Assembly: GCA_004369045.1 (NCBI GenBank)
Contig: ML213508.1
Span: forward strand, 1,381,572-1,445,571
From: Heliocybe sulcata
Lineage: Eukaryota > Basidiomycota > Agaricomycetes > Gloeophyllales > Gloeophyllaceae
Reading direction: 5' to 3'
DNA: 64,000 bases
A program made the position numbers and the translations under genes. How positions within the stretch are numbered: position 1 is the first letter of the stretch; every line of letters begins with the position of its first letter. Of the stretch, positions 1 to 64,000 are shown one piece after another. The notes under the pieces are model-generated. The model searched no databases. It saw nothing but the letters and a program-made list of their open reading frames with translations, and was not told the origin of the DNA.

Positions 1-33
1 ACGTGCGAGTCCAGAGGAAGGAGAAGAGAGAGC

Positions 34-175
34 TGTAGCTCATCGTCTTTCTCTCGCGAGGAAGCCCAGGCTGTTTGGATTCTTCGAGGAAAAACTGTAA
101 TTGTCTGCCTTTTCCGAGAGAAAACTGTAGCTGCTTGCCATCTTCGAGAGAAAGCAGCGAAGAAGGTGCAAAGGT
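34..175. repeat. imperfect short tandem repeat
   Basis: About four degenerate units of 30-40 bp recur here. Each has a core resembling TCTTCGAGAGAAA followed by a variant of CTGTAGCT or CTGTAATT. The cores lie near 50-62, 80-95, 110-125 and 146-158. No coding potential is visible across them. They lie about 270 bp beyond the end of the ferredoxin gene, in what looks like intergenic DNA. Function is unknown. Confidence 0.5.
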
Positions 176-442
176 CGGGTTAGGCATTTTGCTCGCTTAC
201 CTCGGGAGCTAGGATAGTGGACATCCTATAAGTGTGAGTTCCTTCATGGGCGTATTAAGATAGAGTATATAGGAGAGGCGGACCGACCAATGCTCGAACC
301 GCCCCCTAGACAGAGCGCCTGAGATGTCTATGGAAGTCAGGCTGAGAAAAGGTCATGTCGTATGCAGACACGCAGATGCAGAAGAGGAGGGATAGCATTG
401 ACGACGCAATGTATAAATAATGCATGCGAACTGGTCTAGGTG

Positions 443-1289
443 TTAATGATGTGTAGGCTTCTTCCCTGCAATGCCGTCTTACTTCGCATACGAGAACAAC
501 AGGCGACAGACTCACCGTCCACAAACATATTTCGTGTCGCGGCCGGGAGCTGCGCCACCATCCCGTCCAGCTCCCTCGTCAGCTTCACCTGGCACCCCAG
601 TCGGCTCGTGTCTGTCAGGCCAAAGGCCATGTCGAGCATGTCGTTCTCGTCGTCGGAGGGCTCGGGCAGGAGGTCGTAATGTTCTGGGGTGAGGATGACA
701 TGGCAGGTCGAGCAGGCGATCGAGCCTTCGCAGGCGCCTGGGGGGTGTTGTCAAGCGTGGAGTACTGGGGGTGGAAGGGGGAGGTGGAGGCAGGGGACAT
801 ACCCTCCAAGTCAATGTCGTGTTCGTGCGCTAGCGAGAGCAGATCATCGCCTTCGTTCCCTTCTATTGTTTTGAGTTCGTTCCCTTTCGCGTCTTTAAAG
901 TGCACCTTGATCCTACCATCGCCGTCAGACCAGCATCAGTCATCCACAGCGACAACTCACCCAGTCCCCGGCTTCGGCCTCGTAACATCTCCATGCCGCA
1001 CGGCTGTCACAGAAGTCAAGCAGCGTCAGAAGCTTGGATTCAAAATACTTCATCTCGGGTGGGTGAACCAGGTAAGCGCGGCCTCACCTGCCGTCGTGTG
1101 CATTGCTCGGGATTCCGGGGTAGTTCGCGCAGATGGAGACACAGGCACTCGTCGTCGCTGCTCGGTCCAGCACAGAGATGATACCCAGGGCGCGAGTTGT
1201 CGAGACTTGTGCGCTTGGATGCGGGAGGAGAGGCTCGTGCTGGTGGCGGCCAGAGACGTGAGAAGGGGTCGTGCGGCCATCGTGTACAT
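443..1289 (-). CDS. YAH1: mitochondrial adrenodoxin-type [2Fe-2S] ferredoxin
   Basis: Electron carrier of the mitochondrial matrix, needed in this family for iron-sulfur cluster assembly and heme A synthesis. The gene reads as five exons on the minus strand. The N-terminus (MAARPLLTS..., rich in Arg/Ser and ending near RAMHTTA) looks like a mitochondrial presequence. A short exon then gives [12 protein letters not shown], and the next gives [18 protein letters not shown]. The cluster ligands follow as [12 protein letters not shown] (C-x5-C-x2-C), with the fourth Cys in [11 protein letters not shown] and the family motif [15 protein letters not shown]. The last exon is tiny, ending KKPTHH-stop. 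All introns have GT-AG borders. The start at 1289 (MYTMAARP) was chosen because it opens the presequence; the ATG three codons later is equally possible. Assignment is firm; exact splice sites are read by eye. Confidence 0.88.
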
Positions 1290-3513
1290 TGAACAACAGC
1301 AGAAAGCGTAGCAGTTAGAGTTAGCAGCAATTCCGGCTCACTTGCACAGACGCCGAGGAATGTGTGGACTTTACAAATTCATCGGCATGCCGTACGCGGA
1401 GGCAGATCACGTGCATGACACACGCCCACGTGCTGTGGCCTAATCTTGTCGGTGTGGCCATCGATTTCCTCCAATTGAGCCTAAAGAGACTCGGTTCCAC
1501 TCTTCGCAACATCTCTGGACTACTGAGATTTTACGTCTGCCGTAGAGTACGACCTGAATGGGATCGGTAGTCCGACGAATCAAAGCGCATTGATCTACAT
1601 TCGTGCCACACAGCTGCTACAAGGGATTGGACCCTCTTCAAATGAGTGAGAGGCTAGTCTCCCAATTCTTAGTTTGAGCTGCTCCTCAGACCCATACGTA
1701 CTATAGTATATGGGCGCCCGACGGCAGTGTGGCATGCGCAATCCACGTGCGGGGCGGGACTGCCAGGATGCTAGCACAAAAGCCGTCTGTAGTCAGCGAC
1801 GAGGAGATCAATCTAACTTGCAGGACCATCTCCGAGTGTCCGAGGATCTAGACATTTGTCTAGCGCGATGCTGTCTGACGCCGACACCCCAAAACATGGC
1901 CGGCCTGCGCCATTCCTTCGACGTCATTCTGAAGACTCGGACAGTGGACTCACGAGAGAGGTTGCTGCTCGGCGATTGAACTTGAAACGCGAAGTACGAC
2001 GCCGAGCTGTCTGATCGCCAGGGTCGCGAGAGGGTAGTCACAGCGAAGCATGCGGTGCCAGAGCCAATGTGCATGGCTGAAGATCGTCAGTCCATCGAGA
2101 TACGCACCGTTGAGATGGAAGAGTCCGCGCGCCCTCACAATGCCGCAGGCAAGGAGGTGAGGCCACGGTGGTGCGGACCTGTGCTCGGCGACTCTGCATT
2201 ATTCACGCAGAAGAAGTAGATCTCGCGGTTGCATGTCCGTCAGAGTCAGCCAGTGAACTAGAGGTGCCGGGGTCCCTCCGTAAATCGAGTAGACGGCTGC
2301 GCTCGAGAACGCTGTAGCATGGTTGGTCAAGGAAGTGGACTTGTGCAGTGGAGGAGAGCAATATAATCCCTCAAGGACATGCCCGGCTGGACATGACTCA
2401 CCGACAAAAGGGGCACTTGCGGGCTAGGCTACGTCAGCCGCACATCGCCTGTTGCAGATTAACGAACATAAGCTGCAGGGAAACATGAAACAATCGCGTC
2501 AGACCCTTCTCAAGTATGTCCTTCTGGCGGGGGCATGATCAAAAGCCGTCCATACCAGCGGACCTCATCTCCGTGATCCGCTCAAAAATCCCGAGGAGTC
2601 ACTCCTGCAACAGGCCGCCAGGGCCAGAAGCTAAGGACTAAGTACCGCCGGCCCTGTCAATAAGAGTCGTCGAAGCCGATGGTAGGTCCTAGAGCGGGTG
2701 ATCGACGGATTATGTCTTCGAATGCTCGGCGTCGGTATGCTTCGAGAAGCACGGCGCGTACCCGCCATCGAGATGTAAAGGAAGCACTCCACGGCATCAG
2801 TAAGGACGGAGCGGGGAGGACAGCTCGCCCGCGGAGTCAAGGAATATATTGCTCCCTATACGAGCCCTCGATCAATTCAGTTGACGAGGACGATGTGACG
2901 GGCACTGTCTCTCAGAGCCTGTCCTCGGAGCGCTGGAGAGATCGAAGGGCAGCGGTCTCATTACGTCCAAGACGCGCAGGCGGTCCCGACAGTGTCTCGA
3001 GGTTCTTTGTATCTCGATCGGCCCTGGGCATTTGAATGGAACGGAACCAGGGAGATAGACTTGCGTTTTGGCCTTCTTCAGAGCCCAGACCGCGAGCGAT
3101 CTGGAAGATCAGTCTCCGGAGCTCTGGAGAGTGGTCACGTCCTTACGTCGTTCGCCTTTGACGATCGGCAGACCGCTCAGTCTTTACCAGGCTAACGCTT
3201 TGCCCTCGCCATGCTCGCCGTGAATATATCCAGGCCAGACAGCCTATGGACCCTCTGAGCGATCAGTCCTCGGAGCTAAGGGGAGTGAAACAGCATTACG
3301 TCCTCCGGTCGTGACGATCGTTACGCCGCTCAGTCTTGAGCCGTACCAGCACCAGCCCTATCGTTCTGGCAGTTCATGTATGTTCACTGTGATAAAGTAA
3401 GCCCAGATTCAAGGACCACAACCCGTTTCGGCTAATTCGGCACCTTCCCCACCTGCCCGCTAGTATGCACCCCAGTCAACCCCGGCATAACTCAGGACAA
3501 TCCTAAAGCCCAC
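1290..3513. other. gene-poor interval between ferredoxin and Nit2
   Basis: Only short open frames occur here and none resembles a known protein. The part at about 2895-3350 holds three decayed repeat units, listed separately. The first few hundred bases must hold the ferredoxin promoter. Confidence 0.5.
2895..3350. repeat. three decayed copies of a ~150-bp repeat
   Basis: Blocks near 2910-2995, 3085-3190 and 3235-3345 share an ordered set of words: GAGCGATC-AGTC, then TCCGGAGC or TCGGAGC, then GGAGAGTG, then ATTACGTCC or TTACGTCG, then GACGATCG followed by CCGCTCAGTCT. Substitutions and small indels separate the copies. No open frame spans the array. It could be a relic of a tandem duplication or of a small mobile element; which one cannot be told from sequence alone. 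Confidence 0.45.
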
Positions 3514-4968
3514 TTACATAACGGCCCTCGCCTCCCGACTCACATCCGGGTACACATCGAACCGCCGCTGGGTCGTCACAGGGATGCCCGTGCGGGCGGA
3601 GTGGAAGGTTGCGGGGTCTGGTGAAGGTCAATCGAGGAGCCTGAGAATCCGGGGAGGAGGGGCTCACCGATGTCGGCGTAAACTACTTCCTCGAGATGGC
3701 CCGCTTGGGTTAGGACGGTGCCCCTGCGATTCATTGATTCCTTAGAGCATAAACGATGAGAGAGGGAGGATACTTGCATTGGATCGACTACCATCGAGTG
3801 TCCGTACTAAGTATGATAAACCGCATGAAGTCAAGGCCATAATGGAGACTAGAAAAACGGGGTGCAGTCGCACTTACTGCTTGATACCCTTCAACGCTAT
3901 CCCGGGCGGGACTGCACATCGACATGAATGCCTGATTGTCCACCGCTCTGTTGGAATAAGGCACTCGTTAGGACAGGAGAACCGACTAGTGCACGACAAT
4001 ATACCTTGCACGATGTAGCGTCTCCCAATGTAGTGGGCCCGTGATCATATTGAAGGCAGCCGGGTATATTATGACTTGACAGCCTATGGGCGCAGAGAAT
4101 CAATACTTCACAGCTCTGAAGCGGACGACGAAACCGCTAACCGCTACGCGCAGCGATCATAGCGAGCTCGGGGAAGCGCACGTCGTAGCAAATGCCGAGA
4201 CCTATTCGCGCAAAGGGGGTATCAAACATGTTCATTGTGCTGCCGCCTGTTAGTGTTTCACTTTCCTGGAGATGAATGGGTGAGGACGCTGAAGACACAA
4301 AGATGGCACATAAAGTACAGTACTTTGAATGTGATCTTTCCTGGGATGTCTATATCGAATAGATGGATTTTGCGGTGGATAGTTACCAGCTCGCCTGAAC
4401 AGAGCGAGAACTCTTAAGAGGCAATTGAAGAGATAAAGCAAGCACCAAACCTTGCGGCGAGTACACAGTACAGGTATTATACAACTTCGAGCCGTCCGAC
4501 GCATCTCGCTCAGGTATGGAACCTACGAGTGATACCAACTTGTTCACAAACACCAAGCCCGAATGAAATCACCCACCTCCTATGAGCCAGATGCCTGTCT
4601 CCTTCGCAGCACCCGAAAGCATCTTTACTGTCTCGCTTTGACTTGTTTTTATATCATAAGGCTGACCGGACGTGAATCCGATCGTCTCAGCATAAAGTAG
4701 GAAGTGCATAACGCCGTAGGGGGAATTGAAGCATTCCTTCGCACGCATTTATGCTCGGTATACCTAGTAACTCGTAATGAGAATGTATTATGTTGCTTAC
4801 TGGTAGCACAATCAGGTCTGGTTTCCGCCCTCCCTCTCTCGATGCCGCCTTCAGAATCATCTCCCGTGCGTGGGGCAAGTTCTTGCTTTTGTCGGACGTC
4901 ACCTGGCCAAGCTGCACCAGCGCGATTGTGAAAGGCTTGAGTGAAGGTGGCTCAGTACTGGCGGCCAT
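3514..4968 (-). CDS. NIT2: omega-amidase / Nit2-type carbon-nitrogen hydrolase
   Basis: Member of the nitrilase superfamily. In this branch it hydrolyses alpha-ketoglutaramate or alpha-ketosuccinamate to the 2-oxo acid and ammonia, completing the glutamine/asparagine transaminase route. About nine exons are visible. The first gives [19 protein letters not shown] and ends LIVLP. The catalytic Glu lies in ECFNSPYG, the Lys in [15 protein letters not shown] and the nucleophilic Cys in [13 protein letters not shown]. Then come [27 protein letters not shown] and HSMVVDPM. The C-terminus has the family pattern [13 protein letters not shown]. The chosen ATG (MAASTEPPS) gives the usual ~300-residue cytosolic length. 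An upstream in-frame ATG at 5085 would add ~39 residues, perhaps an alternative organelle-targeted form. It is divergent from the HMG-CoA lyase gene. Confidence 0.87.
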
Positions 4969-5679
4969 TTTGCGGTGGCGAGTTGAGGGTAAGCAGGAGA
5001 GTAGTGGTGTGTACCCTGTCAGAATAAAGTCGATGCCGCCGGAAGAGAGGCGGGGAGATAAGATGATGATGCCAAATATCGTCAATGGGAGTCGAAAAGA
5101 AACTATTCATCCGAATGCCCGCCCTGATAGCCGTTTCAGTTAAAGATTTTTCACATCCATGCTGTAACGACAGGCAGGGCGAACACTGGATGGAGACAAC
5201 AGCGTGCTTGTCGAGGAGATTATAGTTGCATGGGTCCCGACAGACGCGAACGATCTAGGCCAGGATAAGCGGATACGACTCGAGTAGCGATAAAGAATTC
5301 TTCTCTGTAAGTGCATCTCGAACATAGCAAGCCACATTCCACTGTTTCCAGTGATGCTGGTTGGATGCTGGACGGTAATGTTTCAACACGCGGGAACGTA
5401 TCCGGCCAAAGGTATGTTATTCTCACGGTCAGTTATGTCTCAAGACACACTTCTCCTTTATCTTTTCTGTCTTTTCATTCTACACATGCATGTGCGGCTA
5501 TAATCCCTGCGTCTGATCTCGCTGCTATCTAGTCTTGGGGTGCAAATATACGCATATACGCATCTCGGGAGGCGTGAACTTCGTGGCCATTACGGATCCT
5601 GTCACTGTGATCACATGTTACGAATGCTTCAAATGATGTCTCCGCTGTCCTGATTCACGGTTCGACGCTCGTTCCGACT
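4969..5679. promoter_or_regulatory. shared divergent intergenic region (Nit2 / HMG-CoA lyase)
   Basis: The two start codons face away from each other across 711 bp, so both promoters must lie here. No specific factor site or clear TATA box was recognised. If the 5085 start of Nit2 is used, the region shortens to 594 bp. Confidence 0.4.
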
Positions 5680-7076
5680 ATGCTGGTACCTGTCTTAATC
5701 GCTCGAAAGCGTCTGGCGTCTGGCGTTGGTGCTCTGTATAGGCCACGGCATTCGTTTCACCTGCAGTCCTCTACCGACCGCAACATTGTCCGGATAGTCG
5801 AAGTCGGTCCACGAGATGGCTTACAGAACGAGAAGGGAATTGTTTCGACCGATGTGAAGGTTGAGCTGATCAACCGGCTCGGTAGGGCAGGGATGACCCT
5901 CATTGAGGCGGGGAGTTTCGTCAGTCCGAAGTGGGTACCCCAGGTAAGCAGCGCCCAGGTCCCGAAGGTGCCCGGCACTCTTTGCTGTTCGAATGAAGGA
6001 ACGCTGTCGAGACCGCATCCTCGAATAGCTGGCTGAGACGCGAGGGTCTGAGAGTGAGGCTGTATGGTGCTGACGCGCGTGTAATACGACAGATGGCAGG
6101 CACTGCAGAAGTCATAACTCGCATGGAGAAACTGCCTGGTGTACACTACCCAGTCCTCGTACCGAATATGAAGGGTCTCGACAACCTTCTTGAGCTTTTG
6201 GCCTCGACAACATCGCAGTCTGTCGATTCCTCGTCAACGCCGACGTCCACTATCCCACCTACAAACGAAATCGCCATCTTCACCGCTGCCACAGACGCTT
6301 TTTGTCTGGCAAACACGAATTGTACCATCGAAGAGTCCCTGAAACGCCTTGCCCCAGTTGTACAGAAGGCACGGGAGAAGGGACTGCGAGTGCGCGGGTA
6401 CGTGAGCGTAGTGATCACCTGTCCGTACAGCGGCAAGGTGGAGTACCGTAAGGTTAGAGACGTGGCGAAGGAGCTGTTAGCTATGGGCTGCTATGAGGTG
6501 AGCTTGGGCGATACTACGGGAGCTGGGAATCCGGCAACTGTGGGAGACATGCTGGATGTCGTTATTGGTGCGCTTCCAGTGGAGAGACTAGCTGTGAGAG
6601 ATTTTTCGCCGTCTTTCGTGCTCGCTCTCTGACCTGGCACTCGAAGGGTCATGTAAGCATGCAAGTCAATGTGTTCGGAACACTTGAGACGATCTCCTTC
6701 TGCAGTTCCACGATACATACGGGATGGGCGTTGCAAACGCCTTGAAAGCTCTTGACGCGGGTATTCGTACGCTGGACAGCTCCGTCGGTGGTCTCGGAGG
6801 CTGTCCCTACTCGCCAGGGTAAGCAGTGCTCTTCTTACTGACCCCATTCAGTCACCTCACGACGTACGAAGGGCAACTGGGAATGTCGCGACGGAGGACA
6901 TTCTCTACTCCGTTCAAGATAGTAAATACCGAACGGAGAAAAAGATCGACCTGGGGGAACTTGCAGACATCGGATGGTGGATAAGTGAGAAGCTGAACAG
7001 AGATAATGCGAGCCGGGTTGGACGAGCGTTCAGGGCCAGAAAGGAGCGGCAGAGGAAGGACGAGAAGGAGAATTAA
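5680..7076 (+). CDS. HMGCL: 3-hydroxy-3-methylglutaryl-CoA lyase
   Basis: Cleaves HMG-CoA to acetyl-CoA and acetoacetate, the last step of leucine catabolism, in mitochondria. Exons: 5680-5943, 6093-6593, 6647-6652, 6706-6818 and 6872-7076, which sum to 1089 nt (362 residues plus stop). The N-terminus is a likely presequence ([11 protein letters not shown]). Family motifs are [13 protein letters not shown] (catalytic Arg-Asp), [14 protein letters not shown], the [14 protein letters not shown] strand, [14 protein letters not shown] (metal-binding His pair) and [17 protein letters not shown], which carries the catalytic Cys of the signature. The first His of the HFH pair is encoded only if a 6-nt microexon at 6647-6652 is spliced in; see findings. 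The C-terminus ends with a basic run, and no peroxisomal CKL-type tail is seen. Confidence 0.92.
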
Positions 7077-7854
7077 CTCATATCGTCTTCTATGATGTAG
7101 CCACGTCTGGTGTAGTCGTTGAAGTGTGCGCTCCGGTTGACAAAATTCAGTCATTCTGACTTCAGATCTTGTCATATTCGTAAATATACGAAGGCAAACG
7201 AGCGCTATGTAGCTTTGTCTGTTGTTGGTCAAAGTGGGAAACTTATAAGACGTCGTGTCTAGATATTTAACATTTAACGGTGGCTAAACTTAGTAAATTT
7301 TGAGGACGCGGTTGTTCGGGAATTGGCGAATTCATGCTTTCCACCTGGATACTTTCGCCGCGGATGCTTTCTGCTCACCTACGTCTATAACGCTTTGCCA
7401 TATTGACTTCACCCCCTACGCTCGTCGCTGGGTGAAGGTGCCTACATAGAACAACCCCGAAAGCTATTCTTAGCTGAAGACAGACTATATATTCAACCTT
7501 CTTTACCTGCGATTCCTGGAGCTGGACTGACTTCCAGGAAGATTAATGCACCTGCTTTGGCATTGACAAGCTACCTTGCAGTCTTCGAACAATTCGGACT
7601 TTGTTGCATGAGCTTTGGGGGCGGTAGACATCTCACCAGAATTGCGATACGCCGCACTCCCGTTTGATGAACAGCATTGCGCAACAAGAAGGCAGAATTT
7701 GTTGCTCAGTTTGTCATCTCATTAAAGCCCAGTTTGACATTGTTCTAACTATAACCTGAGGATATCCCAATACTCTTGTCTGAACAAGGTTTCTCCGAAT
7801 CCTCTGACACATTTATACACTTGAAAGGAAAGGTATTCACGAGTTGGAAAGATC
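7077..7854. other. intergenic region before F-box gene
   Basis: AT-richer than its surroundings. It should contain the HMG-CoA lyase 3' end and the F-box promoter. No open frame of note was seen. Confidence 0.4.
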
Positions 7855-9678
7855 ATGAACATCACTCTGGAGGATGTACCGTCGGAGCTCCTGATACAAG
7901 TAGTCAGTCTGTTGCCGTTTCAAGATATCCTCAATACTCGAGCGGTAAGTCGTGCGATGTTCGGTTACAAGTCGGTAAAAGAAGCCTCTTATGATATTCT
8001 CTAGGTGTCGAGGCGTTTTGAGGTGCTGATTAGGACATCAGTGCGACTCCAATACATCGTCGAGCTGGGCGTAGCGGGGTATACTGATAATCCCCTGGAA
8101 CGATCGTTTACCGAAGAACGGCTTCGGATGCTCCTTGAACACCAAGCAGCGTGGAAGAGCCCTCAACTTCACGTCGCGAACACAATTCCGATACCAGGAC
8201 TTGGGGACTACCGAAAATACGATCGGGGTATCTATTTACGACTGGATGCGAACGCGATGCCTGGTTTCGATACCCTCGACGTGTTCGACCTCATGTCTCC
8301 CGACCTTCCGTCTTGGAGCATCCAAACCGATTTTGAATTTAGCAACGACTGCGAGGTTGACCCCGTCCAAGACCTAATCATTCTCTCGCACGTGAGCCCG
8401 GTACAGCAAGGGTACGGCAGTTCCCAAACATGAGATCGCAGATATCGATTGACTTTACGGCAGGTCCTCGTTTGACATCTCCGTCCTTTCTCTCAGGCAC
8501 GGCACCGTTCATCCGCGTGCTTCCTTCAGTCCTATTAGAGTGGGATTTCAGACCTGGGACATGCCTCTATGCACTTCTGTGCAACTGGCTGATGATATAG
8601 TCGCACTCTCCGTCTACACGCACAGGTTCGCGCACAAATTCGAGGTGGTGATTCTAGAATGGATGACAGGAGCCGTGAAGATGGTAAGTACCTAGACCAT
8701 GACACCTACATCCTGTTTTCGGAGAGCTGAGAGCCTTTGCAGAGATTGCCTCAACCTTCTGACAGAGTTCTTCGAGACTTTCATCTCGTATCTCCGCACT
8801 GGCTGCTTGTAACGTCCGTAACACGGTATCCCGGGCGACTTCCTGCCGTGGATGTGTATTCGCTAGATCGTGTGGCATCAACGGCAGAAGATGGCTCTAC
8901 GCCTGTCCCTACTCACATTGCGACATATGAACTTCCATCTCCTCGCCCAGAGCACGTAGCAAGGATCCGCATCAATGGGAATAGATCTTGGAATTATCAT
9001 GAATCGTCGTCGCACCAGGGTGTTCTTGGGTGTCCTTTCGGCATTTCGAAGCTACGCTCTGTTGTTCATGTGACTCTGCGAGTCGTGGAGATTTCATCGA
9101 ACCTGGACGTTCCGGATGGGCGCAGGCAGCATGTCTTCGATATTTTCACGCCTCTGTCCACTTTCCTCGGCGACACTATGACCCTGAAAGAAGGGAACTC
9201 CGCCGAGCCTCTATTTGTGCCTTGGAATGCGTGGGGTCCGAGGTCGACCCGCTGGTTCCGAGATTTGGCGGCAATCCATACGGCAAGCACCAATGGGTGC
9301 CGAGTCATCTGGCCTGACCGGGTTTGGGATTTTAATCGTGTCGACAATGCTAGGGATCTCAGTCGTGGGGAGGCTGTGTTGCTCAGTGAGGATACGCAAC
9401 TGTCCCGCATTCATAAAGACCCAACTATACTCGAAGCGGGAAATGTCTTTCTGGAGGATGTCGTGTCCTGCCTGCCGTATCGTGAGACGTTGATTCAACC
9501 TCCGTCAAACCTGCAAGGGATATGGACTACAGACAGGTTGATTGGCTGGAACGTGAGTATCAGCATCTTATTCCTCTGAAATGCTGCTGACCATGGAACT
9601 TCTCAGATCACGGAAGAGGGCATCGATGTTCACTTCCTTGAGGGAGTTACTTTACCTCCGCTCTGCGAGTCAACGTGA
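7855..9678 (+). CDS. F-box protein
   Basis: Probable substrate-recognition subunit of an SCF ubiquitin ligase. Exons 7855-7944, 8005-8411, 8464-8683, 8743-9552 and 9607-9678 sum to 1599 nt (532 residues). The first ~45 residues form the F-box: LEDVPSELLIQVVSLLPFQD, then ILNTRAVSRRFEVLI across the first intron, which would bind Skp1. The rest is beta-rich (for example HWLLVTSVTRYPGRLPAVDV and VVHVTLRVVEISS), as in many basidiomycete F-box proteins, but no WD40 or LRR repeat can be counted. The second intron was placed at GG|GTACGG because the earlier GTGAGC at 8392 would put exon 3 out of frame. The target is unknown. Confidence 0.78.
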
Positions 9679-11183
9679 GCCTGCGAGCAAGGTGAGAGCC
9701 GTATACGTTAATAGTGGCCACGATTGTTTCAAGACGTAAGTATTGGTAGCAGCTGGCATATCTCCTTCTGACTTTTGGCGTCTAAAGCATGTGGCAATCA
9801 CGTACTCATCCGTGTTGAGACTTCGCCTAGAAGACACTACCTGCTATACGAGATTGTCGTCAAAGGCAAAAGCTTCTCATCATCTGTCGTAATACCGTCC
9901 TCAGTACACCCCGAATTCCCTGATTGATATCACGATGCAGCAATACTGGCACAAACCTGCCCGCTATAGTCTTATCTCACGGCGTCCCAGACGAGTCCCC
10001 GTGCTGTGCGACCGTTCCATGTCGGAATTCGGCATCACGAAGACGGCGTCGTCTATGGCATTACGTTTAGGTAGTTCGACAACGCCTATCGGCAATTTCA
10101 TGAGCAGCCACCGGCATGCAGCGCTCTGCTAGGGAAGGTCGAGGTAGGGCATAACGTTGGTTACTCGGGGGTGACCAATTTACATTCAAATCAGATGCAA
10201 CACTCTTCCACTGGTCGGCGGAGGTCCGCCTTGCGAACAACATGGAGTGTCCCAATCACGAGTAAGTGTGCCCAGTCTCGGACTCGTCATCCTCTGCTGG
10301 CTGAGTATATTATTCTTGAGACGCTCGCCCGATGGGCACTTGTCTCCATGAGACGTTCTCCCTGTCGAGCCGGCCAGCAGCCCACAGCTAATAATGCTAT
10401 TTTCAGTGGTGCACTTCAGGGTGCCCATATTGTCACCGTGGCGTCTGCGCTGACGACAGCTCAGTCCCTTCACTTCTGTGATTCTGGCACCCGCGCCGAT
10501 GGGAAACTCGATCGCATGCCGGAGATGGGTCGTTCTTCTAGAAGGACTTACCTACCCTCTAAACGCTAATGGTTGCCCATTTTATTGGTCTCCCGAGCTT
10601 GACAATGCGCCGTTCCTTGCTTGCTACTCTGGAATGAGATGAAGTATTAGGCTGGCCGGCAACTACCGATCGTTGAGAATTCGACTACGTTCGGGTCTGG
10701 AAAGACTAGCTACGCAATTTGTTCGCATCAGACAATACCCTGGAGAGTCATCATTCCTGTAAATCAGAATTCAAACTTGCGAGAGACGACGTCCGCGGAC
10801 CGTGCTACCGTGACTTGTGGGTCCTCCGTGATGCATGATTATCGTGTTGTTTAACCGGGTGGACAAGTTGGGATAACATACGTACAGTCCCGCGTCGCTC
10901 AACCGCCCGGGCGGATTTCGGTACCACAGCTATCATATACATATCCAGGATCTCGGAGTTTCATCCAAAGTTCGGACTCGCGTAGGCGCCGTGCAAGCCT
11001 TACCGACCAGCGAGACGCCACCGTGGTCTGATAGCTGCCCGGTCACGAGGAACAGACCAACAGATGATCAATCGCTTTTCTCCATATACAAGTACACCCC
11101 CCACACCGGCCCGAGGCAGAGAACTGAACCTTACGCGCTACATGGCCATCACGAACCCGTATCACTCGCATCTAATCCATCCA
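9679..11183. other. gene-poor interval
   Basis: About 1.5 kb with only short open frames on both strands (the longest ~130 codons, near 10171-10569), none with recognisable motifs. It separates the convergent ends of the F-box gene (+) and desaturase 1 (-). It is longer than needed for two 3' ends, so it may hold gene relics, but nothing specific can be named. Confidence 0.4.
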
Positions 11184-12975
11184 TCAGACCGTCTTCTTGT
11201 CCGCCTTCTCCTCGTTCTCGGAGCTGCTGTACCCAGAGTCGCTGCCTACGGCATTGCTCGCGAGGTTGCGCTGCGCCACGCCGTCTTGGTTCTTGTAAAA
11301 GACAATGTCGCCGTCGTCTTCGATGAAGCAGCATTCGCTGAAGGAGCGGTACAGCGCGTAGAAGGTGTTCTGTCGAGTAATGCCGGGTCAGGAAGGCTAT
11401 GTGTAAAGGAACCCGGCTGGACTTACGGTGGAGTCGTAGTTGTATTGGTCTTTGAGCACTGCCTTGATTCGTTCGGTCACCTCCGGCTGGTTGTCTGTGA
11501 TACAGTCTAAAAGTAAGCTCTTGGAATAGAAGAACAGCACTGACAGAAGGGTATGATTGAGAAGAAGTGATGCGCCACATGATCATGCGAGACCTGTCGG
11601 TGAGGCGAGCTATCAATGCGCGCCGATATGGACGGGGAGATGGTAGAACGCACGTTGTGCAGGAAGAACCGCCCAATCCACCCGAGCAGCGGTCTGTCGA
11701 CGGTGGCGACGGCTCCGCGCAGGAACGACCATTCTTTTCCGCGGTAGTGAGGGATGGTAGGGTCGGAGTGGTGCAAGAACGTCAGCATCACGATCCAGTG
11801 GTTGGCAAGCTGGGGTCACAGGCACGTCAGAACTGCGGTGACTCTGGGACACGAGAGATTGGCCATACCAGGTATGGTATAAAGTAGAACTTGACAAAGT
11901 CGGCGAGGCCGACCTGTTTGGCGTAGTAGTACAAGATGGCGGACATGCCGAGGAGGCCAATGTCGGAGATGATGATGTTCCAGCGCTCGTGTGCCTTGAA
12001 AAGCGGCGAGTACGGGGAGAAGTGCTATACAGACGTGTTCATGTTGCGGGGCTGCGCGACAAGCTGAGCGGTACTCACGTTCGTCCCCATACCTGGAGGG
12101 TACATCTTGCTCCCGAGGGCGTTGTAGCTCAGGTACGCGTGCCATCCGAGCAGCTGCATCATGACGATCCGGACGAGCGTGTAGATCGGCGTCTCCTCGA
12201 AGATGTCGTGGTAGTCCATGACATGGGCCACGCCTTCAGGGGGCAATTCGTAGTCTGTCCGAGTGCGAGGAACGTAGTTCTCGTCCCGCTCGATGGATCC
12301 AGTGGCTTTCTGTCGAACCCTCCGTTTGAGCGAAAGCGACCACAAGCGAGGCTGTGCACTTACATGGTGCGCATGATGGGTCGACCGCCATGAATAATAC
12401 GGGACCAGAATAGACTGGAATGGCTACATCAGTGCTCTCCACATCAGCGAGGGGAGCGCGATCGTACTGTATGTAACGCGAAACCCAAGATGTGGTTGAC
12501 GCAAGAATACGGCGACATTGTGCCGTGCCCGGCTTCATGGCCTGTCAGTTCCAGTTTAGCTCTCGAATACCTCCGTGGCGCAGAGGCAAGTAACCGACCT
12601 AAGCACCACCAGCCGGCCAGAGCAACGCCCTGCCAGAACCAGTACACCGACCACAGCGTCCATCTGAGGACCTCGAACGCTCTGTAGTGACCTGCATACT
12701 GGCTGTCCAGTGCTCGGCACAGCGGGTCGATATACGTGGCTGCGGCGTAGAAGAGCGCGGCAAAGAACACGTCTCGCGCTACGTATTGCAGAGACTTTCT
12801 AGTCGACTTCTGGTAGAGGTGCTTGGGGATAGCAGCATGGATTTCTGCTAGAGTCACCTGGACCGCGGTCAACTGGCTGAAGCACTGATTAGCAAAGGGA
12901 GACACTGACCTGGGGCGGGGAGAAGTCAGTGTTCTTGCGGTGCTCGTATTCGGGGCCGTTTTCAAAGATTCCCAT
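11184..12975 (-). CDS. FAD2-like membrane fatty acid desaturase (desaturase 1)
   Basis: Membrane di-iron desaturase of the delta-12/FAD2 family, acting on acyl chains in the endoplasmic reticulum. It starts MGIFENGPEYEHRKN, the same opening as desaturase 3 ([13 protein letters not shown]). Helical segments (VFFAALFYAAATY, SVYWFWQGVALAGW) precede histidine box 1, HEAGH. Box 2 is WRSTHHAHH, followed by ERDENYVPRTRTD. Box 3 is [14 protein letters not shown]. The C-terminal exons read CFIEDDGDIVFYKNQDG and end KADKKTV-stop. About nine exons. The usual HECGH of delta-12 enzymes is HEAGH here, and box 2 is unusual. It could be a desaturase, acetylenase or other FAD2-type modifier; regiospecificity cannot be read from sequence. 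It is divergent from an alpha/beta-hydrolase. Confidence 0.85.
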
Positions 12976-13412
12976 GGTGCGTTGAGTTGAGCGACGAGAG
13001 GGCAGCCCTGGGCGGGTGAAGGGGTGCGCATGCCGGGTATAAGTACGAAACGTTTCCTCTACGGAATATCCTGCGATTAACGTTTAACATGGAAATACAC
13101 CGGACGGATGGGGACGAGGACCCCGGGATCACGATCGATGGTATTACAGGAAATGCATGCGATTAAGAAAAGGTGGATGCCGTAAAGCAGCGGTCGATAT
13201 GATCCGGCTAGGACACGCGCGGCACGGAAGCAAATTCGTGATGAATCCGGCGATTGCCGCGTCACCTTGGTCCTGATTGATGCTATACACTCCGCTGCGC
13301 TCGACTATTACTTGATTTCATGAACGCGTTATCCATCATTAATTTGGCGGCGTCTGCCTTGCTTGCGACTCCATTTACATAGTCAAGATCGACCGCCCTT
13401 GACTTGCTCACA
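12976..13412. promoter_or_regulatory. divergent promoter region, desaturase 1 / acyl hydrolase
   Basis: The 437 bp between the two start codons must serve both genes. A GATCCGGCTAGG stretch near 13202 loosely resembles GGATCCGCC near 17408 in the other desaturase-hydrolase intergenic region. This is a weak similarity seen by eye and may be chance. Confidence 0.35.
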
Positions 13413-15234
13413 ATGTTCCACAGCACTGACCATCTCTGGTCACCGCTTCTCCGAGTCCTCCCTTCAGCATTAATATTGCTTTTGATTTACTTTGGAATAA
13501 CCTTCCTCCGAAGTATATCGGCCTCTCGAATCAGGCTTCTGCACTCCGCCAAACCAGCTTCTCTGATTCCAGATGGATCACTCACGCTTGTCGACCTTGT
13601 GAAGAATGCAGTCCCCGCTCTTGTCGGGCCGGAATCTGGGTTTCGCTCGGTGTGGTGGCTGCCAGGGTGAGACCACATGAGCTAACAGAGCCTCGCAGAC
13701 TCGTGCTCAACTTTGCAGAGGTAACGCCCAGACGATCTACTGCTCGCTGGGCGACTTCAGTCAAGTTGATCCAATAGTCTACGAACGGTGATTGCAACAG
13801 CACTGTCATCTGGAAAACCTAGCTAATACTGCGAAACAGGAAGCTTCTCTGTGTCCCTGACGGAGGTGCGATTATCTATTATCCCCAGTTTCAACCTCCT
13901 GGCCTATACCGTTTATTGAACATCGATGTAGGCACCCTGGCTCTCGATATCACTCCTCCATTCAGCGCCCAGCCCTTGGAGGTCGGAGAACCGGTTGTCC
14001 TCGTGACGCACGGGCTTACGGGAGGCTCGCATGAATCCTACGTCCGTGCGGCCTTGACCGCGTTGGCCAGTCCGGAGGCGCCCAGGTTCCGAGCAGTCGT
14101 CCTCAACTCCAGAGGGTGCAACGGCGCACCCGTGACTTCGCCCAAACTCTATCACGTACGTCCCCATAGGCCATCGTCTGTTGTGCAATGCAGGGTACAT
14201 CAGATTTGACGTTCTCATCCCCGACAGGCAGGAACGACTGATGATATCAGAAACGCGGTGCTCTGGATCTGCCACACGTTCCCCCGTTCGTCGATATTTG
14301 GCTTGGGTGCGTGCGACGTTACTCTGCTCCATTCGTCGCCGCTCATAGATATTGGTAGGATTTTCGCTTGGTGCTAACGCGTTGACAAAGTACGTCGGCG
14401 AGGAGGGGCCCGAGTGCCCTATCAGCGCGATTGTGAGTCTCGCTAATGTATGGGACTTTGCGCGCGGGTCGCCGCACATTGAGCGCGGGACGTGGATGAA
14501 CAGATTCGTCTATGATTTCGTGCTGGGCGGCGCACTGCAGGCGCTGCTAGGCAAGCATCGACGGATCTTCTATGAGGACCCTGCGTCCCCGCTGCCGTCG
14601 GCGCTTCTGGACGAGTTTTTGCCGCGCAAGAACGTAAGGTTGAGGGAGTATGATAGTGCCATCACTCCGAGGCTCTATGGGTTCGAGGACGCGATGGACT
14701 ACTACTCGGCTATCAGTTCTTGCAGAGTTGTGGAGCGCATTGCTATTCCATGCTTGGCTATCAACGCAGGGGATGATCCTATTGTCACGGTCGACAATAT
14801 TCCCGTATGTCAGGTACGTAGGCTATCTATCCCTATCATCCTTCTTTCCGTGATTGTCGTGCATCCATTGCAGATCCTACAATCCCCATGGGTTATTCAA
14901 GCTATCACCGGGGGCGGCGGTCATATGGGATGGTTCGAACCTTCGACTGGAGGGGGTCGAACGTTCGAGCGCTGGTACGTCAAGCCAACGGCACAATTCT
15001 TATTGGCGATTCGCGAGGTACGCTTGCATCTAAACGTGACGACAATCGGCTCTCACCGTATACTCCCGTGCACAGCTTGGCTTGGCTGCCCGACCGAGGC
15101 CTCGAATCACCGAAGACGCGGCGCGGGGTATGCGCTTGCAGGAAGGGCGCCCAGATATCGGTTTCCGAGAAGTGGAAGAAGAGGCTGTCGTGAGCAGCGG
15201 CACCGGGGAGTCGAAGCTGTTTTCGGGGTGGTAG
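13413..15234 (+). CDS. alpha/beta-hydrolase of the EHT1/EEB1/YMR210W (ABHD1/3) type
   Basis: In yeast this family includes acyl-CoA:ethanol O-acyltransferases/thioesterases for medium-chain acyl groups. The N-terminus has one membrane anchor (VLPSALILLLIYFGITFL). Family motifs are WWLPGGNAQTIYCSLGDFS, VPDGG-TLALDI, VLVTHGLTGGSHESYVR, VLNSRGCNGAP, the nucleophile elbow GFSLGAN, NVWDFARG, the acid in CLAINAGDDPIV and the catalytic His in GGGGHMGWFE. The last exon, after an intron near 15018-15078, ends EEEAVVSSGTGESKLFSGW-stop, a tail common in this family. The start is the first ATG of the frame; no earlier in-frame ATG exists close by. Its divergent arrangement with desaturase 1 suggests a linked acyl-chain role, which is inference. 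Confidence 0.85.
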
Positions 15235-16159
15235 GGCGAACGTGGGATGATGAACGATCTTCTAATCCGTACGCCGCGTCGTGGACTCGGAGGCTTCCCT
15301 TGTCCGGGACGTCGGAGGTCCTCACGTAGCGCAGGGATTTGGAATGAGGGATTTGAAAAAGGTGGGATGTTGATCATGATAAGATTAGAAGGAGAGGTTA
15401 CTGGGCATACTCTGTCTGTTTAAGCTAGGGATGCAGCACGGAGTCTGTTCGTCTGGAATGGTTTGTGAATTGATCCTGTGATCCAGCTTCCGCTGTGTAC
15501 GGAAGCTTAGCGCCTCCGTATTTGTGGGCTCTGCTAATCTTAAAGGCACCTAGCTAGGCTTCTTCGAAGTTTGTGGCGTTAGGTGGTTGACAGCCTATCA
15601 CTTCCCCGCCACTGCTGCGTTAACGTGATACATGCTCCGGAACAGTGGCTTATCTTGCGTCGCATAGGGTGCTGCCTCTCGTTAACGAAACAGGGATCAG
15701 AAGTAGCTTGGGAAGGATCACTGGTTCTGGTCGAGGACATATTTTCCGTCCTGCAGGACTCGGCTTACGGCAATCGTGGGCGTGCCATGCCTCTTCGCGA
15801 CGTCAGGTTCTTCGAGCGCATGTGGGCGAGGGAAATTATCTGCGTAAAGACTTTTCTTTGCGTGGTTTGAGAGAGCGTTCTGATGTGGCTAGGTTGGGAG
15901 GCTGCATCAATGAAATCGACTGGCGCAAGATCCGCGGGTGTCGATGTCGATTTCTGATCTAAGCGAGCAGATCTCGATTCTGGGCTGTGCACAAACGCTA
16001 AGCGAGATCCGCTCGATATAAGGATATCCATTAGTCAACGAGCGGTAATTACTCTGGAATTCAGTACGTCCTGCTATCACCGTGCCAATGTATTCCATTC
16101 ATGGACAGGGACATTGCCTAGGCAACATTTCGTCTCAAAGAAGAGTATCATTCGAGCGG
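15235..16159. other. intergenic, convergent gene ends
   Basis: About 0.9 kb between the 3' ends of the acyl hydrolase (+) and the HSL-type esterase (-). Short open frames occur but none with motifs or good splice borders. Confidence 0.4.
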
Positions 16160-17397
16160 TCATTGCGAGAACGCGAAACGCAAGGCGTCAATTATGTCTG
16201 CCCTCTTCTTGGCGCTGAGCGTAGTGTCATGGAGCAGCTTGTCTGATACGTGGAAAGTGGACCGATAATTCTGCACGGCCGGGTAATCGAAATTAGCACA
16301 GGCCCTGAAGGGAGCAGACGGACTTACGTGAATTTCAGTAGGCACCCCGGCTTCCAGGAGCTTGTGGCCAAAGGCAATGCCGTCATTTGTCAAGTCGTCC
16401 CACTGGGCGCAGAGGAGCATCGTCGGAGGTAGGTGATGCAGATTATCGGCAAGATTTGGCACGGCGTACCCCCTCACTTTGGGGTCAAGACTTTCCAGGC
16501 CCTGTGGAAGATAGAGCTCCCACATGTACCTGGTAACGTTAGCGTTCCAGATAATATTAACGGGGTTGTGATACGTGGAATAAGAGGATGGCCGGTATTC
16601 GAACGCGGCATCTTCCAGCAGCAGGAGGCGGATGGCGTTTCTGGCAGCTTCTACGCCGTGTTCGTCGCGGTATCGAAGGCAGACACCGACGGCGAGGGTG
16701 CCACCCGCTGATGTGCCTCCGACGGCGATGCGAGTAGGATCGATGAAGTAGTCTGCAACCCTGGATGAAGTCGTGAGCCACAACAACACCTGGTAGACGT
16801 CTTCGAAGGCTGTAATATCCCAATATGGTAAGCGCCTCGTGGCGCCGATTAAATGTTACGTACGCGCGGGAAAGGGGTCCTCGGGGGTCTGGCGATAGGA
16901 TGGTGCGGCGACGACGACACTGGCGCCTGCTGCGAGGGCACTGCAGAACGCATCGAGGCGCAGAGGCCCTGCGGAAAAGAAACCGCCATGATGCTTCCGA
17001 ATCATCTATCAGCGCTGTGTCAAGCACGCTGGGAATTACTCACCATCCACATTACCACCGGCAAGGGTCGCCCCTCTGCGCGAATAGGGATGTACAATCG
17101 GACAGCCGTGGGCGGCTGCGATAGGTTTGCTGTGCCAGCCGAGAGATACACATCCTTCTTGATGACCCCAGCGCTGTCGTGGGGTCTGGGAGGAATCGCG
17201 CGCATAAAGTCGACCACGACCTGCGCGCGCTGGGCCCTCTCCACTGTCTTTGGAAATATCGACACAAACTCGCGCAACTCCGGGTCGACGCGGCGGAGAT
17301 CCGTCGTGGTAGGGGTGGGTGTCATCGCAGGTGTGACCATGTCCGCGTCCAAGGGTGCGTGGCATTTTATACAGCTAAATCTGTTTGGGAAACTCAT
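16160..17397 (-). CDS. hormone-sensitive-lipase-type alpha/beta-hydrolase (fold-3 esterase)
   Basis: Serine esterase or lipase of the HSL/arylacetamide deacetylase group. After splicing, the oxyanion-hole region reads MWMHHGGFFSAG. The nucleophile lies in AVGGTSAGGTLAV, the acid in LLCAQWDDLTNDG and the catalytic His in the final exon, STFHVSDKLLHD. That His exon is joined by a 54-nt intron (GTAAGTCC...TGCTAAT...GTGCAG) after GVPTEIH. N-terminal DLRRVDPELREFVSIFPKT is the usual cap start. The start is uncertain: MSFPNRF at 17397 was chosen, but ATGs near 17340 and 17326 would also keep the domain. Substrate is unknown. The gene is divergent from desaturase 2. Confidence 0.82.
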
Positions 17398-17822
17398 GCA
17401 CCGGATAGGATCCGCCTGAATCCGTGACCCAGCGCCCTGCGAGTGCAGGCATCTCGATTTCATATCGTTATGCCGAACAAGATCAGTTGACGTAAAGTTC
17501 CTGGATCACCTTCCAAAGATTCCCTTCATACTGTGTGGAGATCGCGAGGCGTGGTCCACGAACACGCTCTAGTCTGTTCGCTAATCGGGGTAATCGTTAA
17601 GTTTGTGCTCTCACCGTAAATGGGATGACCTGCAGAAGCATCATGCCGCCTGATCGAACAGCCCTTCCTTCCGGGACAATCTCGTCTGCAGGTTCGAGGA
17701 CATATCTCTGGTCCATATTTTTGCAAATTATAAGTACCTCCTACTCTCGAGGGGATTAATAGCACGGCCTGCACCTGGTGTCTCCTCAGGTCTCGCCTCG
17801 ATTTCCACCTCCTTTCGACGCA
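17398..17822. promoter_or_regulatory. divergent promoter region, esterase / desaturase 2
   Basis: 425 bp between the start codons of the two genes, nearly the same spacing as in the desaturase 1 pair. A TTATAAG at 17728-17734, about 90 bp before the desaturase 2 ATG, could be its TATA element. A GGATCCGCC word lies near 17408. Confidence 0.4.
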
Positions 17823-19533
17823 ATGGGCGCTCCTATTAACCTTTCCACTCAGCCTGCTCCTCAGGCGAAAGGCCACAGCGTGCGGGAATCGCCCGACTAC
17901 ACGCCCATGCCATGGTGAGCAGGCCGTCACGGGCTTCCATTCGGCACTGGCTGACTGCACGTCATGCAGGACTCTCAAGGAGATCAGGTCTGCTATCCCT
18001 GCCCAGCTCTTCGTCAGGGATACGCCCAGGGCGATTCTCTACCTCGTACGGGACCTGCTCATGGCCGCTGTCGTGTGGAAGCTGGGTCTCCAAATAGACC
18101 CGGCGTTCAGGCACTCGCGTGTCACCTCTGCGTTGACCGCGACAGGCGCGGAAGTGGCGAGATGGGCGGCTTGGTGTGCCTAGTACGTAGCGCTGGGGAA
18201 ACTGATGCCACTGGTGCTAACGGGGGGACCTTCCAGCTGGTGGGTTCAAGGGTTGATCTTTACCGGCATATGGGTCATTGGCCATGAAGTAGGTTTACGG
18301 TTTAGCGCGTCGCAGGTGATCGGGAGATTAACCTCTCGTCTCTAGTGCGGCCACGGTGCCTTTTCTGCCCATAAGTGGGTGAACGACATTATTGGCTTTG
18401 TAAGCAACCATTCATCGTGTCTGGATGCGCTGAGCTATATTCGTCTTTCAGACCACGCATATCTTCCTGTGGACGCCGTACTTTAGCTGGAGGATCTCGC
18501 ACCACCGCCACCACAGCAACCATGCCTCTATGGAACGCGACGAGGTCTATGTCCCCAAGACTCGGACTGACCTGGGGATACCGAAGGAGTCTGAGGGCCA
18601 CCACATGGACTATGACGACTACTTCGGCGATACTCCTATTTACACTATGTATATGTTGATCCGGCAACAACTTCTGGCATTCCCTGCATATCTCCGTGAG
18701 TGCCTAACTCTATTCTGCGCGTCTTGCCTGACGCCAGGCACATACAGTCTTCAACGTGTCTGGCCAGAAGGACTACCCAAAATGGACGAATCACTATGAT
18801 CGTAAGCATGCGCGCTATTTTTGACCGCGCCCGTGGCTGAATGGCCATGCAGCCAACTCTGTCCTGTTCACGAAGGAGCAGCGCAATGTCGTCATCATCT
18901 CGAACCTCGGGACAGCGGCGATGGCATATCTCGTCAAGGCGGCCTGTGCGCAGTACGGCGCGTCCAGCGTGGTGAAGCTCTACGGAATCCCTTGGTTGTG
19001 TGTCACGCACTGGTTCATTATGATCACGTACCTCCACCACACGGATCCAGAGCTGCCGCACTACCGCAAGGCAGAGTGGAACTTCCAACGTGGCGCCGCC
19101 GCCACTGTGGATCGCGACTTTTTGGGCTGGTGGGGTCGTTACTTCCTGCACGATGTCGCGCACTTTCATGTCATCCACCACTTCTTCCCCAAGATGCCGT
19201 GGTGTACGTCTCTCATATTTGGCTGCGCCTTTTCATGCCTGCTCACTATTGTTGCGTGTAGACAACGGGGAGGAGGCGACCAAGTACCTGAAGGAGTTTA
19301 TTGGCGAGCACTATGCCTACTCGAACAAGCCCGTCTTCAGTGCGCTCTGGCACAACTACAATGAATGCCAATTCGTCGAAGATGAAGGTACGCATTGATC
19401 GCGCAGTCATAACGCACTTGTGTTCTAAGAGATGATCGGTATAGGCGATGTCTTGTTCTACAAGAATCGTAAAGGGGAAGCTGTGAGACGGCCGGCGCAG
19501 AGACTCGCGCCTCCTCCGCAGGAGAGCACGTAA
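17823..19533 (+). CDS. FAD2-like fatty acid desaturase (desaturase 2)
   Basis: Second membrane di-iron desaturase and the closest of the three to canonical delta-12 enzymes. It starts [14 protein letters not shown]; the second exon begins [19 protein letters not shown]. Box 1 is HECGH ([16 protein letters not shown], split by an intron). Box 2 is [20 protein letters not shown], followed by VYVPKTRTD. Box 3 is [20 protein letters not shown]. The C-terminus reads [18 protein letters not shown] and ends PPPQEST-stop. About eight or nine exons. Box 3 HVIHH differs from HVAHH in desaturases 1 and 3, so it is not their recent duplicate. It probably makes linoleate-type products or a further modified chain; specificity is not deducible. 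Confidence 0.87.
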
Positions 19534-20784
19534 ATAGGCGGCAGATCCGGTCCGGAACGGTACACGTTGCTCTAAAAGTGGCGACGCAATATCTATCCTT
19601 TATGTTATCTTCTTGGGCCTCCATCCGCTGCATTAGAGTCTCGCGTATCTCGTAATTATGTACATCAAGCTGGCGTGTTGCACCATCAATGAGATTCATT
19701 CCTTTGAATTTGTCAAGTGTTTCAGTATGCAACTACCTCTCGTCGTATGGAAGGTATGAATTACGTTGTTTATGCGAAGGCGAGTCAGTGAATTAATTAC
19801 ACTTCATCTCCCATACCATTAATCGAGGGTGACGACATTAATTTCGCCAACGTTCAATCTATGTCCACTGACATTAGTTATCAGCATGCTGTACAGTGCG
19901 CCCTGCCTTCTACACCAGTTCTCTGGATACTCAGACAAACTACAAGTCCTTAATACACTTAATGCAGCAAATGATGCACGAGGACCTGGCTCCAAGACCG
20001 GAACTTAAGAAGCGCCGCATTAATAAGTCGAGCTCATCGCTGGTATCCAGTCTGCTTCCGTAGGCTTGCATTATCTAGAGGCTACGAAGAGGGCTCTGGT
20101 CACGATCGTTCGGTTTTTGCAGAGGCTGCCTACCAACAGAGCGCATCTCGACAGCGGTGTGGCCACCCTACCCTTTTATGAAGAGCTCATGGCCTTACGA
20201 CCTCTGTACTTCCCTTGCAGAGGCTCCCGGCCAACTCAAGTGGTCTCCACAGGGAAAGATCACCAGGCGCGCATCCAGGTTACAAACTGGACGACCTCTT
20301 GGCCTCTCTTCGCCCTCCAAGCAGACACACTTGTAGGTGACCAACGCCAGAGCACTCGCCAACACCTGCGAGTACGCTGGGACTCCTCGCCGTCCGTCCT
20401 CGAACCTAGTCCGACTCGGACGTCGTTCCAATCAAAACACGGAAGCAAATCTGCTATCGATGCAACACAGGATCGGTACGCATCTGATCTCCAAATCGTT
20501 GTGGACAGCTTCTGTCTCACTCGCATCGCGAGTCGGGATCTTCTGTCTCAGTCGGCCAGCGCGGCGCTTCCTGATGCGATCTTGTGGCGTTCAGTAGAAC
20601 GTGGCGAGCAGCGTTTAAACGCTTAACTACCGACGGACGACTTCTCAGTCCCGAGGGGAAGCGCTGGGTATTATTACATTACAGCGAAGTAATTATCGAA
20701 TGGCAAGCCAAGGGCATCCGGGATCTATAGGTATGAACAGAATCCAATCCAACCGTAAAGTACTAATGGTTCACAACCCAATCT
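19534..20784. other. intergenic region, convergent gene ends
   Basis: About 1.25 kb with a 186-codon open frame at 20066-20626 (+) that lacks recognisable motifs, introns or homology-like patterns. Otherwise nothing was seen. It could hold a decayed gene. Confidence 0.35.
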
Positions 20785-22938
20785 CTAGTCGCGGCTCGGG
20801 CGCTCCATATGCACGAGCTCGACCGCACTGCTCGTGATCCTCTCCAAAGGCCACCTCTCACCCTCGCCATGCTTCAAGTCCAACACTTCGCCCACATAGT
20901 CGCACGCCTCCAGCACAGTATCGATATCCTCCTTGGTGTGCGCAGCACTGACGCAGAACCGCACACGCGAGGTAATCAAAGGCGTAGCAGGGTACGCCAC
21001 GACCACAATGACAATCGGCGTGCTGTACTGCCGCAACAGCCGGTGGAAGGGCGCCATCTTGCCAGGATGGAAGATGAGCAGCGGGACGATGGGCGAGTCG
21101 TCGTGCCCGTAGACGATGAACCCGAGCTTCTCGAGCCCTCGGTGGAGATACCGCGAGTTGAAGGTGATACGGCGCAATCGGTCAACGCCCTCCGTACCAT
21201 CGCGCACAGAGGGCGGGAGGTCCATCCAGGACGGCAGGGAGGAGGCGAGGGCGCGACCGGGGTACGCCTCTTTGACTTCAGGCTCAATCATGCGGCTCTT
21301 GGTGATAGTACCAGCGGATGTAGATGTAGGCAATGCGGGCGTGACACCCATGATACTGGCCATACTGGCGATGACTTGGGCGAGGACGGGCGGAGTCATG
21401 GCCTCTGCATAGGCGTGCGAGTGGCTGCGCACACGGAGACGGTCGATGACGGTCTTCGAGCCGGAGATGTAGCCACCAGCGGCCCCGAACGACTTGGTGA
21501 AGGTACCCATGAGGATGTCGATTGAGCGGGGGTCGACACCGTAGTAGTCAGCCACACCCCGGCCGTGCGGACCGAGGGCGCCGATCGAGTGAGCCTCGTC
21601 GATGAAGAGGTAGAACTGGAGGAACGTGAACCCATGCAGACGCACAGTCAGACGAAGCAATTTACCTTGTATTTCTTCTTGAACTCCATGATAGCCGGCA
21701 GATTGGTCATGGTGCCCTCCATGCTGAAGAGACCCTCTACGATGAGGAGGATCTTCTTCCATGGCCTGTGGGTCTTGGGCTGTCCCTGACTGATGACCTC
21801 CTTCAAGAGATTCTCGAGATCCTTCATGTCGTTGTGCTTGAACATCCTGACATTCGCTCCACTCAGCCGCACACCGAACCGGATCGACGCGTGATTCAGC
21901 TCGTCCGAGATCACGAGGCAGCCTTTGCTGACCAAGGCCGGGATGATGGTTGAGTTGGTCGCGAAGCCCATCGAGCAGATGAGGGAGTCCTCCTGCCCGA
22001 CGAAATTGGCGACCAGCGCCTCGGCCTGAGAGTGTAGGTCCAGAGACCCGCCCTCGCGACGCGTGCCGCATGCAGAGACACCGTACCGCTTGATGCTCTC
22101 CTCCACGGCGTCCGCACATCCGCCCCGTGCTTGAGCGAAACCGAGGTAGTTGTACGAGGAGATGTTGAGCGCACGGACCTTGCGCCCCGTAGGCTGGAAC
22201 GTGATGTTGTAGTCCTTGGAGTCGCGCTCGAGAAGCACGATGGTGCGACCCGCCACGCCCGTGACGGGATATGAGAAGCAGTCATCGATACGAGTTTTCA
22301 GCCTCCGGGTGTAGAATGAATCGAAGTCGGAAGTGATAGGAGCGTAACCCTAAGACGGGGTGATGTTCAGCTAGGGGTAAGAACAGGCCAAAGAGCGAGC
22401 TCACGTCATGAGGTACCAAGTGCTTGAACTCTCCTGGGTTGAAGTACTTGCGGAAGAAGTCACGAAAGTGCCCGAATACGATGAGGATTATGTAGCTGAT
22501 ATACGTCGTAAACAACACATAGTAAGGCGGATCTTGCTCGACCTGGGGCTTCACAGGCTTCCCGGGCGGATGCTGGGAAGTGTACTTATACTCGTCGTTG
22601 GAGCAATGGCCGAACTCGGAGTGTACAGTCGTATAGACCTGCTCGGACGTCGGGGGTACCGAGGGGTATGTCAACATGTCCGAGTACGACTCCTCTCCTT
22701 CGTCCAAGATGGTATCTTCGCTGCTCGCCGTGACCGACGACGACAAGGACAGTGCGGGCGTCGCCAGGGGCGTCTCTCCCCGCGCGCGGGCGCGGGCGTC
22801 GGCCGCCCTGACGGCGGACAGGTAGGACGCGGCGGTCGACATGGGGCCGAGGGACGAAGACGACTTCTTCTTCCTAAACATCGACGGCGTGGGTGACGGG
22901 GGGTTGATCGCCATCGGCGACGGCGTCTGCGCGGGCAT
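20785..22938 (-). CDS. LCB2: serine palmitoyltransferase subunit 2
   Basis: Catalytic subunit of serine palmitoyltransferase, which condenses serine with palmitoyl-CoA in the first step of sphingolipid synthesis on the ER. It has a ~130-residue low-complexity N-terminus, then a membrane segment (YVLFTTYISYIILIVFGHF) and HFRDFFRKYFNPGEFKHL. The aminotransferase class II fold follows: NISSYNYLGFAQ, YGVSACGTRREGGSLDLH, LINHAS-like SDELNHASIRFG, KILLIVEGLFSMEG, FIDEAHSIGALGPHGRGVAD and the PLP lysine motif GTFTKSFGAAGGYI. The C-terminal part includes TPPVLAQVIAS, RFCVSAAHTKEDID and ends HMERPSRD-stop. Three introns. The start at 22938 (MPAQTPSPM) is the first ATG; others within 20 residues are possible. 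Confidence 0.93.
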
Positions 22939-24836
22939 TAGGTTAGGGCGGTCGCTGTCGTCCTCGTCGTCCTCGGAAAGGAGCGCAAAGTCGCCAAAAT
23001 GCCTGGGCGCCCGGTCTCGTTCGCGACGGGGGATCTGTTACTATATTTGGGAAGCCGATAGTTCCGAAGTGACTTCACTGACTACACGCGCACTACGTAA
23101 CACAGCCATAATGTAAGGACTTTGGAGTAAACAGAAATATCATGCAGGGCGAGATGAAAATAACAACTGGTTGGTACCGCCATCCTTGTGAGCATCGAGC
23201 AACACGAGTACGAATATGCCCGAAACAGATAGAGAGCAACACTGATATTGGGTACCTTGCTGGGCGGATGGTGCGCTCAGAGGACGAAGGCACAAGCAAG
23301 AGGTGGTAAAAGCAACAGAACCTGGGCAATATGCATTCTTCAGCGTCTCCAGTCCAAGCCTTGCACTTCTCAGCATAAACCCGCCTCTCCTGATTGAGAG
23401 GTGCACGGATAGGTGCGTGATGGTCAACAAAACCCGAAGTCAGCAAGGCTACTGAAGGAACTGATGTCGAGCTTGTCCAAGGCGCATTGAGATCGAAGTA
23501 TAGTGATAGAAGGGGACAGTAGCACGCCATTACTCGTTTTGATTGTCGAATTGTAAGATTGAGGAGGGCTGGCAGGAGGTAGTTAAAGAAGGAGTCCATC
23601 CTGGATTTGCTGGCGGATGTCTCCTCGATGAAAGCGAGTATGCGAGGAACGGATTTCATTCTGAAGGGACGAAGCGGACCGAGATGCAGTACAGCAGGGC
23701 CTCTCTTCTTTAGCAAGTTATTGGGCAATTGCTGGGGATCAAAGATTTTCAGAGCTTTGAATTCCTTCAGGATAGCAGAGGAAGCTGAAATGCTTATATT
23801 TCTTGGGAATCAGTGAGCGTTGTGACCGGACAATATTCAACTGAACGTCGCACTTGCGCACCTAGTTCCCCAGTGAAGTTGCTTGGCCAGCCAGACGCAA
23901 GACTGGATCCCGTCATGCTAACGAGAAATCCCTTGCGAGTTGGTGCAGCCGTTTACTCTATAGTAAGTGTACTGTGAAGACGACAGTGATGAAGAGAAGG
24001 ATGTTGGCTGAAGAGTGTGTATTACTCGAACCTGGAGTCATGCCGCGCGAGCTCGGAAGATCCCGGGATCAACGAGCACCAAACCGCAGGTTTCTCATCT
24101 CTTGCAACAACATTTTGTTTGATACACGCCCTCTGGGGTTCCATACCCCCGTAGGAACAGCCTGCCCGCATTGCGCCACAGCATATGCAGCCCATCAGAA
24201 CCCATCAACCTCTGACTTGGTTCTATCTGGCGCCGTCGATAGGTCATATTCCGTGGCTGTCTCTGCTAATACGCGACGACCAATTCTCGCACTATCGATG
24301 TAAGTCGGCGGAAGTGAAATGGAATGCGATGATGGGATGCTAAACTAATGGTCCACCGTCCTTACCAAAGCGCCGACACAAGGGTCGACGATTGGCGGTA
24401 AGAGGATCTCGATATACCTTTGCTGGGAAAGATTTCAGATACAGATGGAAGATGATCGTGAGCTAACTTCCTATCTCAAATTCATATCTCTCCCTGAGAA
24501 CCTGATTCCGGTGGACTGGTAGGTCCATTGAGCCTTGAGGCGTTCTCGTCATATGTAAACAAGTAGGCGCCTCTCGCAGTGGGGAATGGTCCCCAGGGAC
24601 TCCCGCAAAAATGTCTATGGTGGCGTGATGAACGCAGAGATCCTGATCCGGTACCAAGTGCAGTCAAGGATATGGCCATGGATATTCCTTCCGGTGGTGG
24701 CTGAATCCGTAATATTCCCTGGGTCACCTAGGTCAGAAGCCTTCATAGTGGCCTCTGTCCCTCGTTTCTCGAGTGCCGTCGTCCTTCTCGCACTCGATAC
24801 GCTGCCTTGCCCCGCTCAATCCAAGGGTGCTCTGCC
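22939..24836. other. gene-poor interval between LCB2 and desaturase 3
   Basis: About 1.9 kb upstream of two divergent genes, so it should contain both promoters. A 211-codon frame on the minus strand (23093-23728) shows no family motif. No repeats or transposon features were seen. Confidence 0.4.
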
Positions 24837-26841
24837 ATGCAGTGGTATCAAATATTCCAAAACGGCCCAGAGTACGAGGCTAGGAAGCAGAACTCGACCT
24901 TCACTCCCTCGAATCTCTCTCTGAAGGACGTACATGCCGCCGTCCCCAAGCATCTGTTCCAGAGGGACACCGCGAAAAGTCTCTACTACATCCTGCGACA
25001 TGTGGCCTTGACCTACGCGTTCTACGTCCTCGGCACTCGGATAGATGCCTTTGCATGGACACTCGGCACGACATACGCCCTGCGCTACCCTGTCAGGGTT
25101 CTGCTGCGGTCAGCACTCTGGGTTACCTACTGGTTCTGGCAGAGCATCGCGTTCGCGGGGCTGTGGTGCTTAGGTGAGTATAGCTCCAGTCTCCTTCCAC
25201 CGTAGTCCCCAGAGCTTGACAGTCCACTCAGGACATGAAGTAGGCTTGCCAACTCTGATGGTGGTGGGCGCGCGCAGCTCATCTCTTCCGTGTTAGACGG
25301 GACACGATGCCCTATCGCCTCGCCCCTGGTTCAACGCCGTCGCGGGCATCATTCTGCATACGTTCATATTGGTCCCGTACTACTCCTGGAGGGTCACCCA
25401 CCGCACGCATCACGTATGCCCTGACTTTTCGACTGCGATCATTGCAGCGGCTGACAAGCGCCATCTGTCCTAGAAATCCACAAATAACACCGAACGTGAT
25501 GAGACGTACATTCCCCCGACGCGCAAGGATCTCAAGCTTCCTGATGGCAAGGTGGCGGTCAAGATGGACTACAAGGACATTATCGAAGAAACACCGGCGT
25601 ATACTCTGTTCAAGTTAGTCATGCGGCAGCTTTTGTAAGTGCCTATTTTACTCTGGAAGAGCGGTGGTCAATACCTTTGCCGATGTCAGGGGTTATCAGC
25701 TGTATCTTTTGTGAGTTCAGTATGTTGACCCGCCCTTCACGGAGGAATGACTAGTGTACTATAGACACAATCGAAAAGGCAACCCGAAGTATCCGCCTTG
25801 GACCAGCGTAAGTTGGTAGAGGACCTCGGCCCGACTTCGTTATGTCTGATGCTCTTGCTATCTTTAGCATTACAAGCCGTCCTCACAGATCTTCAAGCCT
25901 GAGCAGCGTAAGTGGTCAATCCACCTCAAGTCAGTCCTCGCCGCTCAAGTCGACTGACGACTTTCAGGGCAATCCATCGTCGTCTCTAATGTCTGCATCG
26001 CGACAATGCTCTCCATCCTCGCGATTTGGACGCACCAGACTAGTGGGCTATATATGTGGAAGCACTACTGGGTGCCGTGGTTGGTAAGCTCGTCGACGCT
26101 GATCATTTGTGTAGAGTCTCTGACGTACTGGAATGGAAGTTTGCAAATAGCTGGTACGTGCGAAACTCGTCTGTATTCAATGTATTGTGGACTGACTTGT
26201 GTTCAGGATCGTCACCTTCACGTACCTCCAGCACTCGGATCCTACCATTCCTTACTACCGCAGGGTAGGTCGTGGAATCCCAGCCGTGCTCGGTGTACTG
26301 AGATGATTTCTCTCTTAGGATCAGTGGACCTTTGCTCGAGGTGCTCTAGCTACGGTAGACCGACCTTTCTTCGGCTGGGTCGGACGGTTCTTCTTGCATA
26401 ATGTTGGTTCATTGATTTCCCTTGCGTCTTCGGAGAAATACGAGAGCTTATTCATCATTGCAGATTGCGCATGACCATGTCGCCCACCACTTTTTCTCGA
26501 TGATCCCATTCTGTAAGTGCCCTTATACCATGAACAAAACGGTTATCTTACATGTGTTCAGACAACCAGCCCGCTGTTACAGAGGCAATTAAACCCGTGC
26601 TAGGCGACCATTACAATTACGATTCTACGGTGAGTCCCACCACAACCCTAAGGAGGATCCATTCACTTAGACTTCCCGACCCTTTCGGACGGTGATGCAG
26701 GGCACGTTGTTTGCGCTGTGGCGATCCTTCCGGCAGTGCACGTTTATCGAGGATGACGGTGACGTTGTGTTCTTCAAGAACCAACAGGGAGAGGCTGTCC
26801 GCGAAGTCGCAGGATCTGCAGGGGTGGCGGGTGCTCAGTAA
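24837..26841 (+). CDS. FAD2-like fatty acid desaturase (desaturase 3)
   Basis: Third membrane desaturase. Start [16 protein letters not shown]; the next part, [21 protein letters not shown], parallels desaturase 1 (LAEIHAAIPKHLYQKSTRKSL). Box 1 is split: [14 protein letters not shown]. Box 2 is [10 protein letters not shown], followed by [15 protein letters not shown]. Box 3 is [14 protein letters not shown]. The C-terminus reads [18 protein letters not shown] and ends VAGAQ-stop. It has about twelve small exons, several shorter than 60 nt, so it is more fragmented than the other two. The shared HVAHHFFS box, ILVPYYSW segment and N-terminus group it with desaturase 1. The HETGHD box 1 is unusual. 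It could be an acetylenase or a desaturase of another position. Confidence 0.84.
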
Positions 26842-27521
26842 TTCAAGCATGGCCGGGCCGAGCGACGGTGGCGTCTGCTTCTCAGCCTGGTTGTGAAGGG
26901 ACCATCCATGGTCACCCTTTGCGGTGAATATATATAATTTGCGGCGTATTCTGTCAGTGACCTGGCAACTATCGAATGATCTCCGTTTCTGAGTGTAGTA
27001 GGACGCCGACTCTGCAAGCACTCTTTGTAGTGGTTACCCTCCTCGATCCGCTAATGAGACTAGTGGATCCTGCGTCGGGCGCGTTGCCATCGGGCTGCTG
27101 TGGCAAGTCGCGCGTCGCGACGCTGCATGCACCTTGTACTCTTGCTCCTCCGCGCGCGCCAAGTATACCTTCTGCGTCGACAGAGACCCTGCTACTGTCG
27201 ATGTAACTCCACGATCGACAGCAGTTGCTGCGGCTGCCAGGGCTAGATCCGACTAGTGGTCGTTCTGAATACACTGAATCTCTGCCTCTTGTCGCCGTAT
27301 TCTTGATTCGCGGCCTCTTCTCCTCGATACTGGCCCGAGGATCCAACCCTTTGACATTAGCTGGTAAAGACCGGGATGGCCGGTGTCCATCAAGACGATC
27401 TCAAGTCGAATGACTAGGCGTGCTATAACGGGGCCATCTGCGAGATTCCTGTCTTGTCCAGCAGTTTAAGAGGGACCAGGTATGGAGGATAATTGGCAAC
27501 GACGACTCCTCCACTGCTACA
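26842..27521. other. intergenic region before thioesterase
   Basis: Nothing beyond short frames was seen. It should contain the desaturase 3 terminator and the thioesterase promoter. Confidence 0.35.
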
Positions 27522-28431
27522 ATGTCCAGACTGTCCCAGCCATTTACACCGACCGAAGAGGCGGTGCTCAACGAGTACGATCTGACGCCAGCGCCGACGC
27601 CGTGCTCATCCTCTACCAGCAAGCACCGCGGTTCTCGCTTAAATTGCAGTCGCGGTCAAGTTTGGGTGGATCCTCAATCTCTACCGAACTATGGCGACGC
27701 ATCCCAGATAGGAGGCAATGCCCCAGAATGCGTGAAGCAACTCAACAATAACACGTTTGGCGCCTACGGCTTGGGAGATGAAGGGTGTTTTGGCTATGCA
27801 GTAGGAAAAGATCTGAGGTTTGTGGAAGTCAGTATAGACCGCCGTCAGGACAAAGGCGGGAGAATGGAGGCAACTACTGTGGCCGAGGTCGATGTGACGA
27901 AAAGTAAGGCATCTGCCCTCTCTCAGGAGATATTTCGCACTGAATATTACAATTTAGAGATGTTGAACGGTGCCGGTATGCTGCACGGGGGCTGTTTGGC
28001 GTATCTCGTAGACATGTGAGTTCGTGTCTTCCGAATTCTTTCCCCATCTAACATTCGCCGTGCGGTTCCCAGGTGCTGCGCTACACCCTCCATCGTCTTG
28101 GGTCTAGTGCAAAGAATCAACGGAGTTGGCGTAACACAGGCTATGAACATTCTTTATCATTCTCCGGCACCATCGTAGGTTTGTTCAATACGAAACCGGT
28201 ATCAAAAGGTTTATCTCTGCGTCACAGAGGCACAACGCTGCGAATCGTTAGCACCTCCGTTACCTTGGGTGGGCGCTGCATGACTTCTCGCTGTGAGGCA
28301 AGTTCTCCATGTAGCTTTCCGCGACACCTCGCAGAATTTTGATGGCGCAGTAGGTGATTGATCACCACAGTGGCCGATCAATAGCTTCGGCGTTTCTCAA
28401 CAAAATGCAGCCTAACACGGCTAAGCTATGA
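27522..28431 (+). CDS. hotdog-fold acyl-CoA thioesterase-like protein
   Basis: Member of the ACOT13/PaaI-like hotdog family, which hydrolyses acyl-CoA thioesters. Exons 27522-28015, 28073-28174, 28228-28297 and 28354-28431 sum to 744 nt (247 residues). The core motif GMLHGGCLAYLVDM (HGG on the hot-dog helix) is followed across the first intron by CCATPSIVLGL, then AMNILYHSPAPSGTTLRIVSTS and TLGGRCMTSRCEV, and ends AFLNKMQPNTAKL-stop. The N-terminal ~110 residues are an extension unlike the compact family members. The third intron begins GC instead of GT. It sits between desaturase 3 and a GMC oxidoreductase, all on the plus strand, so a role in releasing a modified acyl chain is possible but unproven. 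Confidence 0.78.
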
Positions 28432-28863
28432 CTTCTCCGTGGACGTCTCAGTTCGGTGAAAAAGCCGCCGATGCTAGAACGATGGTGTACGATACATCAA
28501 GCCCGAGTCTGGCCTCTGAACGTTAACCTTGAAGTCCACAATGTAAAAGAAACCTCGGAGAGGGGTTTATGTAATATGGTTGTATTTTCCAATGTTCAGC
28601 GTTACGAGGTATCCGGAGTCCGTGTCTGGCGGATTCGGTCGACAAGTCCGGTCAGTCTTCGTCTTCCTCTTGAAGATACGCGCTATCCGCGGAAGTCTCC
28701 CTGGCATCACCGTCATGAGATGATGCCAAAGGCACCCTTTCATCGGGCAGGCCGACTTTACTGATCATTGAATCGCCCTATCGAAGGCTTATGAATTTCA
28801 ACCACAATTAGTCAACTAGCGACGTCCTTCTCTCACTTGCTGGCGCACCCCGAGCTCGCCCTC
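28432..28863. other. short intergenic region
   Basis: 432 bp between the thioesterase stop and the GMC oxidoreductase start. No clear element was seen. Confidence 0.3.
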
Positions 28864-31232
28864 ATGCCCACCCATCCGCGCGTCTACTCTGCCCACCATG
28901 CCGCCTTTGCGAAGACGAAGTTTGGCGACGGCGGCTCGTCCACACCTGAGTTCGACTTCATTGTGGTGGGAGGCGGCCCCGCGGGATGCGCCCTAGCAGT
29001 ACGCCTTGCCGAAAGCCCCGCCGGGTACTCTGTCCTTCTGCTTGAGCAGGGCACAACGTAAGAGACGTCGCGTGGTCGCGCTGGACTTGTAGTCTTAATT
29101 TATCCAAGTGTCGAGCAAAATCCAGAACTCCAGAATTCCACCAGGTTGCCGCTGCTTACCCGTTCTTTGCATGGCAGTTCCTTTGACGTCCAGTATCCAA
29201 CCGTCGGGGAGAATCAGTTTGCTCACAAGGAGCTGAAGATTAACAATGGTGCGATTTGTTAGGCGTGTTCGACTTGTATATCACTGACGGCATCTTGCGT
29301 CTGCAGGCAAGGTACTGGGTGGATCCACCTGCATCAACTGGGGTATATGGACCAGAGGGCCGAAACGTACGATCTCTCGGACATCGCTCTCGAGTTACTG
29401 AGAGTAACTCTCATCCAGACGACTACGATCTATGGGCGCAACTGACCGGCAATCAGGAGCTATCGTGGGATGCGATGCTTCCGACGTTCAAGCGTGTAAG
29501 AGCCATACCCTCGTGACGAGTACGTTTACTGATCGCCGTCTAGATCGAACGCCAGACAAGCGTGACCGTTGACAGCCCGCAAGGGCCCATATCCATCCGC
29601 TCGAGCTCGGAATCGCCCAGGGATAATTACTGGTCCGGTACGGCTGCTCTATCTCTTGAACAGGCAGGCTTCAAGAGACTACTGAATATTAATGATGGTG
29701 ATATGCTCGGGTACGGGGAACTTGTGGAGAACGTGGGTGAGAAGGGGCAGAGAGCCACCGCAAACGAGTATCTGAAGAAGACGAGCGCGGCAGGGCTGGA
29801 GGTGTGGACTGCCGTGCGGGCGGAGAAGATTGTGTTCGAAGGTGAGGGGGGAGACGGGAAGACGCGCGCTGTTGCTGTGTCTACGCATGTTGGCTTGGTG
29901 AGAGCAAGGAAGGAGATTGTAGGTGCAGCTTTCCCTCCTCATTGTTGCCGGTTTCAGTCATTTGTGGCTCGATTTATTAGATCTTGAGCGCCGGTGCTGT
30001 CCAGAGCCCGCATATCCTTCTGCTGTACGTTCTTGCCTTGCTGTGCAAATCGGTAACTGACACAGTGAATGATTTATTTAGCTCAGGCTTGGGCCCTCGC
30101 TCGCAATTGGACACTCACGGGATTCCTGTGATACATGACCTACCTGACGTGGGCCAGAACTTATGGGAGCATCCTTTCGTGGATATAAGGTTCGTATGTC
30201 ATCGAAACATATAGCATGACACTCGTCAGTAACGGGGCTGTGGAATGTAGGTTCAAGCTGCGTAGTGACAAGCGACGAGACACGGCAGAGGACCTGGCTA
30301 GCCTCAGGACTGCCGGACGGCATTTGGACAAGTGGGCGAATGAAGGAAAGGGCATGATTAGTGGTATGCTGGGTTGTCGCATCGTTGCTGCTCATGGTAC
30401 TAAACTGAGAGCAGGGATCCCCGTGGAATGGTTCACGTTTACGAATCTGAAGGAGAGAATAGAGCCGATCTTAAATAAAGGTGCGCCTATTAGGAGTACT
30501 ACTCGGGAAGTTGTAACGCGTCGTTGTTAGACTCCTCCATGACGGAATACGAGAAGAGCACTCTCCTGCGGCCTACTGTACCGCATGTCGAGCAATTCTT
30601 GCACTACGGTCACGGTCTTACCGCAGCGCCCGACCCCTTCCAGTCTTCCTACATTTCCATCTCCAATGTCCTCCTGACTCCCCGGTCGCGAGGCTCCGTC
30701 TCTCTTGCACCAGGATCATTCAATGCAGCTCAGGAATCCCCGTGCGATCCGATAGACCCGCGCATGCCCCGTATCGAGGTGAATCAGCTGAAAGAGGAGG
30801 TGGACCGCGAGATGATGGTCGCCTCGATCGAGAAGGCGTATGATGTGCTGAGTTCGAAGGCTTGGGAGGAGTTCTTGGAGCCCCAGGAGAAGCCTAGTAG
30901 AGAGGCGATTTTGGAGATCATTAAGGAGAGGCTTACGACGCGTGAGTGCCTCCCGACGAATCCTTGATTCGATGATTGAAGTAGGTATCCGCGTCTCAGT
31001 TTGGCATCTCGGAGGAACATGCGCGATGGAAACGACCTTTAACAAGGGAGTAGTCGACTCTACCTTCCGGGTACATGGTGTGGAGGGGCTGCGGGTGGCC
31101 GGTATGGTGTCTTTCACGTCCTAGACTGACATACCGTTGATCAGTTCCATGTCCTCAGACACCAGCGTTATTCCCTTCCCGATATCCGCGCACACTCAGG
31201 CAGTGGCTTATGCTATTGGCGAGAAGGTATGA
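28864..31232 (+). CDS. GMC-family FAD oxidoreductase
   Basis: Flavin-dependent alcohol oxidase or dehydrogenase (glucose-methanol-choline family). The start MPTHPRVYS leads into the FAD-binding Rossmann motif FIVVGGGPAGCALAVRLAE. Exon 2 reads TVEQNPELQNSTRLPLLTR. Then come GKVLGGSTCINWGIWTRGP, HDYDLWAQLTGNQELSWDAMLPTFK, the second FAD motif LSAGAVQSPHILLL-SGLGPRSQLDTHGIP and DLPDVGQNLWEHPFVDIRF. The catalytic region has VSVWHLGGTCAM (active-site His) and ISAHTQAVAYAIGEKV-stop, where most relatives have Asn-Thr in place of His-Thr. At least nine exons; the junction between ~30230 and 30540 is the least certain. No signal peptide is seen, so it is probably intracellular. The substrate is unknown; a fatty alcohol, aryl alcohol or sugar alcohol are possibilities. 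Confidence 0.82.
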
Positions 31233-31751
31233 GGTGAATCAGGCACGTAGTTTCGTCGGTGTATTGATTGCTTCCTCGATAGGCTGCCGTCTTTATTGGG
31301 AGAGATCATCCGTGAGCTGTTAATGCTATGAGGGTACGAGCATACGGGGTTGCATGCATACTTGCCACTTGCCTTCTGGGCAGACTCCCATGCTGCCCCA
31401 TCCGAAATGACATAGATATTGAATGTACGAATAATGCACTGCCGACATTGCAGAGTCATTAATGAACAGAAACGTGGTATGCTATGCGCGCCGTAGTAAC
31501 GGTCTCGTCGAGGAGACTTCCCTAGCGAGTCTAGGCTGTTCCTGCAAGCGGTTCTGCTTTCACCTCTTCTTCCTCCTCCTGTACACAAGCTGTAGAACGC
31601 AATGCATCTGGCGCGCATCGCTCAGTACAGCAATCCTCTGTCCAATGTCCGTCGGACGCCCGAGCATTTCGCCTACAAAACCCTGAGAACTGTCTCGCCT
31701 GTCTCTTTCCGCATGACTCGTGCTGGTCTATAAACTGCAGCTGTCTGGGGC
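31233..31751. other. intergenic region before alanine transaminase
   Basis: About 0.5 kb, presumably the promoter of the aminotransferase gene. No open frame of note was seen. Confidence 0.35.
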
Positions 31752-33359
31752 ATGGTTGCTGGGATCCGTCTCCCTGCGCGTCCACGCTTACCTTCGCGCT
31801 TCTCGAGCAGTATGCCGGTCAGGCCCCTAACCCTCGACTCTGTGAACCCCGCTATTTTGAAGGTGCAGTATGCCGTCCGAGGCGAGCTCGCAATCAAGGC
31901 AGAGGAACATCGTTTGAAGCTCACGAAGGACGATCATGGCTTGCCTTTCAAAAGAGTTATAAACTCGAATATTGGGAACCCTCAGCAGAAGGGGTTGGAT
32001 CAGCCGCCAATAACATGGACGAGGCAGGTGCGTTGGCGCGTGGACAGTAACCTTGAATCGTGGTCTCAGGTCGACAGTCTTTAGATTTGTGCGTTGATGG
32101 AATGGCCAGCGCTCATGGATCTTGCGCCGCAAGTCTTTCCGAAGGATGTTATTGCTCGCGCGAAGGAGCTGCAGGAGGATATCGGGTCCATTGGCGCTTA
32201 CTCTCATAGCCAGGGTGTTCCCCTCATCCGCAAGAGCGTCGCACAGTTCATCGAAGGCGAGTAGCATTCTCCCAAAATGATGAATGATATACTCATTCGC
32301 ATCCTGTTAGAACGCGATGGCTATCCATCGAACCCTGACCATATCTTCTTGACTGCTGGAGCTTCCGCCGGCGTCTCCCTCCTCATCTCAATGCTCATCA
32401 CTCCCCCAAAGTCCGGCATTCTCATTCCTATTCCTCAATACCCCTTGTACACCGCTACTCTCGCTCAACATTCCGGAATTGCTATCCCCTACCATCTCGA
32501 TGAGGCATCGGAGTGGTCCACGTCTCTCCATGAGATTGAAGGAGCGCTGGAGAAGTCCTACAAGGACGGCATCGAGCCCAAGGCTCTCGTCATCATCAAC
32601 CCAGGTAACCCAACAGGTGCTCTCCTAGACGAGCACACCCAGGAAGAGCTTATCAAGCTCTGCGAGAAGCACAATCTCGTTCTACTAGCAGACGAAGTGT
32701 ACCAGAGCAACCTACACAGCCCTGACTCTCATCCCTTCATCTCCTTCAAAAAGCTCGTCTGCCGCATGAACTCCCCCGTCGCGCTCTTCTCCTTCCACTC
32801 CATCTCCAAGGGCGTGCAGGGCGAGTGCGGGCGGCGCGGCGGGTACTTCGAGTGCACGAACGTCCCCGACCCCATCCTCTCCCTGATCTACAAGATGGTC
32901 TCTGTCGGCCTCTGCCCGCCGCTGACGGGCCAGATCGGCGTGGACTGCATGGTGCGTCCGCCCAAGCCCGGCGACGAATCGTACCCGCTCTGGAAGAAGG
33001 AAACGGACTCGACCCATGCGGCCCTGGCGTCGCGCACGAAGATCATGGCGGAGAGGCTGAACAAGCTGCCGGGCGTGTCGTGCGTGTCCTCGCCGGGCGC
33101 GTTGTACCTCTACCCGAAGCTTGAGCTGCCCGAGAGCGCGATCGAGGCGGCGAAGCAGGCTGGCAAGAGTCCGGATACCTTTTACGCGCTGCAGCTGTTG
33201 GACGAGACAGGTATTTGCGTCGTCCCCGGGGAGGGTTTCGGGAAGAAGGATGGGCACAACTATTACCGACTGACCTGTTTGTGCCCTGGTGTGGAAGAGT
33301 ATGTGGGTGCGCTGGAACAGTTCCATGTGAACTTCATGAAGAAGTATGGTGGCTTGTAA
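31752..33359 (+). CDS. ALT1: alanine transaminase
   Basis: PLP enzyme interconverting alanine plus 2-oxoglutarate with pyruvate plus glutamate. Exons 31752-32027, 32085-32256 and 32311-33359 sum to 1497 nt (498 residues). Motifs are RVINSNIGNPQQKGL, SIGAYSHSQGVPLIRKSVA, FLTAGASAGVSLLI, VIINPGNPTGALLDE, LLADEVYQSN, the PLP lysine in SFHSISKG, ECGRRGGYFE, and GICVVPGEGFG near the C-terminus. The first 20 residues (MVAGIRLPARPRLPSRFSSS) are Arg/Ser-rich with no acid, like a mitochondrial presequence. A second in-frame ATG at 31812 would give a cytosolic form. The second intron has a GC donor. Central metabolism; no specific link to the lipid genes beside it. Confidence 0.93.
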
Positions 33360-33668
33360 TGCCAATGACGATATCAATCCATGTCTTGGATGGATATTCG
33401 CGTGCTTACGGTGACTATTACCTACTTTAGGGTCTACTGAGGATCAAAAAATGGCAATAGATGTATTTGAGGCCGTAAGGTCTTCGCCCCGCTCAGAGTA
33501 TTCTTGCAGATTTATATGTCTCTTACCAATCCCCGACCCATCCAGCCTCATGTTCAAGACTCTTCCGCGCTCTTGCACAAATCGTTACGGGTCAGCCGTT
33601 GAAAGAAAGTTGGAGGGCGCCACTATGAAAGGGGGTCATTTTTGCGGGGGGGCAAATGAATGACGATG
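33360..33668. other. convergent 3' ends
   Basis: 309 bp between the stops of the alanine transaminase (+) and the SH3 protein (-). It probably holds both polyadenylation regions. Confidence 0.35.
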
Positions 33669-36173
33669 CTACGAACAGCCTTCCGTCCCGTCACCTTTCT
33701 TCACCTTCCACCAACCATCGTTTCTGAAGTAGATGATCTCGAGGATCTCCCCAGTACTCAATGACACATCGTCGGGCTGAGCCGCAGTGTCTGTTTCACG
33801 CAAGCCACGTACGTCAGTCAAGATATAACAGATTTGATATTTCATGCATGACATACAAGCATACTGTGCTTTGACTTTGATATTTTCCGCCTCGGAGGAT
33901 AACGGTGCTAAGTAATTCAATGGTACAACTGAAGGTCGTATGTTCGTGCTAGCGTAAGTGACCCTGCGCCATTAGTCAAGTCCAGATACTCACTGCCTCG
34001 CTTCCCATCTGAGTTACTAGCCATCCACCATTTATCGTTGATATCCCATATGTCGAGGATGTCATCCTTAGCAAATGACAGCTCCTCTCCGTCTGTTGCA
34101 GGGTCTGACATTCCGCCCGATCTCGAATATCAGCAGATATGCCACTCAATCGCCAGCAGAGAACATACAAGCAAAAGAAGCTTGTGCTTTGAATAAAGAC
34201 GATGCCCGAGGAAACGTTGCTGTACTCGCAGAAGGCATTTCACGGGGTGACAGCTCGGCAACAGCCGAACCACGGAAGTAGCTCTGCTTGTCAGCCCACC
34301 ACAACCTCAGATAATTGGATGGTGCCACTAGTTATCGGAAGCCATGTCAGTATATTCTACTAATCAAATGAATAGACTTACTTCCGGTGTCCCCATTGGC
34401 TTTATACACCTCCCACCATTCATCCTGGAAATTGCACACATTCAGAATGTCACCTCCACAGAACGAGATCTCATCCTCTGAAGCTGCCACGTCTAGACTG
34501 AACGTTTGAGAGCCAGTCGATAGGACCCGAAGAGCACATGTACTCACAATCAAAACATGCTACCGCCTGCAGACTGTGAAGGGAAGCTCTCCCGATGACT
34601 GGTAGAAGACTTGAGGAAGGGACGACTGTACAGATATGAATATAATATTAAATGTTGAATTGTGAGGAAAGTACTCGCCTCCGACCGCGCCGTCTTCGTT
34701 TCGAACAGTCCACCAGGTCCCTCGTGCAAGAAGCACCAGAACGACTTCATCTTTGCGCAGGGAGAGCTCTTGGGGATCCTCCGGGGAATCTGCAATGAAT
34801 ACATAACACATTGACATGAACCGAGCCGCATAAGAACACTGTCTGAGGCTTACAGTCAGACCCAGCTCTCGCTTTAAACCACCAGTCTCGAGATAGGATA
34901 TAGAAGGAACGAAAGAACCGTGCATCGTCGAGGGGCTGAATACCCTTTACAGTCGAGGGTTCGGGATTGCTCCCTGTTCCGGTAATAACGATCTCAGGCA
35001 ACACCCTGGGCCGTGCGCGTGAGCTCCGGGACTCTACCGGCGCAGATGCATATGAGTCCTGCGGATGTTCGTCCGAGTCGCCATCGTCGGTGTCCCGGTA
35101 TCTGGCATCACAGGATAAACTGGAAGTCACTCTGGTCAGAGTCAGAAAGCCGCAATCGCGAGAACTTAATTACCATTCTGTCCAGTCCCCGTCTTCAATT
35201 GAATCCTCAGAGTTCAATCGGCCGCAGCGTGGACACTGATTCCGCTTTCCAAATTCGTTTCTGCCTAGTAGTACACACATCTCAAGAATCGTACCGGCCT
35301 TGATGCTGTCCGCCCATGTGGCGCTGTCAATAACACCGCTGCCAGTGTCGGAAATTATAACATATTGGTCGCGTTCGACATGCCACCTTCCCACACGGTC
35401 TTGAAAATGAAACTTGAGAATGGTCTCAAATTTCTACAGTAAATGGATCACTATCCGCATCCGTACGCGACGTAAAGCAGTACGCACATCCCATGATGAG
35501 ACGAGCTGTATTGGTAGCATCATCCTCGAACCCAAAGCATCGACGAAGTAGATGCTGTTAGCGAGCGAGTGGCCGATAGTAGGCGGGAGTTGACGGAGGG
35601 CAGTATATATCTCCGCCAGTTTGATCTGGATGGATTGATGATGCTGTCTGGCTTCACTCGCGTAGTCGATAAGGGAGGAGATGCCAGTCCTGCAGGGAGA
35701 ACAGGAGTCAGGATACTATTGAGGACTACGAATCGCAGCACCCACGTATTGCCTATAGTAAGGAAAAGGACTAGCATAGTCCGATGGGTGGAGAGTTTCG
35801 ACCTCAAATCTGTGACCTCTTCGGTCTTGAAGAGACCCCAGCCAATTTTCCGCCAGGTTGCGCTGAAACCAGAGACATCGCCACCCAGCCTCTTACGGTA
35901 TCCTTCGATTCTGGCCATGAATTTGTCCATAAGATCTTTGCATTGTGCCACTTGCGAGCGCAGGCTGTTCATTACATCCACGTTCAGAGGAAGTAGCTGC
36001 CCAACTGCGTGGGTGTGCTGGAGTGTTTGACCAAGAAGGCGCAGCTCTTCGATAAGACATTGATATTCATAAGAAGCCCCAGTGCTGTGGCTCAGGATCT
36101 GCGCGATTTTCAAAGCGAGGCTTGCGACTGCTATGATATCGCCCACAGAGCTGCAAGTGACTGGGAAGACCAT
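33669..36173 (-). CDS. multi-SH3 protein with N-terminal helical and ubiquitin-like domain
   Basis: The N-terminal ~150 residues (SVGDIIAVASLALKIAQILS..., then QCLIEELRLLGQTLQHT) resemble the helical domain heading many agaricomycete signalling proteins. A ubiquitin-like ULD-type domain follows: YFVDALGSRMMLPIQLVSSW, FETILKFHFQDRVG and a CPRC pair. Four SH3 domains make the C-terminal part. SH3-1 is KARAGSDYSPEDPQELSL to TWWTVRNEDGAVGVVPSSSL. SH3-2 is AVACFDYVAASEDEISF to EWWEVYKANGDTGMAPSNYL. SH3-3 is KAQASFAYPATDGEELSF to KWWMASNSDGKRGIVPLNYL. SH3-4 is KAQYAYTAAQPDDVSL to GWWKVKKGDGTEGCS-stop and lacks the closing PSNYL strand. All introns inside the array are phase 1 at matching positions. 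SH3 domains bind proline-rich partners. The partners and pathway are unknown. Confidence 0.75.
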
Positions 36174-36818
36174 AGTGAGTATGTCAGAAGATGTTTTCTA
36201 ATCCACTGGCCAAGAGCGCGGCAGACTTGAGGCTGTTCAATCCGGATCTAGGTAAAGCTATATATGTCACGGAAGCGCCGTGCCATTGCCCATGGCGCTT
36301 GTTGAAGGTCTAAATGTAACGCTTAGCATATCAGTAACATCAAACGGCCTTTGGTCTAGAAAATTCAGTACAAATCATGGTTTCAAATCTTCAAGCTCAA
36401 GTCCCGTTAGTAATGGCGGAGGCGTCGGGACAGGAAGATGGTCGCGTCTGGTATAGGAGCAGGTCGCATGTGATGTCACGTATCACAGCGACACGCCGCT
36501 TCTGCGGCCTCTCCTGACTGCATAATACTCCCATGAGATCGCATTAGTCGGAACACGGCGAAGAATGGGGGTACCGGATAATACCTACCGAACAAAAATG
36601 TCCCCATTTTCCCGCTTCTGTAACGACACTAGTAGGCCATCATGGCCACTCGATTCACTAACCGCCAGTCCGTCCAATATCAGGCATTAACCAAGGCCTG
36701 TGTAGCCGCATGGTCGCAGACCAGACGACGTCCATTGATCAAGATAGTTGTTAGCACATAGCAAAACACTAAAGCAAGGTACAGGTGAGATAAACTCAGG
36801 GCATGTCTTCCGTGCCTC
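36174..36818. other. intergenic region
   Basis: 645 bp between the SH3-protein start and the exonuclease stop, so it should hold the SH3-protein promoter. Nothing specific was seen. Confidence 0.35.
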
Positions 36819-38754
36819 TCAGGGGCCACTATTCTGGAGTCCAGCACGTCTCTCCTGCGCCGCGAGCCAAAATTTGCTTCTTCGCATTGCCCAGGGATCC
36901 ATCTCGACCAACTCCTTTAGCCGTGAAATCGAGTACTGGAGACTCGGATCGAACTGCAGCGCCCGAACGATGTAATTGCTAGTTCAAGGCAAGAGTAAGC
37001 CTGAAAGGATCGTTATCCAGAAAAACAGGGGCGTACATGACGGTCGAGTCCTTCAAGGGATTCTCAGGGGAGCGCAGCTGCGTACAGATCTGGGGCAAGG
37101 GTACCTGCTGGTAATGCCAGAGGTTGTACGCCCGCAAGCACTGCGCGCTGATCCCAGGCTGCTTCGCCACGCTGGACTCGGAAAGGTCGTCTCGGGGCAG
37201 AGCAGTCCCGTTGGAGACGGCCGTAGCTGAAGTCGCTACTGAGGAGCTGGAAGCGGTGGAGACATTCTCCGCTCTGTCAAGAAGTGCGGGAGGAGCCGCA
37301 GGCGGGGTTATGCCTGAAGAAGAACCCACGACCTGGTTCTTTTGCCTGGGAGTGGATGCAGAGGAGATATTGCTCGGTTTGTCGGAAAGTGAGGAGACAC
37401 TGCCTTGGATGTCCGTGGCCACTTCTCTCGGATCCACAACACAATTCTGCTCCTCCGCGATCTTCATAAGCCGTTTGTAGACCATAAGCGCGCAATGCGC
37501 GTCGCTGGCCGCGTCTGGGAAGGCCGCACGTCAGAAACGTGAGGCGCGCTCGCGTTCAGGGATAAAAGCGTACATTCTTTCTGCTTTTCGCTCAGCACCG
37601 CTTCCCAATTGCTCGACCGCACTGGGCCCTTGCCGAGGGTTTTCTTCTCATATAGCGCCACCGTCTTGGCGAGGGCGTGGACCCTCCGTCCCGTGAATGC
37701 GGAGTCCGCCGTCTTCGCAAGGGCACCCAGCTCGAGAAGGGACTTTGGGAGGATACCGAAGTCGCGGTACAGTTTGTTACCGTCCCCTGTGACGAGCTGG
37801 TGAGCATAAGAGAATCATGCGAGTGCAACACGCACCCCCAATGTTGGCGCCGATCTTAATCACGTCGGGCGATTCTATGACTTCCTAGTGCGGTGTGAAA
37901 CCCGTCTACGTAAGAGGATGCCAATGCAGGCCTCACCTTGACTTTTTGAGGGAACCCTGTCATACGAACCAATGAGACAGGATGCACTGATCACATAGTG
38001 TCCACGTACTTGGCATAGCGCTGATTTGCACCAACAGAATCATCTTCTCGTCTGAGAACTGGATCAGAGCAGTCGGGCGCTGGATTATGCCCTTTCCCCT
38101 GAATGAAAAGCGCCACTCCATATCAAAACCCAGAGGCCTGGATAAGGACAGAGAGGAGCTCAGTTTTGTTCATCTTGTGACCGCGAATACGTACCCTTTA
38201 AGAAGCTGTATGAAATCGTTCGCCTCGTCCTCGTTGCGGGTGTACACAACACAAGGCTGCGGCGTATAATCTTTGTAGGTGTAAAGCGGTAGTTCCTCTG
38301 CCCGTACTATCGTCGACCTCGTCTTACGGCTGGTGCCTTTCGCGATGCCCTTCGCGACGCCCTTCGCGGCGCCCTTCGCGACGCCCTTGTCGCTCGTGGT
38401 TTTCTCAGTCATCGTTGCAGGCACCTTCGGTACGACCGCGGTCAACGATGCCGCCACACTTCCACTGGAATGTCGTTTGAATACATGGCAGGCTGTAAGG
38501 AGCTTTACTCACCGAGTAGACTTGATCGACCGAACCGAAGGGGTCCTCGGTTGCAATACTGCTCGAGGTGCTCGAGGAACAGTTGCTTTGACTGCTTCTC
38601 CGAAAGAAAGCACGGGATCCGCGTCTAATGCATCCAGGACTTTGGATGTCGATGCGGATCTGGATAAAACTTTTGGCCTGGTTGGCGATCTAGACGGCGA
38701 GTGCGAAGAGCAAATCCTAGACATGACGGAGCCAGTCTCCTTGATGCTCTTCAT
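36819..38754 (-). CDS. WRN/RNase D-like 3'-5' exonuclease domain protein
   Basis: DnaQ-like (DEDDy) exonuclease. Exon 1 (MKSIKETGSVMSRICSS...) is low-complexity and basic and joins by a GTGAGT...TTCCAG intron to GSVAASLTAVVPK. A short AKG repeat then precedes the domain. Exo I is LGFDMEWRFSFRG (Asp, Glu); FPQKVK-EVIESPDVIKIGANIGGDGNKL covers the exo II region; HALAKTVALYEKKTLGKGPVRSSNW follows; exo III is EYAASDAHCALMVYKRL (Tyr, Asp), with its Tyr codon split by an intron. A long C-terminal part follows: Ser/Ala-rich linker, then AYNLWHYQQ. A final exon, needed to avoid an abrupt end, reads YIVRALQFDPSLQYSISRLKEL and stops at 36819. It could act in DNA repair or RNA processing; no helicase domain is present. 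Confidence 0.83.
38333..38395. repeat. 12-bp minisatellite inside exonuclease coding sequence
   Basis: Units close to CCCTTCGCGACG repeat four to five times. On the coding (minus) strand they give repeated Lys-Gly-(Val/Ala/Ile)-Ala, that is KGVAKGAAKGVAKGIAKG. The tract precedes the folded domain and is likely flexible and basic. Confidence 0.7.
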
Positions 38755-41700
38755 CTCCTTCCACTACGAGCAAGCGAGGCTATGCGTAAGCCTCTGAAAA
38801 TGAGACCGTTCCGGCAGGTGTGCGCGTGTCAGTGGCACGACGACCGAATTCCGTATCCTTTGACGGGCGAGCTGCCCAAGCCTGTCCTGCAACGACGAAG
38901 GCTCGCTTCACTGTCTTCTGCATTCAGCAGTGTCTCAGACTCTCCTCTTCATCTGAGAAGCCAAAAGATGAACGGACCGGGCGTAACTGAGTGCGAAAAC
39001 GCTGAAGAGGAGCTGACTCCTTTCCTCTGGTACTTCACTAAACAAGTGCGTAGCGACTGTTGCCAGGAGCAGACGGCAAGAGTATAGCGCAAGAATGAGG
39101 ATCCTTGCAAGTGCAAGCCGCAGCCAGTCTTGCAACGTGTCGCAATGGCAAGTGGCCCAGTGAAAGACAGCAGGATGTATGGCAAACTCAGATGAAACGC
39201 CAACAGTCACATGGCTGGCGTGACGAGTCATGTGATGCTCCCGAACATTTCCGAACGTGGCTTGATATTTTAAACTCCAAAGAATTCTGTTTCATGTGCA
39301 CCGAGCCTTTCGACGCTCTAGCTGTGCACTTCGACATGTTTCATGAATTTGCTTGATGCCTAGAGGGAAAATGCGCGTTCCGTCACGGCGCGCGTCGATA
39401 CACATGCCCTGTGACTTCCGTGACATACTTTTACATAGGACATGAGGCGAACACGTAGTACATCCAATGCATAATAGAGAAATCAATTCCAGCAGTGACT
39501 TGCACAGGAAACATAAGATGAACCAACAGAGGCGGATGAACCAACAGAGACAGATGAAGCCTAGTGTTTCCCTGGCTGTGGAGTCGGCGTCCGGACTGCT
39601 CTGCAACGACGCTGCTCGGGCCCGATCCAGTTCCTGTGCCCCTATCATACCCTGAAGTCCATTTGGACCAAGATAAGACTTTACGCGAGCCATCGGGCCT
39701 CAGGTACGGCAGCTCGAGTTTACTTGCGATGCGTATACTCCACATTAGCCACGATGTCTTCCTCAGCCAAGTGATTTTGATGCCACATAACGTACGCTTC
39801 TTCCTATCTAAGCTGCATTTTGGGCGCCTCTGGAACACCCCTGACGTGTTTCACCTGATACCACTCATCATATGCAGCCAGCTAGAGCATGCCGGTCAGT
39901 TTGACCGCGTCCACTACTGGATTGCAGCTCCGAGCCGTTCATATTCCACCACCGCACAGAGCGCATTGTTTCCTGCATTTGTGAACGAGGGCATCCGTGA
40001 CGAGCGACAGGCAAGCGATCACGAACATTGAGAACCCACATTCGAGCTGGTTGCCGTTCAATTCTACTTGCCATTCACTGACCCTCATTGTACGCTTTTC
40101 GAGACGTACTTTGCAACGAGGGTGGCTAGAGAGACAATGACCTCCAGGTACAACATCCTCGCTTCTAAATCTGCATTCCGAGCCAGGTTAGCTAGGTCCA
40201 CAAGCCCATAAGCGCATACCCTGTAGCCCAGGTAGAGCTTCGTGGTGCCGACTGCAATCATGCCATGAGATGAGCCCCTTCTGCGACACGAGGGGACCAT
40301 TTACTCTTATTTAACACGCTGAGCTCAATCACATTGGGCCGTTTGATGGTTTCCTAACGACATCACATGAATCTTGAATGGCGGTGATGAGATATGGGAA
40401 GAACGCACCACGAGCTTGGGAGTAAAACCTACGAGCCCCGGGTACTCAGTACTCAGCTCAGACACTCGACAGAGAGCTGATGTACTCACTATCCATGGCA
40501 CCAATGTGCAGCAAGTAAATCCTGATCTTGTCGCATATTTGGAAGAGCGCTGCCTTCCCCGGCGTCGTGCAGGGTTCATATGGCCAGGCCATGTCACGTC
40601 TTACAGGCCCTCGCGAAGAGGTCAGTATAGCAGAACCTCCGCGGATCACTATGCGGGAATCATCGTGCCAACGGCCATGCAAACAAGGTGAACTCGTCGC
40701 TATCGCCGCCGAGCGGATTGCGATGTGTACACATTTCGAAGGCTTGCTACCAGGCGACCGGAATCAGTCCTCCCTGGTCACGGGCAGGATGATGCCATAT
40801 TCTGAATGCCACAGTCAACTATCTGAAGTTGTCAGCAACCAGGAGCACGCCAGCCGCCCGAATATCGCAGAATGACCGCAATGATCGGGTGCATCCGTAG
40901 TCCACATTTGGTTGGAGATTTCGTACGTTCAATATCAGAGAACCGTTACGTGGTAGCGGCGAAGAGTCCATTAACACTTATCATCAAGCTGGAGAAGAAA
41001 ATGGATGCACCTTCAAGTTATGTGGCTCAGCTGGGGTGCCGGTACCATGTCGTCAATTCCAACTTCATGCTGTTAGTTTCAACCTCCATTCATCAACTGA
41101 TCCCAAGAGGACAAAGGCAAGGCTTACTATATACGCAGATACACAACTTATCATCGGGCGACTTGATAATGTCCTGGTCAAATCGTTAGTCCTCATGCGA
41201 CACAGCTGCCGGACTACTGATCATACGCTTGCACAAAAACCCTACGCACAGGCACTTCGATCAAATCCGACAGCGAGGAGTTGGGATTCTGGCTATTATA
41301 CCTACTTTCCCGGGCATTTACTTGAAGCAGCAGTACTGTCGCCTGGTCACATACCTGGACTAAGGCCGTTCGGCACGCTTTCCAATCCTCGGCGACCAAA
41401 TCAAAGCCTAACGAGTTGAAGGGAGCGGTCGCATCAAGCAGATGTCTCAAGCTTAGCTTTCCAGGTGCCAACCAAGATTGAGTATACAGCTATCTGCCCG
41501 GTCTGCGTCCCAGGTATACAGAACCGAATGTTCAGAGACGCAGCCCTTATAGGTGTATGCTCTGAGGGAGCTCTGTAAGAAGCCCTACTAGCCTAAGGAG
41601 TGGCCATCCTGTTCCGACATGTCGTTTAGGCTGCAATCCCAAGGGATCAAGGCGCAGAGAAGGCGAAGGATGTATCCGAGGCGAGGACTATTATTCAGCA

Positions 41701-42164
41701 GAGCGCAGTGAAGTCGCAGAAGCGAGGAAGAAGACAGCCAGGGCAGTTTCAGGTCATACATGGACGGGTAGGTGCCATGACTCTCCGCCTCTACACGCGG
41801 CAATTCCTTGTGTACTCCCGTTGCCCGCCTACTCGGATCCAGTTCTGCCAGCAAGGCTACGCGGCAATGTGAACATTCGGATGTGTAGTCCGTCGTGGGC
41901 ATACTACTGTCCAGGAAGCTGGACCAGTAGCCGCAGCATTAGCAGGAGCGTGCACCAGTGTACAGGGCCAAATTCTTTAGACGGCTGCATATTCGCAGGT
42001 GAAATATCGTGCATGTAAAGGCGGAGAGATGCGAATGGCGCGCCGACGTATCACATGATAGTGACATTAGTCACATTGAGTCACATCTACCAAACTTAGG
42101 CGTATGTTTTTTTCGAGTTTTCCTTCGTACTGCCACTCTCATTCCTTTTCCAAACTCTTAGAAA
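38755..42164. other. gene-poor interval, possible gene relics
   Basis: About 3.4 kb without a confident gene. A possible exon on the minus strand at about 41279-41471 reads LSLRHLLDATAPFNSLGFDL and then WKACRTALVQVCDQATVLLLQVN, followed by a good donor (GTAGGT). Fragments near 40460-40560 (minus: LFQICDKIRIYLLHIGAMDS) look like another exon piece. They do not join into one frame. An 18-bp direct repeat (GATGAACCAACAGAGnnn) occurs near 39518 and 39536. This may be a decayed gene. Confidence 0.35.
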
Positions 42165-43598
42165 ATGGCCCAGGTCATAGAAGTCAAGGTTGTGCCTCCA
42201 CCACTGCCGCAAAACTGGACTCCTCCTGAGTCTTCCTCAAAATCTGTCTCTCGTGCGTTGTAAACTTTGACAGGACGCATGCGGGTTACTGACGCGACCA
42301 TGCAGCCCTCATCGAGCGGAGGTTACTACCAGCCGGACCTGCGTACCTCGCGCATGTAAGGAGAGCGGTCCACAACTTATCGTTTGAGGAGCATGACAAG
42401 CATGCGGAGGAGGAGCGGAAGCGGCTGGAGGCTTTGGACGGAAACGGAGGAATTGAGGACGACCTGGGCGTCGGAGACGAGCCAGAGGGTGAAGACTTGC
42501 TTTCTCTAGACCCCAAGGAATGGAAGGTAATGTATCCGCGCTCTTTTCATATCATTCTTCCGCTGATCCTCCGTAGAAACAAGATCACTATGCGGTGCTT
42601 GGATTGTCGCATCTACGGTACAAGGCTACGGACGCGCAGATCAAGATCGCACGTATGTTTTTCTACAATCTCTCATCGGCAGTTAAATACTAATCACTCC
42701 ACGTGCAGACCGGAAAAAAGTGCTCAAGCACCATCCCGACAAGAAGGCTGGTGCCGCTGGCGAGACCAACGACGATGCGTTCTTCAAATGCATCCAAAAG
42801 GCGCACGAAGTGCTCTCTAATCGGGAAAAGCGCCGCCAGTTCGACTCCGTCGACCCGTACTATAACCTCGTCGAGGACGATGTCCCAACCGCGTCCCAGA
42901 TCACGAAGGCTAAGGACCCCGTCAAGGCGTTCTTCAAGGGTTTCGGTCCTGTCTTCGAACGCGAGGCCCGGTTCAGCAAGGAGCAACCGGTCCCGATGCT
43001 CGGCAACGTCGATGCACCTAAGCAGGAGGTGGAAGGCTTCTATGACTTCTGGTACAACTTCGACAGCTGGCGTAGCTTCGAGTACCTGGATAAGGAGGTG
43101 AACGAGGGTAGTGATAGGTAAGCATCCTCAGCAGCTCAAATGGCGCACTGCGCAGCGCTGAGACGAGATGCTGTACAGCCGAGATGACAAACGTTATACC
43201 GAGAAGAAGAACAAGTCCGAGCGTGCCCGGCGGAAGAAGGAAGACACCGCGCGCCTTCGGAATATCGTGGACACTGCGCTGAGTGTTGATCCTCGCATTA
43301 AGCGGATCAAAGAGGAGGAGAAGGCGGCGCGAGAAGCGAAGAAGAAGGCGAAGACGGGCAGTGGAGCCGCCACCCCGGCGGCTCAGAACACAAAGGAAGA
43401 GGAAGAGAAGAAGAAGGCTGAGGAGGCTGCGAAGAAAGAGGAGGAAGAGAAGGTTCGTTGCGCGATCCTACGCTGTCCTTGGCATAGACTGAACTTTCCG
43501 CTGGTCAGGCGCGGGCTGAAGCTAAGAAAGCAAAGGCAGCAGCTGCGAACGCGAGGAAGAAGGCTAGAAGAGCTGAACGTGCAGGGGAAGAGTCATAG
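42165..43598 (+). CDS. ZUO1: zuotin-type J-protein of the ribosome-associated complex
   Basis: Ribosome-bound Hsp40 that, with the Hsp70 partner Ssz1, stimulates Ssb on nascent chains. Six exons, about 380 residues. The N-terminal region has PLIERRLLPAGPAYLAH. The J-domain reads DHYAVLGLSHLRYKATDAQI, then KVLKHHPDKKAGAAG with the essential HPD. The zuotin homology region follows: FDSVDPYYNLVEDDVPT, PVFEREARFS and FYDFWYNFDSWRSFEYLDKE. After that comes the charged ribosome/rRNA-binding region (KNKSERARRKKEDTARLRN..., KEEEEKKKAEEAAKKEEEE). The last exon ends RRAERAGEES-stop. Yeast Zuo1 continues into a C-terminal helical bundle of ~80 residues that is absent here, unless an alternative 3' exon exists. 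Assignment is firm. Confidence 0.9.
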
Positions 43599-44252
43599 AA
43601 CGTTCTATCTGTGTCCCATCGTTCCGACTGCTATGCAATATGACCGAGTCTCCACCGCTTGGGTGTACACCGCCTCCTCTTCCTGCATCCGCCGAACATT
43701 ATAGATAGCACCTCGCAACGTTGCTGAACAACGCGTTTGGACCCCTTGGGGCATGCATATGCCCACCCTAGATGGGCTTCAATGGCAATATTCGCTCCCG
43801 GCTAAGCTGGACTTATACGTACTTGTTTACATTTGTTGCCACCGGTGTTGCCCCGGTGCCCGTCCCGAGATATAAGACGGTATTGCTCCCCCTGCAGAAT
43901 CGCCACACAACCCCTCTCTCTATCTGTATGTCGCCATGCTGATGTTCGAGCTGTACCTGCGCATAGTGTCGTCCTTATAACACACGCTCTCTGAGCGTCG
44001 TGGACGGGTCGAAACGTCCGCGACGTGATTTTGGGTGATTTTCTGCGCTGTCGATCTCGTCGCTACCGAGCGTTTGGCTATACATCGGCTGCGAACCTAT
44101 CCCAAGTACTTCAGCAAGCAGATATTAACAGAAGACTTCATTTGTGGTGGTCCGTTTCGTCCGTCTATTCGAAAGCGCGCGCCGGAAACAGCACATGATG
44201 GTGAGTGAGCTCTTAGTCAGGTCCCACCTTGCCTTTCTCAGCATATACTGCC
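43599..44252. other. intergenic region before copper-fist gene
   Basis: 654 bp. It must contain the zuotin 3' end and the promoter and 5' leader of the copper-fist gene. No copper-response element (GCTC/GCTG core cluster) was clearly seen. Confidence 0.35.
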
Positions 44253-46132
44253 ATGTCGGCTACTGCCTCTGACCAGGTTGTCGTTGACGGAAAGAAATAT
44301 GCCTGGTACGCATCTCTCGTCTGTTGGGTTGAGCTGTCGCTGACCCGTCGCAGCGAGACCTGTATTAAGGGGCACCGCTCGTCCGCCTGCAAGCACACCG
44401 ATCGACCCCTCTTCGAGATTAAGAGGAAAGGCCGACCCGTAACGCAATGCGAACACTGCAGAGAGCTGCGGAAAACAAAACAAGTGCACGTAAAGTGCAT
44501 CTGCGAGACGAGGGAGGAGGATCCGGGCGAGGGGCCAGGTTCCAAGAAAGGTGTGTTCGCCAGCATTCCCGGCTGCATCAAGGAGCTCACAAATAAGGCC
44601 ATTTCCCATCCTTTCCTCTCGTGTTCAGGGGGTAAGAAGGTCCAGGCTACGGCCGCCTTCCCCAACGGCCTTCCGCCAGAGCTCGAGGCTATGGTCGCTT
44701 CACAGCTTGGGTCGGAAGGCTCCTCGGATTCTGACCATGGGGGTACGCATCTGCCGTCCCCATCGTCGGACTAAACTCTTAGCGATCCTTCTCAGGGTCC
44801 TGCGACAAGTGCAAATGCAAGTCTGGTGGTCAATGTCACTGTGCGACGCCGCGGGGAGGGAAAGGGAAAAAGAGTGCTTCTATAAGCGAGACGAGCACCA
44901 GCAGTGCAGGATCCGTGCCTCCGGCAGGCGGCAGTTTGCCTCGGATGCCTGAGGGCTCACACCATCCTCATCTTCGGCCTGTGCTACCTCGCCCTTCGCC
45001 CGGGATTCCTACCGAGGCCAGCGCCCCATCTGTTCCTCCGGGCCATCCCAACCATGCTCGTCATCAGATGCACAACTCTATGTACTACAGCCCCTACAGC
45101 AGAACTTACGAGCAGGTGCATGTCCCGGGTGGTGCGCCTCAAAGCATGTCGAGGCCAGCAGGCAGTGGCAGTATGGTACCGAGTCAAACTACCGTACCGC
45201 AGGAGCTCTACCAAATGTTCGCCAATACCCAGCCTCCCCGGAATATGCCCGCTATGCCGGGCCAGAACATGGCACCACAAGTGTCGTGGCCTTCTCCCAC
45301 CGATGCTGCATTCCCTCTGTGTAACTGCGGAGACAGTTGTGCATGCCCTGGCTGTCTCGAGCACCGCGGACCGAGCGCCGCCGGATACATGTCCTTCCAG
45401 ACGTGCGCCAACCCGAACTCCTGTTCGTCATGTCTATCCTGCAGCGTCTTATCGCTGCCTTACGAAGCATCCACGACTGGTTTCAACGATGCGCAATCGT
45501 ACCAACTCGCTGATGAGCTGCTCGCGCGTATACCCGACATCGTGGGTCCTCAGGCCTCGACGTCCGATACCCTAGCGATGTCGCAGCAAATGCAGTCTGC
45601 TATGATGCAGGGCTATATGACCGGACAAGGGCAGGCCTGGCCGAACTATCTTGGCGGCTCGATAGCGCCGTCGAGGAGTTGTGGTATCCCTAATGTCGGC
45701 GAGGCTCGCACGGAGTGCTGTGGCGGGCAGTGTAAGTGCCCGCCCGGACGGTGCTCGTGCCCGTCTGACTGTTGTGGGTGCTGTCAAGGCTGCGCGTGTG
45801 GCCATGACCATGAAGCGTCCGGGAGTGGTCTAACCTTCGCTGTCTCGGGCGAGCGCGGTACCTGCTGCTCGCATCATCGGAGCCGGAGTGTCCAAGGTGG
45901 TATGCCTGGGTCATCCCAGTATCCCAATTATGGCTCTCCTAGGATGACGGCTTCGTCAAGTACAAGTGCTCAGTCCAGTTCGCGGTCGACGTCTTATCAG
46001 AGTGAGTTAGTTACAGACCGGATCTTGGTTATCATCGGTGCTAATTGTCGGGTAGATCCGTATGCTCCTTCCACGACAAGTGCAGGGTCTGGCTCGTGTT
46101 GCTCGACAAGGAACATACCACGTTCATCTTGA
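44253..46132 (+). CDS. copper-fist transcription factor
   Basis: Nuclear copper-sensing regulator of the Ace1/Mac1/Cuf1 group. The N-terminal copper-fist reads VVVDGKKYACETCIKGHRSS, then ACKHTDRPLFEIKRKGRPVT and QCEHCRELRKTKQVHVKCIC. It has the Zn ligands C-x2-C...C-x-H pattern, and the KGHRSS and GRP motifs bind the DNA minor groove. Three Cys-rich clusters follow: GSCDKCKCKSGGQCHC after the second intron, CNCGDSCACPGCLEH in the middle, and CCGGQCKCPPGRCSCPSDCC followed by GCCQGCACGHDH near the C-terminus. The rest is Ser/Pro-rich. A 54-nt intron near 46002-46055 (GTGAGT...GCTAAT...GTAG) is a multiple of three, so retention would not shift the frame. The ATG at 44253 gives the compact start MSATASDQ. 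Whether it activates copper uptake or detoxification cannot be told from sequence alone. Confidence 0.88.
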
Positions 46133-47065
46133 TCTTTTATTCGATTCGGTAGAATCGAAAGTGCTTACAGCGGCGTAGTTCCTTTTTCATCGAATAATAC
46201 ACACATTTTGCCCAATACATGTGAAGGACAGAGCATTTAGATCGTCTTTGGAGTTGATCAGTAATGGTGTTGTACTGTTGGATTTGCTGCATTGTACAGT
46301 ATTTTGAGCGCAGTCGTGAGAGCGTGCGACTACCGACCGTGGGCGACCGGTCTATCTCGGCGCATAACCTGAGGCCATACTATAGTTTTCTCAAAGTGCG
46401 CATGCCCTTGTTATGTACGGCCGACAACATCAGTTTCTGCCCCAGTACACGCAAGATGCTGTTGGTAAGGGTTAGCGACGCGTCGCGTTAGAACAAAGGC
46501 ATCACGTGACCAGGATCACGCGGTCACGCGTCGAGCAGGTGGCGGAGGGGCCACAACCTGCGACCACCACAATGCCTCTTAATGTATTGTGCTAAACATC
46601 TTCTTTGTCGACGGAAGGACTGTATTCCACGTGCCTGGCACCGTCGCTACGAATTGCTGAGGGACAGTACTAATTGGGCCTACACGCTGGCATGGGACTT
46701 GCGCATGTAACCACACTCATAATCAGACGACCCACACTTGATTTCCATGAATTAACCACGGCTGAGATCTGATTAATCCTGAATCCTCTCTCTCAGCGCT
46801 CTCTATAAGATCCAATTTTTCGAAGCACGTCCAAGTGTGTCCATATCATTCTCCAACAGATACGCGTAACCCATCTATATCCCATTCACTTCCAATAGTC
46901 CTAAAGAAACAATTACCCTGACTAATCGCTACTATAAAGAGAGCCGATGTCTGATCGACAATTGTACAAACTTCTACTTTCAATCACAAACCAAATCCAT
47001 GCAGATACGAATCGAATCAGGGTCGATGAAAGGGGGAAGCGCGGCGGATGAGCAAGGAAGACGAA
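46133..47065. other. intergenic region, convergent gene ends
   Basis: 933 bp between the copper-fist stop (+) and the kinase stop (-). From about 46631 onward it belongs to the outer, more diverged end of the left inverted-repeat arm. Nothing coding was seen. Confidence 0.4.
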
Positions 47066-49340
47066 TTACCAGGAAGACCACATAAAGGACTTTGCCTGAA
47101 CGCCTATCTTCTCATCTTCAGCCGGCGACTTCGGCGCCACCATCTGCCACTGCACCCGGGGAGCCTTGGGCTTCGTCATTTTGCTTACAAGCTTCGCGAA
47201 AACGCCGGGCGCGGCGGGGCAGTTGCCGGGAGCGCCTTCATTCAGGAGCGGCGAGCGGTACGTGAGCTCGGGGAGAGGGTCCTCGTCGGCGGCGTATGCG
47301 TCGCCGAGCGGGAGGAGGGCGGGGTAGTGGTTGTGCGGCGTGGCGAGGCACTGAGGGGGAATGTAGTACGGCTTGACTTTGCCGTCAGCGAGCCTCTTCC
47401 ATTTACTGTCAGACATCCAGTTAGCCACCAGCCAGCAGTGAGGGATAAAGGAACAGCTCACGTGTTGCGGAAGAACGGCTTCTTCTTCAACTCACGGATC
47501 TCCACCCGGTCGAACGGGTCTTTCTCCAACATCTGCATATGCTGGTTAGCGCCAGATCATATGGAGGTATGTCGCGATCACTTACACCCTTGATGACACT
47601 CTGCAGCTTGAGGGACACTTCATCCCGAGCGTCGAATACAAGCGGGTCTCTCAAGCACTGGTTCAGCATCAACATCCTGTCCCTCTTGCCGTCCCGCACG
47701 CCGGACCAGGGCAACTACAGCAACCGCGTCAGCACATGCACAATGTGTTCGAAAAAAATATGACTCACTCTACCGCAGCGCATCTCGAACGCAGTCACAC
47801 CGAGCGCCCAGATATCCACGCCAAACGAATACCCCGCACCCGTCAGGATCTCCGGGGCCATGAACCCCTCCGTCCCGCAGCTCTGGTAGAGCGTGTACCG
47901 CTCCGGGTCGTCGAAGTTCCTGTCGATCTCCTCCAACGCGTGCTGCAGCGCAGGGTTCCACGTCGCGTCGGTCGTGGGCTTGGCCTTCGGGGCGTCGTCG
48001 AAGACGTGGCTGAGCCCGAGGTCGGCAAGGACGGCGTTGCCCCGCGCGTCCAGCAGGATGTTGCCGGGCTTGATGTCCCGGTGGACGATCTTCTGCTTGT
48101 GGAGGTGCTCCACAGCCAGGATCTACGCGCAAGCGGATGAGTTGCTGGCGAGTGCTCATAGATGAAAGGAAACCGCGTACCATCTGGGACAAATAGAACC
48201 TGACCCGCGATTCACAGAAGCACCCGAGTCTCTCCAGTTCTCGTCCCATATCACCGCCGGGACAGTAGGTCTATCGGTCATCATCAGCACCACAACCCGA
48301 CAGCAAGACACAGCATCACTCACGGTCACCATCTGGTAGCCAAAATCATCATGCCCGCTGGCCTCCAGCCCGACAATAAACCTACATCCCTGCGCTTTCC
48401 TCATCGCCCTCGTCTCGTTCATCACCATCCTCTGCATCGCTTCGCCGTCCTCCTTGTTATTGTACGTCTTCACCACGACTTTGAGGGCGGAGAAGCGAAG
48501 GGTGGTGCTGTTCTGGATGAGGTAGACAACGCCGAATGCGCCTTGACCCAGCTTCTGGACGAAGTGGTGCGATTTGCGCAGGTCGAGCGGCTGGTGGCTG
48601 GCAGGGATGAGGGTGGTGTCGGAGAGGTTGGCGTTCGTGGCCTTCGTGGTGTTGCCGATGCTGGAGAAGGAGGAGAGGGAGTAAATCGTAGTGGCCTTTT
48701 TCTGCCGAGGAGGTCAGGTGAGGTTCGAGCGCTGGAGGTGGGAGAGAGACGTACACTTTTAATAGAGGAAATCACGCTACCATTCACAACACGCAGAGCG
48801 CCACGCTTGGCCGGCCTGACGATGAAGGACCGAACCGAGGGAGCCTTCTTGGTCGCGCTCGAGGCGCGCTTCGGCGTGCTGATGATCGACATCGACCGTT
48901 CATTCCGCTTCTTGATCTGCCCGCAACTACTTGTCAGCCGCCAAAGCAGATGGGATGGGGAGCAGGCGTACCTCAGTAGACAACTGTCTCACATCCATCT
49001 GCACTTTCAAACGCAAATCCGAGCGAACACTCAGAACTTCCGGCTTCACGTAGGCATTGTAGAGAAGCTCGAGCATCTCAGTTTCGACATGAGGGATCGC
49101 GATTGAAGTGGGAATCGGGGTGCTCTTCACCTACGTACAATAAGCATCATGAAGTATAGTGTAAGATAGGATTGACTCACGACAGCGACCTCCTTCTCGT
49201 CCGAGGCGGCAGGGATGACCTGCTAATAGATCACGACTCATGTCAGCGACCGTGTTCCTACCAGAAGCTATCGGAGGAATACTCACCTTGACCTCGCGGG
49301 AGGCCGGCACCATCTTCTTGAAGACGTTCGTGAACCTCAT
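47066..49340 (-). CDS. Ser/Thr protein kinase, left copy
   Basis: Complete kinase fold. The N-terminal ~170 residues are a low-complexity region with MRFTNVFKKMVPASREVK and the basic stretch TKKAPSVRSFIVRPAKRG. Kinase motifs in order: glycine loop KLGQGAFGVVYLI, VAIK-like SALKVVVKTY, alpha-C NETRAMRKAQG, hinge area TYCPGGDMGRELERLG, catalytic loop KIVHRDIKPGNILLD, ADLGLSHVFDD (DLG instead of DFG), SCGTEGFMAPEIL, FGVDIWALGVTAFEMRCG, and RVEIRELKKKPFFRNTKWKR leading into a C-terminal tail that ends FMWSSW-stop. The tail after the kinase core (PPQCLATPHNHYP...) resembles the AGC-type extension. About nine exons. It has an apparently identical twin at 59842-62116. Substrates are unknown. Confidence 0.88.
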
Positions 49341-49396
49341 CTTGCGTGAGGGGTCGTGGAGAGTGGTATATGGGTATACCTAGAACTGTGGGTATC

Positions 49397-50535
49397 TCAA
49401 AGTGAGGTATTGTTCTTGACTCGAGTTGCCGAGGAGGGTAGCAGTCGATCCAAGAGTAAGACCAGGGATGGAAGTATGTCCAAGCGTATGCCGAAGCGAG
49501 CTTGACAAAGCGGACGCGAAGGCGCGGGGCTCTTGCGGCCGACCGAAGACGAGCGGGCTCTTGGGGCCGAGTGAAGAGAGCGAAGGACGCGCCGTTGCAT
49601 CTCCTCGAGGACGAGGACGCGTTCATATGCGATTTGGATGACAGAAGCTGGGTGAGACTGCAAGGGACCATTGAGTGAGACAGCCAGCGAGGAGGGGGGA
49701 GGTCTCGGGAACGCGTCAACATTAGGATCGTGACTGAGAGTCCCGAAGGGCGAGGCGTCCAGTCCCAATACTAACCCTTGCGTCTCTGGAGCAGAGGAAC
49801 GAGAGGAAGTCTCGTTCATGTGCTCCAGAGACATGAGGATGAGTATCATATCTGAACATGTAAAATGCAGGGAGACAGAACCACGACGTCGCCAGTCTCA
49901 ATACTACCTCGCGAGGACGCACGTACTAAAAAAAGAACATACCAGCGATACATGCTTCGCAGTCCCGATCCAAACGATCGTACGTGCGGAACACGCCCGG
50001 AGTTCTCTCGCACGTAGGATCGTTTGGACCTGTAGCTGACATCGAGGACGGGAAACCAGCCAAAGTCCTCCGATTCTCCTGGAAGGAAACAACCGCTTCA
50101 TTGACCTCCCGTACGCTGAAGTTCAGGCTATGACCGCGTTAAAACTCTTGACGGACCTGTTCAATGTGACATGGTTGTTATCACACCGCCGCGTACGCAA
50201 ATACTTACCCGGCGTCGCTCATCTGTGAAATATACGCTGAATAAGAGCCAAGAAATAGACCTGCACTCTTACCAATGACCGAAATCAGAGTCAGCCTTCG
50301 ACTCCCCGTCGATAATCAAGTGCGTACGAAGGTCGCTCTGACGGCCAGTGAGAATGGCGTTTGTATGCCTGCATCCCGGGGCCTTAGTGGCAGCCTGGAT
50401 TTCCCGGGCATAGCGGAAGCTAATGTTGAGCTCAGACGGAGTGAGAACGAAATCTGCGTAGGTGGAAAACCTCCCGAATGGCAATGGATTAATAGCAGAC
50501 GGACAGGGACGGAGGGTCGTAAAAGGAGTTCATTA
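49397..50535 (-). pseudogene. unrecognised gene remnant upstream of kinase, left copy
   Basis: Three exon-like pieces on the kinase strand. (a) ~50273-50535 reads FSTYADFVLTPSELNISFRY, then AREIQAATKAPGCRHTNAIL, but has no ATG in frame. (b) ~49948-50130 reads NFSVREVNEAVVSFQENRRT to RLDRDCEACIAG. (c) ~49397-49852 reads MILILMSLEHMNETSSRSSA to SATRVKNNTSL-stop. Piece b ends at a GTATGT donor and c follows a TTCAG acceptor in frame. The join from a to b was not resolved in frame. No family was recognised. The stop lies only 57 bp before the kinase ATG, so it could also be part of a kinase 5' leader. The right copy carries a 1-nt deletion in piece c. Confidence 0.35.
49969..50028. repeat. 20-bp stem, 20-nt loop hairpin (left copy)
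   Basis: Arms at 49969-49988 and 50009-50028 are reverse complements with a single mismatch. It lies inside exon-like piece b of the gene remnant. The same hairpin is present in the right arm. Confidence 0.7.
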
Positions 50536-50681
50536 TACAACGATGTATAATACATGCAATCCGTAGAATGCAAAGAGAGATACTAGAGCCCATTCGGTCA
50601 GACGAGACATAACGGGCCTTATGAGGGGCGCACCGGATACAATACATTTGATTAGTCCTTCAAGTTCCCTCTCTCTCCTCG

Positions 50682-51100
50682 CTACTCAACATTCTCCAAG
50701 AACCCAACACCCCCCGCCCGCACCTTCCCCACAAAACTCTCATACCACCTCGCAATCATCCCCATCGGGACCGCACTATCGGGCGTAACCCCGCTCCCGC
50801 CCACAAACCCACTCACATAGTTGAACAAGTGCTTCACTACCTTCTCCGCCAGCACTGTCGGATCGCCAGGCCTTGTGGTTGTTGCTGAGACTTCTGTACG
50901 GCCGAGGGGAGCTGCGCTATCTGAGCTGCTATGGTCGGGAGAGGCTCGATAGCCAGACCGAGGATGGCGGTGACGTCCTGGGAAGGCTGGGAGGGGTCGA
51001 TGCTGACAGTGGGCGTGTTGGTGCCCGAGGAGAAGGCAGAGTGGGCAGCGGAGGATGTGTTCTGCGAGCTGAAGCTGCCGCGGAGGCGAAAGATCGCTTC
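50682..51100 (-). pseudogene. Hikeshi/OPI10 last-exon fragment, broken
   Basis: Reverse-complement copy of the last exon of the Hikeshi gene (58059-58497). It lacks exons 1 and 2 and the first ~20 nt of exon 3. It carries a 1-nt deletion near 50865 (CCTGGCGATCC against CCTGGGCGATCC in the intact gene) that shifts the frame, plus several substitutions. It cannot encode a functional protein. It marks the inner end of the left inverted-repeat arm. Confidence 0.88.
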
Positions 51101-51123
51101 AGCCCATCATCAATCCTTTCTCT

Positions 51124-51590
51124 AGCTACTCGCTACTCACATTAATATTGTACTCACATCTTTAACGCCGTCCAATAGAAATGCACGCTCGCTCCATAGC
51201 CTTCCACTGCACCCATCCCTGTCTATTCCACTTCTAGTATAGTAAAGGGGAAAAAAGACGCACCAGTTCCTACGAGAAAGGCGTGGCACGACTGCGGTAG
51301 CAGATTACTACTAGCATAAAAGGAACTTGTATTTCATAGTTGTACACTCACTGCAATCGACTACCCTCTATTCTTGGCGCCCTTATCAACAGATACAACG
51401 CAATATACATATACTATAAGCAATCGAAAGCAATAATGAGCAAGTTGTACATGGGGGAGGGTATAGTGGAGCGAAGGCTGCAGGTGAAGGGAACGAAGCG
51501 GGCAACTTAACAACATATTGGATGGTAACTGGGAGCAGGAGCCGAATGGTCGTAAATCAAGGTCGTGAGCAGGACTGGAGAGCGGCTGTA
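51124..51590. other. intergenic region inside the spacer
   Basis: 467 bp between the inner end of the left arm and the stop of the spacer kinase. Nothing coding was seen. Confidence 0.35.
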
Positions 51591-54500
51591 CTAGTACTGA
51601 TACCAAGGGCTGGAGATGGCGTCCCAGTCGAGAGGTCGCACATTCTTGGGGGCTTGAGTTACGGGGAGAGTGGCACGTTTGTACTTACGAGAAGGGTTGA
51701 TGAGCTTCCGAATGAGCCGCTTGATAACACCGATGCCGTGAAAGCTCTCTGGCGGCGAGGACGGAGGCGGGTTGGTCGTAGGAGTAGGGAAGTCGTCTAG
51801 TTGTGGTGAGCGGAAGCTGAGCTCCGGGTTTGGGTCTTCGCCGGGGGAGTAAGGCTTGCCCAGAGGGAGAGTGATATTGCGGAAGCTGCGGGGGGTGGAC
51901 TTGCATTTGGCGGGGATGTATGGCGCTTCAATCTCGCCCTGCACAAGCTTATTCCAGTCGCTAGATGGCAATGGTTAAGTACGGCTGTAAGCAGGGGATG
52001 AAATGTATTCACATTTCCTTGAGGAATGTATGTTCCTTTATATCTGAGATGGTGGCTCGGGACTGGGGCTTCTTCTCTAGCATCTTCTCACAGCCGTCAG
52101 TCATCCCTCGTGTCGCACAAATTGACAAATCTTACCTGATGCAACAGATCCTGCAACTCTTGACTAACTTTATCGCCGGCCTTGAACGCCAGTGGATCGC
52201 GAAGGATCTGCTTCGTGGAGGTGACGACATCCCAAGTGCCCTTTTTCAGACCCTCCCAGGGAAGCTGTACAAGAAACACACGGTTCAGCGATGGCGTCTC
52301 AAGGAAGGTGGAGATCAGAAAGCAGGGACTCACCCGACAACACCGCATCGCGTACGCAGTGACACCCAGCGACCATATATCCGTATTGAAACTGAACGGC
52401 TGGCCCGCTAACAACTCTGGCGACGCGTATGCTGCGGAGCCGCATGGATCGTGACACATATATGCTGAATTATATCCGGGATTGCAGGTCTCAAGTGCAG
52501 CCGTCTTTGACTCATCTCCGTCATAGTGTACTTTGACCTTGGAGTCGGGGAAGATGTGGCACAGCCCGAGGTCGGCGAGGATAGCGTTGCCGGCCGCGTC
52601 AATTAGGACGTTCGGAGGCTTGATGTCTCTGTGAATGATCTTGTGCGAGTGGAGGTGTTCCATTGCCAGGGTCTACCGCGAGGAATGAGTCAGACTAGGC
52701 GGAATATGAAAAGTCAAGCAAGGCAAGAGTACGTACTAGCTGGGCTAAATAGAATCGAACGCGAGTTTCCGGCAGAGCGCCGCATCGATTGACGAGCTCT
52801 TCCAGGTCTCCACCGGGATAGTAAGGCTAGGGGGTGCAAGGATTCTGATCAAAAACTGGACAGAAAGTGGCGACGATGCACTTACCGTCATAAGATAAAA
52901 CGCATTGCTATCATGCCAGCTTGCCTCCAAGCCAATTACAAACGGATGATGGCCAACAATTCTCGCCGATTTCTGCTCCTTCATGAAGAACGGGAGAGGG
53001 TCCCACCGCCCTTGACTGTCACTCTTTTCTTTCAGGATGACCTTGACCGCAGACAGCTTGGATGTGGCCTTGTGGCGAATGAGATAGACGGTGCCAAAGC
53101 CACCGGAGCCGATCTGCTTGAGGGCCTTGTATTCCTTGGCGAGGTCGACATGTAGCTTGATATGTTTCGCTGAGACGGTAGGAGAAGTAGGGGGAGATGG
53201 TGTGACAGTTGTCGTGGAGTTGACGCGAGTCAGGGAGGTGGAGGTGAGGAAGGAGGTGGACGCATCCTCGACGTAGGTCTAGATCGAGCAGTACAGGTTG
53301 AGAACCCGAGACAGCAGCGAGTAATATAGTACGTACCGTATCGCCTGAAGTAGATGCAGTAGACCTATCGAGTTCGGGATTGGCATATACGACTCGGACG
53401 ATGGGGAGAAAACCCGACTCGTTCGTCTCCTGCTCCTCAGTGATAGAGTCACTCCGAACGCCGCCGGGCGCAGGAAGCGTCAAAGTATTGTTGCTCGACG
53501 CGGCTAAGCTAGGTGCCGCCGTTCCACTAAAGGTCATCGTCGTGCAACTTGTAATGAGCAGTTGAGGCGCAGGTACAGGTGAAGGTGTGCATTCAAGAGA
53601 ATCAGTTAGAGAGTAGGCGGGTGCGAAGCCGCCGGTGGAGTCACCGCTTGCGATTTGCAGAGGGCCTTGACGGCTGATGATGGGAGAGTCGTCCATGGCG
53701 GAGTCATCGAAGCCAAAGTCATCTTCGGAATCAGCACTGGCAATTCGTAGAGGGTCACGTCTTTGTGCGATAGGGAACCCCTTGATAGAGGAAGGCGCGT
53801 CGAAGCTGAAGCCATCTTCGGAATTGGCGCCGGCGATTTGCAAAGGGTTCGCACGAGAAATAGTAGGGGACCCCAGGATATCGTCGACGGCAGAGTCGAA
53901 GTGTAAGTCCACAGAGTCGTCGTTGGCAATTCTTAGAGGGTCTTGCCGGCGGATTGGGGAAGAGTGCTGGTACTCCCAGCTGGCGAAAGTAGGCCCGAAC
54001 TCGCCTATGGAGTCGTCGCTTGCAAGTCGTAGAAGATCACGTCGTTGTGCGGCGAGATGATCGTGGACGTCGTGGGCAGAGCGATCGATTGGTGAGTCGT
54101 CGCCGGCAATTTGGAGCGGTTCGTGTGAGAAGGAGATGGGCAACACTTCGTACGAGTCCTGGCTGAAGAAGGGTGTGGAAGTGAAATTGGTCGGTTCGAG
54201 GGTGCTTGGTGAGGGGGAGGCAAGAGACACGTCATGAGTGTCGAGGGGATCTGCTATCTGGAACGGGAATGGTTCCCTGATGTTGGTAATGATCACCGAG
54301 CCATATGACTGCGTGCTTGAGCTGACGGAGATTGCCAGCTTGTCGTCTTCCTCGAGCTGGAGACGATGGTTAGCAAGTGACCGTATAGAAGAGATGATGC
54401 GGTACCTTGTCAGCCGCGGCGCGAGCCATGCGCAAGAGGGTGTCGGAGTGGATGTTCAGGACTTCGGGGGAGACTTGTGCTTCGTATACCGCTGAAAGCA

Positions 54501-54758
54501 CTTCATACTCTGGAGAGGAAGCAGGCGCGGCATGGACCTAAGATGTATACTGCATTAGACAGAGGCATAGGCACGAGTGTAGAATAAGCACATACAGCAC
54601 ACGGTTCCTCCTTCGCCTCTTCAACGGCAGAAGGGAGAGTAGGAGGTGAAGCCTGCTATGATGGTCAGCCACAAGTGTCACGACGGAAGAGGACTCTGAA
54701 TGCTTACCTCGCGCATGTGCCGGGTCTTGAACCACTTTACCTTGATGGTGAGAAACAT
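51591..54758 (-). CDS. Ser/Thr protein kinase with degenerate N-terminal repeats
   Basis: Paralogue of the palindrome kinase, older and diverged. Start MFLTIKVKWFKTRHMRE, then small exons (EYEVLSAVYEAQVSPEVLN parallels the arm kinase's EMLELLYNAYVKPEVLS). A ~330-residue region holds about six degenerate repeats around RRDPLRIAsxDS. Kinase motifs: QIGSGGFGTVYLIRHK, LSAVKVILKEK, PYYPGGDLEELVNRCG, KIIHRDIKPPNVLIDA, ADLGLCHIFPD (DLG), CGSAAYASPELLAG, FNTDIWSLGVTAYAMRC, and a tail with WNKLVQGEIEAPYIP that ends SPWYQY-stop. The activation loop has an insert (ETCNPGYNSAYMCHDP). It probably arose by duplication from a common ancestor with the arm kinases. Substrates are unknown. Confidence 0.86.
53590..54200. 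repeat. coding repeats in spacer kinase
   Basis: Six degenerate units of about 25-37 codons on the minus strand. Cores read EPLQIAGDDS, DLLRLASDDS, DPLRIANDDS, NPLQIAGANS, DPLRIASADS and GPLQIASGDS, each followed by acidic or Phe-rich residues. Spacing is irregular, which suggests old tandem duplication with drift. Confidence 0.75.
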
Positions 54759-55459
54759 CTCGAGCTGAGATGCCGAAGAGCGAGTACTTGATGCCGAGCA
54801 GGAAGAAAACGTCCTCGCCCTTCCCCGTCGAGGTCGGCCGGCTTAAATATCGCGGTGGTGGTATTCCTCGGGTGTCAGCCTCTTCTATCCGTCGATCGCT
54901 GTTGACTAGAGCTGTTGACTAGAGAAAACCAACAGCTGAAGTCAGCCACCGGGAATGATGCAACGGCGTTGCGTCTGGAGGCTGGCAGGCTAGAGGCTGT
55001 CGTACTCACCTTCGAGCATGATCCGTTTCAATCTCGACTAGGTCGACACCGAGTTTGATCATGTTTATGGGTATTCGTCAGGATAAGTGAGGCATCACAT
55101 CCTCGAGTATCTGTTGAGGATGTAGAAAATAGAGTCCTGGAGGCTGCGAGCCTGCCATTTGTACCTGCTTAAAGCGAAGTGAGTAGCGCAAGTCCGTGTC
55201 CAGAACTGCGTATACCACGCTACCAGCAGTGCCCTCAGACCGGTATCTGTACATAATGCGCATGTATGAGCAGCCGCTGAAGGCGTTGGTGCTCTCTTTC
55301 CTTGGGTGCATAAGGTCAAGTTAACGGCTAGTGCTGGTTTTCCTTCCGGCGCTCCCGGCCCGCCCAACCGTCCAATCAGAGCCCGGCGGCAAGAATTTGT
55401 GCAAGTCCAATTTTCCAAGCCAACGCTTACGGCCTACCTCCTCCTCCTGCTGGAACACG
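54759..55459. promoter_or_regulatory. divergent intergenic region, spacer kinase / RRP9
   Basis: 701 bp between two divergent start codons; both promoters should be here. A direct repeat GCTGTTGACTAGAG lies near 54900-54925. No named element was recognised. The symmetry centre of the palindrome (about 54,590) falls near the kinase start. Confidence 0.35.
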
Positions 55460-57477
55460 ATGCCGGACTCTTTCTTTGCCACGAAAAAGGCCACGAAACG
55501 CAAGCGGACTACTGCGTCTGATGGGGCAAATTCGCAAAAGCCCAAGAAATTTGCACGGACAGCGAACGGCAAGCCAAAACCCTCCACGAGCGCAGGGAGA
55601 ACGAAACCCACACCCAAACGGAAGCGGGATGAAGAACTCTCCTCTGCCTCCGGGTCGGAGGATAGCGACCTACGGCAATCAGATATTGATGAAGGTAGCG
55701 GCGATGAGCTCTCCAACGAAACCCCCGCGGAAAAACGCCTCCGTCTGGCGAAGCTTTACCTTGACAGCGTGAAGGAAGGCTTGAAGAAGGGAGAGGACGA
55801 ATATGATGCTGCGGATATTGATAAGGAGATTATCTCTGAGAGGTTGAGGCGGGATGTGGTGGAGGAAAGGGGGAAAGTGTGGTTGTTTATCGCGGAGAAG
55901 GTGAGTATATGCTTGTCTCTCGTATGAGGCAGGATTCATCAATTTTTTGTCCAGTTTGATTGGAGCGAGGCACCGAAATGCGTACTTCGTACAAGAGGGC
56001 ATGGACTCGCTGTTACGGCTGCCGTCGCATCATCCGACGCGCAGTCTATGTTCACCGCCGGCAAAGAAGGCTCGATCATCAAGTGGGACCTACGCACCGG
56101 GAAGAAAGTCAAGGTATTCTACAAGGTGGCTAAATCGAAAGGGAAAGGGAAGGAGAAGGCTGGCGAAGGGGAGGTGCAGGGGCACACGGACGAGGTGCTC
56201 GCACTCGCGATGAGTGGGGACGGGCGGTACCTCGTGAGCGGCGGCCGCGATAGACGAGTGGTGGTCTGGGATGCGCAGAAGGGAGAATGGGTGCGGAGCT
56301 TTGGCGGGCACAAGGATGCCATTTCCGTGCGTCTCCCCCTCCTTCCTAGTAATCGCTACTAATCTGCCCGTAGGGCCTTGCATTCCGCCACAATAGCCTG
56401 CAACTCTACACCGCATCCCTCGACCGCACCGTCAAGCTCTTCGATCTCTCCGTTATGGGGTACGTCGAAACGTTGTTCGGGCACCAGGATAGTATATTGG
56501 GCGTGGATACCTTGAGGGGGGAGACAGCGGTGAGCGTGGGAGGGAGGGATCGGACTGTGCGGTTTTGGAAGGTGGTGGATCAGACGCAGTTGGTCTTTAG
56601 GGGTGGGGGACGCAGTCGAGTGAGGGAGGTGCTGGAGGGAGGGGCGCTTGAGGGGATAGAGGGAGAGGATGGGGAGAAGGAAAAGGAGAATCAGGAAAAG
56701 AGGAAGGAGGAGAGGTATGTGGAGGGGAGCATGGAATGTGTGTCGATGATAGATGAGAGCACATTCGTTAGTGGCGGGGATAGCGGGTGAGTGCGATTCT
56801 ATCCCGCTTTTGTGTCTTTATTCTCTGCTTTCTTAAATCACTTACGCTCTCCCCTCACGCATCGCAGATCTATATGCCTATGGACGATCCAGAAGAAAAA
56901 GCCGATATTCACACAGGCGCTCGCTCATGGGCTACACGAAACAAATTCGGAGACGGAGGGGGTGATTAGGACACCGCGGTGGGTGACGGCTATCGCGGCG
57001 CTCAGGTACTCGGATGTTTTTGCGTCAGGTGCTTCTTTTTTTCCTTGCCATGCCGTTGTTGCAGTGCTAATCTCAATTCGCTTCTTTTGCGATGGTGCAG
57101 GTTCTTGGGAAGGCAGCATTCGAATATGGAAGCTCGACGAGCGGATACGGTCGTTCGAGCTCGTGGGGAGAGTGAATGTGGCAGGGATTGTGAACTCGTT
57201 GCAGTGCATAATGCCGAGCGGCGGGACTGAGGGCTTGGAATGGGCGAAACAATTTGAGCCGGACGGGGTGAACGGGCATGTTAACGGCGTGAACGGGGCC
57301 AGGAAGGGGAATGGAGTGAAGAGTGATGTGGGGAGCGTGCTGCTGGTGGCGGGTGTGGGGCAGGAGATGAAGTTTGGGCGGTGGATGCGGTTGAGGAATC
57401 AGGGGAAGGATGGGGAAGGGGAGGGTGCGGTCAATTGTGCGATGGTGTGGGCGTTGCATCCCCGGACTAGGACATGA
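55460..57477 (+). CDS. RRP9: U3 snoRNP WD40 protein Rrp9 (U3-55K)
   Basis: Nucleolar WD40 protein that binds U3 snoRNA box B/C and is needed for 18S rRNA processing. The basic N-terminus (MPDSFFATKKATKRKRTTAS) is followed by the conserved helical stretch TPAEKRLRLAKLYLDSVK and SERLRRDVVEERGKVWLFIAEK. The WD repeats include AGKEGSIIKWDLRTGKKVKV, GHTDEVLALAMSGDGRYLVS, GGRDRRVVVWDAQKGEWV, LYTASLDRTVKLFDLSVMGYV, GHQDSILGVDTLRGETAVS, GGRDRTVRFWKVVD, ICLWTIQKKKPIFTQALAHG and GSWEGSIRIWKLDERIRSFE. The final blade ends MVWALHPRTRT-stop. Charged inserts lie between blades. Five exons with short introns. It lies in the palindrome spacer, 272 bp before the Hikeshi start. Confidence 0.92.
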
Positions 57478-57748
57478 TTGGCACTTCAATTAGTCTCTTG
57501 ACACCATCTGATCATGCTCTGCTTGCCCGAGTATATCAACCGCGGCCTATGCCTTTCGTGCAAGTCTCATGAAAAGTGACTAGAGCCGTTGGGAGTGGAT
57601 AATGCCGGAATGTTCTCGCTTCACCGCGAGCCAAACAGAAACTCTAACCACATTCAATACCGCAACCATGAGCACAAAGGCACCGCTCCGAGTATCTCCT
57701 TCCCGCACCTATCACTGTTGCTATCTCTATCCTTAGTCTACTACCAGG

Positions 57749-58497
57749 ATGTTCGGGTGCTGCGTCGCTGGCCGTCTCCTCCAAACGAATTTACAGCAGA
57801 TCGATGAGACGCATGCTGCGTTCGAATTACCGAACGCCGCGAGCATAAATCATGTCTGTGTCTTTCTCTTGGGAACTGGTGCGTCTTCTCCATAACGAGG
57901 AGGGGAACTGATTGAAACGGGATGAGTGCAGTACCTTTCCCGGACGGCTATGGAGCGAGCGTGCATTTCTTTTGGCCGGGACGGGGGTTCCAGCTGTTAG
58001 GGATGTGAGTACCTCTTGTCTTGGTTCAACGAGAGAAAGGATTGATGATGGGTTGCAGGTTATCGAACGAAAAGCCCTCAGCGATCTTTCGCCTCCGCGG
58101 CAGCTTCAGCGCCCAGAACACATCCTCCGCCGCCCACTCTGCCTTCTCCTCGGGCACCAACACGCCCACTGTTACCATCGACCCCTCCCAGCCTTCCCAG
58201 GACGTCACCGCCATCCTCGGTCTGGCTATCGAGCCTCTCCCGACCATAGCAGCTCAGATAGCGCAGCTCCCCTCGGCTGTACAGAAGTCTCAGCAACAAC
58301 CGCAAGGCCTGGGCGATCCGACGGTGCTCGCGGAGAAGGTGGTAAAGCACTTGTTCAACTATGTGAGTGGGTTTGTGGGCGGGAGCGGGGTTACGCCCGA
58401 TAGTGCGGTCCCGATGGGGATGATTGCGAGGTGGTATGAGAGTTTTGTGGGGAAGGTGCGGGCGGGGGGTGTTGGGTTCTTGGAGAATGTTGAGTAG
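57749..58497 (+). CDS. OPI10: Hikeshi/OPI10 family Hsp70 nuclear import protein
   Basis: Homologue of human Hikeshi, a carrier for Hsp70 import into the nucleus under heat stress; yeast Opi10 is linked to phospholipid regulation. Exons 57749-57878, 57932-58004 and 58059-58497 sum to 642 nt (213 residues). Motifs: [67 protein letters not shown], then a hydrophobic linker ([19 protein letters not shown]) and the C-terminal domain [34 protein letters not shown]. Complete and intact. The palindrome's inner breakpoint falls in its second intron (58005-58058), so its last exon was copied into the left arm. Confidence 0.9.
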
Positions 58498-58649
58498 CGA
58501 GGAGAGAGAGGGAACTTGAAGGACTAATCAAATGTATTGTATCCGGTGCGCCCCTCATAAGGCCCGTTATGTCTCGTCTGACCGAATGGGCTCTAGTATC
58601 TCTCTTTGCATTCTACGGATTGCATGTATTATACATCGTTGTATAATGA

Positions 58650-59785
58650 ACTCCTTTTACGACCCTCCGTCCCTGTCCGTCTGCTATTAATCCATTGCCA
58701 TTCGGGAGGTTTTCCACCTACGCAGATTTCGTTCTCACTCCGTCTGAGCTCAACATTAGCTTCCGCTATGCCCGGGAAATCCAGGCTGCCACTAAGGCCC
58801 CGGGATGCAGGCATACAAACGCCATTCTCACTGGCCGTCAGAGCGACCTTCGTACGCACTTGATTATCGACGGGGAGTCGAAGGCTGACTCTGATTTCGG
58901 TCATTGGTAAGAGTGCAGGTCTATTTCTTGGCTCTTATTCAGCGTATATTTCACAGATGAGCGACGCCGGGTAAGTATTTGCGTACGCGGCGGTGTGATA
59001 ACAACCATGTCACATTGAACAGGTCCGTCAAGAGTTTTAACGCGGTCATAGCCTGAACTTCAGCGTACGGGAGGTCAATGAAGCGGTTGTTTCCTTCCAG
59101 GAGAATCGGAGGACTTTGGCTGGTTTCCCGTCCTCGATGTCAGCTACAGGTCCAAACGATCCTACGTGCGAGACACCTCCGGGCGTGTTCCGCACGTACG
59201 ATCGTTTGGATCGGGACTGCGAAGCATGTATCGCTGGTATGTTCTTTTTTTAGTATGTGCGTCCTCGCGAGGTAGTATTGAGACTGGCGACGTCGTGGTT
59301 CTGTCTCCCTGCATTTTACATGTTCAGATATGATACTCATCCTCATGTCTCTGGAGCACATGAACGAGACTTCCTCTCGTTCCTCTGCTCCAGAGACGCA
59401 AGGGTTAGTATTGGGACTGGAAGCCTCGCCCTTCGGGACTTTCAGTCACGATCCTAATGTTGACGCGTTCCCGAGACCTCCCCCTCATCACTGGCTGTCT
59501 CACTCAATGGCACCTTGCAGTCTCACCCAGCTTCTGTCATCCAGATCGCATATGAACGCGTCCTCGTCCTCGAGGAGATGCAACGGCGCGTCCTTCGCTC
59601 TCTTCACTCGGCCCCAAGAGCCCGCTCCTCTTCGGTCGGCCCCAAGAGCCCTGCGCCCTTGTGTCCGCTTTGTCAAGCTCGCTTCGGCATACGCTCGGAC
59701 ACACTTCCATACCTGGTCTTACTCTTGGATCGACTGCTACCCTCCTCGGCAACTCGAGTCAAGAACAATACTACACCTTGGGATA
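58650..59785 (+). pseudogene. unrecognised gene remnant upstream of kinase, right copy
   Basis: Same three exon-like pieces as in the left arm. Piece a (58650-58910) again has no in-frame ATG. Piece c has one C fewer in the run near 59483 (five against six), which shifts the frame relative to the left copy after FPRPPP. Because of this and other small indels, a downstream frame (VIQIAYERVLVLEEMQRRVL...) stays open through to the kinase start and is in frame with MRFTNVFKK. No product is proposed. Confidence 0.35.
59151..59210. repeat. 20-bp stem, 20-nt loop hairpin (right copy)
   Basis: Arms at 59151-59170 and 59191-59210, one mismatch, mirror image of the left-arm hairpin. The loop sequence differs slightly from the left copy while the stem is kept. 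Confidence 0.7.
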
Positions 59786-59841
59786 CCCACAGTACAAGAT
59801 CGCTATACCCATATACCACTCTCCACGACCCCTCACGCAAG

Positions 59842-62116
59842 ATGAGGTTCACGAACGTCTTCAAGAAGATGGTGCCGGCCTCCCGCGAGGTCAAGGTGAG
59901 TATTCCTCCGATAGCTTCTGGTAGGAACACGGTCGCTGACATGAGTCGTGATCTATTAGCAGGTCATCCCTGCCGCCTCGGACGAGAAGGAGGTCGCTGT
60001 CGTGAGTCAATCCTATCTTACACTATACTTCATGATGCTTATTGTACGTAGGTGAAGAGCACCCCGATTCCCACTTCAATCGCGATCCCTCATGTCGAAA
60101 CTGAGATGCTCGAGCTTCTCTACAATGCCTACGTGAAGCCGGAAGTTCTGAGTGTTCGCTCGGATTTGCGTTTGAAAGTGCAGATGGATGTGAGACAGTT
60201 GTCTACTGAGGTACGCCTGCTCCCCATCCCATCTGCTTTGGCGGCTGACAAGTAGTTGCGGGCAGATCAAGAAGCGGAATGAACGGTCGATGTCGATCAT
60301 CAGCACGCCGAAGCGCGCCTCGAGCGCGACCAAGAAGGCTCCCTCGGTTCGGTCCTTCATCGTCAGGCCGGCCAAGCGTGGCGCTCTGCGTGTTGTGAAT
60401 GGTAGCGTGATTTCCTCTATTAAAAGTGTACGTCTCTCTCCCACCTCCAGCGCTCGAACCTCACCTGACCTCCTCGGCAGAAAAAGGCCACTACGATTTA
60501 CTCCCTCTCCTCCTTCTCCAGCATCGGCAACACCACGAAGGCCACGAACGCCAACCTCTCCGACACCACCCTCATCCCTGCCAGCCACCAGCCGCTCGAC
60601 CTGCGCAAATCGCACCACTTCGTCCAGAAGCTGGGTCAAGGCGCATTCGGCGTTGTCTACCTCATCCAGAACAGCACCACCCTTCGCTTCTCCGCCCTCA
60701 AAGTCGTGGTGAAGACGTACAATAACAAGGAGGACGGCGAAGCGATGCAGAGGATGGTGATGAACGAGACGAGGGCGATGAGGAAAGCGCAGGGATGTAG
60801 GTTTATTGTCGGGCTGGAGGCCAGCGGGCATGATGATTTTGGCTACCAGATGGTGACCGTGAGTGATGCTGTGTCTTGCTGTCGGGTTGTGGTGCTGATG
60901 ATGACCGATAGACCTACTGTCCCGGCGGTGATATGGGACGAGAACTGGAGAGACTCGGGTGCTTCTGTGAATCGCGGGTCAGGTTCTATTTGTCCCAGAT
61001 GGTACGCGGTTTCCTTTCATCTATGAGCACTCGCCAGCAACTCATCCGCTTGCGCGTAGATCCTGGCTGTGGAGCACCTCCACAAGCAGAAGATCGTCCA
61101 CCGGGACATCAAGCCCGGCAACATCCTGCTGGACGCGCGGGGCAACGCCGTCCTTGCCGACCTCGGGCTCAGCCACGTCTTCGACGACGCCCCGAAGGCC
61201 AAGCCCACGACCGACGCGACGTGGAACCCTGCGCTGCAGCACGCGTTGGAGGAGATCGACAGGAACTTCGACGACCCGGAGCGGTACACGCTCTACCAGA
61301 GCTGCGGGACGGAGGGGTTCATGGCCCCGGAGATCCTGACGGGTGCGGGGTATTCGTTTGGCGTGGATATCTGGGCGCTCGGTGTGACTGCGTTCGAGAT
61401 GCGCTGCGGTAGAGTGAGTCATATTTTTTTCGAACACATTGTGCATGTGCTGACGCGGTTGCTGTAGTTGCCCTGGTCCGGCGTGCGGGACGGCAAGAGG
61501 GACAGGATGTTGATGCTGAACCAGTGCTTGAGAGACCCGCTTGTATTCGACGCTCGGGATGAAGTGTCCCTCAAGCTGCAGAGTGTCATCAAGGGTGTAA
61601 GTGATCGCGACATACCTCCATATGATCTGGCGCTAACCAGCATATGCAGATGTTGGAGAAAGACCCGTTCGACCGGGTGGAGATCCGTGAGTTGAAGAAG
61701 AAGCCGTTCTTCCGCAACACGTGAGCTGTTCCTTTATCCCTCACTGCTGGCTGGTGGCTAACTGGATGTCTGACAGTAAATGGAAGAGGCTCGCTGACGG
61801 CAAAGTCAAGCCGTACTACATTCCCCCTCAGTGCCTCGCCACGCCGCACAACCACTACCCCGCCCTCCTCCCGCTCGGCGACGCATACGCCGCCGACGAG
61901 GACCCTCTCCCCGAGCTCACGTACCGCTCGCCGCTCCTGAATGAAGGCGCTCCCGGCAACTGCCCCGCCGCGCCCGGCGTTTTCGCGAAGCTTGTAAGCA
62001 AAATGACGAAGCCCAAGGCTCCCCGCGTGCAGTGGCAGATGGTGGCGCCAAAGTCCCCGGCTGAAGATGAGAAGATAGGCGTTCAGGCAAAGTCCTTTAT
62101 GTGGTCTTCCTGGTAA
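59842..62116 (+). CDS. Ser/Thr protein kinase, right copy
   Basis: Twin of the minus-strand kinase at 47066-49340: same 2275-bp span, same exon borders, and apparently the same protein throughout (GQGAFGVVY loop, ALKVVVK, HRDIKPGN, ADLGLSH, MAPEIL, terminal FMWSSW). Only silent differences near the 3' end were seen, for example CCGGGGACTTTGG against CCGGCGACTTCGG on the antisense strand. The intact Hikeshi gene beside it suggests this is the original locus. All catalytic residues are present, so both copies should be active if expressed. Confidence 0.88.
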
Positions 62117-62648
62117 TTCGACTTCCTTGCTCATCCGACGCGCTTCCCCCCTTCACCGACCCCGATTCGATTCGTATCTGCATGGATTTGTTTTGTGATT
62201 GAAAGCAGAAGTTTGTACAGTTGTCGATGGGACATCGGCTCTCTTTATAATAGCAGTTAGTCAGGGTAATTGTTTCTCTAGGGCTATTGGAAGTGAATGG
62301 GATATACATGGGTTACGCGTATCTGTTGCAGAATGACATGGTTACACAAGAATCTTAGAAGTGCTTCGAAAAATTTGGAAATGATAGAGTGTTGAGAGAG
62401 AGGATTCAGGATCAATTGGTTCTGAGCCATGGTCAATTTATGGAAATCAATTAAGAGTGTCCCTCAGCAATTCGTAGCGACGGTGCCCGGCACAACCGCC
62501 GTACAGTATTCAATGCATTCCTGTAAAGCGCGAAGTGGATGCTCACATCAACAACATATCGCGTTGGGCTCTATGGCGATGGAGGATCCCCCCCAACCCA
62601 TTGTTACACAGACACATAAACGAGCGCACTGACACAAGAGTCGCGGGA
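62117..62648. other. intergenic region, convergent gene ends
   Basis: Contains the outer end of the right arm (to ~62493). Nothing coding was seen. Confidence 0.35.
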
Positions 62649-63855
62649 CTATAGCCAAAGGAAACGCGGCCGAGTTAGCAGACGCTCTGACATCCAGTTA
62701 TCGTGCTCGGGCGTGATCTGCTCCCCCGGCATAGCGCTCCCGGGGCGATCGATTCCCCTCCGGCTCATAGTGTACGGGTAGCGCGCCTTTGGAGTCGCCC
62801 CCGCCCAGTCCCAGTCAACAAGAAGGACGTCTCGCTCGCCTTCGGTGTTACGGACTAGCACGTTCGCGTCGCGCACATCGCCGTGCACGAATCCGCGCTC
62901 GTGCAGGAGAGCCAATTTCTCTTGCACAGCCTCTTGTGCCCATCCCAGCACCGGCACCCACTTGTGCCTGACTATATCCCCGTTCTCCTTCAGGTCCCAG
63001 AGGGAGGTGTACGCTGACGAGCGGTCGTCCATGACAGCCATGTACCAGCCGTAGACATCGTTAACGGCGTGCAGTTCAGGCGCTAAACCGATGGCGTGAG
63101 CAGCGCGATGGGCCTCCTCCGAGTAGCGTACGCTGAACTTGACGTACAGCCGCTTCCCTGCAGAGTCTGGGCCGACGAGGTGTGCTCGGAAGGCGCGAGA
63201 GTCCTCGATGGCCTCGTCGTATTCAAAGTGATGTCGATGCCCACTCGCATCGTCATAAAAGTCGCGGAAAGGGAAACTAAAACGGGCCCACGGGAAGGCA
63301 GAGTCGGGCAGGTTTCCCGAAGGTCATGGAGGGCCACACGCAGAGCAGAGAGCACGCGCGAGCCACGCTCGGCCTCTTCGGTGTTCGTGGAGTGCATGTG
63401 CAGCGGGACGCATGCGAGGTGCTCCGCAATGGGCTGGTCTGTATAGGCTACGGCGGCCACAGCGAGGTATGGTCCTTGACACATGCTCAGCGCTCAGCAA
63501 CATTCCCATACGAGACGAGGCGATGCCTACCGAAGTGGAGCAGGAGGATGGCGGGAAAACTCACCTTTGCTAGGATAGCAGGATCGGTCTGCGTTTGTGT
63601 AAACTCGAGGAGTTGCTCCAGGTAGCAGTGGATGGCTTCGACAAAGGGGTCCGACCCGCCGAGGCCCATTTCGAGCTTGACCACTTGAATGTAATAAAGC
63701 AAATGGGCTCCAGATAAATACACACGGAGGTCGCCATTATCCTTAAATGCGCCGATACGTCCCGGATACGGTTCCTCTGGCACAATACCCCATTCGTGTA
63801 GGAGTTCCGACAAGGTGTCCTGGCAGTCCCCAACAGCTATGAAGGTCTCGGTCAT
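62649..63855 (-). CDS. kinase-like phosphotransferase protein, possibly incomplete
   Basis: Resembles fungal protein-kinase-like/aminoglycoside-phosphotransferase-like proteins. Exon 1 starts MTETFIAVGDCQDTLSELLH and ends TDPAILAK at a GTGAGT. The middle part reads PYLAVAAVAYTDQPIAEHLA and SRVLSALRVALHDLRE, and after an intron FPFRDFYDDASGHRHHFEYD. Then come LVGPDSAGKRLYVKFSVRYS, EEAHRAAHAIGLAPELHAV, YGWYMAVMDD, the Brenner-type catalytic motif HERGFVHGDVRDANVLV and the metal site LLVDWDWAG. It ends TRPRFLWL-stop. The phase of exon 1 (0) does not fit the best acceptor near 63475 (needs 1), so an extra exon, another splice site or a frameshift is involved. The start could also lie further upstream. 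Confidence 0.6.
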
Positions 63856-64000
63856 CTGTTGACATAAGGACTGGAAGCACCGGATGTCTTGAGTAGATGG
63901 GACGATATGGCTTATGCTGTAACGGAGTTTGCAGAGAGACTCATCCAGAAGGGATGGCGTGTTGTGTGACGGGCCTAAAATAGCTTTGTAAAATACCTGA
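63856..64000. other. window edge
   Basis: Either the promoter of the phosphotransferase-like gene or a further 5' exon. It cannot be decided within the window. Confidence 0.3.

What the first reader, a model, noticed from the sequence alone, without database searches (positions are those of the whole stretch)
11184..31232. Lipid-enzyme cluster with three distinct FAD2-type desaturases
Within 20 kb there are three non-identical membrane desaturases, two alpha/beta-hydrolases (one of the EHT1/EEB1 acyl-transferase/esterase type), a hotdog thioesterase and a GMC oxidoreductase. Established knowledge: basidiomycetes make polyacetylenes and other modified fatty acids using divergent FAD2-family desaturases and acetylenases. 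Inference: this could be a biosynthetic gene cluster for such a product. LCB2 and alanine transaminase sit inside and beside it and may be bystanders.
Basis: partly seen in the sequence, partly recalled or inferred. Interest (0 to 1): 0.75.

Follow-up and report, generated by a model that had tools for sequence, protein, structure and literature searches.

The report
Conserved mushroom fatty-acid desaturase cluster
A brown-rot mushroom carries three unusual fatty-acid desaturase genes side by side with lipid-handling enzymes, and two of the three are found together in many other mushrooms, so this may be part of the still unidentified gene set for mushroom triple-bond fats (polyacetylenes), although the product is unproven.

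Summary
The window is the end of a contig of Heliocybe sulcata (Gloeophyllales). Between 11.2 and 31.3 kb lie three intact, mutually distant FAD2-type desaturases (D1, D2, D3), two intact alpha/beta-hydrolases, a hotdog gene with an unclear end, and an intact GMC oxidoreductase; LCB2 and an alanine-transaminase-like gene look like bystanders. A canonical-type delta-12 desaturase (D7) is on another contig, so D1-D3 are not the housekeeping enzyme. The main new result: the D1 and D2 families share a contig in 24 of 38 other Agaricomycete species against about 2 expected, with adjacent locus tags in four; in Marasmius oreades and Coprinopsis marcescibilis the pair occurs twice. D3 is linked less often. 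The hydrolase between D1 and D2, without another close copy found, has a 55%-identical relative fused, in a gene model, to a D1-type desaturase in Pleurotus djamor. D2 meets two plant-derived sequence rules for acetylenases. A conserved unit making acetylenic or otherwise modified fatty acids is the best reading; the chemistry is untested. Lentinus lepideus, a close relative, is reported to make a C10 triyne. Hotdog, GMC and LCB2 membership is unproven; no P450 or shared promoter motif was found.

The parts
11184..12975 (-). D1: divergent FAD2-type desaturase, 431 aa, 10 exons; boxes G-HEAGH, HHAHH, HVAHH
   Evidence: Hand model, gene finder gives the same, identical to OE88DRAFT_1718176 of Heliocybe sulcata; boxes
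12976..13412 (.). 437-bp gap between divergent D1 and EHT1-like hydrolase (possible shared promoter)
   Evidence: Coordinates; no word shared with the other upstream regions beyond background
13413..15234 (+). EHT1/EEB1-type alpha/beta-hydrolase, 491 aa, 7 exons; GFSLGA nucleophile motif seen by eye (motif recalled)
   Evidence: Model; Pfam PF00561 E 2.2e-15; further relatives at 36-55% identity per stretch on C3, C26, C28
16160..17340 (-). HSL-type (Abhydrolase_3) hydrolase, 339 aa, 4 exons, HHGG and GTSAGG motifs by eye; best-supported non-desaturase member
   Evidence: Model; Pfam PF07859 on draft; draft is 174 of 319 (55%) identical to the hydrolase part of Pleurotus djamor model P0013; next genome hit 44% over 64 residues
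17341..17822 (.). 482-bp gap between divergent HSL-type hydrolase and D2
   Evidence: Coordinates
17823..19533 (+). D2: FAD2-type desaturase, candidate delta-12 acetylenase, 424 aa; boxes [21 protein letters not shown]
   Evidence: Model, identical to OE88DRAFT_1626954; motifs. Of the 120 listed hits, 12 carry the name linoleoyl phosphatidylcholine delta-12 acetylenase (a 13th in a cut-off name) and 8 delta 12 fatty acid epoxygenase, as annotation only
20785..22938 (-). LCB2-like serine palmitoyltransferase subunit, probable bystander
24837..26841 (+). D3: third divergent FAD2-type desaturase, 418 aa, 14 exons; boxes G-HETGH, HRTHH, HVAHH
   Evidence: Corrected model; Pfam PF00487 on draft; best listed relative 85% in Neolentinus lepideus
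27522..28297 (+). Hotdog (4HBT) thioesterase-like gene, 3' end not modelled, possibly damaged; membership unproven
28864..31315 (+). GMC oxidoreductase, 601 aa, 12 exons, nearest solved structures alcohol and aryl-alcohol oxidases; membership unproven
   Evidence: Pfam on draft; PDB best 8rpf alcohol oxidase E 2.4e-52
31812..33359 (+). Alanine-transaminase-like PLP enzyme (two adjoining gene-finder models), probable bystander
   Evidence: only the longer model scanned: PF00155

Best explanation
D1, D2 and the HSL-type hydrolase between them are the core of an old Agaricomycete gene unit for acetylenic fatty acids; D3 is a lineage-dependent addition. Proposed order of work (all catalytic steps inferred): D7, elsewhere in the genome, makes linoleate; D2 converts the C12 double bond to a triple bond (crepenynate); D1 and D3 add further unsaturation towards the methyl end; the hydrolase, perhaps with the EHT1-like hydrolase and hotdog enzyme, releases the acyl chain; beta-oxidation shortens it; the GMC enzyme may oxidise an alcohol end. 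Shown: gene set, intact desaturase, hydrolase and GMC frames, divergence from D7, conserved D1-D2 linkage. Likely: a conserved modified-fatty-acid unit (about 0.75). Less sure: that the modification is acetylenic (about 0.45).
For: D1-D2 families on one contig in 24 of 38 other species, expected about 2.0 at 40 Mb, P 2.6e-28 if species were independent, which they are not; 17 of the 24 on contigs under 500 kb. Consecutive locus tags: Tricholomella constricta 010536/7, Termitomyces Mi166 013685/6, Marasmius oreades 006258/9 and again 009359/60, M. crinis-equi 000358/9; one gene between them in Hohenbuehelia (012264/6). Two pairs on two contigs in Coprinopsis marcescibilis. D1 and D2 are in separate clades (D2 family support 0.997, D1 plus D3 families 0.972), so not a recent tandem copy. 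Hydrolase-D1 merged gene model in Pleurotus djamor, same strand order as here. Gly before box 1: D2 family 119 of 120; (D/N)VX(H/N) before box 3: D2 family 113 of 120, D1 family 108 of 119; D7 has neither. A triyne is reported from Lentinus lepideus (PMC10636002, passages); Neolentinus lepideus (same species by recalled synonymy) has D2 and D3 relatives on one 270-kb contig.
Against: No activity or expression data. The motif rules come from plants; the D3 family fits the box-3 rule in 0 of 92 and the D1 family has Ala before box 1 in 77 of 119. The D1 and D2 families are very widespread, wider than reported polyacetylene producers as far as I know (recalled). 14 of 38 species do not show D1-D2 linkage. 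D3 shares a contig with D1 in 7 of 34 and with D2 in 10 of 39, three of these cases hundreds of tags apart. No D1 orthologue from Gloeophyllum or Neolentinus among the best 120. No P450 in the window among 109 matches, though only 92 of 262 candidates were scored; no shared promoter word.
Confidence: 0.45

Rival explanations
1. The conserved unit modifies fatty acids, but not to triple bonds: D2 is an epoxygenase, hydroxylase or conjugase and the unit makes oxylipin-like or conjugated products.
For: Gly before box 1 is reported for functionally divergent plant FAD2s in general, except delta-12 hydroxylases (PMC3554562, passage), so it does not single out acetylenases; 8 of 120 D2 hits are named delta 12 fatty acid epoxygenase and some D1 hits fatty acid conjugase, names only.
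Against: DVAH before box 3 in 112 of 120 D2-family proteins fits the motif proposed for plant acetylenases, a rule untested in fungi.
Confidence: 0.22
2. The unit serves ordinary membrane fat: D1, D2 and D3 are delta-12 or delta-15 variants used in development or stress, kept together by co-regulation.
For: Many D1 relatives are annotated delta-12 desaturase; Lentinula edodes has six FAD2 genes whose transcripts change with heat (PMC11277945, outline and results section); the families are very widespread.
Against: A separate canonical-type gene D7 exists with A-HECGHQAFS at box 1; D1-D3 boxes depart from it; a hydrolase travels with D1 in one other species.
Confidence: 0.23
3. Chance or leftover proximity: desaturase copies and unrelated lipid genes happen to lie together, with no joint pathway.
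For: D3 linkage is patchy; hotdog, GMC, EHT1-like hydrolase and LCB2 linkage was not tested in other species; no shared promoter word.
Against: D1-D2 linkage in 24 of 38 species against about 2 expected, and duplicated pairs.
Confidence: 0.1

Closest known systems
Cantharellus formosus FAD2-type acetylenase (Blacklock et al. 2010, seen only as a reference in PMC10636002; paper itself not held)
   Same: Basidiomycete enzyme; by recall of the FAD2 family and converting linoleate to crepenynate, as proposed for D2
   Different: No sequence was available for comparison, so clade membership of D2 is untested; no gene cluster is known to me for it
Plant FAD2-type acetylenase sets, such as carrot DcFAD2-6 (acetylenase) with DcFAD2-11, -13, -14 (PMC12191966, passages)
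   Same: Several divergent FAD2 paralogues are assigned to one polyacetylene pathway; D2 fits the two plant sequence rules
   Different: Fungal, with a hydrolase partner, and a gene pair conserved across many genera of one class
Six FAD2 genes of Lentinula edodes (PMC11277945, outline and results section)
   Same: Multi-copy FAD2 family in an Agaricomycete, two large clusters in their tree
   Different: Treated there as linoleate makers under heat stress; the section I read says nothing of the genes lying together on the genome
Bacterial polyyne gene clusters (e.g. PMC8406139; search listing only)
   Same: Gene clusters for polyynes
   Different: Bacterial; no relation tested here

Membership tests
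FAD2-type membrane fatty acid desaturase | Three histidine boxes and FA_desaturase domain | tested here: met
   D1, D2, D3 have the boxes; Pfam PF00487 for D2 and draft D3, precomputed for D1
Canonical delta-12 oleate desaturase | Ala immediately before box 1 (plant rule, PMC3554562) | tested here: not met
   D1, D2, D3 have Gly; D7 has Ala
FAD2-type acetylenase | Gly before box 1 | tested here: met
   D1, D2, D3; not specific to acetylenases
FAD2-type acetylenase | (D/N)VX(H/N) at -5 to -2 of box 3 | tested here: inconclusive
   D2 DVAH and D1 NVSH fit, D3 NIAH does not; rule derived from plants
FAD2-type acetylenase | Makes a triple bond from linoleate | not testable with these tools
   Needs expression and fatty-acid analysis
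FAD2-type acetylenase | Groups with the Cantharellus formosus enzyme | not tested
   No such sequence among the listed hits; paper not held
Biosynthetic gene cluster | Gene linkage conserved beyond close relatives | tested here: met
   D1-D2 24 of 38 species; hydrolase-D1 in one species; D3 weaker; EHT1-like hydrolase, hotdog and GMC not tested
Biosynthetic gene cluster | Shared regulatory signal or co-expression | tested here: inconclusive
   No shared upstream word beyond background in 5 regions; expression not available
Biosynthetic gene cluster | Tailoring P450 or regulator inside | tested here: inconclusive
   None of 109 P450 matches lies in the window, but only 92 of 262 candidates were scored; a copper-fist protein at 44.2 kb is outside the unit; regulators were not searched for as such

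The most novel reading that the evidence does not exclude
The D1-D2 (hydrolase) unit is the general, class-wide genetic basis of mushroom polyacetylenes, in place since early Agaricomycetes, with D3 and other genes added in some lineages; it predicts that Fistulina hepatica uses the D1 and D2 relatives on its 355-kb contig for its polyynes.
Probability: 0.3. Interest if true: 0.82.

Novelty: new variant of a known kind. Interest (0 to 1): 0.58.

Why it matters
Mushroom polyynes have been known for decades (recalled), and a 2020 paper on the Fistulina hepatica polyyne feldin still places the identification of the biosynthesis genes in the future (PMC7692509, passage). A conserved gene pair with a partner hydrolase gives a short list of candidates, in genome-sequenced producers, that can be tested by expression and gene removal. 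If the product turns out not to be acetylenic, the result is still a widely conserved lipid gene unit without assigned function.

Tried and rejected
A first run of my gene finder with a light intron penalty produced nonsense and was discarded. Draft models of D3, the HSL-type hydrolase and GMC were wrong at a few exons and were corrected by eye against relatives; several attempts gave internal stops before the final ones. The D3 homologue search, its Pfam scan and the tree used the 405-aa draft. A shared promoter motif was sought and not found. D2 has no meaningful solved relative. A telomere repeat was not found in the window. I considered 'housekeeping desaturases' and rejected it for D1-D3 because D7 exists. 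I did not use structure prediction. Paper searches for a described basidiomycete acetylenase or polyyne gene cluster showed none in the listed rows (one search listed 20 of 115, 15 of 3,214, 15 of 140); most subscription journals are missing from that library, so prior description cannot be excluded.

Limits of the linkage count: only the best 120 hits of each of three searches were seen; 292 of 331 proteins were typed into a table with organism and contig, 39 were dropped (nameless rows, and P0014 and P0319 without contig); two odd models (P0007, P0088) were left out of the tree; contig identity rests on equal contig length; one mistyped contig length (P0106) was corrected before counting; the D1 family as counted has no branch support as a clade and includes D4 and D5 relatives; species are not independent; genome size was assumed (40 and 30 Mb).
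Full report
What it is. The window is bases 1381572-1445571, the right end, of contig C6 of a 31.6-Mb assembly. D1 is identical to a public protein of Heliocybe sulcata, order Gloeophyllales. I built gene models with a small gene finder trained on the window, and corrected them by hand where relatives showed the exons.

Anatomy. From left to right: D1 (-), EHT1-like hydrolase (+), HSL-type hydrolase (-), D2 (+), LCB2-like (-), D3 (+), hotdog (+), GMC (+), alanine-transaminase-like (+). D1 and the EHT1-like hydrolase, and the HSL-type hydrolase and D2, are divergent pairs with 437 and 482 bp between them. D1, D2, D3, both hydrolases and GMC are open through all exons. The hotdog gene matches 4HBT weakly and lacks a clear end. 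Pfam hits among other window gene models are a ferredoxin, an HMGL-like gene, an SH3 protein, a 3'-5' exonuclease, zuotin, a copper-fist protein, a protein kinase, a WD40 protein and Hikeshi; none suggests the same pathway. Not every predicted model was scanned (two further kinase-like models and a short one were not).

Not the housekeeping enzyme. Searches of the genome with D1 and D2 gave seven FAD2-type places: the three here, and one each on C21 (D4), C5 (D5), C26 (D6) and C7 (D7). D7 has A-HECGHQAFS at box 1 and neither divergent feature; I take it as the canonical delta-12 enzyme, by inference. D6, identical to P0230, is 70% identical to D2 over 98% of its length, and D5 (P0031) is 64% identical to D1 over 97%. 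Three more FA_desaturase-domain places seen with the Pfam model (C1, C2, C14) were not examined.

Families. Of 331 relatives returned by three searches (best 120 each, some shared), 329 plus D3, D4 and D7 were put in a tree rooted on D7. The D2 family (120 tips, support 0.997) and the D3 family (92 tips, 0.997) are clear; D1 with D4 and D5 relatives (119 tips) is a group without support of its own; D1 and D3 families together have 0.972.

Conserved linkage. Using contig length as contig identity, D1- and D2-family genes share a contig in 24 of 38 species other than Heliocybe that are in both lists; about 2.0 are expected for a 40-Mb genome and 2.6 for 30 Mb. 17 of the 24 are on contigs under 500 kb. 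Locus tags are consecutive in Tricholomella constricta, Termitomyces sp. Mi166, Marasmius oreades (twice) and M. crinis-equi, and two apart in Hohenbuehelia grisea. The pair is doubled in M. oreades and Coprinopsis marcescibilis. 14 of the 38 show no shared contig. D3 is weaker: D1-D3 7 of 34, D2-D3 10 of 39. D3 is three tags from D1 in M. oreades, M. crinis-equi and Collybiopsis confluens, and on the same contig as D1 and D2 in Jaapia argillacea (646 kb) and Pluteus cervinus (186 kb), but hundreds of tags from D1 in Hohenbuehelia and Trametes sanguinea and from D2 in Pleurotus ostreatus. As a comparison, copies within one family share a contig in 1 of 10 (D1) and 2 of 10 (D2) species with two or more copies. 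Gloeophyllum's listed D1-family protein, P0040, is sister to D5 (support 1.0), and Neolentinus is not among the best 120 D1 hits, so D1 may be missing in Heliocybe's near relatives.

The hydrolase. A Pleurotus djamor gene model, P0013, runs an Abhydrolase_3 protein straight into a D1-type desaturase. Its hydrolase part is 174 of 319 (55%) identical to the hydrolase here (draft model). In Heliocybe no other close copy was found. I read P0013 as two neighbouring genes merged by annotation, on the same strand and in the same order as here with the EHT1-like gene left out. This is one species only.

Motifs. Plant work (PMC3554562, one passage read) reports Ala before box 1 in oleate desaturases and Gly in divergent FAD2s, and a (D/N)VX(H/N) motif before box 3 in acetylenases. 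Here: Gly in 119 of 120 D2-family, 84 of 92 D3-family and 35 of 119 D1-family proteins; the second motif in 113 of 120, 0 of 92 and 108 of 119. D2 and D1 themselves meet both, D3 one, D7 neither. These are leads, not proof of activity. Names such as 'linoleoyl phosphatidylcholine delta-12 acetylenase' (12 of 120, plus one cut-off name) or 'delta 12 fatty acid epoxygenase' (8 of 120) on D2 relatives are taken as transferred annotation.

Chemistry in the literature. A review (PMC10636002, passages) lists (2E)-decene-4,6,8-triyn-1-ol from Lentinus lepideus, now Neolentinus lepideus (synonymy recalled), whose genome has D2 (86%) and D3 (85%) relatives on one 270-kb contig. Fistulina hepatica, whose polyyne feldin is described in PMC7692509 (passages), has D1 and D2 relatives on one 355-kb contig; that paper speaks of identifying potential polyyne genes as a step to come. 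A search naming Heliocybe, Neolentinus or Lentinus lepideus with polyacetylene or polyyne showed, in the 15 of 140 rows listed, no title about such compounds from Heliocybe.

Judgement. I put about 0.75 on a conserved modified-fatty-acid unit and 0.45 on acetylenic products.

Noticed in passing
window 46835-51098 and 58080-62347: Large inverted repeat with arms of about 4.3 kb in four pieces, 94-99% complementary, about 7 kb apart near the contig end; each arm holds a protein kinase gene with the same predicted protein. A real palindromic duplication or an assembly effect.
   Followed up: partly
G000 C21:270372-271632, about 6.3 kb from D4: Terpene synthase family 2 gene near the fourth FAD2-type gene.
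   Followed up: partly
G000 C26, left of 231532, near D6: AMP-binding/male-sterility-type reductase (NRPS-like carboxylic acid reductase) next but one to the D2-like gene D6; its exact coordinates and start were cut from the output.
   Followed up: partly
window 24837-26841: No identical Heliocybe protein was listed for D3 although D1 and D2 have one, so the public annotation may lack or mis-splice it; 14 short exons may be why.
   Followed up: no
window 27522-28297: Hotdog gene has no clear 3' end and may be a decaying copy.
   Followed up: partly
P0109 (Bondarzewia mesenterica): A desaturase model that resembles D4 by eye is fused to a different alpha/beta-hydrolase (PF12697), suggesting another desaturase-hydrolase neighbourhood.
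   Followed up: no
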